IMG/VR virus record: IMGVR_UViG_3300031521_000157
Location: 1 to 40,682 of that record
From: a virus
Reading direction: 5' to 3' (one strand)
Length of the DNA: 40,682 nucleotides
Position numbers and translations under genes: made by a program. Below the pieces are notes generated by a model. That model was not told where the DNA came from, ran no database searches, and was given only the letters and a program-made list of their open reading frames with translations. Numbering within the stretch: position 1 is the first letter of the stretch; the number at the start of each line of letters is the position of its first letter. This document shows positions 1 through 40,682 of this stretch, one piece after another.

Positions 1-70
1 TGATATGGCTATAGCAAAAGCCATACATAATAAAAAAGATTTTAATGAATCAAAATTTGTAAACTTTTGA
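1..70 (+). CDS. 3' end of the SF2 helicase gene (continued from 40625)
   Basis: This is the last 22 codons and stop (TGA at 68-70) of the helicase encoded at 39408-40625, present again because the contig ends overlap. It has no start here and should not be counted as a separate gene. The next gene starts 11 bases after the stop. Confidence 0.9.
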   Translation, partial: DMAIAKAIHNKKDFNESKFVNF

Positions 71-127
71 AAGGAGTTTATATGAGAACACCAGACCAGA
101 TTCAGAATTTGCGTTTTGCTTTTTATA
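1..127. repeat. Exact terminal direct repeat, left copy
   Basis: Bases 1-127 are identical to 40556-40682. The overlap runs through the last codons of the SF2 helicase and the start of the next gene without breaking either frame, so the contig closes into a circle of 40,555 unique bases. A length of 127 is a common assembler k-mer size, so the repeat is more likely an assembly overlap of a circular or circularly permuted molecule than a biological terminal repeat. Confidence 0.95.
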
Positions 128-429
128 TCGTATTAGGCCCATATGCCGTAATCTGTCCAGATAGTGTTATAGACCGATTGGCCGATCGATTGGTTTTGAA
201 TCTTACAGAAATTAAACAAACATGGGATGTTCGTGTTCGTTTGACGGATAATGTTGATGCCGTTTGGGATGACATCAGGAAAGAACCAACGTCACCCAAT
301 GCTTCTTTAGCCGACATATCTGTTTTGTGCATTTCATTAATGCAAAAATACTCGAACATTGACGCAATTCAAATTCGAGATCGTGGTATTCAATCCGATA
401 AACATCATTTTATAAGGAGTAAAAAGTAA
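82..429 (+). CDS. Hypothetical protein, 115 aa, in the replication operon
   Basis: The start is taken at ATG 82, which follows an excellent GAAAGGAG site at 69-76. An in-frame upstream start at 67 would lie inside the helicase stop region. The protein is soluble, with alternating acidic and hydrophobic stretches and no membrane segment. I do not recognise a family or catalytic motif. It lies between the SF2 helicase and a tiny overlapping gene whose ATG (429) shares a base with this gene's TAA, so the two are probably translationally coupled. The context suggests a replication accessory protein, but nothing in the sequence proves it. Confidence 0.75.
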   Translation: MRTPDQIQNLRFAFYIVLGPYAVICPDSVIDRLADRLVLNLTEIKQTWDVRVRLTDNVDAVWDDIRKEPTSPNASLADISVLCISLMQKYSNIDAIQIRDRGIQSDKHHFIRSKK

Positions 430-596
430 TGCCATCTTTTCGTTACACAGACAACAACCCGCCAACAGATTTTGTAAAAAACCCAGACCGTTGTCAAAAA
501 GTTTTTTGGTTAAATACTTTGTTAACGTGGGTTCAATGCCGGTTCTATAAAAAGAACAACGGCTATTGTAATAAGCATTCAAAAAAAACTTCTTAA
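429..596 (+). CDS. Small hypothetical protein, 55 aa
   Basis: A short frame begins at ATG 429, overlapping the TAA of the gene before it (TAATG), with AAGGAG at 414-419 in the end of that gene. The product is basic and asparagine-rich, with three cysteines (about residues 22, 37 and 47) and an aromatic centre (VFWLNTLLTWVQ). The cysteines could bind a metal but do not form a textbook zinc finger. It ends the transcription unit before a strong promoter at 601. No function is assigned; the coupling arrangement is the main reason to believe it is real. Confidence 0.55.
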   Translation: MPSFRYTDNNPPTDFVKNPDRCQKVFWLNTLLTWVQCRFYKKNNGYCNKHSKKTS

Positions 597-600
597 TTTT

Positions 601-629
601 TTGCTCGCGCTAAAAACCGATGCTATAAT
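601..629 (+). promoter_or_regulatory. Promoter, CTCGC/TATAAT family (nuclease-RNAP operon)
   Basis: TTGCTC (601-606), a 17-base spacer that begins with GC and carries AAAAAC, and a perfect TATAAT (624-629). The same layout recurs at least seven more times, mostly at 24.2-27.7 kb. It should drive the two nucleases and the RNA polymerase-like gene. Confidence 0.8.
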
Positions 630-681
630 AGAAGAAGAATCGAACTTATTCTTTTTTTATTTTTGCAAGAAGGATGTCCAC

Positions 682-1026
682 ATGCCAAGAGAAAGTAATT
701 TCCAATCAAAGTTGATAGCCAAAATCGAAGTGTTATTTCCTGGATGCGTAGTTTTGAAGAACGATCCAAATTATCTTCAAGGCATACCCGACTTAATAAT
801 TCTTTTCGGAAACATGTGGGCATCCCTTGAGGTTAAACGAGAAAAAGATTCTGATAGACAACCGAACCAAGAATATTACGTAGCATTATTTAATGAGATG
901 TCATATTCTAGTTTTGTTTACCCAGAAAATGAGGAACGAGTGTTATATGAACTTCAACAAACATTTCGACCTAAGAGATCGACACGCATTTCTAAGCGCA
1001 TCAAAGTATCATTGGACCGGATATGA
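682..1026 (+). CDS. VRR-NUC-like PD-(D/E)XK nuclease
   Basis: The 114-residue product has the compact layout of stand-alone phage VRR-NUC nucleases: GIPDLIIL with the first acidic residue at D37, the LEVKRE element giving E50-x-K52, and Q63 in the following helix. Family members are metal-dependent nucleases, some acting on flaps or Holliday junctions, so processing of replication or packaging intermediates is likely. I chose ATG 682, preceded by AAGAAGGA at 667-674, over earlier starts because the homologous domain begins at about NFQSKL and the upstream codons lie in the promoter leader. The 3' end overlaps the next nuclease gene by 80 bases, an unusually long overlap. Confidence 0.8.
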   Translation: MPRESNFQSKLIAKIEVLFPGCVVLKNDPNYLQGIPDLIILFGNMWASLEVKREKDSDRQPNQEYYVALFNEMSYSSFVYPENEERVLYELQQTFRPKRSTRISKRIKVSLDRI

Positions 1027-1501
1027 TTTAGACAAATTATCTAGTTCATATTTGAAATTTCAAGCTGTTCAAAAAGGAACAGAGTTACATGCTTTTGCTT
1101 GCGAATGTATTAGACTGGGAATTAAACTTCCTAAGAATAATAAGTCATTAAATTGCTATGTGAATGACGCCATAGGATTCAGAATGACTCCGGAGCAGCC
1201 GTTATTTTATTCTGACAATTCTTTTGGAACAGCTGATGCAATCTGTTTTAGAGACGAATTGTTAAGAATACACGATTTAAAAACAGGTGTATCTCCAGTA
1301 TCAATGAGACAATTAGAAGTCTATACCAGTTTGTTTTGTTTAGAGTATGATATTAAACCAAGCGATATTGGTGTTGAATTACGAATTTATCAACTAGATG
1401 AAGTCCTAGTTCATATTCCAGTATTAGACGACATTCTTCAAATAATGGAAAAAATTATTATATTCGATAAACAAATTGACAAAATGAAAGTTGAGGAATA
1501 A
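947..1501 (+). CDS. RecB/Cas4-like PD-(D/E)XK exonuclease
   Basis: A 184-residue protein with the ordered motifs of the RecB/Cas4 nuclease clade: GTELHAF (H48), GTADAI (D97), RIHDLKTG (D110-x-K112) and RQLEVY (Q122, Y126). Cysteines occur, but no clear four-cysteine iron-sulfur signature is visible, so it is closer to the small phage RecB-type exonucleases than to true Cas4. The start at ATG 947 is inferred from the family N-terminus (MNFNKHFDLRDRHAFLSASK); its ribosome site (GAGGAAC) is only moderate, as expected of a gene nested in the end of the VRR-NUC gene. It likely acts in end resection or recombination with the SSB-like protein encoded upstream. Confidence 0.8.
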   Translation: MNFNKHFDLRDRHAFLSASKYHWTGYDLDKLSSSYLKFQAVQKGTELHAFACECIRLGIKLPKNNKSLNCYVNDAIGFRMTPEQPLFYSDNSFGTADAICFRDELLRIHDLKTGVSPVSMRQLEVYTSLFCLEYDIKPSDIGVELRIYQLDEVLVHIPVLDDILQIMEKIIIFDKQIDKMKVEE

Positions 1502-1503
1502 CA

Positions 1504-4218
1504 ATGACTGACGAATTGCAACATGTTGGTACTCCAAGACATTCTGGTCGTTATCCATATGGATCTGGTGATGACGGCAATCAACGACACACAACGTTTC
1601 TAAAGGCTATTTCTGATTTGAAAAAACAGGGCCTTAGCGAAGTTGAGATTGCTGCCGGTATGGGTATGAAGACCTCTGAATTGAGACGCCAAAACGCAAT
1701 TGCAAAAGCCGCTCAAAGACAAGCAGATGCAACTCAAGTCGCAAGACTAAAAGAAAAAGGCTACAGCAATGTTGCGATTGGTGCTCGAATGGGCATTAAT
1801 GAATCATCCGTAAGATCGTTGTTAGACCCAGTTTTGCAAGATAGAAATAATGTTATTTCAACCGTTGGAACAATGCTAAAAAACAGCGTCGATGAAAAAG
1901 GTTTTATTGACGTTGGAGCTGGTGTTGAGAATCATTTGGGAGTAAGCCGAACCAAATTAAACACTGCACTAGCTGCAATAAAAGAAGACGGTTATGAAGT
2001 CCATTATTCCGAAGTTAAACAATTAGGAACTGGAAAAGCCACATCATTAAAGATCTTGGCTGGTCCTGGTGTAACTAATAAAGAAGTTTATCAAGCTGTC
2101 AAAGATGATAAGATTCAAATGCCGATGGATCATTCCAGCGATGGTGGGCGTACTATTGATCCGGTTTTGCCGATTAACCATATCTCTTCTTCTCGTGTTA
2201 AAGTACGATACGCCGAAGAAGGTGGTGTAAGCAAAGATGGGGTCATTGAGTTACGTCGAGGAGTTGAAGATCTATCTTTAGGCGAAGCCAAATACGCCCA
2301 AGTAAGAATTGGCATTGACGGTAGCCATTACTTAAAAGGCATGGCTATGTACGGTGATGATATGCCAAAAGGTGTTGATATAATGTTTAACACTAACAAG
2401 CATACCGGAACTCCAATGATGTCGTCCGACAAAAAAGCAGAACAGGTATTAAAACCGGTAAAAGACGACGATCCTACAAATCCTTTTGGTTCGGCAATTA
2501 GACAAAAATTATATACAGATTCAAAAGGACAAGAACAACGATCTGGTCTGAACGTCGTCAATGAAGAAGGCGCTTGGTCTGAATGGTCAAGAAATATATC
2601 ATCTCAAGTATTATCAAAACAAATTCCAGGGACAGCCAAAAAACAACTTGGCTTAGCTTTTGATTTGAAACAGGAAGAGTTTGACGATCTTAATAGCCTT
2701 ACAAATCCTGCAATAAAAAAGAGACTCCTCGAATCGTTTGCAGATGATTGTGATTCTTCTGCTGTTCATTTGAAAGCAGCAGCACTTCCAAGACAAGCTC
2801 AACATGTTATTTTGCCTTTAACCACTATAAACGAAAGAGAAATTTACGCTCCAAATTATCAAAATGGAGAATCTGTAGTTCTTATTCGTCACCCTCATGG
2901 TGGTACTTTCGAAATTCCAGAGCTTATAGTAAATAACAATAATCCGGAAGCAAACAGAATAATGAAGGGCGCTAAAGATGCTGTTGGTATTCATCCAAAA
3001 GTTGCATCTAAGTTGTCTGGTGCTGACTTCGACGGCGATACCGTTCTAGTCATACCTAACAAAGACAAGAATATTCGCACTTCTGATTCAATAAAAGGTT
3101 TATCGGATTTTGATTCAAAGGCTGCATATCCTGGATATGAAGGTATGTCCAAGATGTCACCAAGAACTAAACAAATGCAAATGGGTAATATCAGCAATCT
3201 TATCACCGACATGACTATTAAAGGTGCAACGATTGATGAATTGGCAAGGGCTGTTAAACACAGCATGGTAGTTATTGACGCCGAAAAACATAATTTAAAT
3301 TATAAACAGTCGGCCATAGATAACAACATTGCTGGTTTAAAATTGAAATATCAAGGTGGTGTTCGTTCTGGATCATCGACCCTTATTTCAAGAGCGTCAT
3401 CTGATATTCGAGTTAAGCACCGAAAAGATCAAGTAAAAGTTGATCCTTTGACTGGAGAAAAAGTATATACAGATACAAACCAATCTTACACTGTTAAAAT
3501 CGCAGATAAGAAAGGCCGATATAATATAGATCCCCAGTCAGGGAAAAAAGTATACCTTGATTTCAAAGAAAAAATAGTACCTCGCACTACCAAGTCCACA
3601 AAAATGGCAGAAGCAACAGATGCTTTTGATTTATCATCAGGTATGCCTATTGAAAAGATATATGCTACTCATGCCAATAATCTAAAAGCACTTGCTAACA
3701 AAGCCAGAAAAACTGCATTAGAAACATCCACTACTAATTACTCCCCCTCTGCATCTAAACTTTATGCCCCCGAGGTTACTTCTTTAAAGGCTGCTTTGGA
3801 CTTAGCATTTAGAAACAAGCCCTTAGAACGAAAGGCCCAACTACTAGCAAACAAGGTAGTTGCTATGAAGAAGCAAGCTAATCCTGACATGGATCCAGAT
3901 GACTTAAAGAAGTTAAAAGGAAGAGAGTTGATAACTGCCCGTATACGAACAGGCGCGCATAAGCAGCAGATCAAGATAACAGATCGTGAATGGGAAGCTA
4001 TTCAAACAGGTGCAGTACATAACAGTGTATTGAACCAGATACTTCTTAATACTGATCTCGATTCTCTTAAGCAACGTGCTATGCCTAGAACACCAAAAGG
4101 TATGAGTGCATCAAAGATAACTAGAGCACGTTCTATGTTATCAGACGGGTATACTAAAGCGGAAGTAGCTAATGCATTAGGCGTATCAACAGACACAGTA
4201 TCAAATGCTGTAGCATAA
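1504..4218 (+). CDS. Single-chain double-psi-beta-barrel RNA polymerase-like protein (YonO/crAss type)
   Basis: The 904-residue protein carries GADFDGD, with D508, D510 and D512. This is the metal-binding triad of beta'-type and RdRP-type polymerases (NADFDGD in cellular beta'). Before it lies RHPHGGTFEIPELIV, matching the strand pattern that precedes the triad in beta'. After it come an MGN-x-ITDMT helix and a VKHSMVVIDAEKH segment, placed where bridge-helix and trigger-loop elements follow in YonO-like enzymes. The N-terminus has a tag-like HVGTPRHSGRYPYGSG and two helix-turn-helix-like units (about 38-68 and 81-108); a third lies at the C-terminus (about 877-902). I infer template-dependent RNA synthesis, perhaps of late genes. 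It is too small to be a host-type multisubunit enzyme, and activity is untested. The gene follows the nuclease after two bases and probably shares the promoter at 601. Confidence 0.75.
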   Translation: MTDELQHVGTPRHSGRYPYGSGDDGNQRHTTFLKAISDLKKQGLSEVEIAAGMGMKTSELRRQNAIAKAAQRQADATQVARLKEKGYSNVAIGARMGINESSVRSLLDPVLQDRNNVISTVGTMLKNSVDEKGFIDVGAGVENHLGVSRTKLNTALAAIKEDGYEVHYSEVKQLGTGKATSLKILAGPGVTNKEVYQAVKDDKIQMPMDHSSDGGRTIDPVLPINHISSSRVKVRYAEEGGVSKDGVIELRRGVEDLSLGEAKYAQVRIGIDGSHYLKGMAMYGDDMPKGVDIMFNTNKHTGTPMMSSDKKAEQVLKPVKDDDPTNPFGSAIRQKLYTDSKGQEQRSGLNVVNEEGAWSEWSRNISSQVLSKQIPGTAKKQLGLAFDLKQEEFDDLNSLTNPAIKKRLLESFADDCDSSAVHLKAAALPRQAQHVILPLTTINEREIYAPNYQNGESVVLIRHPHGGTFEIPELIVNNNNPEANRIMKGAKDAVGIHPKVASKLSGADFDGDTVLVIPNKDKNIRTSDSIKGLSDFDSKAAYPGYEGMSKMSPRTKQMQMGNISNLITDMTIKGATIDELARAVKHSMVVIDAEKHNLNYKQSAIDNNIAGLKLKYQGGVRSGSSTLISRASSDIRVKHRKDQVKVDPLTGEKVYTDTNQSYTVKIADKKGRYNIDPQSGKKVYLDFKEKIVPRTTKSTKMAEATDAFDLSSGMPIEKIYATHANNLKALANKARKTALETSTTNYSPSASKLYAPEVTSLKAALDLAFRNKPLERKAQLLANKVVAMKKQANPDMDPDDLKKLKGRELITARIRTGAHKQQIKITDREWEAIQTGAVHNSVLNQILLNTDLDSLKQRAMPRTPKGMSASKITRARSMLSDGYTKAEVANALGVSTDTVSNAVA

Positions 4219-4230
4219 AAGGAGTATTGT

Positions 4231-4503
4231 ATGGGTGATCAAGTAATGTTAACAACGTTAGACAATCCCTACAATCCCTTTACTCAATGGGTTGAATGGG
4301 ATGCGTTTGACAGAGGAAAAGGGTACTACACATGTGCTTACTTAGCCCGCGTCGTCCTATCATCGGATGAGTTAAGTGAAGAAGACCAGGCCCTTGCTAC
4401 CGAACAAGGCATCGACGAGATCTTAGACTTTAATCTTACAGGGAAATATATTAAAGTTACAGAGAAAGACTTCGAATCGTTGATAACTAACCGGCTTAAA
4501 TGA
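4231..4503 (+). CDS. Conserved phage protein paired with the RNAP-like gene
   Basis: A 90-residue acidic protein opening with TTLDNPYNPFTQWVEWDAFD, a sequence type I know from many siphophages of anaerobes, where it sits between the HSGRYPxGSG/DFDGD protein and the terminase genes, as here. It also has YLARV and SDELSEEDQA segments. No enzyme motif or membrane segment is visible. It is preceded by AAGGAG and starts 13 bases after the RNAP-like stop. The constant pairing suggests a subunit or regulator of that polymerase, but this is inference from neighbourhood only. Confidence 0.75.
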   Translation: MGDQVMLTTLDNPYNPFTQWVEWDAFDRGKGYYTCAYLARVVLSSDELSEEDQALATEQGIDEILDFNLTGKYIKVTEKDFESLITNRLK

Positions 4504-4545
4504 TAGGTAGGGGGGGTCTCGCAAAAGGTACCCCCCCTATCCATC
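4504..4545 (+). other. G/C-tract hairpin after the RNAP operon
   Basis: A 12-bp hairpin pairs GGTAGGGGGGGT (4506-4517) with ACCCCCCCTATC (4530-4541), with one G.U pair. It begins immediately at the stop codon of the preceding gene. There is no T-run after it, so it is not a classical intrinsic terminator; it may block 3' exonucleases or act with the fold downstream. Confidence 0.6.
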
Positions 4546-4584
4546 GCTGAACTCCTAAAAAAAACTCCGGGGGTTCATTTTCCG

Positions 4585-4703
4585 GACACTTTCCAAAAGC
4601 TGCATGGGTCTTTCACAACAAAAGTCGATCGGTGAGTCGATTTCTCCTTTCAAGAACCCTGTCAAAAGGGTACGAAAGTCTCATGCAGCTTTTATAAAGT
4701 GTC
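4585..4703 (+). ncRNA. Large branched inverted-repeat structure upstream of terS (candidate structured RNA or cos/pac site)
   Basis: GACACTTT (4585-4592) pairs with AAAGTGTC (4696-4703) and AAAAGCTGCATG (4595-4606) with CATGCAGCTTTT (4682-4693), separated by a symmetrical 2x2 loop. CTTTC (4610-4614) then pairs with GAAAG (4674-4678). Inside are two hairpins: AAGTCGA/TCGATTT (4622-4628/4637-4643, one G.U) and ACCCT/AGGGT (4656-4660/4667-4671). This is a closed stem with a three-way junction in a 261-bp gap with no gene. An imperfect palindrome (AGTGT/ACACT, 4698-4713) follows. Its position just before the small terminase fits either a packaging site in DNA or an RNA acting in packaging, in the manner of phi29 pRNA; the choice is open. 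Confidence 0.6.
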
Positions 4704-4764
4704 TAGATACACTCATAAACAATATTCAAACAAAGGGAAACACACATTAAACTGGAGGTGAAAA

Positions 4765-5112
4765 CTGGTTACTAAACTTAAGAGTTCCTCTGGCCAGTCT
4801 AAACGACGAAGTCCTCCCGCAAAGACTGTCAAAGGCCGAGAGGAACAACTAATTGCGTTGTCCATGGATCTTGCAGAAGAACAAATACGTGCAGGAACAG
4901 TCTCGGCTCAAGTTTTAGCTCACTTTGTTAAGTTAGGATCCACTGCACAAAAGTTGGAGATGGAGAAACTTACAAGAGAGAACGAGTTGTTAACTGCAAA
5001 GACCAAATCCTTAAAAGATTCAAAACAGATTGATGCTCTTTATCGCGAAGCACTAAACGCAATGAAGTTGTATAGTGGAAATGCAAATCCGAGTCCATCC
5101 GATGAAGACTAG
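4765..5112 (+). CDS. terS: Terminase small subunit (putative CTG start)
   Basis: The product (115 aa from CTG 4765) has a basic Ser/Arg/Lys-rich N-terminus, the segment KGREEQLIALSMDLAEEQ, then QVLAHFVKLGSTAQKLEMEKL with a coiled-coil-like tail (LTRENELLTAKTKSL) and LYREALNAMKLYSG. This arrangement is that of a terminase small subunit family common in anaerobe phages. It should bind the packaging site and recruit TerL. A near-ideal ribosome site (TGGAGGTG, 4753-4760) ends four bases before CTG 4765, an in-frame TGA lies at 4759, and no ATG, GTG or TTG occurs in frame before TTG 4858. Starting at 4858 or 4864 would leave the site unused and delete the conserved KGREEQL helix. A sequencing error at an ATG is the alternative. 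Confidence 0.8.
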   Translation: MVTKLKSSSGQSKRRSPPAKTVKGREEQLIALSMDLAEEQIRAGTVSAQVLAHFVKLGSTAQKLEMEKLTRENELLTAKTKSLKDSKQIDALYREALNAMKLYSGNANPSPSDED

Positions 5113-5515
5113 ATCGTTTAAGGAATTGCAAAAAATAAAAAGTTTCTACGATCGCTACGAGTATCTTAGAATAAAAAGTATTGTCGGAGAAAGAACCTTT
5201 GGTTTCGATCGCCAAGTTAATCAAATTCTCTACTCATCAAAACGATGGAAACGAATTCGAGATCAAGTCATAATTCGGGATGATGGTTGTGATTTAGGCT
5301 GTCCGGGTTTTGAGATTCAAGGAAGAATTTTAATCCATCACATGAATCCTATAACTTTGGAAGAAGTAGAAGATGACGATCCTGCAATCTACGATCTAAA
5401 TTTTCTGATTTGTACATCCAACAATACCCATCTGGCAATTCACTATGGAGATAGATCTTTACTTCCATCAATACCAATAATTCGAACTCCAGGGGATACT
5501 ACTCCCTGGCATTAA
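5102..5515 (+). CDS. HNH endonuclease, packaging-associated
   Basis: A 137-residue protein with the beta-beta-alpha-metal core: RWKRIRDQVIIRDDGC, then the catalytic pair H79-H80 in LIHHMNP, N100 in YDLNFLI, and H110/H114 in NNTHLAIHYGD. Cysteines C63 and C67 may help fold the loop. The start ATG 5102 overlaps the terS stop by 11 bases, indicating coupled translation. HNH proteins beside terminase genes are frequent in long-tailed phages and are needed for genome cleavage in some (for example HK97 gp74); a role in packaging is therefore more likely than homing. Confidence 0.8.
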   Translation: MKTRSFKELQKIKSFYDRYEYLRIKSIVGERTFGFDRQVNQILYSSKRWKRIRDQVIIRDDGCDLGCPGFEIQGRILIHHMNPITLEEVEDDDPAIYDLNFLICTSNNTHLAIHYGDRSLLPSIPIIRTPGDTTPWH

Positions 5516-5533
5516 AAAAGAAAGGAGTATACA

Positions 5534-5848
5534 ATGCCCAAACAAGTTACAATGCGCGATAACAAACCCGGTCAAAAAACTTTGAACGAAAAATTGCAAG
5601 CTGCTCGTGCTTTGAGTTCTTCGAAAAAAGTTGACGTTGATTTCCTTCATGGAAAAATTGTCAATTGTGAACGCGTGAATCTTCGTGAACAAGCGAGTAA
5701 AGACTCAACGGTTATAACAACTCTTCCTCTTGGCGAATTGGTAATGGTCGATGTCGACTTTGAATCCAAGGACTGGTCTCATATCCAAGTCTACAATAAC
5801 TCTTCACAAGTTGGTTACGTCATGCGACAGTTTGTTGAGGTTGAATAA
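5534..5848 (+). CDS. SH3b-domain protein
   Basis: The C-terminal half of this 104-residue protein is a bacterial SH3 domain: VNLREQASKDSTVITTLPLGE, followed by WSHIQVYNNSSQVGYVMRQFVEVE. The N-terminal 45 residues are basic and low in complexity. There is no signal peptide. It has an excellent ribosome site (AAAGGAG) and overlaps the next gene at its stop. SH3b domains usually bind cell-wall peptides, yet the gene sits in the head module and no hydrolase is attached. It may be a virion protein or the wall-binding partner of an unrecognised lysin; neither is demonstrated. Confidence 0.75.
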   Translation: MPKQVTMRDNKPGQKTLNEKLQAARALSSSKKVDVDFLHGKIVNCERVNLREQASKDSTVITTLPLGELVMVDVDFESKDWSHIQVYNNSSQVGYVMRQFVEVE

Positions 5849-6228
5849 TGGATAGTATACTTGATACTATCAAAAAGATGTTGGATTTAGAAGTTGAAAA
5901 TACTTCATTTGACACAGCAATTATTGTCAATATAAATTCAGCATGTTTGTCATTAAGTCAACTCGGTGTCGGACCAGATGACGGGTTTTCAATAACTGGA
6001 AACACCGAAACTTGGACAGATCTTTTAGGGACGAACAAGAATCTAAATGCAGTGCAAATGTTTATATTCCTAAAAGTAAAGTTTGTTTTCGATCCACCAG
6101 CAACCGCATCCGTCCAAACCGCATACGATAACCAAATTCGAGAACTAGGGTGGCGTATAAACACCGAAGTTGAAAAGGGTTATATTTCTCCATCGAAAGG
6201 AGTCGTAACAGATGACGAAAGTTTATAG
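5848..6228 (+). CDS. Head-tail connector (adaptor) protein
   Basis: The 126-residue, mostly helical protein shows the pattern of the gp6-like/Ad1 adaptor family: MLDLEVENTSFDTAIIVNINSA, SLSQLGVGP, FSIT, and a long C-terminal helix pair ending in an extended tail. Such proteins form a ring under the portal. The start ATG overlaps the last base of the SH3b gene's TAA, and the end overlaps the next gene by 17 bases, so the cluster is tightly coupled. Its position before terL rather than after the capsid is unusual for the family, though shared by related anaerobe phages. Confidence 0.65.
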   Translation: MDSILDTIKKMLDLEVENTSFDTAIIVNINSACLSLSQLGVGPDDGFSITGNTETWTDLLGTNKNLNAVQMFIFLKVKFVFDPPATASVQTAYDNQIRELGWRINTEVEKGYISPSKGVVTDDESL

Positions 6229-6868
6229 CAAAGAAGAACTGGCCCATATTGGGATCCTGGGTATGCACTGGGGTCACCATAAATCTGGCGATGGAAGTTC
6301 TGGAGAAAGTGATAATTCAATCTCCGGTTTAAAGAAAACCGCTAGAAAGAAGTTCCAAAACGATCTGGCTGAGTTACATAAATCTGGAAAAGGCAATAAC
6401 GATGCCGAAGTGATTAACGCCGCAAAGAAACATGATGCTGAAATGGCCACAATAAAAGAAACAGAAAAGGCTATTAAAGTTTCTATAGGAAAAACCTCAA
6501 AACCTCATGCCGATGAAGTTATTGCCGAGATGACTTGGAATAAGGATATGAGTCGTGTCGGTGGTGCAGAATTAGATTTTGCCATTAATCGAGTAGCTGG
6601 AGTTAATTCGGCCAAACAAGCAATAAAAAAAGGTTGGGTTAAACCTCCATCAAAAAATATTCATGAAATGTCAAATTCCGAACTTGACGTTATAACCGAA
6701 AATCCGGAAGTAAAGCGAAAGGCCAAAGAACATATGGATACTCAGATAAAACGTGCTAGACTTATCGTCGGTAGCCTTCTTGTAGCTGGAGCTTTTACGC
6801 TTAAAATGCTTGACGTTAATAATAAAGCTACCGCGCTTAATTCTTTTTATGGTGAGATTAATAAATAG
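6212..6868 (+). CDS. GMHWG-tag protein 1 with C-terminal membrane helix
   Basis: A 218-residue lysine-rich protein that starts with a short tag, ELAHIGILGMHWGHHKSG (residues 9-26), shared almost unchanged with the next gene and with the gene at 9072. The middle is charged and predicted helical; a hydrophobic segment (LIVGSLLVAGAFTLKML, about 184-200) lies near the C-terminus. It corresponds to the GMKWG-type tags that occur at the ends of many phage head proteins. I infer a virion-associated or membrane-active accessory protein; no catalytic motif is visible. Confidence 0.7.
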   Translation: MTKVYSKEELAHIGILGMHWGHHKSGDGSSGESDNSISGLKKTARKKFQNDLAELHKSGKGNNDAEVINAAKKHDAEMATIKETEKAIKVSIGKTSKPHADEVIAEMTWNKDMSRVGGAELDFAINRVAGVNSAKQAIKKGWVKPPSKNIHEMSNSELDVITENPEVKRKAKEHMDTQIKRARLIVGSLLVAGAFTLKMLDVNNKATALNSFYGEINK

Positions 6869-6877
6869 GAGACACTA

Positions 6878-7312
6878 ATGCAAAAACAGGATTCGTTAGA
6901 ACACGTTGGGATCCTAGGTATGCACTGGGGTCACCATAAATCCGGTGGCGAGTCTACCGGAACAAAAGGTCCGAGTGCCGATCATGTGACTGTCCAAACG
7001 TTGAAGAAAAAGAAATTAAGCGATATGAGTAACGCCGAACTTAAGACGTTGACCAGTCGCCTGAATCTTGAGAAGAGTTACAAAGAACTGACGGTTAAGA
7101 AATTGACCCCATCGGAACAAGCAGCGAAAGACTTTGTTGATTCCCGTCGGAAAGAACTGACCAAGAAAATCCTGACGGCTGTTGCATCCAGCGCTGCCAC
7201 ATTACTCATTCGATATTTGAAAAGTCGAATGGATAAAAATCGTGCGGCGTCAGATACTGTTGACGGTGCGTGGACTGTGGTCAAACCAGCTATCAAGATG
7301 CTGCCTGGGTAA
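6878..7312 (+). CDS. GMHWG-tag protein 2
   Basis: This 144-residue protein has the tag LEHVGILGMHWGHHKSGG at residues 7-24. The DNA for the tag (CATTGGGATCCTGG-type) is also close to that in the preceding gene, indicating recent duplication of the 5' end. The rest is very lysine-rich (LKKKKLSDMSNAEL), with a weak hydrophobic segment (about 96-112). An MSNAEL/MSNSEL motif is shared with protein 1. It is translated from its own GGAGACACT-type site and lies three bases before terL. Function unknown; probably a virion component. Confidence 0.7.
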   Translation: MQKQDSLEHVGILGMHWGHHKSGGESTGTKGPSADHVTVQTLKKKKLSDMSNAELKTLTSRLNLEKSYKELTVKKLTPSEQAAKDFVDSRRKELTKKILTAVASSAATLLIRYLKSRMDKNRAASDTVDGAWTVVKPAIKMLPG

Positions 7313-7315
7313 AAT

Positions 7316-9061
7316 ATGACCTTATCAAACACTGCAACTCCCAAATTCTATAAAGAGTTTCGGGCCAAAGTAATGAATGGTGAGATACCAGTGTGTAAAG
7401 AAATCTCACTTGAGATGAATCGTATTGACAAACTAATTGCCAATCCTGGAATTTACTATGATGATCAAGCAGTAATGGGTTGGGTAGATTATTGCGAAAA
7501 CGAATTAACTCTAACCGATGGTTCCGATCTTTTTCTACTTGATACGTTCAAGCTCTGGGCAGAGCAAGTGTTTGGTTGGTACTATTTTGTCGAACGAAGT
7601 ATCTATGAGCCGTCTAGAGATGGTCATAATGGCCGGTTCGTCCGGAAGACAATAAAGAAACGACTGATCAACAAACAGTATTTGATAGTCGCACGTGGGG
7701 CTGCGAAGTCTATGTACGGGTATTGTGTTCAGAGTTATTTCTTGAATGTCGATACAAGTACAACTCACCAAATCACAACAGCTCCAACAATGAAACAAGC
7801 CGATGAAATCTTGTCGCCATTCAAGACCGCGATCACTCGCGCACGAGGTCCACTCTTTAAGTTCCTGACAGAAGGTTCTTTGCAGAATACAACAGGATCA
7901 AGAGCTAATCGCGTTAAACTTGCCTCTACAAAGAAAGGTATTGAGAACTTCCTTACTGGATCTCTATTAGAAATTCGTCCGATGGCTATTGATAAACTTC
8001 AAGGCCTTCGACCGAAGATCTCCACTGTCGATGAGTGGTTGTCTGGTGACATTCGTGAGGATGTGGTTGGAGCAATTGAGCAAGGTGCGTCCAAGCAGGA
8101 CGACTATCTTATCATTGCTATGTCGTCAGAGGGTACTATCCGTAATAGTTCCGGTGATACAATCAAAATGGAACTATTGGATATCTTGAAGGGCACCTAC
8201 ATAAACCCTCATGTTAGTATCTGGTATTATAGACTCGATGACATCAAGGAAGTTAACGACCCATCGACCTGGTTGAAGGCCAATCCGAATCTTGGTTTGA
8301 CGGTCACTTATGAGGTCTACCAGAACGATGTTGAACGAGCCGAGAATGCTCCGGCGGCAAGGAACGATATTCTTGCTAAACGTTTTGGAATCCCTATGGA
8401 AGGTTATACCTACTTCTTTACCTATGAAGAGACACTTCCGCATAGGCAAAGAGATTTCTGGTCATTACCTTGCGCGTTAGGTGCCGACTTATCACAGGGA
8501 GATGACTTCTGTGCATTTACGTTTCTCTTTCCATTACCTAATGGAACCTTCGGGGTTAAGACTCGTAGTTATATTTCATCATTGACACTAATGAAACTTA
8601 CTGGTGCTATGAGGATTAAGTACGACGAGTTTTTACAAGAAGGTTCTTTGCAAGTTCTTGAGTGTACGGTCTTAGACATGTCGGAAGTTTACGACGATTT
8701 AGACAAATATATCATCGACTCTAGTTACGACGTTCGATGTTTTGGCTATGACCCGTATAATGCCAAAGAATTCGTAACTCGATGGGAACAAGAGAACGGG
8801 CCTTACGGTTTGGAGAAAGTAATACAAGGTGCTAAGACAGAATCAGTTCCTTTAGGTGAATTGAAGACTCTTTCAGAGGAACGAATGTTAATCTTTGACC
8901 AAGCATTGATGACCTTCTCGATGGGAAATGCTATTACTTTGGAAGATACCAACGGTAATCGAAAACTCTTAAAGAAACGTTACGATCAAAAGATTGACAA
9001 CGTATCGGCTTTGATGGATGCATATATTGTTTACAAAGCGACTAAAGATGCGTTCGAATAA
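7316..9061 (+). CDS. terL: Terminase large subunit
   Basis: The 581-residue protein has the two-domain layout of Terminase_1 enzymes. The ATPase domain has an atypical Walker A, VARGAAKSMYG (R127, K131, S132), and Walker B ISTVDEW (D239, E240). The nuclease domain of the RNase H fold starts at GADLSQGDD (D391), with YDPYNA near 477 and a final acidic motif NVSALMDAY near 565. It pumps DNA into the prohead and cuts it. The ribosome site is weak and the gene depends on tight packing behind the GMHWG protein. The family does not by itself decide between cos and headful packaging. Confidence 0.95.
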   Translation: MTLSNTATPKFYKEFRAKVMNGEIPVCKEISLEMNRIDKLIANPGIYYDDQAVMGWVDYCENELTLTDGSDLFLLDTFKLWAEQVFGWYYFVERSIYEPSRDGHNGRFVRKTIKKRLINKQYLIVARGAAKSMYGYCVQSYFLNVDTSTTHQITTAPTMKQADEILSPFKTAITRARGPLFKFLTEGSLQNTTGSRANRVKLASTKKGIENFLTGSLLEIRPMAIDKLQGLRPKISTVDEWLSGDIREDVVGAIEQGASKQDDYLIIAMSSEGTIRNSSGDTIKMELLDILKGTYINPHVSIWYYRLDDIKEVNDPSTWLKANPNLGLTVTYEVYQNDVERAENAPAARNDILAKRFGIPMEGYTYFFTYEETLPHRQRDFWSLPCALGADLSQGDDFCAFTFLFPLPNGTFGVKTRSYISSLTLMKLTGAMRIKYDEFLQEGSLQVLECTVLDMSEVYDDLDKYIIDSSYDVRCFGYDPYNAKEFVTRWEQENGPYGLEKVIQGAKTESVPLGELKTLSEERMLIFDQALMTFSMGNAITLEDTNGNRKLLKKRYDQKIDNVSALMDAYIVYKATKDAFE

Positions 9062-9071
9062 TAGGAGGAAT

Positions 9072-9515
9072 ATGAGCGAATTGGAACACGTTGGTGTTCT
9101 CGGTATGCATTGGGGCCGTAGACAAACGGTTCCAGGTGTATCTGAGTCCACCAGTAATTTAGCAAAAAAAGATGTGAAACGACATGTCGAAGCAAAGATG
9201 TTTTATGGTGAAACTGCTGGAACAAAACGAAAACTCCTAAAAGCTGAACTCGAGAAAAAGAAGACTTCTATTCCCGGATATAAAGAAGCTTTTGATTTTC
9301 ACATTCAGAATGCGGATTATTCAAAGGCCGCGACTAAAGCAGTAAGAACAAGGACCAGCATCGACACCGTGCATAAAGGACGATCGTTAGTAAAGAAACT
9401 TTTGGGTGTTACTGGCTCTTTGACAGTTGGTATAGCCTCCATGGTATATTATGCTAACAAACCAAGAGTGGATGCTTTTGTACTTAAGAAGATCAAAGAT
9501 CTTATGCCAAAATAA
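9072..9515 (+). CDS. GMHWG-tag protein 3
   Basis: ATG 9072 follows AGGAGGAA directly after the terL stop, and the product opens with SELEHVGVLGMHWGRRQ, so this start is preferred over in-frame starts inside terL. The 147-residue protein is basic, and a hydrophobic segment (about 119-137, VTGSLTVGIASMVYYA) precedes a short lysine-rich tail. It is the third tagged protein in 3 kb and the closest to the portal. Likely virion-associated; no enzymatic motif. Confidence 0.7.
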   Translation: MSELEHVGVLGMHWGRRQTVPGVSESTSNLAKKDVKRHVEAKMFYGETAGTKRKLLKAELEKKKTSIPGYKEAFDFHIQNADYSKAATKAVRTRTSIDTVHKGRSLVKKLLGVTGSLTVGIASMVYYANKPRVDAFVLKKIKDLMPK

Positions 9516-9530
9516 AAGGAGGCACAATGA

Positions 9531-10796
9531 ATGGCTAATACGTTTACTAGCCGATTAAGAGTGGCGTGGAACGCCTTTCGCAATAGGGATCCGGCTCAAC
9601 AGTATACCCAAAATTTGGGCGATAGTTACGGAACACGTCCAGATCGTTTGCGACTAAATTTGGGTAATGAACGATCAATAGTTGCCTCAATTGTTAACCG
9701 AATTGCGATTGATGTTTCTGAGATCCCGATCCAACATGTTCGAATAGATCAAAATGGAAGGTTTTTGGAGACCATAGACTCCGGACTTAACAATTGCTTA
9801 AGTGTTGAGGCCAACATCGATCAGTCAGGTCGTCATTTTGTTCGTGATGTGGTTATGATGTTGTGTGATGAGGGAAGCGCCGCTATCGTTCCGGTTGATA
9901 CCTCATCCAGTCCATATGATTCCAATTCGTATGATATATTAACTCTTCGAGTTGCGAAGATACTTGAATGGTATCCCGAGCATGTCCGAGTTTCGTTGTA
10001 CAATGACGAAAACGGACGAAAAGAAGAACTGACTTTGGCCAAGAGAACCGTAGCCGTAATTGAAAATCCATTATATACGGTTATGAATGAGCCAAACTCT
10101 ACACTCAAACGACTGGTTTATAAACTAAATCTGCTTGATGCTGTGGATGAACAAAGTTCTTCTGGTAAGTTAGACATAATCGTTCAGGTTCCATATTCGA
10201 TCAAAACTCCCGCCAGGCAAGAACAAGCCAATTCAAGACGAGATATGATCGAAGAACAACTAAAGGGATCGAAGTATGGTATTGCATATATCGATGCTTT
10301 GGAAAAGGTTGTCCAGTTAAATCGACCCGCCGAAAATAATCTTTTAGGACAAATAACCTATTTGACTAACATGTTATACAGCCAACTAGGTTTAACTGAG
10401 GCTATATTTAGTGGCACGGCCGATGAAAAAGAGATGCTGAATTACTATCTTCGTACGGTTAAACCGATTATGTCGGCAGTAACCGATGGTATCAAACGTG
10501 TATTCCTGACCAAAACAGCAAGAACTCAGGGCCAATCGATCATGTATTTTATTGATCAGTTTAGTCTTGTCCCCGCTGCCACCTTAGCCGATATGGCCGA
10601 TAAACTAACTCGTAACGAGATTGTTACTGGTAATGAATTTAGAGCTATCATCGGAATGCGACCTAGTAGTGATCCAAAGGCCGACGAATTGCGGAACAAG
10701 AACATCAATCCCCCGAGTGATCAACCTCCCGTGCAGGAAAATTCAGCACCGGTAAACGACGTCCAGAAAGTCAGCAATAATCTGAAAGGAGAATAA
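9531..10796 (+). CDS. Portal protein
   Basis: The 421-residue product has portal features: an N-terminal helical region, NERSIVASIVNRIAIDVSEIPIQHV (a typical first core segment), a central stem-like segment, NLLGQITYLTNMLYSQLGLTEAIFSG, followed by YYLRTVKPIM, and a low-complexity proline-rich C-terminus. It forms the dodecameric ring at the packaging vertex. An ATG four bases upstream (9527) opens a three-codon frame (ATG AAT GGC TAA); the true start at 9531 keeps suitable distance from AAGGAGG. Confidence 0.85.
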   Translation: MANTFTSRLRVAWNAFRNRDPAQQYTQNLGDSYGTRPDRLRLNLGNERSIVASIVNRIAIDVSEIPIQHVRIDQNGRFLETIDSGLNNCLSVEANIDQSGRHFVRDVVMMLCDEGSAAIVPVDTSSSPYDSNSYDILTLRVAKILEWYPEHVRVSLYNDENGRKEELTLAKRTVAVIENPLYTVMNEPNSTLKRLVYKLNLLDAVDEQSSSGKLDIIVQVPYSIKTPARQEQANSRRDMIEEQLKGSKYGIAYIDALEKVVQLNRPAENNLLGQITYLTNMLYSQLGLTEAIFSGTADEKEMLNYYLRTVKPIMSAVTDGIKRVFLTKTARTQGQSIMYFIDQFSLVPAATLADMADKLTRNEIVTGNEFRAIIGMRPSSDPKADELRNKNINPPSDQPPVQENSAPVNDVQKVSNNLKGE

Positions 10797-10798
10797 AT

Positions 10799-12514
10799 AT
10801 GAAAGGTAAGTACAATTTCAGTGGCTACGCAACAAAAGCCAATGTCCGTTGTGCGGACGGAAGGCTAATTCGGCCTGACGCCTTTAAAGAACAAGATGGA
10901 ATTACGGTTCCGCTTGTCTGGCAGCATAATCACGCTGATCCGGCGAACGTACTGGGCCACGCTCTTCTCGAGAACCGCGCGGATGGTGTGTACGCTTATG
11001 CATCGTTCAACTCAACAAAGTCTGGCGAGAATGCCCAGGCCCTTGTCGAGCATGGAGATATTGAATCTCTGTCAATCTACGCGAACAACCTGGTCGAGAA
11101 ATCCAAAGATGTACTTCATGGCGTGATCCGCGAAGTAAGTTTGGTTCTCTCAGGTGCAAACCCTGGTGCAATGATCGACAACCTGGTTTTCGCTCACGGT
11201 GATGGTTCGCAAGTTGAATCTCCTGACGAAGCGATCATCTTCTCTGGTCTCCCAATCAAAATGGAAGCTCTTTCTCATGCTGATACCAAAACGGACAGCG
11301 CTGCGACTGATAAAACCATTGGTGATGTGATTGACACCATGAACGAAGAACAGAAGACCGCCATGTATGCACTTATGGCCCAGATGTTAGAGAACGCTCC
11401 TGATGGGGCTGGCACCGCAACACATTCTGATGATGAAGGAGTAATTATGAAGCACAATGTATTCGAAAAAGATGACGACGGTCCCACCCAGGGCACTCTG
11501 TCCCACGATGCGATGAAGGTTATTCTGGCCGACGCGATGGATTCTAATGCGTCCTTCAAGGCCACATTGCTGAAACACGCGGTTACCTACGGTATTGAAA
11601 ACATCGACCTGCTCTTCCCCGATGCCAAGACGATCGCCAATACCCCGTCGATGATCCAGCGCCGGACCGAATGGGTCTCTACCTTTCTCGCCGGTGTTTA
11701 CCACAACCCGTGGTCCCGCATCAAGAGTTTGGCATTTGACATCACCGATGAAGTCGCTCGTGCCAGGGGTTACGTTAAGGGCACCATGAAGAAAGACGAA
11801 GTCATCAAGCTGACCAAACGCATGACCGGCCCGAAGACAATCTACAAAAAGCAAGCCCTTGACAGGGACGACGTGATTGACATCACAGATATCAACGTCG
11901 TGGCGCTTCTCAAGAACGAAATGCGCGGAATGTTGGAAGAAGAAATTGCCCGTGCCGCCCTCCTTTCAGATGGTCGCGATGCAGATGACCCTGACAAGAT
12001 CAATGAAGAGAACATCCGCCCCGTGTATAAGGATGTGGATATGTACGTTGAACGCGTTCGCGTCGCCTCCAATGCCACAGTTGAGGACACGATCGAAGCA
12101 ATCATTCGTTCCCGCAAGAACTATGAAGGTTCGGGCAATCCGACCATGTTCACCACAACTGATTTCTTGACCGATATGTTGTTGGTCAAGGATACGACTG
12201 GTCGCCGCATCTACAGCAATATGGCCGATCTCATGGCTACTCTGCGTGTCAGTGTTATTGTGGAAGTTCCGGTAATGGTTGGCGTCGATCGCACAACTGA
12301 TGAAACCCCGGCCGTCCACCTCAACCTACTCGCCATCATGTTAAATATGAAGGATTATGTTATCGGCGCGGACAAGGGCGGCGAAATCAACACCTTCGAA
12401 GACTTCGATATCAACTTCAACAAGAACCAGTACCTGATCGAGACTCGCATCTCCGGCTGCCTTACCAAACCGAAGTCAGCCATTGTTATCGAACAGATTG
12501 GCGTCGCCGGTTAA
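10799..12514 (+). CDS. Prohead protease-major capsid protein fusion
   Basis: Residues 1-135 form an HK97-type prohead protease: TVPLVWQHNH (candidate catalytic His 43/45), VLGHALLE, and DIESLSIYANN (candidate Ser 90/92), then EVSLVLSGANPGA. Residues about 136-216 are an acidic, alanine-rich linker like a scaffolding (delta) domain. Residues from about 217 are a HK97-fold capsid subunit (SRIKSLAFDITDEVARARGYVKG near the start of the mature part, EDFDINFNKNQYLIETRI at the end). The C-ending codon use is stronger than in flanking genes, as expected for the most abundant protein. A strong internal ribosome site at 11436 precedes an in-frame ATG at 11447, so capsid-only subunits are probably also made. 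Confidence 0.9.
   Translation: MKGKYNFSGYATKANVRCADGRLIRPDAFKEQDGITVPLVWQHNHADPANVLGHALLENRADGVYAYASFNSTKSGENAQALVEHGDIESLSIYANNLVEKSKDVLHGVIREVSLVLSGANPGAMIDNLVFAHGDGSQVESPDEAIIFSGLPIKMEALSHADTKTDSAATDKTIGDVIDTMNEEQKTAMYALMAQMLENAPDGAGTATHSDDEGVIMKHNVFEKDDDGPTQGTLSHDAMKVILADAMDSNASFKATLLKHAVTYGIENIDLLFPDAKTIANTPSMIQRRTEWVSTFLAGVYHNPWSRIKSLAFDITDEVARARGYVKGTMKKDEVIKLTKRMTGPKTIYKKQALDRDDVIDITDINVVALLKNEMRGMLEEEIARAALLSDGRDADDPDKINEENIRPVYKDVDMYVERVRVASNATVEDTIEAIIRSRKNYEGSGNPTMFTTTDFLTDMLLVKDTTGRRIYSNMADLMATLRVSVIVEVPVMVGVDRTTDETPAVHLNLLAIMLNMKDYVIGADKGGEINTFEDFDINFNKNQYLIETRISGCLTKPKSAIVIEQIGVAG
11436..11449 (+). promoter_or_regulatory. Internal ribosome site and in-frame start for the capsid part
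   Basis: AAGGAG (11436-11441) lies five bases before ATG 11447, in frame with the fusion (codon 217). Translation from here gives a 355-residue protein beginning MKHNVFEKDDDG, i.e. the linker end plus the capsid domain without the protease. Confidence 0.7.
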
Positions 12515-12528
12515 TCGATCGGTGAAAT

Positions 12529-12852
12529 ATGGCAAAATATCAAGGAGAAGTAGGATATGTCAAAAGTGAGCTAACCTCTCCTGGTATTTTCAAAGAGATA
12601 GCCACTGAACATATTCACTCTGGTGATGTTTTACGAGAAAATAGGCGTTGGGATTCAACCGAACACCTTAACGATAACTTGGTAGTATCTAACCGAATAA
12701 GTATCGTTGCCGACGACTTTGCCTCGAAGAACTTCTCCAATATTCGATATATCAAATGGATGGATCAATACTGGAAAGTTACTAGTGTTGAAGTTTTACG
12801 ACCCCGTCTAATACTAACGATCGGAGGTGTATATAATGGCCCCAAGGGTTAA
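12529..12852 (+). CDS. Head closure (head-tail joining) protein
   Basis: The 107-residue product follows the capsid gene and shows the small beta-barrel pattern of SPP1 gp16-like stoppers: an N-terminal EVGYVKSELTSPGIFKE, an ENRRWDSTEHLNDNLVVSNRISIVADDF core, and IRYIKWMDQYWKVTSVEVLRPRLILTIGGVYNG at the C-terminus. It should seal the filled capsid and dock the tail. Assignment rests on fold-like pattern and position. Confidence 0.7.
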   Translation: MAKYQGEVGYVKSELTSPGIFKEIATEHIHSGDVLRENRRWDSTEHLNDNLVVSNRISIVADDFASKNFSNIRYIKWMDQYWKVTSVEVLRPRLILTIGGVYNGPKG

Positions 12853-13141
12853 CCTCCAAGCACTATTGGAGACGTTGCTCGGCTCTGAGAATGTATATTT
12901 TCAACCGCCTCCGACCGTTAGTATGGTATATCCATGTATTGTCTTTGGGTTAGATACCGCTAAAACACAATTTGCCGACAATCTTCCTTATTGTTATGAT
13001 AAGCAATATTCGGTAACCGTCATAGATGCGGATCCGGATAGTCTTATTCCGGATAAAGTTGCGATGTTATCAAAGTGTTCATTTGAAAGACACTTTACCT
13101 CAGACAATCTTAATCACAATCTTTTTCGTCTTTTCTATTAG
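12836..13141 (+). CDS. Neck / tail-terminator-like protein
   Basis: A 101-residue protein starting at ATG 12836 behind CGGAGGTG and overlapping the head closure gene by 17 bases. VSMVYPCIVFGLD, YDKQYSVTVIDADPDSLIPDKV and a C-terminal FRLFY resemble small tail-completion proteins that cap the tail tube next to the connector. Position between head closure and major tail protein supports this; sequence alone would not. Confidence 0.6.
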   Translation: MAPRVNLQALLETLLGSENVYFQPPPTVSMVYPCIVFGLDTAKTQFADNLPYCYDKQYSVTVIDADPDSLIPDKVAMLSKCSFERHFTSDNLNHNLFRLFY

Positions 13142-13150
13142 GAGAAAAAT

Positions 13151-13825
13151 ATGGGAAATAAAATCAATTGGGACAAGACCGGTGAGAAGATTTATGAAAC
13201 CGGCGTTGATCATGGAGTATTGTATGTCCGCAATGCCCTGGGCGCTTACCCGAAGGGTGTAGCCTGGAATGGTTTGACCGGCGTGACCGAGAGTCCTTCC
13301 GGTGCTGAGTCCACACCTTTGTACGCTGACAACATCAAATACCTGAATTTGCAATCTGCGGAATCCTTCGGCGCGACTGTCACGGCCTACACCTACCCTG
13401 ATGAATTCGGTGCCTGCGATGGATCGGCTGAGCCGACCCCCGGCGTCAAACTGGGTCAACAGGCCCGCAGCTCCTTCGGTTTGTGCTATCGCACTGCCAA
13501 GGGTAATGATGTCAAGGGCCAGGACTTTGGATATCTTCTGCACCTTATTTATGGTGCAACGACTGCTCCTTCCGAGAAGGCGTATGGCACCATCAATGAA
13601 AGCCCCGACGCGATCGAGTTCAGTTGGGCTATCTCAACCACACCAGAAGCTGTCGTCGGTTACAAGCCAACTGCCTCTTTGACGGTTGATTCTACAAAGG
13701 TCGCCCCAGAAGATCTGGCCGCTCTCGAGTTAATCCTGTACGGTTCGGACGTCGCTACTCCGGTTGAAGGTCGCTTGCCTCTTCCGGCCGAAGTCATCAC
13801 TCTTCTGACCCCTGCTGGCGGTTAA
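13151..13825 (+). CDS. Major tail protein
   Basis: The 224-residue protein has the tail-tube pattern: an N-terminal GVDHGVLYVRNALGAYPKGVAWNGL, GQQARSSFGLCYRTAKGNDVKG, and a C-terminal beta-rich half that ends with PLPAEVITLLTPAGG. Like the capsid gene it is conspicuously richer in C-ending codons than its neighbours. It is followed at once by a terminator hairpin that should let it be made in excess over the tail chaperone and tape measure genes. Confidence 0.85.
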   Translation: MGNKINWDKTGEKIYETGVDHGVLYVRNALGAYPKGVAWNGLTGVTESPSGAESTPLYADNIKYLNLQSAESFGATVTAYTYPDEFGACDGSAEPTPGVKLGQQARSSFGLCYRTAKGNDVKGQDFGYLLHLIYGATTAPSEKAYGTINESPDAIEFSWAISTTPEAVVGYKPTASLTVDSTKVAPEDLAALELILYGSDVATPVEGRLPLPAEVITLLTPAGG

Positions 13826-13842
13826 GAGAGTCCGAACTACAA

Positions 13843-13880
13843 AAAGGGATCTTATGACATTGTAGGATCCCTTTATCTTT
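13843..13880 (+). terminator. Terminator after the major tail protein gene
   Basis: AAAGGGATC (13843-13851) pairs perfectly with GATCCCTTT (13866-13874) across a 14-base loop and is followed by ATCTTTTCTT. No promoter is visible downstream, so partial read-through must express the tail genes that follow. Confidence 0.75.
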
Positions 13881-13897
13881 TCTTGAAAGGAATAAAA

Positions 13898-14278
13898 ATG
13901 ATCAAAGAAAAAATCACCTACACAGATTACGACGATGTTGAACGCACTGAAACCTTCATGTTTAACATAACCGAAACCGAGGCTGCCACGATGGAACTGT
14001 CTGTCGCCGGTGGTATCAGCGCGAAGATCCAACGGTTGGTCGAGGCTCAAGAACAGGGCGAAATCATCAAGGTTCTTAAGGACTTCATTCTTATGGCCTA
14101 TGGGGTTAAAACTCCAGATGGACGTCGGTTTGAGAAGACTCAAGAACTTCGAGATGCATTCGAACAGAATCCGGCTTTTAGTATCCTCTTCATGAAATTG
14201 GCCACTGATGCCGCGGCTGCTGCCGTTTTCGTAAACGGTCTGGTTGTGAAAAAGGCCTCCCCGCCCCCGCAATCATAA
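13898..14278 (+). CDS. Tail assembly chaperone
   Basis: A 126-residue protein located between the major tail protein and the tape measure, where the chaperone lies in nearly all long-tailed phages. The EKITYTDYDDVERTETFMFNITETEA start and AKIQRLVEAQEQGEIIKVLKDFILMAYG middle match the gpG-type family. The start at ATG 13898 is set by TTGAAAGGAA. No slippery heptamer linking it to the next frame is evident: the next gene is in the same frame behind a stop and has its own ribosome site, so the usual frameshift product is probably absent. Confidence 0.75.
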   Translation: MIKEKITYTDYDDVERTETFMFNITETEAATMELSVAGGISAKIQRLVEAQEQGEIIKVLKDFILMAYGVKTPDGRRFEKTQELRDAFEQNPAFSILFMKLATDAAAAAVFVNGLVVKKASPPPQS

Positions 14279-14308
14279 CTCAAACTATTTGAATAAGGAG
14301 ACCAAACT

Positions 14309-14860
14309 ATGTTAATTATTAATATTCCCGCTAATAATGATCTTTGGGATGAACGAAACGAAATTTTCATCACTACAAAAGAAGTTAAAGCGGTAACATT
14401 AGAACATTCTTTGGTCTCCTTATCAAAATGGGAGAGCAAATGGCATAAACCGTTCTTTACCAAAGGGGAAAAGACAAATATCGAATCTTTAGATTATATT
14501 CGTTGCATGACAATAACTCCCTCTGACATTGATCCACTATGTTACTTGGGTATTCCGTCACATACGATAGACACCATACATAAATACATAGAAGATTCGA
14601 TGACCGCTACAACGTTCTCGAAAGACGAACACAAAGTTACGAACCGTGAAATTGTCACGGCAGAAATTATCTATTATTATATGATTACCTTGAACATTCC
14701 GTTTGAGTGCCAAAAATGGCATCTAAACAGATTGCTAACATTAATTAATGTGTGTAATCTAAAGAACCAAAAACCAAAAGCACTAAGTCAGAGCGAAACA
14801 ATAGCTCGAAACCGAGCATTAAATGCTGAAAGAAAAGCAAGATTAAATACTAAAGGATAA
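14309..14860 (+). CDS. Second tail-chaperone-position protein
   Basis: The 183-residue protein is of a family I recognise from anaerobe siphophages: LSKWESKWHKPFF, TKGEKTNIESLDYIRCMTI, NREIVTAEIIYYYMI and PFECQKWHLNRLLTLINVC. It occupies the position of the second chaperone (gpGT-like) before the tape measure. The highly basic C-terminus (SQSETIARNRALNAERKARL) would suit binding to an acidic partner. Own ribosome site AAGGAG at 14297-14302. Function is inferred from position. Confidence 0.65.
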   Translation: MLIINIPANNDLWDERNEIFITTKEVKAVTLEHSLVSLSKWESKWHKPFFTKGEKTNIESLDYIRCMTITPSDIDPLCYLGIPSHTIDTIHKYIEDSMTATTFSKDEHKVTNREIVTAEIIYYYMITLNIPFECQKWHLNRLLTLINVCNLKNQKPKALSQSETIARNRALNAERKARLNTKG

Positions 14861-14863
14861 ATT

Positions 14864-15241
14864 ATGATCATAATTAAGCAAAAAGGAAATTTTAATAACA
14901 CTGAAAAGTTGCTTAAGAATGCTCAGAATATCCAAGTTAGAAGCATTCTTGAAAAGTATGCTAGACAAGGTGTTTCAGTATTATCGTCTGCAACCCCTGT
15001 TGAAAGTGGTTTAACTTCAAACTCTTGGGATTACGAGATCGATGTTAATAGATCCGGTTATTCCATCTCCTGGACGAACTCCAATATCATAAACGGAGTA
15101 CCAGTTGTTGTACTCTTACAATACGGTCACGCAACAAGAAGTGGTGGTTATGTTCAAGGTAGAGATTTTATAAACCCAGCGATGAAACCCATATTCAACG
15201 CCATTGCTGAGGATCTTTGGAAGGAGGTTAAATCATTATGA
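14864..15241 (+). CDS. HK97 gp10-like tail completion protein
   Basis: A 125-residue protein with the recognisable gp10-family segments ATPVESGLTSNSWDYEI, VVVLLQYGHATRSGGYVQGRDFINPAMKPIF and a C-terminal helix. These proteins link head and tail. The gene is displaced to after the chaperones rather than beside the head closure gene. It overlaps the tape measure start by four bases (ATGA). Confidence 0.75.
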   Translation: MIIIKQKGNFNNTEKLLKNAQNIQVRSILEKYARQGVSVLSSATPVESGLTSNSWDYEIDVNRSGYSISWTNSNIINGVPVVVLLQYGHATRSGGYVQGRDFINPAMKPIFNAIAEDLWKEVKSL

Positions 15242-18200
15242 GCCCAACGGTTGACAAACGATTGGTCGAATTGGGTTTCGACAACAAACAATTTGAAAGC
15301 GGAGTTCAAGATAGTGTCAAAACATTAGACACTTTGAAAAAAGGATTGAACCTCGATGCTGCTGCCGGGAGTTTATCGCGACTATCTACTGCCGGGAATT
15401 CATTTTCTCTCGGTGGAATAGGCGATACGATAGGTGCTGTAACTAGTAATTTCTCAGTTCTTGGTGTTGTCGGATTTACAGTCCTGCAAAACATCACAAA
15501 TTCCGCAATACAAGCTGGGACAGCACTTTGGAATGGTTTAATGGTCGACCCCATCAAAATGGGACTAAGTGAGTATGAGACCCAAATGGGTGCAATTCAA
15601 ACCATCTTGGCAAATACTTCCGCTGACAATACAAATCTCGATCAAGTTAATGCTGCCTTGCTAGAACTGAACAATTACTCTGACAAGACCATATATAACT
15701 TCACAGAGATGGCCCGTAATATCGGTACGTTCACCGCAGCCGGTATTAAGCTCGATACATCTGTATCAGCGATCAAAGGTATTGCTAATCTGGCCGCCGT
15801 GTCAGGTAGTAATGCTCAACAAGCCAGTACAGCCATGTATCAGTTATCTCAAGCAATGGCCTCTGGAACAGTTAAGTTAATGGACTGGAACTCGGTTGTT
15901 AATGCTGGTATGGGTGGTAAGGTATTCCAGACTGCATTGACAAATACGGCTCGAAAACATGGTGTAGCCATTGATGAAATGATTAAGAAAGAAGGATCAT
16001 TCAGAGAGACTTTATCCAAAGGATGGCTTACAACAGCAGTCTTGACCGAGACATTATCAACCTTCACTGGAGATTTAACAGAGGCCCAGTTAAAGGCTAT
16101 GGGTTATACTGAGAAGGAAAGCCAGGCCATTATTGAGCAAGGAAAAATGGCTAATGACGCCGCTACCAAAGTCAAAACTATGTCTCAATTGTGGGACACT
16201 TTGAAAGAAGCGGCTCAATCCGGTTGGGGTCAAAGTTGGCAATTAGTTGTTGGTGACTTTGAAGAGGCTAAAGCTTTAATGACCGAGATCAGCAATGTCG
16301 TTGGTGGTATGATCGGTGCTTATTCTGCCGCTCGCAATTCTATGTTACAAAAGTGGAAAGACAATGGTGGACGAGTAAAGATGATCGACGCTATGCGTAA
16401 TGCATTTGAGGGTGTTGTTCATATAGTAACCCTTTTCAAAGATGCATTTGAAGAGATCTTTCCACCTATTACTGGTCGTCAGTTAGCCGACATCAGTATC
16501 CAACTTGAAGTTTTAAGTCGAAACTTCAAAATGGGGGCAGAGACTAGCGACAAGGTCAAACGCATATTCAAAGGTCTATTCGCCGCTGTTGATATTCTGG
16601 CTCAACCATTTATTGCTTTAGGTAAAGGTGTGGGTCAGTTACTTGGGGTTATTACTCCTGCTGGCGGTGGTCTGTTGGATTTTGCCGCAAATCTTGGTGA
16701 CTACCTTATGAATCTCCGAGATTCTATAAAGTCCAGTGATATATTTGGAAAAGCTGTAACAAACATCGGATTTGTTTTGGGTGGAGCGGTTCTTGCAATA
16801 AAGAATTTCGCTAGTGGTGTTGCTGTTGCATTTTCCACATTCAAAACTAGTCTTATGCAGAATGGGTTGTTCATTGTCATATCCGATAAGATTAAAGAGT
16901 TTGTTCAGAAGATCAAAGACTCTTTTGCTTCTTTCAAGAATATGGACATGTCCGGATTTACTGACTTTGTCAATAAAGTAAAGGAACGTTTTAGTCCACT
17001 CGGTCAGGTTCTTGAGGGAATTGGTACGATCCTTAGCAAATTTGGCGAGGTTATAAAGACTATCTGGACGAAGATCTCTCCTATATTTGGTAAGATCGGC
17101 GACTTCATGGGTACTGTTTTGAGTAAGATCAAGGAGGGTATTCTTGGCGGCCTTGACAAACTTGGTGAAACCATATCTAACATAGATTATAACAAATTCT
17201 TTGACGGATTAAATGCTGGTTTAATGGCTGGACTAATATACGCCATCAACAAGTTTATCAATAAAGGTGCATCGGCTTTTGATGCCCCAAAAGGTATAGT
17301 CGAAACCCTAACGAGTTTTGCAGACAAATACAAAGCAGTTCTTGACGGAATAACTGGTGTATTGAGTGGCGTAAGAGACACACTTAAGACCTATCAAGAT
17401 TCCTTGAAAGCTGATATTCTACAGAAAATTGCCATTGCTATTGGCATTCTAACTGTATCGTTGATTGCTTTGTCCTTGATCGATTCTAAAAAGTTGGCTG
17501 CATCCTTAGGCGCAATGACCGTTATGTTTGCTGATCTCTTTGGCTCAATAACCATATTTGAGAAAGCAAATAAAGACAACACAATGGGCATTCTTACAAA
17601 GACTGTTGTTGGTCTTATTGGTGCGTCTATTGCCATCACTATTCTGTCAGTAGCACTAGCCAAACTAGCGTCGCTTGACTCATATCAGATGATACAAGGT
17701 GTGTTAGGCATAGCGGCTTTAAGTGTAGTTATTGCAGCACTGACAAAGGTCTTATCTGAGAATTCTGGAGAGATCTTGTCCACCTCAATCGGTCTTACCG
17801 TATTTGGTGTTGCGCTTAATGTTATGGCAAGTGCGGTAGAGAGACTTGGTAAGATGAAATTTAACGATCTTCTCAAGGGTCTCGGTGGTGTATTTGTCCT
17901 GTGTACCGAATTATCATTGCTTATGAAATTGAAAAACGTCGACAAGTTAGGTTTTGACGTCGGTGTTGGTCTATTAGCGATGAGTGTATCTGTCGGTATA
18001 TTAGCGATGAGTGTTTCGGCTTTTGGAAATATGCCACTTGAAAAGCTAACACAAGGTATTGGTGCACTTGGTGCGGTTATGATAGAACTGGGTGTATTTC
18101 TTCGCATTGCTCAAGGAAATAGTTTGCTCATATCCACATCGATTGGTCTAGTAATTGTTGCTGGATCAATGTTGTTATTTGCCAAATCTATCGAACAGTT

Positions 18201-19839
18201 AGGTAATTTGTCATTGGACCAAATAGCTAAGGGCTTAGTTACAATGGCTGGAGCATTGGGTATTATTGGTGTTGCTATGGCCGGAATGCCCGTAAATATG
18301 CTGTTAAACAGTGTAGCTCTTGGTGTGGTTGCTGGTTCGATATTACTATTGGCGAATGCATTAACGGTGATGGGTAATATGAGTGTCGACCAAATGAAAG
18401 TTAGCCTAGGAACGTTAGCCATATCCTTAGGTTTACTGGCTTTCGGTTTATCCTTAATGGTCGAAGCTCTTCCTGGTGCCGCCGCAATGTTGGTTGTATC
18501 AATAGCCCTTGCCATATTTGCTCCTGCACTAAAAGTTCTTGGGGATATGCCATTAGCTAATATTGGTGCCGCATTACTAGCAATTGCCGGTATATTTGTA
18601 ATACTTGGTGTTGCAGGTTTAGTGCTAACTCCGGTATTACCAGTCTTATTTGGTCTAGCCGCAGTAATTGGTTTATTAGGTCTTGCCGCATTAGCTGCTG
18701 GTATTGGTGTTGCAGCGTTTGCTGTAGGTTTAACCGCCTTATCAATAGCTGGTGCTGCTGGTACGGCTGCAATGATTGTACTAGTGACGGCATTGATCAA
18801 ACTTCTGCCTATGATGGGTGAAGAGATCGGAAAAGCAGTCATATCCTTTGCTACAACAATTAAAGACGGTGCTCCAGCGATCAAGTCTGCTATAACTACT
18901 GTGTTGTTAAATATGATACAGACGGTTGTAGATACGGTTCCAAAATTTGTTGAAGCACTTGGTATTCTTCTGGTTGCTTTGTTCAACACTCTTGCAAATG
19001 CTGTTCCAAAAATGGTCGATGCTGGTTTGCAACTGATCGTTGGTTTGCTTAAGGGTATCGCAAAGAATATCGGTCAGATTATTAAAGCTGGTATTGACAT
19101 AGTTGTTAATTTCCTTAAAGGCATATCCTCAAAGATTGGAGATGTAACGGAGGCCGCATTTGAATTGGTTATTGCCTTCACCAATGGTCTTAGTAATAGT
19201 ATTGACGCCCATTCCCAAGAATTGACAGATGCCGGTATACGTTTGGCTGAGTCAATAATAAAGGCTATGGCCTACGGAATATCTCAAGGAGTTGGTGCTA
19301 TTACCGAGGCTTTGTGGAATGTCATCCAACAGGCTATCGCTAACTTTTTGAATCCGCCAAAGGATGGAGACAACAACGACGAAGCCGAGAAAGCCGGTGC
19401 AAAAGTAGTTAACGGTCTATCGTCCGGCTTGTTAAACGCTGCGTCTTTAATTCAAAGTGCTGCATCAACACTTGGCACGGAAGCACTTGATAGTTTCACG
19501 GGTGCTATGTCTAATATTGGGTCTATATTATTGGATAGTATTGACACTAATCCAACAATACGTCCGGTTCTGGATTTGACTGACTTGCTTACTGGAAGTG
19601 ACCAGATTGACCGGTTATTTTCCAAACGATCGTTTGCTCTGTCTGTGCCTATGGATAACCTTCCAAATATGGCAAGTAGTTCACAGAATGTAAATACGTC
19701 TCAAAACCAAACCGGATCAGGAAGTACCTCGCTCCAACTTATACAAAATAATTACTCTCCAAAAGCTTTGTCTACCATTGAAATTTACAGACAGACAAAG
19801 AACCAAATTTCTTTATTGAAAGGATTAACCAACAAATGA
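15238..19839 (+). CDS. Tail tape measure protein
   Basis: The 1533-residue product has the tape measure core near the N-terminus (LSEYETQMGAIQTILANTS, FTAAGIKLDTSVSAIKGIAN, STAMYQLSQAMASGTVKLMD). Between about residues 745 and 1150 it carries seven tandem units of 56-65 residues, each with a [LF]G[NDK]M-x-[LFV]-type turn followed by two hydrophobic helices. Length sets the tail length, expected to be around 200 nm by the usual residue-to-helix relation. No peptidase, transglycosylase or NlpC/P60 motif is visible. The hydrophobic repeats may insert in the host membrane during DNA ejection. It overlaps both neighbours by four bases. Confidence 0.9.
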   Translation: MSPTVDKRLVELGFDNKQFESGVQDSVKTLDTLKKGLNLDAAAGSLSRLSTAGNSFSLGGIGDTIGAVTSNFSVLGVVGFTVLQNITNSAIQAGTALWNGLMVDPIKMGLSEYETQMGAIQTILANTSADNTNLDQVNAALLELNNYSDKTIYNFTEMARNIGTFTAAGIKLDTSVSAIKGIANLAAVSGSNAQQASTAMYQLSQAMASGTVKLMDWNSVVNAGMGGKVFQTALTNTARKHGVAIDEMIKKEGSFRETLSKGWLTTAVLTETLSTFTGDLTEAQLKAMGYTEKESQAIIEQGKMANDAATKVKTMSQLWDTLKEAAQSGWGQSWQLVVGDFEEAKALMTEISNVVGGMIGAYSAARNSMLQKWKDNGGRVKMIDAMRNAFEGVVHIVTLFKDAFEEIFPPITGRQLADISIQLEVLSRNFKMGAETSDKVKRIFKGLFAAVDILAQPFIALGKGVGQLLGVITPAGGGLLDFAANLGDYLMNLRDSIKSSDIFGKAVTNIGFVLGGAVLAIKNFASGVAVAFSTFKTSLMQNGLFIVISDKIKEFVQKIKDSFASFKNMDMSGFTDFVNKVKERFSPLGQVLEGIGTILSKFGEVIKTIWTKISPIFGKIGDFMGTVLSKIKEGILGGLDKLGETISNIDYNKFFDGLNAGLMAGLIYAINKFINKGASAFDAPKGIVETLTSFADKYKAVLDGITGVLSGVRDTLKTYQDSLKADILQKIAIAIGILTVSLIALSLIDSKKLAASLGAMTVMFADLFGSITIFEKANKDNTMGILTKTVVGLIGASIAITILSVALAKLASLDSYQMIQGVLGIAALSVVIAALTKVLSENSGEILSTSIGLTVFGVALNVMASAVERLGKMKFNDLLKGLGGVFVLCTELSLLMKLKNVDKLGFDVGVGLLAMSVSVGILAMSVSAFGNMPLEKLTQGIGALGAVMIELGVFLRIAQGNSLLISTSIGLVIVAGSMLLFAKSIEQLGNLSLDQIAKGLVTMAGALGIIGVAMAGMPVNMLLNSVALGVVAGSILLLANALTVMGNMSVDQMKVSLGTLAISLGLLAFGLSLMVEALPGAAAMLVVSIALAIFAPALKVLGDMPLANIGAALLAIAGIFVILGVAGLVLTPVLPVLFGLAAVIGLLGLAALAAGIGVAAFAVGLTALSIAGAAGTAAMIVLVTALIKLLPMMGEEIGKAVISFATTIKDGAPAIKSAITTVLLNMIQTVVDTVPKFVEALGILLVALFNTLANAVPKMVDAGLQLIVGLLKGIAKNIGQIIKAGIDIVVNFLKGISSKIGDVTEAAFELVIAFTNGLSNSIDAHSQELTDAGIRLAESIIKAMAYGISQGVGAITEALWNVIQQAIANFLNPPKDGDNNDEAEKAGAKVVNGLSSGLLNAASLIQSAASTLGTEALDSFTGAMSNIGSILLDSIDTNPTIRPVLDLTDLLTGSDQIDRLFSKRSFALSVPMDNLPNMASSSQNVNTSQNQTGSGSTSLQLIQNNYSPKALSTIEIYRQTKNQISLLKGLTNK

Positions 19840-20741
19840 TTAACTCGCTAACAGTGACAAATCATTTGGACGAATCCTGCGAAATCGATCTGAGGAATCC
19901 TGCGAAATCGGGGTTCCTCATTTCTAAAATAGAAGGGTTAGGTCCAACAAAAGCTGCAATAAACATGTCTGATATTTCGAACATGGACGGTAATACGTTT
20001 AACTCAGCTCGAGTGGGAACACGTAATATTGTCATAACTTTAAGCTATGCTGACGATATATCTGTGGAAGATAGTCGCCACAAGTCCTATAAATATTTCC
20101 CCGTTAAGAAGCAAATAAAGTTAAAATTCGAGACAGACACAAGATCCTGCGAAATATATGGATATGTTGAATCAAATGAGGTAAGTATATTCAGCAGTAA
20201 AGAGACAGCAGTAATATCAGTGCTGTGTCCCAATCCATATTTCTATTCGCTTACCAAGAACTTAACAGATTTCTCCAGTGTGTTCCCAGAATTTGAATTT
20301 CCATTTTCGAATGAGTCACTTACTGAACGTATGATGGTTATAAGTTCGGTAACTCTTGCTACCGAGAAATCGATATATTACTCCGGCGACTCAGAAGTTG
20401 GAATCTCGATTTTGATTCATGCTGGTGGAGTAGTGTCAAATCTCAGGATTGTAAACAAAACAACTAGAGAAACAATGACCATTGATGACACGAAATTGAT
20501 AGCTTTTACGGGATCTGGAATTAAGGCCGGAGATGATATTTTAATCTCCACAATCCGTGGAAACAAATCTATAACACTGATGCGAGATGGTCTGTCGATC
20601 AATATTCTCAATTGTTTAGACAAGAACACAAAATGGTTCCAATTAAATCAAGGAGATAATGTCTTTGCATATACCGCAGATTCGGGAATTCTCAATTTCC
20701 AATTTGAGATAATGAACGACGTTCTCTACGGAGGAATCTAA
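19836..20741 (+). CDS. Distal tail protein (Dit)
   Basis: A 301-residue protein placed directly after the tape measure, with the Dit-like N-terminal layout: a short beta segment, then GFLISKIEGLGPTKAAINM, DGNTFNSARVGTRNIVITLSY, and HKSYKYFPVKKQIKLKFETDTR, CEIYGYVESNEVSIFSSKE. The C-terminal part is a second beta domain. It forms the hub at the tail tip on which the Tal-like and receptor-binding proteins sit. Start ATG overlaps the tape measure stop. Confidence 0.8.
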   Translation: MINSLTVTNHLDESCEIDLRNPAKSGFLISKIEGLGPTKAAINMSDISNMDGNTFNSARVGTRNIVITLSYADDISVEDSRHKSYKYFPVKKQIKLKFETDTRSCEIYGYVESNEVSIFSSKETAVISVLCPNPYFYSLTKNLTDFSSVFPEFEFPFSNESLTERMMVISSVTLATEKSIYYSGDSEVGISILIHAGGVVSNLRIVNKTTRETMTIDDTKLIAFTGSGIKAGDDILISTIRGNKSITLMRDGLSINILNCLDKNTKWFQLNQGDNVFAYTADSGILNFQFEIMNDVLYGGI

Positions 20742-20742
20742 C

Positions 20743-21825
20743 ATGGAATTACGAGTGTTTGATCCGGAGATGGATTTGGTAGCCATTATCGATAGTTTCA
20801 TATCCTTGATATGGACTGATCGATATTGTGGATTTGGCGATTTTGAACTACACACGGCGGTGTCTTACGAAGCACTAACATATCTTAAATTGGATAATTA
20901 TGTGTTGACAGACGCCTCAGATACAATGATGATCATCGAGACTTGGAACATCACAACCGATCCAGATAATGGAAACGTTCTGATTGTTACTGGCAGATCG
21001 TTAGAATCCGTATTAGATCGCCGTATAGTCATGAGTAGAATCTATGAGACTGGCAGTCTTCAAAATGGCATTTACAATATTTTGAATGACACCACGATCA
21101 GCCCGATTGATCCGTCGAGAAAAATTGTTGAACTGGATTTCGCTTTGTCGAGCGACCAACTTGTTACTGATTTAACAATGGACTCATATTTTTACGGCGA
21201 GAATGTCTATGAAATCATAGAAGCATATTGCTCAGCGAACAACATCGGATTCAAAGTAGAATATGTTGATACTGGTGATAAAGTAAAAAGCATGTTGTTC
21301 AAGTTGTATGCTGGTGTCGATCGGTCATATTCTCAATCATCAAATAGTTTTGTGGTATTCTCTCCAAATTTTGAAAACATTAAGAATACTGCATATCTTG
21401 AAAGTAAAAAGGCATTAAAGACTGTTACAGATGTTGTCGGTGTTCAGAATGATGCTGGTGGTTATTTTGAGCAGATTGTCGAATCCGATGATACTATAAC
21501 CGGTCTTAATCGCCGAGAGTTATATAGTGATGCCGGGGATATCTTAAAGACCGATCCAGATGGCCTGCCTATATCTGATGCAGATTATAATGTTCTCTTG
21601 CAACAAAGGGGAATATTGAATCTGAACGATAATCGGTATATAATCACTTTCGATGGCCAAATCGAAATGGGTATTCTTTATGAATATCGTAAAGATTTCT
21701 TTATCGGTGACATTGTGCAGTTGGCCAATGAATATGGCATTGAAACACCCGTACGGATTACTGAAATGATCCAATCGGACGGACCTACCGGCCACACTAT
21801 ATATCCCACTTTTAAGTCAATCTAG
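20743..21825 (+). CDS. Tail-tip Tal-like protein (ReqiPepy6 gp37-like)
   Basis: A 360-residue protein beginning MELRVFDPEMDLVAIIDSF and continuing SLIWTDRYCGFGDFELHT, IIETWNITTDPDNGN and VTGRSLESVLDRRIV, the hallmark of the gp37-like tail-tip family. It lacks the C-terminal endopeptidase domains that many Tal proteins have, so no wall-degrading role is visible. The C-terminus (FFIGDIVQLANEYGIETPVRITEMI) is a typical hub beta-barrel end. Begins one base after the Dit stop. Confidence 0.8.
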   Translation: MELRVFDPEMDLVAIIDSFISLIWTDRYCGFGDFELHTAVSYEALTYLKLDNYVLTDASDTMMIIETWNITTDPDNGNVLIVTGRSLESVLDRRIVMSRIYETGSLQNGIYNILNDTTISPIDPSRKIVELDFALSSDQLVTDLTMDSYFYGENVYEIIEAYCSANNIGFKVEYVDTGDKVKSMLFKLYAGVDRSYSQSSNSFVVFSPNFENIKNTAYLESKKALKTVTDVVGVQNDAGGYFEQIVESDDTITGLNRRELYSDAGDILKTDPDGLPISDADYNVLLQQRGILNLNDNRYIITFDGQIEMGILYEYRKDFFIGDIVQLANEYGIETPVRITEMIQSDGPTGHTIYPTFKSI

Positions 21826-21838
21826 AAAGGAGTTATAC

Positions 21839-23338
21839 ATGGGTTTCACTTACGGATTCTACAATTCTTTGAATGGCGATAGAAAATATAACGCCATTGA
21901 ACTATCCTCTATTTTTGACGGAATTATCAAGGATGGGGTGTTCGCCACGGTTGGTAATGCTTTTCAAGTTGTTCCCGGCTCGGGAATGAGTATCGCTGTC
22001 AAATCTGGTCGTGCATGGTTCAATCATACCTGGTCAAATCTGGATAATGACTTGGTGTTATCATTAACTCAGGCCGACTTGATTCTTCCTCGAATTGACT
22101 CTGTTATCATTGAGATCAATTCCACCGAAACAGTCAGGGCAAACTCGATCAAGATTCTTACTGGCATTCCTGCCACGGTTCCTGTTGCTCCCACATTGAT
22201 CAATACAACCAACGTACATCAATACGCTCTGGCTCATATCTCGGTGCCTGTTGGATTGACTATACCTGCCGTCGCGAACATCACATATTTAGTCGGTAAG
22301 AGTCTATGTCCGTTTATCACCGGGATTCTTGAGACTATCGATACAACGATTTTGGTTGCTCAATGGATGAATCAGTTTAATACCTGGTTCTCAAATTTGC
22401 AAAATCAACTTGACTCTAATCAAGCCGCCAATCTTCAAAACCAAATTGATCATCTTCCGCCAAAAGCCGTCACCGCAGAAATTGATATTGCCGACAAGAC
22501 ATTGGCAATCGACACCAAATATGTGACACCAAAAGCATTACTTGGAAGTCGCATGATTCCTGTGTTAAAACCGGTTAATATTGGTGATATCCCGGTCTCA
22601 ACTTTTGACTATGATGATCCAAGTAGTCTAAAATGGGCGCTATCGACCATTGGTGGGCGACTAGCCGATGTTAAAATCCTTACCTTTGCTGGAAGTTTGC
22701 TAGACTACATTGGAATGTCCACTGGGTGTAGATATTTGTTGATTGAGATGCTGGGTGCTGGCGGCGGTGGTGGTGGGGCGGCCGTGTCAAGTGCTACTTC
22801 CTCAGTTGGCTCGGGAGGTGGCGCAGGAGAATATACCTGGCATCTGCTGAAATTAAATTCTAATCAAGTTTACAACAAGGTCACATTTGCATATAATATT
22901 GGTTTACCTGGTTATGGCGGTCAAGGTGCAGTTGTTGGTACTGCCGGTGGTGACACCATCTTCCAATTCAAAAACGTATACGATGGCGGACAAATTGCTC
23001 TAGCTAAAGGCGGTGCTGTTGGCGCAACCTTAGCGGCTGCTGCGGCCGTTGGTGTTGTTCCTGGTGCTCAGGGTGGTTTAGCATCTGCATCTCTTGGTTT
23101 GGTAAAAACCGATGGTTCTGACGGCGGATATGGTCTTCGTCTGAGCGCTTCTGTCGGTATGTCTGGTGCTGGAGCTGCTGGTCCATTTGGCGGATTAACT
23201 GCTGGACGCAATACTATTGGTGCTGGTGCAGATGCGTCTGTTCCTGGTGGTGGTGGTGCTGGAGCATGGACTAATGGCGCAGTTCAAAATGGTGGTAATG
23301 GTGCTCCTGGTTGGATCCGCGTAAGCGAATATATTTAA
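21839..23338 (+). CDS. Receptor-binding tail protein with glycine-rich C-terminal domain
   Basis: The 499-residue protein has an N-terminal base-plate attachment domain (GFTYGFYNSLNGDRKYNAIE, with FDGIIKDGVFATVG), common in anaerobe siphophages, a short coiled-coil/linker (residues about 180-210, QNQLDSNQAANLQNQIDH), and from about residue 300 a glycine-rich domain (MLGAGGGGGGAAV to GGGGAGAWTNGA) ending in PGWIRVSEYI. Such Gly-rich tips form sandwiches of polyglycine helices and bind receptors. The low-complexity DNA here is prone to variation and recombination, which fits host-range change. Confidence 0.8.
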   Translation: MGFTYGFYNSLNGDRKYNAIELSSIFDGIIKDGVFATVGNAFQVVPGSGMSIAVKSGRAWFNHTWSNLDNDLVLSLTQADLILPRIDSVIIEINSTETVRANSIKILTGIPATVPVAPTLINTTNVHQYALAHISVPVGLTIPAVANITYLVGKSLCPFITGILETIDTTILVAQWMNQFNTWFSNLQNQLDSNQAANLQNQIDHLPPKAVTAEIDIADKTLAIDTKYVTPKALLGSRMIPVLKPVNIGDIPVSTFDYDDPSSLKWALSTIGGRLADVKILTFAGSLLDYIGMSTGCRYLLIEMLGAGGGGGGAAVSSATSSVGSGGGAGEYTWHLLKLNSNQVYNKVTFAYNIGLPGYGGQGAVVGTAGGDTIFQFKNVYDGGQIALAKGGAVGATLAAAAAVGVVPGAQGGLASASLGLVKTDGSDGGYGLRLSASVGMSGAGAAGPFGGLTAGRNTIGAGADASVPGGGGAGAWTNGAVQNGGNGAPGWIRVSEYI

Positions 23339-23361
23339 AACAAAGAGAGGCACATGATCAA

Positions 23362-23697
23362 ATGAATATGGAAATAGTAGAACTAGTTGTAACTCTCATG
23401 GTGGCCCTCGCTGGATCCTCTGGTTTATGGTTGTATGTTACAAAGAAAAATGAAACAAAGGATTTGAGAAATCAACTTCTAATGGGTCTGGCCCATGACC
23501 GAATTGTCTATCTTGGGATGAAGTATATCGAAAAAGGCTATATCTCTCAGGATGAGTACGAGAACCTGAACGATTATCTCTACAAACCGTACCAGGCCAT
23601 GGGTGGTAATGGCTCAGCTAAACGTATTATGTTGGAAATAGATAAACTTCCAATGAGAAAAACTAACTATGTGAACAAGGAGAATGGAACAAAATGA
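23362..23697 (+). CDS. Membrane-anchored lysis-cassette protein
   Basis: 111 residues with one N-terminal membrane helix (VELVVTLMVALAGSSGLWLYV), then a cytoplasmic-type helical domain with GLAHDRIVYLGMKYIEKGYIS and DYLYKPYQAMGGNG. I know this pattern from many anaerobe siphophages, where it precedes the holin. It may be a second holin-like or a regulatory protein; no biochemical role is established. The start at ATG 23362 is chosen because the ATG at 23354 opens only three codons. The stop overlaps the holin ATG. Confidence 0.7.
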   Translation: MNMEIVELVVTLMVALAGSSGLWLYVTKKNETKDLRNQLLMGLAHDRIVYLGMKYIEKGYISQDEYENLNDYLYKPYQAMGGNGSAKRIMLEIDKLPMRKTNYVNKENGTK

Positions 23698-24221
23698 TGA
23701 TCACTAATAAAGTCTACAACGTTTTGAGATTTCTGGCCCAATACTTACTTCCTGGCCTCGGCACTCTGTATTTCGCTCTTTCTGGTATCTGGGGTTTGCC
23801 GTACGGAGACCAGGTGGTCGGGTCGATCATTGCGATCGATGCCTTCTTAGGCGTTATCGTCAGCCTGAGTGCAATCCAATATAAAAATGTTCAGAAAATG
23901 GCTACTAACGAGCCAAAAACCAGCGCGACGGCGACGATCGTTAAGCAAGAATTATATGACAGTGGCACGATGCTTACCATCTCATCTGATGTTTACGATA
24001 TTTTGGTATTCATCACCAACTTCCTTATTCCGGCCACGGGAACCTTATACTTCGCCCTATCGGTGATTTGGCATTTGCCATATGGGGATGCGGTTGTCGG
24101 GACGTTGACCGCTATCGATGCCTTTATGGGTTTCATGCTTGGTCTGAGCAGCAACCAATATCATTTGATTAAGAAGGTCGGGACGGTGATCGATTCACTT
24201 CGTGCCGGTAAGAAAGAATAG
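23694..24221 (+). CDS. Tandemly duplicated r1t-type holin
   Basis: The 175-residue protein is two holin units in one chain. Unit 1 (about 4-62) reads VYNVLRFLAQYLLPGLGTLY, FALSGIWGLPYGDQVVG, IIAIDAFLG. Unit 2 (about 98-157) reads VYDILVFITNFLIPATGTLY, FALSVIWHLPYGDAVVG, LTAIDAFMG. Each has two membrane helices, as in r1t-type holins, so the fused protein has four. It should permeabilise the membrane at the end of infection. The linker (63-97) is polar and charged. The DNA is visibly diverged between units, so the duplication is not recent. Confidence 0.85.
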   Translation: MMITNKVYNVLRFLAQYLLPGLGTLYFALSGIWGLPYGDQVVGSIIAIDAFLGVIVSLSAIQYKNVQKMATNEPKTSATATIVKQELYDSGTMLTISSDVYDILVFITNFLIPATGTLYFALSVIWHLPYGDAVVGTLTAIDAFMGFMLGLSSNQYHLIKKVGTVIDSLRAGKKE

Positions 24222-24224
24222 CCT

Positions 24225-24253
24225 CTCTTCGCGAAAATAACTCACCATATAGT
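24225..24253 (+). promoter_or_regulatory. Promoter, CTCGC/TATAAT family (variant)
   Basis: CTCTTC (24225-24230), spacer starting GCGAAAATAACTCACC (17 bases) and TATAGT (24248-24253). The -10 has one change from TATAAT. It overlaps the end of the holin transcription unit and drives the gene at 24286. Confidence 0.6.
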
Positions 24254-24285
24254 GAAGACAAAAATCTTGAAAGGAAGAGGCTAAA

Positions 24286-24570
24286 ATGAACTTGTTCACT
24301 AAAAAGATAAGTCCGATCGACGAAGAGATTAATCGTTTAATCACTCAGTTATCAACTATGAATCCGAAAACTAAGGGTTATGTTGCTGTAGTCAAAAATT
24401 TAGAGACCCTTTATCAGGCCCGCGGATGCAAATCCCAGGACAAGATGAATTGGGAATCGATTATTGGCCCAGCAGCTAGCTTAATTAGTATTCTACTCAT
24501 AATGAACCACGAGGAGTTACACGTTATATCTACGAAGGCGCTCGGGTTTATTTGGAAGGGAAAAGTTTAA
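24286..24570 (+). CDS. Conserved phage membrane-associated protein
   Basis: A 94-residue protein with N-terminal NLFTKKISPIDEEINRLI, then QLSTMNPKTKGYVAVVKNLETLYQARG, a hydrophobic segment (ISILLIMNHEELHVISTKA) and a basic GFIWKGKV end. The pattern (ILLILNxExLxVIxSKAxGFVxxG) is familiar from numerous siphophages, with no known function. The DNA carries a strong TTGAAAGGAA site and its own promoter. It opens the accessory region that follows the lysis genes. Confidence 0.7.
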   Translation: MNLFTKKISPIDEEINRLITQLSTMNPKTKGYVAVVKNLETLYQARGCKSQDKMNWESIIGPAASLISILLIMNHEELHVISTKALGFIWKGKV

Positions 24571-24598
24571 GAGTCACCGCTCAACAAGTACTGTCACG

Positions 24599-24629
24599 AA
24601 AGAGAGATCTAACAAGGTCTCTCTTTTTT
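24599..24629 (+). terminator. Intrinsic terminator
   Basis: AAAGAGAGATC (24599-24609) pairs with GGTCTCTCTTT (24616-24626), 11 bp with one G.U, six-base loop, followed by TTT and CTTTT. Its T-run is reused as the upstream part of a degenerate promoter. Confidence 0.85.
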
Positions 24630-24658
24630 CTTTTCGCAAAACAAACACCTCTTATAAA
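24630..24658 (+). promoter_or_regulatory. Degenerate upstream copy of the CTCGC/TATAAT promoter
   Basis: CTTTTC, a 17-base spacer beginning GC and containing AAACACC, and TATAAA (24653-24658). The geometry matches the family exactly but both hexamers deviate. Only three bases separate it from the strong copy at 24662, so it may be a decaying duplicate. Confidence 0.4.
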
Positions 24659-24661
24659 AAA

Positions 24662-24690
24662 TTCCTCGCGTCAATTACACCTCCTATAAT
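24662..24690 (+). promoter_or_regulatory. Promoter, CTCGC/TATAAT family
   Basis: TTCCTC (24662-24667), spacer GCGTCAATTACACCTCC (17 bases), TATAAT (24685-24690). Drives the small membrane protein at 24720, whose transcript ends at the terminator at 24952. Confidence 0.85.
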
Positions 24691-24719
24691 GAAATCACAT
24701 TCTAAAAAGGAGAAATATC

Positions 24720-24947
24720 ATGACCGATAAAAATCAACCCCAAGTAGAAAATGACCAGGAGTTCAATGAACTTCTAATAGCAGGCTTTAAAGAAACCATT
24801 AGCCAATTATTAAACAAACGACAACAAGAAAAAGTCGAGAATTTGATATTGGGTGGTGCTTACGGCATGTTATTGGGAGGAATTGTAATGATTGGCATTT
24901 ACACACTCGACAAGAAAATCACGGATCAGATCAAACCAGTAGAATAG
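24720..24947 (+). CDS. Small single-helix membrane protein, 75 aa
   Basis: An acidic N-terminal half (residues 1-40, polar and predicted helical) is followed by one membrane helix (LILGGAYGMLLGGIVMIGIYTL, about 42-63) and a short charged tail ending PVE. It is a single-gene transcription unit, with its own promoter (24662) and terminator (24952). The gene at 26721 has the same arrangement (promoter, one-helix protein ending QPVE, near-identical terminator), so the two are probably distant paralogues. Function unknown. Confidence 0.75.
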   Translation: MTDKNQPQVENDQEFNELLIAGFKETISQLLNKRQQEKVENLILGGAYGMLLGGIVMIGIYTLDKKITDQIKPVE

Positions 24948-24951
24948 ATTC

Positions 24952-24988
24952 AAAGAGAGATATCATAGAAATATGGTATTCTCTTTTT
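24952..24988 (+). terminator. GAAA-capped intrinsic terminator
   Basis: AAAGAGA (24952-24958) pairs with TCTCTTT (24980-24986), continued by TATCATA/TATGGTA around a GAAA tetraloop (24968-24971), then TTTTT. It is nearly identical to the terminator at 26922, with one T-A to C-G covariation in the upper stem. Its T-run overlaps the next promoter's first hexamer. Confidence 0.9.
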
Positions 24989-25015
24989 CCTCGCAGGAAT
25001 TACACATCATATAAT
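24987..25015 (+). promoter_or_regulatory. Promoter for structured RNA 1
   Basis: TTCCTC (24987-24992), spacer GCAGGAATTACACATCA (17 bases), perfect TATAAT (25010-25015), then GAGAAGTAA. It points directly into a folded non-coding segment. Confidence 0.85.
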
Positions 25016-25132
25016 GAGAAGTAATCCCGTGAGGGATGGTAAGATGCGAATGCGGAGGATGAGATATCCTTCCTACTACACAAAGAAGAACAGTGTTAAA
25101 TTAATATATTTCGTCAGTATATTAAGCTTCTC
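25016..25132 (+). ncRNA. Candidate structured RNA 1
   Basis: Three hairpins follow the promoter: ATCCC/GGGAT with a GTGA (GNRA-type) tetraloop (25024-25037); GGAGGAT/ATCCTTCC with one bulge (25054-25073); and TTAATATA/TATATTAA (25101-25108/25118-25125). GAGAAG (25016-25021) could pair with CTTCTC (25127-25132), enclosing all three, but those first bases lie at or just before the expected start of transcription, so this last pairing is uncertain. No ribosome site or credible gene lies here. Confidence 0.6.
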
Positions 25133-25174
25133 ATATAAATTTTCTAAAAATTCCCCGGGAGGAAAAATCGAAAA

Positions 25175-25203
25175 TAACTCGCAAGAGTTACACACCATAT
25201 AAT
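25175..25203 (+). promoter_or_regulatory. Promoter for structured RNA 2
   Basis: TAACTC (25175-25180), spacer GCAAGAGTTACACACCA (17 bases), TATAAT (25198-25203), then GAAAAGATAAG. Confidence 0.8.
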
Positions 25204-25206
25204 GAA

Positions 25207-25294
25207 AAGATAAGAATTAAAACGCGATATAAAGGTCAACAGTCAAAAACTGTTAAGGGTCCGAATCCCAGATATTGGTGGCGCTTATCTTTTT
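25207..25294 (+). ncRNA. Candidate structured RNA 2 (about 85 nt, partly tRNA-like)
   Basis: AAGATAAG (25207-25214) pairs with CTTATCTT (25284-25291) and runs straight into a T-run, so the closing stem doubles as the terminator of a discrete short RNA. Inside, CGATAT (25225-25230) pairs with ATATTG (25272-25277) and encloses two hairpins: AACAG/CTGTT with a seven-base loop (25238-25254) and GGG/CCC with the seven-base loop TCCGAAT (25257-25269). The last resembles a tRNA T-loop (TTCRANY with one change) and the first an anticodon arm, but there is no D-arm, the T-stem is short and no CCA or good acceptor exists. It is not a normal tRNA; a tRNA-like regulator or mimic is possible. Confidence 0.65.
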
Positions 25295-25321
25295 GCTCGC
25301 GTCAAAAACACCGGCTATAAT
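25293..25321 (+). promoter_or_regulatory. Promoter for structured RNA 3
   Basis: TTGCTC (25293-25298) begins inside the T-run of RNA 2. It is followed by spacer GCGTCAAAAACACCGGC (17 bases) and TATAAT (25316-25321), then GAGAAGTAATACTTAG. Confidence 0.85.
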
Positions 25322-25410
25322 GAGAAGTAATACTTAGACAGTGCTACCTATATTAGAGGCAGACGTTCGCACATATAGTGCAACACTAAGTATTATTTCT
25401 CCTATATTTT
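25322..25410 (+). ncRNA. Candidate structured RNA 3 / leader of the gene at 25434
   Basis: GAGAAGTAATACTTAG (25322-25337) pairs with CTAAGTATTATTTCTC (25386-25401): 16 bp with one G.U pair. Inside, CTATAT (25348-25353) pairs with ATATAG (25373-25378) with TGC/GCA flanks (25342-25344/25380-25382), making a rod. CTATATTTTTT follows, so the element could terminate transcription or act as an attenuator before the gene whose ribosome site is at 25420. The first five or six bases of the 5' arm may lie upstream of the actual transcription start, leaving at least 10 bp of the closing stem in the RNA. Confidence 0.65.
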
Positions 25411-25433
25411 TTCTCACTCTTGAAAGGAGTAAA

Positions 25434-25754
25434 ATGTACGACAAACTTGTTTTTGACATCACCCCAGAAAATAAGATCTATGTCTGTATGACCTTTTCCC
25501 AAGACATGTACAATCAACTTGGACAGAAAAGCTTACTCGCTATGACTTTCGATTTCTTAGCTCTAGAGCCACGAACGGTCACTGCAACAATTCAGGACAA
25601 GAATCGTAAGGTAACCATATCCTGGCTACTACCAATCAGTTTGGCAGAGTTCCTAACTGAGAAGTTCGCCCAGACTCCGAACGTGGATATTTACGTTCTG
25701 AATCGATATCTGGAAGTAGTGTTGAGCATTTATCGAGCAATGGCACGGAGTTAA
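25434..25754 (+). CDS. Hypothetical protein, 106 aa, behind structured RNA 3
   Basis: The start at ATG 25434 is fixed by CTTGAAAGGAG at 25420-25429; in-frame codons upstream fall within the folded RNA and are not credible coding. The protein is soluble: KLVFDITPENKIYVCMTF, a central TVTATIQDKNRKVTISWLLP beta-type stretch, and a C-terminal helix. It resembles no family I know. If RNA 3 is an attenuator, this gene is its direct target. A 31-residue reading frame follows two bases after its stop. Confidence 0.7.
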   Translation: MYDKLVFDITPENKIYVCMTFSQDMYNQLGQKSLLAMTFDFLALEPRTVTATIQDKNRKVTISWLLPISLAEFLTEKFAQTPNVDIYVLNRYLEVVLSIYRAMARS

Positions 25755-25756
25755 AA

Positions 25757-25852
25757 ATGAAACACAACTTCATGGTTACCTGGAAATATCACGGTCTTAA
25801 AGCAGCATTAAAATGGCTTTTCTGGGCCATTGTTTTTAACGACAAATCGTAA
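25757..25852 (+). CDS. Tiny basic, aromatic peptide, 31 aa
   Basis: ATG 25757 follows CGGAG by seven bases and opens MKHNFMVTWKYHGLKAALKW, then LFWAIVFNDKS. It is amphipathic at the N-terminus with a hydrophobic WLFWAIVF stretch, typical of small membrane-active peptides. It fills the gap between two clear genes with proper spacing. Reality is likely but unproven; function unknown. Confidence 0.5.
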   Translation: MKHNFMVTWKYHGLKAALKWLFWAIVFNDKS

Positions 25853-25871
25853 GTCTCTTGAAAGGAGCAAT

Positions 25872-26645
25872 ATGAATACCGAAATTGTAAGGAAAGTCGC
25901 ATATCAAGTCGGAGGAAAGTTGTCGAAAAATTCTCCAAGTATTCTCACCGCAATGGCTGTTGGAGGGTTGATCACAACTGTGATTCTGGCTGTACGGGCA
26001 ACTCCTAAAGCCATTCAGAAGTGTGATGACGAAGAAGTATATTTTGAAAAAGAAACAGGTGTACTTCGCCGTCTGACAGTAATCGAAATGGCCCGTCTGA
26101 CCTGGAAAGAATATATCCCGACAGTGGTCATGGCTGGCGCTACGATCGGCTGTATCATTGGTGCAAACTCGATCAGTGCTCGCCGAGCAGCGGTTCTGGC
26201 CAGCGCATATTCTTTGGCTGAAACAACCATGAAGGAATATCAGGCCAAAGTGGTTGAGACTATGGGCAAGAACAAAGAGCAGAAAGTTCAGGACGAGATT
26301 GCCCAGGATAAACTCAATGCCAATCCGATCGAGAAAAACACGGTTATTATTACTGGCAAGGGTGACATGCTTTGCTACGAGTCATATTCTGGTCGGTACT
26401 TCCAGAGTGACATTGAGACTCTGCGCCGGATTGAGAATATGCTCAACAAGAAACTTCTTACCGAGATGTACATTACCCTCAATGACTTCTATTCAGAAAT
26501 TGGCCTCGAGCAAGTAGCAATGGGTGGTGAGATCGGTTGGGAGGTCAATCATGAGATGATTGATCTGATGTATAGCGCCAAACTCACCAGTGACAATCGA
26601 CCATGCATCGTGGTACATCTGCACGCTTCGCCAAGAGATCTTTAA
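25872..26645 (+). CDS. DUF6353-like phage membrane protein, copy A
   Basis: The 257-residue product has an N-terminal helix after KLSKNSPSILTAMAVGGLITTVILAVRATPKA, a second one (YIPTVVMAGATIGCIIGA, about 81-98), then SARRAAVLASAYSLAETTMKEYQAKVVETMGKNKEQ and a soluble C-terminal domain with DMLCYESYSGRYFQS. The same plan is repeated in the protein at 32377 (copy B), so the two are paralogues about 6 kb apart. I associate the family with DUF6353, known from phages and not characterised. The start at 25872 follows CTTGAAAGGAG. A pore, an envelope-stress or a superinfection role would all be guesses. Confidence 0.7.
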   Translation: MNTEIVRKVAYQVGGKLSKNSPSILTAMAVGGLITTVILAVRATPKAIQKCDDEEVYFEKETGVLRRLTVIEMARLTWKEYIPTVVMAGATIGCIIGANSISARRAAVLASAYSLAETTMKEYQAKVVETMGKNKEQKVQDEIAQDKLNANPIEKNTVIITGKGDMLCYESYSGRYFQSDIETLRRIENMLNKKLLTEMYITLNDFYSEIGLEQVAMGGEIGWEVNHEMIDLMYSAKLTSDNRPCIVVHLHASPRDL

Positions 26646-26652
26646 CCATATT

Positions 26653-26681
26653 CTCCTCGCGTGAATTACACAGCATATAAT
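26653..26681 (+). promoter_or_regulatory. Promoter, CTCGC/TATAAT family
   Basis: CTCCTC (26653-26658), spacer GCGTGAATTACACAGCA (17 bases), TATAAT (26676-26681), then GATAAGT. Drives the small membrane protein at 26721. Confidence 0.85.
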
Positions 26682-26720
26682 GATAAGTTATATTCTAATC
26701 ATTCAACAAGGAGAAATCAC

Positions 26721-26906
26721 ATGTTTGACAAAATTAAAGAGACTATCACCAGCAAGGCTTTACGCCAGCATGTTACTGAAACAGTTATACAGGCCACCGG
26801 AGTTATTATACTCTCGTGGGTTGTCGTTGTTGCAGCGAATGCAGTTAAAGATGTTGTGGTGATGGGCATCGACAAGATGACAAGCACGGACCAACCGGTC
26901 GAGTAA
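26721..26906 (+). CDS. Small single-helix membrane protein, 61 aa
   Basis: MFDKIKETITSKALRQHV, an amphipathic start, precedes a membrane helix (IQATGVIILSWVVVVAANAVKDVVVMGI, about 24-51) and a short tail ending in TDQPVE. The ribosome site is AAGGAG (26708-26713). Together with its promoter and terminator it forms an isolated transcription unit. The QPVE/KPVE tail and the flanking elements link it to the gene at 24720. Function unknown. Confidence 0.75.
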   Translation: MFDKIKETITSKALRQHVTETVIQATGVIILSWVVVVAANAVKDVVVMGIDKMTSTDQPVE

Positions 26907-26921
26907 GAAGAAACACTATCA

Positions 26922-26960
26922 AAAGAGAGATATCACAGAAATGTGGTATTCTCTTTTTTT
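26922..26960 (+). terminator. GAAA-capped intrinsic terminator (paralogue of 24952)
   Basis: AAAGAGA (26922-26928) with TCTCTTT, upper stem TATCACA/TGTGGTA around GAAA, then seven T. Relative to the copy at 24952 one pair is changed on both sides, preserving the stem. Confidence 0.9.
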
Positions 26961-26983
26961 AACTCTTGAAAGGAGAGATTAAA

Positions 26984-27247
26984 ATGTGTGAAATGTGTAT
27001 GTCATACGTAAAAAATGATAAACCACAATTTGAGAAACTTGAGGATGCATTGGAAGAGCTTAAAGTTATGAGGTATGAGTTTAACCAACTCCTTGTCATT
27101 GCTCAGGACAGCAAGACCAAGAACGAAGTGGTCGCTAAGGATTGCTTATTGATCCTTGAAAATATCGACCGGTTGAAAATTGTCCTGGTCAAGATGAAGT
27201 GGATTGACCTGGAAAAGAATATCAAGACGAAGTTCGATATTCGGTAA
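26984..27247 (+). CDS. Hypothetical helical protein, 87 aa
   Basis: Start at ATG 26984 (TTGAAAGGAG upstream). The N-terminus MCEMCMSY contains a C-x-x-C pair; the rest alternates charged and hydrophobic residues with a heptad-like appearance (FEKLEDALEELKVMRYEFNQLLV, then LILENIDRLKIVLVKM), suggesting a coiled coil. It lacks a membrane segment. It precedes a truncated gene with a comparable helical composition. Function unknown. Confidence 0.65.
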   Translation: MCEMCMSYVKNDKPQFEKLEDALEELKVMRYEFNQLLVIAQDSKTKNEVVAKDCLLILENIDRLKIVLVKMKWIDLEKNIKTKFDIR

Positions 27248-27251
27248 TGCT

Positions 27252-27618
27252 ATGATCACCGACAAACAAAGGCTCAACGCCATCGACATTCGTGCCAATA
27301 TTCGCAATATTCGCGAAAAATACGAAGAACTTAAGACCAATACAAAAAATAAAAACCTACAAATTCAATGTCAACATTGGATCAATGAGTGCGACGACAT
27401 CGAGTATTGGTGTTTAAGTATGATTGCTCAGTATCAATTTGACCACGCACGATCGGCATTAGATATTCCTGTACCAGTATTAATTTGACCACGCACGATC
27501 GGCATTAGATATTCCTGTACCAGTAGCCGAGATCAAACCGCAGAATATCGTTGTCAAGATATGGATCCAAATCGTGAACGAGATCATTGCCAGAGTGAAA
27601 CTTATTCTGGGAAAATAG
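27252..27618 (+). pseudogene. Small helical-protein gene truncated by a 46-bp tandem duplication
   Basis: The frame opens at ATG 27252 and now stops at 27486-27488 (78 codons). A near-exact duplication with period 46 bases (44-base copies at 27436-27479 and 27482-27525) shifts the frame. Removing one period joins ...ALDIPVPV to AEIKPQNIVVKIWIQIVNE and on to a TAG at 27616, giving a 106-residue protein with a C-terminal helix. Both parts have coherent codon use, so the longer product is the ancestral one. The current product may still work or the duplication may be an assembly error. Confidence 0.7.
27436..27525 (+). repeat. 46-bp-period tandem duplication
   Basis: A 44-base segment starting AATTTGACCACGCACG occurs at 27436-27479 and again at 27482-27525 with no differences; the two bases between the copies are TT. 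The absence of divergence points to a recent event. Confidence 0.95.
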
Positions 27619-27633
27619 TTAGTTTCTCCTAAC

Positions 27634-27662
27634 TATATCGCAAGATTTACATGCGGTATAGT
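27634..27662 (+). promoter_or_regulatory. Promoter, CTCGC/TATAAT family (variant)
   Basis: TATATC (27634-27639), spacer GCAAGATTTACATGCGG (17 bases), TATAGT (27657-27662). The first hexamer is degraded but GC, TTTACA and the spacing are kept. A small hairpin (AGTTAG/CTAACT, 27617-27634) lies just upstream. Drives the gene at 27697. Confidence 0.6.
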
Positions 27663-27696
27663 GAACACCCATCCGCACGACAAAAGGAGAAACACA

Positions 27697-27855
27697 ATGT
27701 TAAAACGCATTTGGATCGAAACTCAGTTGGAGATCGGTTGGTGGATTGGAACAATGATGGGGATGTCTACCTGCCCTGGCGGAACATTTTGGGATGCTTT
27801 GAAAGACAAGAAAACCGTCAAAGCTATAGCTCGTTCCATCATGTTAGACAAGTAA
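27697..27855 (+). CDS. Small hypothetical protein, 52 aa
   Basis: ATG 27697 follows AAAAGGAG. The product is MLKRIWIETQLEIGWWIGTM, MGMSTCPGGTFWDALKDKKT and a helical end. A tryptophan-rich, moderately hydrophobic first half could associate with a membrane surface. It is an isolated unit between a promoter (27634) and a terminator (27863). Function unknown. Confidence 0.6.
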   Translation: MLKRIWIETQLEIGWWIGTMMGMSTCPGGTFWDALKDKKTVKAIARSIMLDK

Positions 27856-27862
27856 GTAATAC

Positions 27863-27900
27863 AAAGAGGGTATCGTCGAAAGATGGTATCTTTCTTTTTT
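27863..27900 (+). terminator. Intrinsic terminator, GAAA loop
   Basis: AAAGAGGGTATC-GTC and GAT-GGTATCTTTCTTT arms flank GAAA (27878-27881), followed by a T-run. It belongs to the same family as those at 24952 and 26922 but is more diverged. Confidence 0.8.
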
Positions 27901-27940
27901 CATATTCTACGTAACATCATTCAGTAAGAGGAGTTGTACC

Positions 27941-28144
27941 ATGGATTTCAAAGCAAAGTTCGCCCAGGTTAAAGAAGTTGTCGTCGCCAACAAGGCCGTC
28001 ATTATTGAGAAGAGTGTCATGATCGCTGGGGCCGCGCTCGGTGCCCTGATCGCCGGCATCGTCTCCAACGCCATTTCCCCCGACGAAGACAGCGTCATCG
28101 TTGATGCTCCGGCCAGAACAGAAGAGGAGGTGGAGGGTCTGTAA
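27941..28144 (+). CDS. Small single-helix membrane protein, 67 aa
   Basis: Residues 1-25 form a charged amphipathic helix (FKAKFAQVKEVVVANKAVII). A membrane helix rich in Ala and Gly follows (VMIAGAALGALIAGIVSNAI, about 27-46), then an acidic tail (SPDEDSVIV, TEEEVEGL). The codons are richer in G and C than those of adjacent genes, hinting at high expression or separate origin. Ribosome site AAGAGGAG. Function unknown. Confidence 0.75.
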   Translation: MDFKAKFAQVKEVVVANKAVIIEKSVMIAGAALGALIAGIVSNAISPDEDSVIVDAPARTEEEVEGL

Positions 28145-28183
28145 AAAATTGTAACAAACGTTTAACCAAAAGGTCTATCTGAG

Positions 28184-28217
28184 TTAAGGAGTCAAGTCGC
28201 AGGGATGAGACTCCTTA
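28184..28217 (+). terminator. Hairpin before structured RNA 4
   Basis: TAAGGAGTC (28185-28193) pairs perfectly with GACTCCTTA (28209-28217), 15-base loop, followed by TCTTTT. It probably ends the upstream transcript. The bases CAAGTCGC...TATCTT (28193-28221) also repeat the geometry of the phage promoter family (GC plus 15 bases plus TAT) in degraded form. Confidence 0.6.
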
Positions 28218-28327
28218 TCTTTTAAAAGGGTAGTAGACACGCTACAAATGTCGCAATCTGGTACTGATCAAATCGGACCGGCGTTTACTATCCTTTTAAA
28301 AGATACATTCGTATCCTATACTTTTTT
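28218..28327 (+). ncRNA. Candidate structured RNA 4 / leader of the gene at 28348
   Basis: The arms 28218-28238 and 28283-28303 pair over 21 bp without interruption, two pairs being G.U, which only RNA can form well. Within lie two hairpins: GC-x-AC/GT-x-GC around AAAT, and GGTaCTGAT/ATCGGACC (28260-28279) with one bulged A and loop CAA. A short GATAC/GTATC hairpin (28302-28315) and six T (28322-28327) follow, then CTCTTGAAAGGAG for the next gene. The order [closed branched element]-CCTATAC-T6-ribosome site matches RNA 3. It can be a terminator-coupled leader or a processed RNA. Confidence 0.65.
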
Positions 28328-28347
28328 CTCTTGAAAGGAGAATCGTA

Positions 28348-28545
28348 ATGAAAAAATATGGTAAGGTTCGTCGTCAGAAGAATGCTTTGGCCAGGCTAAA
28401 TGTAGCTCTTAAGTTGTATACAAACCGAGGAATCGCCAGCGGTTATATCAACATTAACACTACTATTTTTTGGAATGCTTGGGCCGATCGTGTTCGTAAT
28501 GATATCATCGTGCTGGAAAGAAAACTTGGAGCCGTAAAATGTTAG
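28348..28545 (+). CDS. Small basic protein, 65 aa
   Basis: A very basic N-terminus (KKYGKVRRQKNALARLNVAL) suggests nucleic acid or phosphate-backbone binding; the remainder (INTTIFWNAWADRVRNDIIV) is helical. It follows structured RNA 4 with a strong TTGAAAGGAG site, and its last seven bases overlap the next small gene. An RNA-binding partner of the upstream element is an attractive idea without direct evidence. Confidence 0.65.
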   Translation: MKKYGKVRRQKNALARLNVALKLYTNRGIASGYININTTIFWNAWADRVRNDIIVLERKLGAVKC

Positions 28546-28631
28546 AAGTTATCAAATCAATCCTGTTCTATATTTGGTACTGGTTGATGCTTATCATTGA
28601 GCTAATCATCAGTTTTGTTCAAGGCAGATAA
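28539..28631 (+). CDS. Tiny transmembrane peptide, 30 aa
   Basis: The frame starts at ATG 28539 inside the end of the preceding gene, preceded by GGAG (28529-28532), and reads MLEVIKSILFYIWYWLMLII then ELIISFVQGR. Almost the entire peptide is one membrane helix with few charges. Small, coupled, and flanked by proper genes on both sides, so probably expressed. Candidate membrane toxin, lysis or superinfection peptide, not provable here. Confidence 0.5.
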   Translation: MLEVIKSILFYIWYWLMLIIELIISFVQGR

Positions 28632-28635
28632 ATCC

Positions 28636-29094
28636 ATGTTCTACGAACTGACAAAAGGAAAAAAAGTTCGCCACTATCATGTGGTCGCTAGAAGTATGGG
28701 ATCAAGTTTTGAACCGTTTATCACCTATGATCGTTACACCGCGATTAACAAATTTGAAACGATAAAACAAACGGTTCTTGACACTTCTACAACTTACGAA
28801 ATTCGTCATAATCAAGGACCATCTACAGCAATGTTTGCCGATGGTAGTAGGGTTCGTTGGTACGAGTGTGACAAGTGTTGTGCTCATATTACTCCTATGG
28901 AACAGTCAATCAAAGAGAAGACCCAGGCCGATCAACTCCTGTACAAGGTCATACTGGACTTTCAAGCTCGTGACTCCGGATCTAACTCATTATATTCTGA
29001 CGCAGAAGAAGGCTCGCTTTACAGAGCATACGCAAATGCTCAGGATATGTGCTTGTTTCTACGACAACAAATTCAAGAAAAGGATGGCTTATAA
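28636..29094 (+). CDS. HYHV/WYxC-domain protein, single copy
   Basis: Residues 13-82 of this 152-residue protein form a domain that starts RHYHVV and ends MFADGSRVRWYECDKCC. The next gene holds two further copies, with the same HYHV start, 60-75 residues of spacing and an F[SA]-x3-[IV]-x-[WM]Y-x-C end. The C-terminal half is helical (SIKEKTQADQLLYKVILDF, AYANAQDMCLFLRQQI). The cysteine-rich end (CDKCC) might bind metal. No known family recognised. Start ATG 28636 has only a weak AAGG site; its stop overlaps the next ATG (TAATG). Confidence 0.7.
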   Translation: MFYELTKGKKVRHYHVVARSMGSSFEPFITYDRYTAINKFETIKQTVLDTSTTYEIRHNQGPSTAMFADGSRVRWYECDKCCAHITPMEQSIKEKTQADQLLYKVILDFQARDSGSNSLYSDAEEGSLYRAYANAQDMCLFLRQQIQEKDGL

Positions 29095-29858
29095 TGGAGC
29101 ATAAAACTCCGCACTACCATGTAACCGAAGCATTTCTGGAAGAAGATGGTATTCCGGAAATGAGGATCTTGGATGAGAAGTACCAGGCCATTATTCTCTA
29201 CAACACCAATATCCGATTGTATACCATCGAGACCGGTTGTTCGGTAGATGTGCATGGCGTAGAAAAACTGGAACTCGAACCGGACGGAAAGTTGGTTGTC
29301 GAACGGGATCGAACAACTTTCTCCGATGGTAAGACAATCACCATGTATTCCTGCAATATGAATTGCTCATCGTTGGCAAAAATTGAGAAGTCTGATGATC
29401 AGAAATATGTTGACTGGGCATCTTTCACTATGGGAACCCACGACATGTCATCTTTTCTGGCCAAGAACAAAAATTCATTCGAAGAATTCCTGAATAAGAT
29501 CCTAGAACTATTCAATAAAATTGTTGATGTTGTAACCGAATATGCCAATGCGTTCTGGGAGATCTGGAACGAACGAGATACTCCAGTTAAACATACAAAA
29601 AATCTACACTACCATGTTAATTGTATTCGGTCACACTGGGTTCTCGATGACGAGGAAGTTTATAATTATATGAGTATCGACAATACTCATTCCAAATTAG
29701 TGTATAACCGCTACGTTGACGAAATTGCCCAGCACACCAATCTTACCCCAACAAGGATTTGGGGAGAAGATACCGAGATAACCATATTCTCGAAAGATTT
29801 GAAGGTTCGATGGTATTCTTGTGACATGGATATCTGCAAGAAAAAGATGGCATTCTAA
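29094..29858 (+). CDS. HYHV/WYxC-domain protein, two copies
   Basis: Of the 254 residues, 7-91 (PHYHVT to TFSDGKTITMYSCNMNC) and 172-248 (LHYHVN to IFSKDLKVRWYSCDMDIC) are two copies of the domain seen in the preceding gene. The segment between them is a helical hairpin (FEEFLNKILELFNKIVDVV). Two cysteines close each copy (C-x4-C). Charged, soluble and without a signal peptide, it is probably a cytoplasmic binding protein. The arrangement single-copy then double-copy indicates gene duplication followed by internal fusion. Function unknown. Confidence 0.75.
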   Translation: MEHKTPHYHVTEAFLEEDGIPEMRILDEKYQAIILYNTNIRLYTIETGCSVDVHGVEKLELEPDGKLVVERDRTTFSDGKTITMYSCNMNCSSLAKIEKSDDQKYVDWASFTMGTHDMSSFLAKNKNSFEEFLNKILELFNKIVDVVTEYANAFWEIWNERDTPVKHTKNLHYHVNCIRSHWVLDDEEVYNYMSIDNTHSKLVYNRYVDEIAQHTNLTPTRIWGEDTEITIFSKDLKVRWYSCDMDICKKKMAF

Positions 29859-29870
29859 ATAGGAGAAGTT

Positions 29871-30089
29871 ATGCCTGATCAAACAGAGAATGACAAAGAT
29901 CGTTATGACGCATCACTAATGCGACAAAAGATCTCTACTTTCTCAGACACAGAACTCCGAACCCTATTCAAGGCAATTGGGTTAAAAAACAAACCCGGAG
30001 CATTGCCCTTATACGGAGTGTCTCTGTCAAAGTGGATAGGCGAGATCCTCAAAGAATTTGATGAACGAAAGAAAAGGCGAATGAAATGA
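29871..30089 (+). CDS. Small hypothetical protein, 72 aa
   Basis: A charged protein (MPDQTENDKDRYDASLMRQK) with a compact helical middle, FSDTELRTLFKAIGLKN, and a strongly basic end (EFDERKKRRMK). It has a GGAGAAG ribosome site, and its stop overlaps the next gene's ATG. The LSDEEL/FSDTEL-type helix also occurs in the gene at 30345. Function unknown. Confidence 0.65.
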   Translation: MPDQTENDKDRYDASLMRQKISTFSDTELRTLFKAIGLKNKPGALPLYGVSLSKWIGEILKEFDERKKRRMK

Positions 30090-30352
30090 ACTTAGTAAAA
30101 AATATATCAACAGTTGTCAAATTCGTTGCCAGTATCGGCGTTGGCGCAGTTATCAAAAACGCCATCGAGAAGTCGACTCCTGAGAATACTAGCACCGTGA
30201 ATAAGCTGTCAGTATGGGTTGGCACCACCGTGATCTGTGGCGTGGTGAATGATCTGGCCGGTAAATATGTCGAGAACGAGATTAATGGCGTTCTCGATAT
30301 GTTCGGTCTGCAAATCAAAGAAGAACCTAAGAAGGAGGATACGAATGGCTAG
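30086..30352 (+). CDS. Membrane protein, 88 aa, two helices
   Basis: Two hydrophobic segments (VVKFVASIGVGAVIKNAI, about 10-27, and LSVWVGTTVICGVVNDLAG, about 41-59) are linked by a polar loop, and a charged tail ends EEPKKEDTNG. The pattern (V.NIGVS.IV......TP......I...G......V.D) is one I associate with small phage membrane proteins of unknown role. Overlaps both neighbours (ATGA at the start, 8 bases at the end). Confidence 0.7.
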   Translation: MNLVKNISTVVKFVASIGVGAVIKNAIEKSTPENTSTVNKLSVWVGTTVICGVVNDLAGKYVENEINGVLDMFGLQIKEEPKKEDTNG

Positions 30353-30596
30353 TCAACTGGATCCACCGATCACAAATAAGAAGTATGACGAGCTCGAGGC
30401 CATGTACGGAAAACTCGAGAGTCTATCCGATGAAGAACTTCAAACATTCTCTGATGGAATTTCATTGTTAGATCCTTCGTCACTATATTCATCCGAGATC
30501 ACCGCTGATGAATTGATGCTAGCAATTTCCATTGAGATGGATAATCGTTGTTTGAACACTGCCAAGACCGTATTGGAACGAATTAAGAAATGCTGA
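30345..30596 (+). CDS. Hypothetical helical protein, 83 aa
   Basis: ATG 30345 follows AAGGAGG and overlaps the preceding gene by 8 bases. The protein is acidic, with YDELEAMYGKLESLSDEELQ and EITADELMLAISIEMDNRC segments. No membrane helix or motif. The start is well supported by the ribosome site. Function unknown. Confidence 0.65.
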   Translation: MASQLDPPITNKKYDELEAMYGKLESLSDEELQTFSDGISLLDPSSLYSSEITADELMLAISIEMDNRCLNTAKTVLERIKKC

Positions 30597-30805
30597 CCTT
30601 TGAAGAGATCTATGATTTCTTAAACCACAACGAATATGTTAATGGGATTGCTGTCTGCAAAGATCCTCATGAAAAGATAGCAATCTTAGTTCACACAACC
30701 GAACCAAGTGTCCTGCATCATTTGAACGAGATCCGTATGCCGGTTGATTATGCTGACTTGGACGGATTCATAATGGTTAAATTCAAGAGGCCAGAAAATG
30801 GATAA
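30590..30805 (+). CDS. Small tandem paralogue A, 71 aa
   Basis: EIYDFLNHNEYVNGIAVC, IAILVHTTEPSVLHHLN and PVDYADLDGFIMVKF line up with the next gene (YSYLEDNEFVHDLTTL, VAIAFVFIADDSSVGTYLN, PIVYSDTDGLMMVKY) over nearly the full length. The pair arose by tandem duplication. The fold looks like a small alpha/beta domain. Overlaps its neighbours by 7 and 8 bases. Function unknown. Confidence 0.7.
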   Translation: MLTFEEIYDFLNHNEYVNGIAVCKDPHEKIAILVHTTEPSVLHHLNEIRMPVDYADLDGFIMVKFKRPENG

Positions 30806-30992
30806 AAAAGAGTGTTATTCCTATTTGGAAGATAACGAGTTCGTTCACGACTTGACAACTTTGTTCAATGATGACGTTGCCATAGCATTTGTATTCATTG
30901 CCGATGATTCTTCTGTTGGAACATATTTGAATTCCAACAATGCACCGATTGTCTACTCAGACACCGATGGGCTCATGATGGTTAAGTATTAA
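30798..30992 (+). CDS. Small tandem paralogue B, 64 aa
   Basis: Second member of the pair, with conserved NE[FY]V, SV-x3-LN, P[IV]-x-Y-x-D-x-DG-x2-MVK positions. It is more acidic than copy A and lacks its basic tail (KRPENG). The spacing of conserved residues is unchanged, so both are under constraint. Function unknown. Confidence 0.7.
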   Translation: MDKKECYSYLEDNEFVHDLTTLFNDDVAIAFVFIADDSSVGTYLNSNNAPIVYSDTDGLMMVKY

Positions 30993-30999
30993 GGACACC

Positions 31000-31623
31000 A
31001 TGCCTGAAATCAATAAAGACGAATTTCCCAACAACTCTCGTAAGGCCAGAGAGCAACAGAAAGACGAGACTCCACGAGTGAGTAAGGTTATTCACGGGTC
31101 GGTAATCAAAAAGAAGACCTCGTTCGGCCACAGTATCCTGCAAGCGTTCACTGGCGACGAGACTAAATCGGTGGTGGATTACGTGATTTGGGATGTTCTT
31201 ATCCCAGCAGCCAAAAATACCATATCTGAGATGGTCAGCACCGGTATTGAGATGATGCTCTTCGGTGAAGCAAAAGGCTCACGTAGCCGGGACAAGAATA
31301 AGTCCTATGTGAGTTATGGCAGTTACTTCAAGAAAGACAGTGACCGTCAGCCTGAGCGTCATGAACGAGTATCTCGCAACAAATACAACTTTGACGAGTT
31401 CATTCTCTCGACCCGTGGAGATGCGCAGGAGGTCCTCGATGGGCTTCTTAATCAGATCGACGACTATGACGTGGCCACTGTCGCAGACCTGTTCGATATG
31501 ATTGACGTGCCTGGCGAGTTCACTGACCGAAAATATGGCTGGGACAATCTCAGTCGCGCTACCGTCGTCCGTGTCCGAGATGGATATATTCTGGATCTAC
31601 CAAAACCGCAACCTTTGGAGTGA
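31000..31623 (+). CDS. Conserved phage protein with one YGW domain, 207 aa
   Basis: The N-terminal half is basic (PRVSKVIHGSVIKKKTSFGH) and holds VVDYVIWDVLIPAAKNTISE and MVSTGIEMMLFGEA, a helix-rich pattern found in many anaerobe siphophages. The C-terminal part (about 138-203: AQEVLDGLLNQIDDYDVATV, ADLFDMIDVPGEFTDRKYGW, VVRVRDGYILDLPKP) is a domain that occurs twice more in the next gene. Codons are relatively GC-rich. I cannot assign a function; the wide conservation suggests a core rather than accessory role. Confidence 0.75.
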   Translation: MPEINKDEFPNNSRKAREQQKDETPRVSKVIHGSVIKKKTSFGHSILQAFTGDETKSVVDYVIWDVLIPAAKNTISEMVSTGIEMMLFGEAKGSRSRDKNKSYVSYGSYFKKDSDRQPERHERVSRNKYNFDEFILSTRGDAQEVLDGLLNQIDDYDVATVADLFDMIDVPGEFTDRKYGWDNLSRATVVRVRDGYILDLPKPQPLE

Positions 31624-31624
31624 T

Positions 31625-32380
31625 ATGTCAAAACTCTCTGAGTTAGTAAAAAAAGATATTGACGAACGAGAATACCTGGGTTACAGAAAACACGGTATTT
31701 TGGTGGGCACTAAGCCAAATCCGTTATGGGATGCCTATCAACGGGCACTTGACCTGGCTGTTGGTCTTCGTGAGGATATTCTTGAACAGGAGACCAAAAA
31801 AGCTGATGATACCAACCCATACACTAACTCGCCAATGATTTTGGTCTTTCGAACGCCATTAAGCCGAGCTGAAATGATCCACATGATAGAAGATCGGATC
31901 TTACGATTTGGTTGGTGTCGTGTATATGACGTGGCAGCAAGATTCCAGCCTAACGAATCAGATGATAACTCCAAAAAATATGGTTGGGATAAAGAAAGTG
32001 AGATTCAAACATCTCAACCAGCATCTGATAGTTACCATCTTATCCTGGCAGTCCCTAAACTCATTACTCTAAAAGAAACAAAAATAGAGGAACCAACCTA
32101 TATGATCGGCAGTGTATTTGAACGTCTCACGTTCAAAGACCCTATCGGCATAAGCCTTGTAATGCGACAAGCCAACAATATGATTGAAAAGAATGGTTGG
32201 TGTTCGGTTGCTCAACTTATGAATTTCTGTGGAGTACCAGGTTATGATATCAAACAGTTGGATCATGACTATGGCTGGATCTTTGAGTCGGGATTTCTAA
32301 AAGCTATAACAAATACCGATGCTGGTTGTAAAATGGTCCTGACTCAGCCAGTAAAACTAAATAAGGAAAATGAAAAATGA
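31625..32380 (+). CDS. Protein with two divergent YGW domains, 251 aa
   Basis: After a helical N-terminus (ELVKKDIDEREYLGYRKH, residues 4-24 approx.), residues about 81-148 (MIHMIEDRILRFGWCRVYDV to KKYGWDKE to YHLILAVPK) and about 172-246 (LVMRQANNMIEKNGWCSVAQ to DHDYGWIFESG to CKMVLTQPVKL) repeat the C-terminal domain of the preceding gene, with a GWC[RS]V core added. The start follows the previous stop by one base, without a clear ribosome site of its own, implying re-initiation. Function unknown. Confidence 0.7.
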   Translation: MSKLSELVKKDIDEREYLGYRKHGILVGTKPNPLWDAYQRALDLAVGLREDILEQETKKADDTNPYTNSPMILVFRTPLSRAEMIHMIEDRILRFGWCRVYDVAARFQPNESDDNSKKYGWDKESEIQTSQPASDSYHLILAVPKLITLKETKIEEPTYMIGSVFERLTFKDPIGISLVMRQANNMIEKNGWCSVAQLMNFCGVPGYDIKQLDHDYGWIFESGFLKAITNTDAGCKMVLTQPVKLNKENEK

Positions 32381-33306
32381 TGGATATCAGCAAAGCACAA
32401 AGTATTATCGTCCGGACCGCTGGTCGCGGAGGTCTTATCCTGCAAAAGCACAGCCCAGAACTTCTGATGAGTCTCGGCGTTGTTGGCGTTGTCGCGAGCA
32501 CCGTCCTGGCCTGCCGGGCAACGTTGAAGGTGGAGGCGATCAAGAAGAAACACAATTACCATATTTTGGACATTATGGATATGCAAAATAAAAACACACA
32601 AACATACAATGAGGCATATACCGCAGATGATACAAAGAAAGACACCGCGATCCTCTTCGCCCAAACCGGCCTGGAATTTGTCAAGCTCTACGGCCCGGCT
32701 GTAACACTCGGTCTTGCCTCACTCGCCGCAATTCTGGGATCACAAGGCATCCTACGTCAGCGCAACGTGGCTCTCGTGGCCGCTTACAAACTGATGGAAG
32801 AAGGCTTTGCCAGTTATCGCAAGCGTGTCGTCGATGAATTGGGTGTTGAGACGGATTATCTGTATGCCAACGGCCTGCACCAAGAAATTGTGACGGACAA
32901 GATCGTCGGTGAAGACGGAAAGAAACTCACGGTCAAGAAAGTTGTTATGACGACCGACCCGAACCATAAGAATGTCTACGCCAAAGTCTTTGAAGAAGGG
33001 AATCCTAACTGGAACCCAAATATGGATCTCAATCTCTTCTTCTTGCAGAGTTCACAGACCTGGGCCAACAACAAACTCCAGTCACAGGGTCATCTCTTCC
33101 TCAACGAAGTATATGATACGTTGGGCTTTCAACGTACACCTGCCGGAGCGATCACTGGTTGGACTCTTAAAAACTCCAAATTCTCAGACGGTGATGTGGA
33201 CTTCCGTATGCATGATCCGAACACTGGTCGAGACTTTGCTGATGGATACAGGAATGCAATCCGCTTGGACTTCAACGTGCAAGGACTGATGTACGAGGAT
33301 ATTTAA
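32377..33306 (+). CDS. DUF6353-like phage membrane protein, copy B
   Basis: The 309-residue paralogue of the protein at 25872: GGLILQKHSPELLMSLGVVG with VASTVLACRATLKVEAI, a second helical membrane segment (LYGPAVTLGLASLAAILGS), then ILRQRNVALVAAYKLMEEGF, YRKRVVDELGVETD and a soluble C-terminal domain ending in NVQGLMYEDI. Compared with copy A it has an insertion around residues 195-225 and better-preserved family landmarks, so it is likely the original gene. GC-rich codons. Two consecutive ATGs occur at 32377 and 32380; AAGGA (32363-32367) fits either. Confidence 0.75.
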   Translation: MMDISKAQSIIVRTAGRGGLILQKHSPELLMSLGVVGVVASTVLACRATLKVEAIKKKHNYHILDIMDMQNKNTQTYNEAYTADDTKKDTAILFAQTGLEFVKLYGPAVTLGLASLAAILGSQGILRQRNVALVAAYKLMEEGFASYRKRVVDELGVETDYLYANGLHQEIVTDKIVGEDGKKLTVKKVVMTTDPNHKNVYAKVFEEGNPNWNPNMDLNLFFLQSSQTWANNKLQSQGHLFLNEVYDTLGFQRTPAGAITGWTLKNSKFSDGDVDFRMHDPNTGRDFADGYRNAIRLDFNVQGLMYEDI

Positions 33307-33344
33307 TCCTGGGCCAAATCGCCCCCAAAAAGGAAAACTGAAAT

Positions 33345-33485
33345 ATGGAGCATAAAAAACGTAACTATTTTATCCTCATGGTGTTTGTTGCAACCATAGG
33401 TTATGGCATGGATGGCTTTGAGGGGGCCTTGGTTTGGATGTTCATATTTACATTAGTGGGTCTCGCCTTCTTTAGCCGGGATTAA
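33345..33485 (+). CDS. Tiny two-helix membrane protein, 46 aa
   Basis: ATG 33345 follows AAAGGA and reads MEHKKRNYFILMVFVATIGY, GMDGFEGALVWMFIFTLVGL, AFFSRD: two membrane segments with a short loop, basic N-terminus and charged C-terminus. It fills the gap between two well-defined genes with proper spacing. Its size and topology would fit a small holin-like or antiholin peptide, but there is no direct evidence. Confidence 0.6.
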   Translation: MEHKKRNYFILMVFVATIGYGMDGFEGALVWMFIFTLVGLAFFSRD

Positions 33486-33496
33486 TAGGAAAAATA

Positions 33497-34225
33497 ATGG
33501 ATACAAATACCTTACGTACCGTTCTTATTTATACCACGGGCATCACCGTTGGTGGCGTTTTGGGGGCTGTTGCTGGTGCTCTCCTCGCTGACAAACTCAC
33601 GGCCGAAGATATTGCCACGGTCACGCTGGAAGCCGCTTGGATCGATAATCCTGATGGCACATCCTCGATCAAAGAAATCAGTATCATCCCAGACAAGGAA
33701 CCCGAAGTGGAAGTCGACACACGAAAAGAAAAGCGCAAGAAACTCGATCGCAAGAAACTCAAGGAAGATGCTCTCCTGGCCGATGCTCAGGAAGGTATCA
33801 ACTACGCCTCGTTTGCCAGTAAGACTCGTCAGAAGGTTGACCTGAACGAAATGGCTCTCATCGCTGAGAAATATAAAGTGACGCCTAAGAACGGCGAAGC
33901 AAAGATTGATCCTACGATCATTTCCCTTGATGAGTATGATCAAGCTCGCCTGGACAAAGCCAGTCTGACCTACTATGAGGAAGACGAAGTTCTGACCGAG
34001 GAAAACGAAGATGTTGTTGAAAATGCGAAAGAGATTGTCGGTACGGACTTTAAGAATCGCTTCGGCGGCATCTCTGGAGATCCCGATGTTGTGTACGTGG
34101 CCAATCCCCAGTTGGGGATCATGTACGAGATCATCCGTATTCACAACAGTTACAGCGAAGTTGTGCAGGGCATCCCGACGACCAAAAAGAAGAAACGGGT
34201 AAGGAGCGCGAATGCCGCAAGTTAA
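33497..34225 (+). CDS. Membrane-anchored conserved phage protein, 242 aa
   Basis: One N-terminal membrane helix (TVLIYTTGITVGGVLGAVAGALLAD, about 8-32), a highly charged linker (DTRKEKRKKLDRKKLKED) and a C-terminal soluble domain with ISLDEYDQARLDKASLTYYE, DFKNRFGGISGDPDVVYVAN and YEIIRIHNSYSEVVQG. The C-terminal pattern (LTYYxxDxVLxDE, FG..S.DPDVVYVRN) is familiar in phages that also carry the DUF6353-like protein, and the two are next to each other here, suggesting a joint membrane complex. Function unknown. Confidence 0.7.
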   Translation: MDTNTLRTVLIYTTGITVGGVLGAVAGALLADKLTAEDIATVTLEAAWIDNPDGTSSIKEISIIPDKEPEVEVDTRKEKRKKLDRKKLKEDALLADAQEGINYASFASKTRQKVDLNEMALIAEKYKVTPKNGEAKIDPTIISLDEYDQARLDKASLTYYEEDEVLTEENEDVVENAKEIVGTDFKNRFGGISGDPDVVYVANPQLGIMYEIIRIHNSYSEVVQGIPTTKKKKRVRSANAAS

Positions 34226-34784
34226 AAAAGTAGCTATAAGCTATCCTTCCGATAAGACTCGAGATTCATATTTTCAATGGCTTTGTGGTCTGGTTGAGGT
34301 TGAAAAGCCAGGCCACAGCTATTGGATCCTTGCAAGGGTGCTCTTCAACAAAGAATATTTTTGGACGGTTCCGAATGATGACAATCGTTCCGAGGATGGT
34401 AAGAAGCTTCGAGAAGAATATAATCGAATGCGACATTCTCGGGATGATTTCTCATTGGGCCCATGCACAATGTTGGAGATGCTAATTGGGCTGGCTATTC
34501 GAATGGAAGATATGCTGGCTGAGCCGTCAAAGGGTAACCGGACGAATATCTGGTTCTGGGAGATGATTCGCAATCTAGACTTTGATCAGTACACGGATGA
34601 GGATTACCATCGCTTAAATGGTGATCATTTCGTCAACTGGATTTTGGATGGATTGCTCGCACGGACATTTTCCCGAAACGGAAAAGGTGGTCTATTTCCA
34701 TTGAAGAGATCACGACATGATCAACGCGACATCGAAATTTGGTATCAGATGGCAGAATATCTGGACGAAAATCACTCAAATTAG
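34212..34784 (+). CDS. Conserved phage protein, 190 aa, upstream of the origin region
   Basis: The protein has YFQWLCGLVEVEKPGHSYWI, LARVLFNKEYFWTVPNDDN, RSEDGKKLREEY, LGPCTMLEMLIGLAIRMEDM and WFWEMIRNLDF. I know this tryptophan-rich pattern (ending near WYQMAEYL) from many anaerobe siphophages, always uncharacterised. Overlaps the previous gene by 14 bases behind AAGGAG. It is the last gene before the repeat field at 34785. Confidence 0.75.
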   Translation: MPQVKKVAISYPSDKTRDSYFQWLCGLVEVEKPGHSYWILARVLFNKEYFWTVPNDDNRSEDGKKLREEYNRMRHSRDDFSLGPCTMLEMLIGLAIRMEDMLAEPSKGNRTNIWFWEMIRNLDFDQYTDEDYHRLNGDHFVNWILDGLLARTFSRNGKGGLFPLKRSRHDQRDIEIWYQMAEYLDENHSN

Positions 34785-35091
34785 TGTTACGTTTTATGTT
34801 ACAATGTTACACTTTTTTAAGACATTTCAATTTCGCGAAAATCGATTTTGGAAAAATGTTACGAAAAAGTGTAACATTGTTACGTTTTTGAAAAAAAAGT
34901 GTAACACCCCTAAATTTTGTAGAAGGCAAAAAAAGGCCTATTTTAGGCGTTTAAAATGCTTTGGGGTAATATTTCTACCCTTTTTTGTAAGGTCTGTTAC
35001 ACTTTTACACTTTTTTTATAAATTATATATTAGAGAAAAAAATGGTTTCTAGGGATTTACTATTTACACAAAAAAGTGTAACAGTGTAACA
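34785..35091 (+). repeat. Iteron-like repeat field, probable replication origin
   Basis: The 329-bp intergenic stretch holds ten copies of TGTTAC[AG]/GTGTAACA in both orientations: 34785, 34797, 34805, 34857, 34869, 34878, 34899, 34995, 35076 and 35084. Five extend to the 13-mer AAAAAGTGTAACA or its complement. The last two are in direct tandem. The rest is very AT-rich with long A and T runs, as in DNA-unwinding elements, and the replication polymerase gene begins 23 bases downstream. An origin bound by the SF3 helicase/primase or an operator cluster are the two readings. Confidence 0.7.
34964..34986 (+). terminator. Small intrinsic terminator within the repeat field
   Basis: GGGTA (34964-34968) pairs with TACCC (34976-34980), seven-base loop, directly followed by six T. 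It would end the long accessory transcript before the polymerase gene. A possible promoter (TTTACA 35004-35009, TATATT 35026-35031, 16-base spacer) lies just after it. Confidence 0.6.
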
Positions 35092-35113
35092 AACTCTTGA
35101 AAGGAGCTAATAA

Positions 35114-38100
35114 ATGGATTTTTACCAAATCAAAGAACGATCAACAAAAAATGGCGTTATTGAGATAGTCCCAGATTTTACAATATGCCGATCTAAAGAC
35201 TTGATGGTCAGGGGAAAGTCCTTCTATGGAATATGGGACGACGCAAAAGGCCTATGGTCTACAGATGAATATGATGTACAAAGGCTGGTTGATACTGAGT
35301 TGTCCGCTTATCGAGATGAGGTGGTGTCTAAAACAGACGGAGTAGTACACGTTAAACTAATGCGGGATTACTCCACAACTAGTTGGACTCAATTTCGTAA
35401 TTACCTTAGCAACATCTCTGATAACTCACATCAATTGGACACCAAGTTAGTATTTGCCAATACAGAGGTAAAGAAGAAAGACTATGTTAGCCGTAGACTA
35501 CCATATCCTCTGGAAGAAGGACCGTGCCCCGCTTATGATGAGATTATTGGAACCCTTTACGAGCCAGCAGATCGAGCAAAGTTAGAATGGGCTATTGGGT
35601 CCATTGTTGCTGGGGATAGCAAGGATATCCAGAAATTTATAGTCCTTTACGGTGAGGCTGGGGCGGGTAAATCTACAATAATGAACATCGTTCAGCAGTT
35701 ATTTGAAGGGTACTATACTACCTTCGATGCTAAAGCGTTAACCTCTAACAACAATTCATTTTCAACGGAGGCCTTTCGTAATAACCCGTTAGTAGCTATA
35801 CAACATGATGGTGATCTGTCAAAGATTGAGGACAATACTAAACTCAATTCAATCATATCTCACGAGGATATGACGGTTAATGAGAAGCATAAATCAAGTT
35901 ATACAATGCGCATTAACTGTTTTCTGTTTATGGGAACCAACCAACCAGTAAAGATTACCAATGCTAAGTCTGGTATCATTCGACGTCTTATTGACGTTAG
36001 AACATCTGGTAAAAAAATTCCGATAAAGAGATATCAAACCCTTGTTTCTCAAATTGATTTTGAGCTGGGAGCAATTGCCTCTCATTGTCTGAACGTATAC
36101 AGAGAAATGGGTAAGAACTATTACTCGGGATATCGACCACTTGATATGATGTTACAAACAGATACCTTTTATAATTTCATTGAGGCCAATTACTACACTT
36201 TCAGAGAACAAGATGGAGTGTCATTATCCCAGGCATATGAAATATACAAGGTATATTGTGATGAAGCACTTATCGACTTCAAACTTCCTCGGCATAAATT
36301 CAGGGAAGAATTGAAGAATTACTTTGATAAGTTTGCAGATATGACTCGTCTCGAGGGCAAACAAGTCCGAAGTTTCTACAGTGGATTTCTTGTATCCAAA
36401 TTCACATCCATTTCAACCCCAACAGAAGAGGAACATCCGTATTCATTAGTGCTAGATTCCACTAAGTCGTTGTTTGATGAGTCTGCCATGGACTATAAGG
36501 CTCAGTATGCTAACAACAAAGGTATTCCGCATAAGAAATGGGAACAAGTAACCACCAAACTATCAGATATAGACACTAGTAAACTGCACTATGTGCTCGT
36601 TCCACTACAACGAATAGTTATCGATCTGGATTTGAAAGATGAAAATGGTAACAAATCTTTGGAACGAAATACAGAAGCCGCTAGTAAATTTCCGCCAACT
36701 TATGCCGAGTTTAGTAAAAGTGGTGCTGGAATACATCTTCATTATGACTACGAGGGAGATGTCGAGAAATTAAGTAGAGTATATTCTGAGGGCATCGAGA
36801 TTAAGATCTTTAATGTCGGCCCAGTGGGACCCAGTTCTCTTCGTAGAAAACTGTCAAAATGCAATAATATTCCCGTTGCAAAAATAAACAGTGGACTACC
36901 TTTGAAAGAGGAAAAGATGATAAATGTTGATGCTGTAAAGAGTGAGAAGGGTCTAAGAGATCTGGTCAAAAGAAACCTTAACAAAGAGATCCATCCAGGA
37001 ACAAAGCCGTCTATCGACTTTATCCATAAGATTTTGGATGATGCTTATTCTTCTGGCCTTAAATATGATCTGACAGATCTTCGATCAAAGATTTTGTCGT
37101 TCGCCGTGAACAGTTCCAACCAATCAGAGGCCTGTGTCAAGATCGTGAGTCAGATGAAGTTTAAGTCTGAGGAGGCAAGTCTCGCTACAGAATCAAAAGA
37201 AGACGAACCAATAGTATTCTTCGACGTGGAAGTGTTTCCAAATTTGCTTGTTGTAGACTGGATGTATGATCGGGATGACGCTAATGTTGTCCGAATGATC
37301 AATCCCACACCACAAGAAATCGAGAATCTATTAAAGTTAAAATTGGTTGGATTTAACTGTAGGCGATATGATAATCATATTCTCTATGGACGGTACATAG
37401 GTTATGATATTTCGCAGATCTATGACCTGAGTGCCAAGATCATTGGTGATAGCAAGAATGCATTATTTGGTGAGGCATACAACGTGTCATATACTGATGT
37501 TTATGACTTTGCCTCAGCAGCTAATAAAAAGAGTTTGAAGAAATTTGAGATTGAACTCGGTATTCATCACCAAGAACTTGGTCTTCCATGGGATCAACCA
37601 ATTCCAGAAGAACTTTGGACAAAAGCCGCAGATTATTGTGCTAACGACGTTATTGCGACAAGAGCAACTTTCCATCATTTGTCTGGTGATTGGGAAGCAC
37701 GAAAAGTCCTGGCTGAATTAAGTGGATTGACAGTCAACGATACAACCAATCAACACTCGATGCGAATTCTTTTCGGTGATAATAAGAAACCCCAAGATAA
37801 GTTTATATATACTGACTTATCTGAAATGTTTCCCGGTTACAAATTTGAAGGTGGAAAGAGCACATACCGAGGTGAAGAAACAGGGGAAGGCGGGTACGTC
37901 TATGCCGAGCCTGGTGTGTATACCAACGTAGCAGTTTTGGATGTGGCCTCTATGCACCCAAGCAGTATTATTGCGTTGAATATGTTTGGTCCATATACCA
38001 AAAGATTTGAAGATATCAAAACTGGACGAATAAGTATCAAGCGTAACGATCGGTCAATATTAGATACTCTTCTAGATGGAAAACTAGTTCCATTTGTTAA

Positions 38101-38902
38101 AAGGGCAGATGAAGGCTTATTCAAATTATCGTCATTAGCCGAAGGTTTAAAAACAGGATTAAATTCTATTTATGGTCTGACCTCAGCCAGTTTCGATAAT
38201 CCATGTCGCGACCCAAGAAATAAAGACAACATCGTGGCAAAGCGTGGCGCGCTATTTATGATTGATTTAAAGCACGCCGTGCAAGAAAAAGGTTTCACCG
38301 TTGCGCATATCAAAACAGATTCGATCAAGGTACCAGAAGCCACTCCGGAGATCATTAAATTTGTTTGTGATTTTGGTAAAAAATACGGTTATGATTTTGA
38401 GCATGAAGCTACGTATAGTAAATTCTGCTTAATTAATGATGCCGTATACATTGCCAAAGTCAAAGAAGGAAAACACGCTGGAGAATGGACGGCAACTGGC
38501 GCGCAATTTGCGCAGCCATATGTTTTTAAGACTCTATTCTCAAAAGAGCCAATTGTATTTGAGGATCTCTGCGAGACAAAGAGCGTAACAACCGCTTTAT
38601 ATTTGGATATGCAAGATTTTATCAATGATGTTGACCATGACTATAAATTCATTGGTAAAGTTGGATCATTCTGTCCAATTAAAAACCACTGTGGTGGAGG
38701 TTTTCTTCTCAGAGAAAAAGATGGAAAATATTATTCTGCCACAGGTGCCAAAGGTTACAAATGGCTAGAAGCTGAGTTAGTAAAAGAACTCAAGAAAGAG
38801 GATGATATCGATTTAACCTATTATCGGAAGATGGTAGATGAATCAATAAAAGATATCTCCAAGTATACCGATTTTGAATGGTTCGTATCCGACGAATCAT
38901 AA
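35114..38902 (+). CDS. SF3 helicase - AEP-like primase - family B DNA polymerase fusion
   Basis: A 1262-residue protein. Segment 1 (about 130-420): SF3/D5-type helicase with Walker A GEAGAGKST (180-188, K186), the acidic NNPLVAIQHDGDL and the sensor FLFMGTNQPVKI. Segment 2 (about 490-590): primase-polymerase-like triad IDLDLKD (D504, D506), SGAGIHLHYDY (H541) and GIEIKIF (E562). Segment 3 (about 698-1262): proofreading exonuclease FFDVEVFP (D704, E706), FNCRRYDNH (D753), YCANDV (D845), then polymerase motif A LDVASMHPSSI (D943), motif B KTGLNSIYG (K1013, Y1020) and motif C HIKTDSIKV (D1069, with Lys in place of the first Asp of DTDS). It likely unwinds, primes and copies the phage genome. A possible polar region near 620-700 joins segments 2 and 3. 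Start set by CTTGAAAGGAG. Confidence 0.85.
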   Translation: MDFYQIKERSTKNGVIEIVPDFTICRSKDLMVRGKSFYGIWDDAKGLWSTDEYDVQRLVDTELSAYRDEVVSKTDGVVHVKLMRDYSTTSWTQFRNYLSNISDNSHQLDTKLVFANTEVKKKDYVSRRLPYPLEEGPCPAYDEIIGTLYEPADRAKLEWAIGSIVAGDSKDIQKFIVLYGEAGAGKSTIMNIVQQLFEGYYTTFDAKALTSNNNSFSTEAFRNNPLVAIQHDGDLSKIEDNTKLNSIISHEDMTVNEKHKSSYTMRINCFLFMGTNQPVKITNAKSGIIRRLIDVRTSGKKIPIKRYQTLVSQIDFELGAIASHCLNVYREMGKNYYSGYRPLDMMLQTDTFYNFIEANYYTFREQDGVSLSQAYEIYKVYCDEALIDFKLPRHKFREELKNYFDKFADMTRLEGKQVRSFYSGFLVSKFTSISTPTEEEHPYSLVLDSTKSLFDESAMDYKAQYANNKGIPHKKWEQVTTKLSDIDTSKLHYVLVPLQRIVIDLDLKDENGNKSLERNTEAASKFPPTYAEFSKSGAGIHLHYDYEGDVEKLSRVYSEGIEIKIFNVGPVGPSSLRRKLSKCNNIPVAKINSGLPLKEEKMINVDAVKSEKGLRDLVKRNLNKEIHPGTKPSIDFIHKILDDAYSSGLKYDLTDLRSKILSFAVNSSNQSEACVKIVSQMKFKSEEASLATESKEDEPIVFFDVEVFPNLLVVDWMYDRDDANVVRMINPTPQEIENLLKLKLVGFNCRRYDNHILYGRYIGYDISQIYDLSAKIIGDSKNALFGEAYNVSYTDVYDFASAANKKSLKKFEIELGIHHQELGLPWDQPIPEELWTKAADYCANDVIATRATFHHLSGDWEARKVLAELSGLTVNDTTNQHSMRILFGDNKKPQDKFIYTDLSEMFPGYKFEGGKSTYRGEETGEGGYVYAEPGVYTNVAVLDVASMHPSSIIALNMFGPYTKRFEDIKTGRISIKRNDRSILDTLLDGKLVPFVKRADEGLFKLSSLAEGLKTGLNSIYGLTSASFDNPCRDPRNKDNIVAKRGALFMIDLKHAVQEKGFTVAHIKTDSIKVPEATPEIIKFVCDFGKKYGYDFEHEATYSKFCLINDAVYIAKVKEGKHAGEWTATGAQFAQPYVFKTLFSKEPIVFEDLCETKSVTTALYLDMQDFINDVDHDYKFIGKVGSFCPIKNHCGGGFLLREKDGKYYSATGAKGYKWLEAELVKELKKEDDIDLTYYRKMVDESIKDISKYTDFEWFVSDES

Positions 38903-38920
38903 CTCACCGAAAGAGGAAAA

Positions 38921-39418
38921 ATGAATAAACAAGTTGTAAGATCTAATTTGGAAATGCAAGACGCCAAAATTTTCTACAGGAACTTTGAAGGTTTACCAAC
39001 AAAATACAATGTTGCCGGTCAACGCAATTTCTGTTTGCTATTGACTACTGAATTAGCGTCCGTTCTCAAAGCCGATGGCTGGAACATCAAATTCACGAAA
39101 CCACGTGATGATCAGGAAGACCCCAAACCATATACCCAGATCAAAGTTAATTATGACAATCCCCGAAAGATGCCACGGATCGTCATGATGAATTCGACGA
39201 AGAAAACGCTCCTTGACAAAGACACGGTTAAGGTTTTGGATTATGTTGAGATGGTCAAAGTTGATCTCGTCGTAACTCCATCTCCGTGGGACGTTCAAGG
39301 TAAAGCTGGGTTGAAAGGTTATGTTAAAGCTTTATATGTAACAGTGGCTGATCCTGATTTTGAAGGGCGTTATGAAGATGTTCCCGGCGCTCAATCTCCC
39401 CAGGAAGATGACGCCTAA
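38921..39418 (+). CDS. Single-stranded DNA-binding-like protein
   Basis: The 165-residue protein matches a family commonly found in anaerobe siphophage replication modules: AKIFYRNFEGLPTKYNVAGQ, RNFCLLLTTELASVLKADGW, then IKFTKPRDDQEDPKPYTQIK, VDLVVTPSPWDVQGKAGLKG and an acidic C-terminal tail (YEDVPGAQSPQEDDA) like that of bacterial SSBs, through which partners are recruited. It lies between polymerase and helicase. Ribosome site GAAAGAGGA. Confidence 0.75.
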   Translation: MNKQVVRSNLEMQDAKIFYRNFEGLPTKYNVAGQRNFCLLLTTELASVLKADGWNIKFTKPRDDQEDPKPYTQIKVNYDNPRKMPRIVMMNSTKKTLLDKDTVKVLDYVEMVKVDLVVTPSPWDVQGKAGLKGYVKALYVTVADPDFEGRYEDVPGAQSPQEDDA

Positions 39419-40625
39419 TAAACTTTATGATCATCAGTTATCAGTAATAAGCCAATTAAAGACCGGCTCCATCCTTTGTGGTGGGGTCGGTTCTGGTAAG
39501 TCACTTACTTCTTTGTATTATTTCTATACAAAGGAATGTAACGGTTATTTATATGATGGGGAAATGGGTCCTATGCTAAATCCCAAAGATCTGTTTATAA
39601 TAACCACTGCAAGAAAACGAGACTCATTCGAATGGGAACGAGAGTGCGCCGCGTTTATGATTTCATCAGACCGATCTTGCAGTTATAATAATATAAAACT
39701 TACTACTGATTCCTGGAATAACATTGGAAAGTATAAAGATGTAAAAGATGCATTCTTTATATTTGATGAGCAAAGAGTTGTTGGGAGTGGTTCGTGGGTT
39801 AAGTCATTCTTAAAAATAACCAAGAACAACAACTGGCTGTTGTTAAGTGCTACTCCAGGTGATACTTGGATGGACTATATACCCGCCTTTATTGCTAATG
39901 GATTTTATAAGAATCGAACAGAATTTCTAAGAACCCATGTTGTATACAACACATTCACCAAATATCCTAAAGTCGATCACTATGTAGAATGTGGTCGATT
40001 AATAAGATTAAGAAATGATATAACTGTAAATATGTCGTATCTTAAATCTACAACCGCTCATCCAAAAAATATCACCGTACCGTTTGACAAGGAGAAGTTT
40101 GATACTGTAGCGATAAAAAGATGGAATCCGTATGAGAATAGGCCGGTCAAAGATATTGGAGAGTTATGTCATGTCATGCGAAAAGTTGTGAATAGTGATA
40201 CCAGACGATTGGATGCCATAAAGGAAATTTTTAAAGAACACGACAAATTAATTGTGTTTTATAATTTCAATTATGAATTAGATCTTCTTAAACAACTTAA
40301 GGATATCTTAGTTGTGGATGTCGCTGAATACAACGGTCATAAACATGAACCAATTCCAAAGGCTGATAAGTGGATATATCTTGTGCAATATATTTCTGGA
40401 GCCGAGGGTTGGAATTGTATAGAAACAAATGCTATACTTTTCTACTCTCAGAATTATTCGTATCGAATAATGACTCAAGCAGCTGGTAGGATTGATCGAA
40501 TAAATACTCCATTTTCGGATTTGTATTACTATACATTAAGATCTTTGTCCATGATTGATATGGCTATAGCAAAAGCCATACATAATAAAAAAGATTTTAA
40601 TGAATCAAAATTTGTAAACTTTTGA
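39408..40625 (+). CDS. SF2 helicase
   Basis: 405 residues from ATG 39408. Motif I is GGVGSGKS (25-32), motif II FIFDEQR (D120-E121), motif III LLSATPGD (147-149 SAT), and motif VI TQAAGRIDR (Q357, R361, R364). The C-terminal RecA-like domain includes KLIVFYNFNYELDLL and WIYLVQYISGAEGWNC. Such phage SF2/SNF2-type enzymes act as replication or recombination translocases. The start overlaps the SSB-like stop by 11 bases; earlier in-frame ATGs at 39372 and 39378 are possible but would add residues not expected in the family. The gene continues over the contig junction only in the sense that its end is repeated at 1-70. Confidence 0.9.
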   Translation: MTPNKLYDHQLSVISQLKTGSILCGGVGSGKSLTSLYYFYTKECNGYLYDGEMGPMLNPKDLFIITTARKRDSFEWERECAAFMISSDRSCSYNNIKLTTDSWNNIGKYKDVKDAFFIFDEQRVVGSGSWVKSFLKITKNNNWLLLSATPGDTWMDYIPAFIANGFYKNRTEFLRTHVVYNTFTKYPKVDHYVECGRLIRLRNDITVNMSYLKSTTAHPKNITVPFDKEKFDTVAIKRWNPYENRPVKDIGELCHVMRKVVNSDTRRLDAIKEIFKEHDKLIVFYNFNYELDLLKQLKDILVVDVAEYNGHKHEPIPKADKWIYLVQYISGAEGWNCIETNAILFYSQNYSYRIMTQAAGRIDRINTPFSDLYYYTLRSLSMIDMAIAKAIHNKKDFNESKFVNF

Positions 40626-40682
40626 AAGGAGTTTATATGAGAACACCAGACCAGATTCAGAATTTGCGTTTTGCTTTTTATA
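40556..40682. repeat. Exact terminal direct repeat, right copy
   Basis: Identical to 1-127. See the left copy for interpretation. Confidence 0.95.
40637..40682 (+). CDS. Partial second copy of the gene at 82
   Basis: The first 15 codons of the 115-residue hypothetical protein, repeated because of the terminal overlap and cut by the window end. Preceded by the same GAAAGGAG site. Confidence 0.9.
   Translation, partial: MRTPDQIQNLRFAFY

Follow-up and report, generated by a model that had tools for sequence, protein, structure and literature searches.

The stable RNAs C and D of phage T4 are small phage RNAs of unknown function that lie beside tRNA-like genes and are processed out of a tRNA operon, and the pRNA of phi29 is a phage-encoded folded small RNA that forms a single conserved part of packaging. 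Phage tRNAs withstand or replace cleaved host tRNAs when tRNA-cleaving defences act (van den Berg 2023, PMC10264068; Azam 2024, PMC11555353), and in one of these studies the anticodon was required (PMC11555353). RNA anti-CRISPRs (Racrs) are solitary small phage RNAs that mimic CRISPR repeats to disable defence (PMC10651486).

The locus analysed here and its sister loci in other phages resemble the anti-defence phage tRNAs in that they hold small promoter-driven phage RNAs, some of which, in the sister loci, retain the D-arm, T-arm, and acceptor stem. However, the anti-defence tRNAs are functional tRNAs whose anticodon loop is altered, whereas the sister-locus RNAs carry a tetraloop instead, do not encode CCA, and have an acceptor stem of 10–12 bp; the first RNA of our locus (RNA1) is not a tRNA. 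The likeness to Racrs would lie in a small phage RNA mimicking a host RNA, but the model imitated by a Racr is the CRISPR repeat. A tRNA mimic with neither anticodon nor CCA would be unlike phage tRNAs and unlike Racrs. Unlike T4 RNAs C and D, with which the comparison is by description and not by sequence, each RNA of our locus has its own predicted promoter and terminator, and unlike phi29 pRNA the array comprises several unrelated folds that vary among relatives and have no Rfam match.

The window, that is, the whole stretch of DNA analysed, is an entire IMG/VR virus record of 40.7 kb. It derives from a siphovirus whose kin are Arthrobacter, Gordonia, and Streptomyces phages, the tape-measure protein showing 36–39% identity to its counterparts in these phages. 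Other products include terminase, portal, and DNA polymerase, as well as a single-chain, YonO-like RNA polymerase. A 10.8-kb contig (L118, IMGVR_UViG_3300031722_000347) is identical to window positions 12401–23158 and probably represents the same phage in a second assembly. The first-pass annotation had proposed a tandem array of three promoter-driven, individually folded non-coding RNAs in a gap between genes; this gap has structural and lysis genes on one side and the early module on the other. The features are as follows.

1504–4218, + strand: YonO-like RNA polymerase (phrog_4291), which may read the promoters
24991–25015, + strand: promoter 1, TCGC-N5-TTACAC-N4-TATAAT (motif alignment)
25016–25145, + strand: RNA1, type-A pseudoknotted small RNA (25016–25132) plus terminator-like T-run (fold, model match)
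25016–25021 / 25127–25132, + strand: RNA1 closing stem P1, GAGAAG/CTTCTC
25024–25037, + strand: RNA1 5' hairpin, ATCCC-GTGA-GGGAT (folding)
25037–25078, + strand: RNA1 P2 (25037–25041 / 25074–25078), enclosing the joining strand and P3 (fold, model)
25046–25050, + strand: RNA1 pseudoknot 5' strand GCGAA, pairing with TTCGT at 25110–25114 (covaries in the family)
25054–25060 / 25066–25073, + strand: RNA1 hairpin P3, inside P2
25101–25125, + strand: RNA1 hairpin P4, with the pseudoknot 3' strand in its loop (fold, covariation)
25179–25203, + strand: promoter 2 (motif alignment)
25204–25294, + strand: RNA2 (fold, closing stem against shuffles)
25205–25214 / 25284–25293, + strand: RNA2 closing stem
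25238–25254, + strand: RNA2 capped hairpin (folding)
25257–25269, + strand: RNA2 T-arm-like hairpin, GGG-TCCGAAT-CCC (folding)
25297–25321, + strand: promoter 3, AAACAC replacing TTACAC (motif alignment)
25322–25412, + strand: RNA3, 16-bp rod with small internal hairpins, then T-run (fold, closing stem)
25322–25337 / 25386–25401, + strand: RNA3 closing stem, 16 bp with one G.U
25434–25754, + strand: 106-aa gene after the array, separate from the RNAs; a homologue search found no family
25830–26645, + strand: DUF6353 protein (PF19880, phrog_2152; family assignment)

The DUF6353 gene forms a paralogous membrane-protein pair with a second gene at 32377–33306, and the family is present in 245 phage records. 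At 27429–27525 a 46-bp unit is directly repeated in tandem (2.1 copies at 98% identity).

TATAAT boxes of one promoter type had been placed at 25010, 25198, and 25316, and these positions were confirmed. Alignment extended the motif to TCGC-N5-TTACAC-N4-TATAATGA. The three copies do precede the three RNAs, but the promoter type is not specific to RNAs: further copies at 24665 and 26656 stand before ribosome-binding sites and ordinary genes. Moreover, the motif was found in 15 of 15 related records (phages of Arthrobacter, Gordonia, Streptomyces, Rhodococcus, Microbacterium, Curtobacterium, and Lactococcus, the last with one weak match, and phages from gut sources), nearly always on the coding strand and against 0–2 control matches per record. 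This distribution, established computationally, points to a general promoter of the phage group; the TCGC/TTACAC/TATAAT motif is a predicted phage-wide promoter that drives protein genes too. The sites do not fit a sigma-70-type promoter, for which a TTGACA -35 box 16–18 nt upstream of TATAAT and a start 6–8 nt downstream would be expected: a sigma-70 scan did not list them, and the closing stems begin at the base after TATAAT.

The three RNAs had been described as unrelated in sequence but sharing a plan in which the ends pair with each other, and this plan holds. Closure begins with the G immediately 3' of TATAAT; stems scoring as well arose in 29, 0, and 0 of 1000 dinucleotide shuffles for RNA1, RNA2, and RNA3, respectively, so that the RNA1 stem taken alone is borderline (GAGAAG/CTTCTC together with its T-run was matched by 11/1000). 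A promoter scan of 2.9 million viral contigs retrieved 33 stretches, many of which show the promoter, a non-coding insert of 50–170 nt, a 3' strand complementary to its first bases, and a T-run. Many phages carry one or more such RNAs, whose number and type vary between phages. One such promoter-driven RNA, in Arthrobacter phage Paella (L065, 742–905), holds three tandem GTGAAAAAGATCGC(T/A)CTGACGATCAC hairpins within an 18-bp closing stem.

RNA1 folds at -32.8 kcal/mol (z -3.6), which none of 200 shuffles equalled. The three hairpins first noted in it include a GTGA hairpin that is indeed present, but the structure also comprises P1, the P2/P3 arm, an extra arm, P4, and a pseudoknot. A hairpin at the place of this 5' hairpin also occurs in loci L079, L087, L094, L095, and L169–L172. 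The layout we term type A consists of a 5-bp P2, a joining strand starting 9 nt past the P2 start, P3, and a P4 with a loop complementary to the joining strand. RNA1 has this layout, with P2 TGGTA/TACTA, the pair GCGAA/TTCGT, and the spacing of the family, and its closing stem follows directly after a TATAATG promoter and is followed by a T-run. A P1-free covariance model (R2), built from 17 divergent cores without the window, placed the RNA1 core at 25037–25124 with 38.3 bits and an E of 9e-7 in a search of the 40.7-kb window, the next best place having an E of 0.5. A model of the short Arthrobacter subfamily alone (R1) missed RNA1, which the broader R2 finds.

The first-pass annotation had looked to compensatory changes in relatives as a check, and for RNA1 the outcome was strongly favourable. 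Thirteen elements from Arthrobacter phages and contigs form a near-gapless alignment with a P1–P4 structure and a pseudoknot joining ACGAA before P3 to UUCGU in the P4 loop; 97.5% of its cells are paired, 15 of 28 pairs show two-sided change (0/500 shuffles), and pairing falls to 30–50% when the partner strand is slid. The 17 divergent cores, with the window excluded, are 89.4% paired, with two-sided change at 19 of 22 pairs. Both sets are free of the bias that affects the 31 distinct cores with the window included (91.8% paired, 19/22 two-sided, 31–44% when slid), an alignment that was fitted to the model and so leans towards it. Across the family the pseudoknot pairs occur as GC, UA, and CG. 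Because the patterns that retrieved many relatives included the promoter, and in the case of type A also GACACKAA, the search itself accounts for part of the conservation of these letters; RNA1 of the window carries GATGCGAA and was not retrieved through that pattern. The covarying, pseudoknotted RNA1 family thus almost certainly exists, as judged from these alignments.

The type-A family was detected by BLAST in 55 Arthrobacter phage records, by the model in Rhodococcus phage ReqiPepy6, Arthrobacter phage Paella, and two putative Gordonia phage records, and also in many IMG/VR contigs. R2 finds no type-A RNA in some relatives that share the promoter and the polymerase, and bacterial and archaeal genome contigs gave only three matches, in unrelated organisms, which we took as chance. 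In Arthrobacter Gordonvirus the RNA elements are immediately followed by a DUF6353 homologue, and in named phages of this group, Teacup among them, such units occupy an annotated gap just upstream of a DUF6353 gene. The type-A place in Teacup is at about 30970–31054 of record NC_073326; according to the paper on the Teacup genome there is no tRNA, and RNA genes are not mentioned (PMC5679793). Rfam (15) gave no match above the gathering score in the window and only chance-level matches at permissive thresholds; on the sister loci tRNA was the only family matched. The type-A family appears to be undescribed, with no Rfam relative and no report found in a partial literature search. A further type-A-like subfamily (GATACGAATGTAGG ... 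GCAGTTCGACACTCGC), missed by R2, occurs in L020 (6019), L108 (5778, - strand), L123 (9933), and L167 (12323).

RNA2 and RNA3 are each known from a single sequence. RNA3, described initially as a 16-bp closed rod with a G.U pair, folds as such at -27.7 kcal/mol (z -5.6; 0/200 shuffles as good). Folding of RNA2 likewise returned the closed junction that had been proposed, at a modest -19.6 kcal/mol (z -2.3; 4/200 shuffles as good). A BLAST search of 1.33 Mb of fetched loci gave nothing convincing for either RNA, and R2 gave no significant match at either place in the window. The idea of a dedicated phage small-RNA locus is borne out for RNA1 by conserved, covarying relatives that related phages carry in comparable locations, and for RNA2 and RNA3 at the level of architecture: common promoter, closed ends, and folding better than shuffles. 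RNA2 was rejected as a tRNA, since it falls below the Rfam gathering threshold for RF00005, receives no ARAGORN call, lacks a D-arm, and has in its other hairpin a 5-nt loop and not a 7-nt anticodon loop; its T-like hairpin has T-loop letters, yet a 3-bp stem against the 5 bp of a tRNA T-arm. RNA2 may be a distant version of the anticodon-less tRNA-like RNAs described below.

A search with the promoter and a T-arm uncovered further promoter-driven units in sister loci, many of them cloverleaves in which D-arm and T-arm are kept and the anticodon stem is capped by 3–5 nt (GCAA, ACAA, GUAA, UUCG, UAUC, or UUAC), often a GNRA or UUCG cap. ARAGORN labels these cloverleaves tRNA-???, and three folded examples are clean cloverleaves with tetraloops. 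Hits without a normal anticodon made up 7/10 of the promoter-driven group against 2/23 of the others (Fisher p 8e-4), one of these two (L110) being itself promoter-driven. In the cultured Rhodococcus phage ReqiPepy6, an element annotated 'tRNA-OTHER' (41206–41278) has a GCAA tetraloop in place of its anticodon loop and is followed by a type-A RNA at 41348–41428, forming a tandem pair. This cloverleaf corresponds to 1351–1436 of L153, and L096–L112 and L122 hold further members. Two tRNA-like copies with odd anticodon arms lie under hypothetical-protein annotations in Lactococcus phage P092 (L113, 8707–8790 and 9095–9180). Mini elements of about 55–62 nt, built from an acceptor-like stem, a GCACATTGNGGGGC segment, and a full T-arm, with the anticodon arm absent, occur in L073 (1157–1218), L074 (1152–1213), L005 (about 3980–4040), and L114 (5763, - strand). 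Outside the loci fetched through the T-arm, the excess of T-arms was not significant (1/69 in a filtered set that omits the T-arm elements L005, L047, L073, and L074), and a general excess is not claimed. Several sister-locus elements exceed the RF00005 threshold, whereas none of the three window RNAs reaches it; the tRNA-like theme is strong in the sister loci and weak in the window. The tRNA-like members vary on a type of RNA that is already known.

Of 92 collected elements, 82 have a closing stem whose first base is the G following TATAAT, in a scan that allowed three offsets only, and in 14 elements picked by the P1-free model the best stem starts between -3 and +2. If the stem is real, transcripts would therefore start at or before this G, unlike a sigma-70 start. 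Of 29 carrier records, 26 encode a YonO-like polymerase, the other three being two short contigs and one 70.6-kb gut-phage record. The promoter of YonO itself is unknown (PMC5467207), and in SPbeta, the source of the YonO name, the motif was absent from the yonK/yonO region. For this reason the link between promoter and enzyme is kept as a hypothesis, in which the YonO-like polymerase is a candidate reader of the shared promoter.

We propose that three independent non-coding transcription units are stacked in the gap and that each would use the phage's own promoter to produce a compact RNA of about 80–130 nt starting at the G after TATAAT, with a closing stem joining the 5' and 3' ends beside a T-run terminator. 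The type-A plan comprises P1, an optional 5' hairpin, the P2/P3 arm, an optional extra arm, and a P4 loop pseudoknotted with the strand before P3; sister loci draw on the same toolkit, notably with cloverleaf tRNA-like RNAs in which D- and T-arms are intact and a tetraloop replaces the anticodon loop. These stable RNAs may act in trans, imitating or occupying host RNA-binding factors in infection, and tRNA-handling or tRNA-attacking proteins would be the first candidate targets. The decoy or mimic reading fits best because the sister loci hold anticodon-less tRNA-like RNAs, and stable trans-acting imitation is what the paired ends, the separate promoters, the varying number of RNAs, and a tRNA mimicry that lacks decoding ability point to. 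Taken whole, the model (three independent units, a type-A family, and trans-acting mimics or decoys) stands close to an even prospect but somewhat short of it. Its functional part, mimicry perhaps directed against host tRNA-handling or defence proteins, is more tentative, possible rather than probable.

Riboregulation, in which exposed loops or joining strands would pair with host or phage mRNAs and control their translation or decay, is rather unlikely, even though bacterial sRNAs are typically small and diverse and have independent promoters and terminators: the conserved single-stranded letters of type A are used within the molecule, in the covarying pseudoknot, the sequestered ends leave few free seed regions, and an Hfq-like 3' end is not evident. 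Somewhat less likely still is binding to the machinery of transcription, lysis, or virion assembly (as a 6S-like, scaffold, or packaging RNA) instead of to defence or tRNA-handling proteins. The position of the array between structural/lysis genes and the early module, and the presence of one or more RNAs in many phages, would suit such a role; however, the number and type of RNAs vary, the model finds no match in some relatives that share promoter and polymerase, and Rfam gives no 6S, tmRNA, or pRNA match. A core role in replication or packaging is therefore unlikely, and the packaged structural RNA suggested earlier is not supported, as the RNA complement differs among relatives and Rfam returns no pRNA.

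The units could also be cis elements, namely insulators, attenuators, or leaders of downstream genes with no function as free RNA. We consider this improbable: every unit does end in a stem and T-run upstream of a gene, and the same promoter family drives protein genes with short leaders, but every unit comes with a promoter and a terminator of its own, further promoters separate the tandem units, and the covariation of the pseudoknot core goes far beyond the needs of a terminator, for which reason simple terminators were set aside. Finally, decaying tRNA genes or relics kept by chance are strongly disfavoured, since, although some elements of the sister loci can be recognised as tRNAs whose anticodon arm is damaged, their anticodon stems are intact beneath stable tetraloop caps, D-arm and T-arm have been retained, the promoters stay close to consensus, and compensatory change in the type-A family is strong.

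On the trans-acting mimic reading, phages with a YonO-like polymerase may carry a modular arsenal of stacked RNAs with closed ends and separate transcription, among them the pseudoknotted family and the anticodon-less tRNA mimics, that neutralises host tRNA-dependent or tRNA-cleaving machinery and diversifies in an arms race, a proposal we hold marginally more loosely than the mimic function itself. Dozens of laboratory phages with sequenced genomes hold the type-A RNA, either without annotation or wrongly annotated as hypothetical proteins, so it is testable at once, and the anticodon-less cloverleaves allow the non-decoding roles of phage tRNA-like genes to be addressed directly by experiment. 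The shared promoter is a candidate recognition site for YonO-family polymerases. If the proposal is true, these phages would use a counter-defence strategy built from RNA instead of protein.
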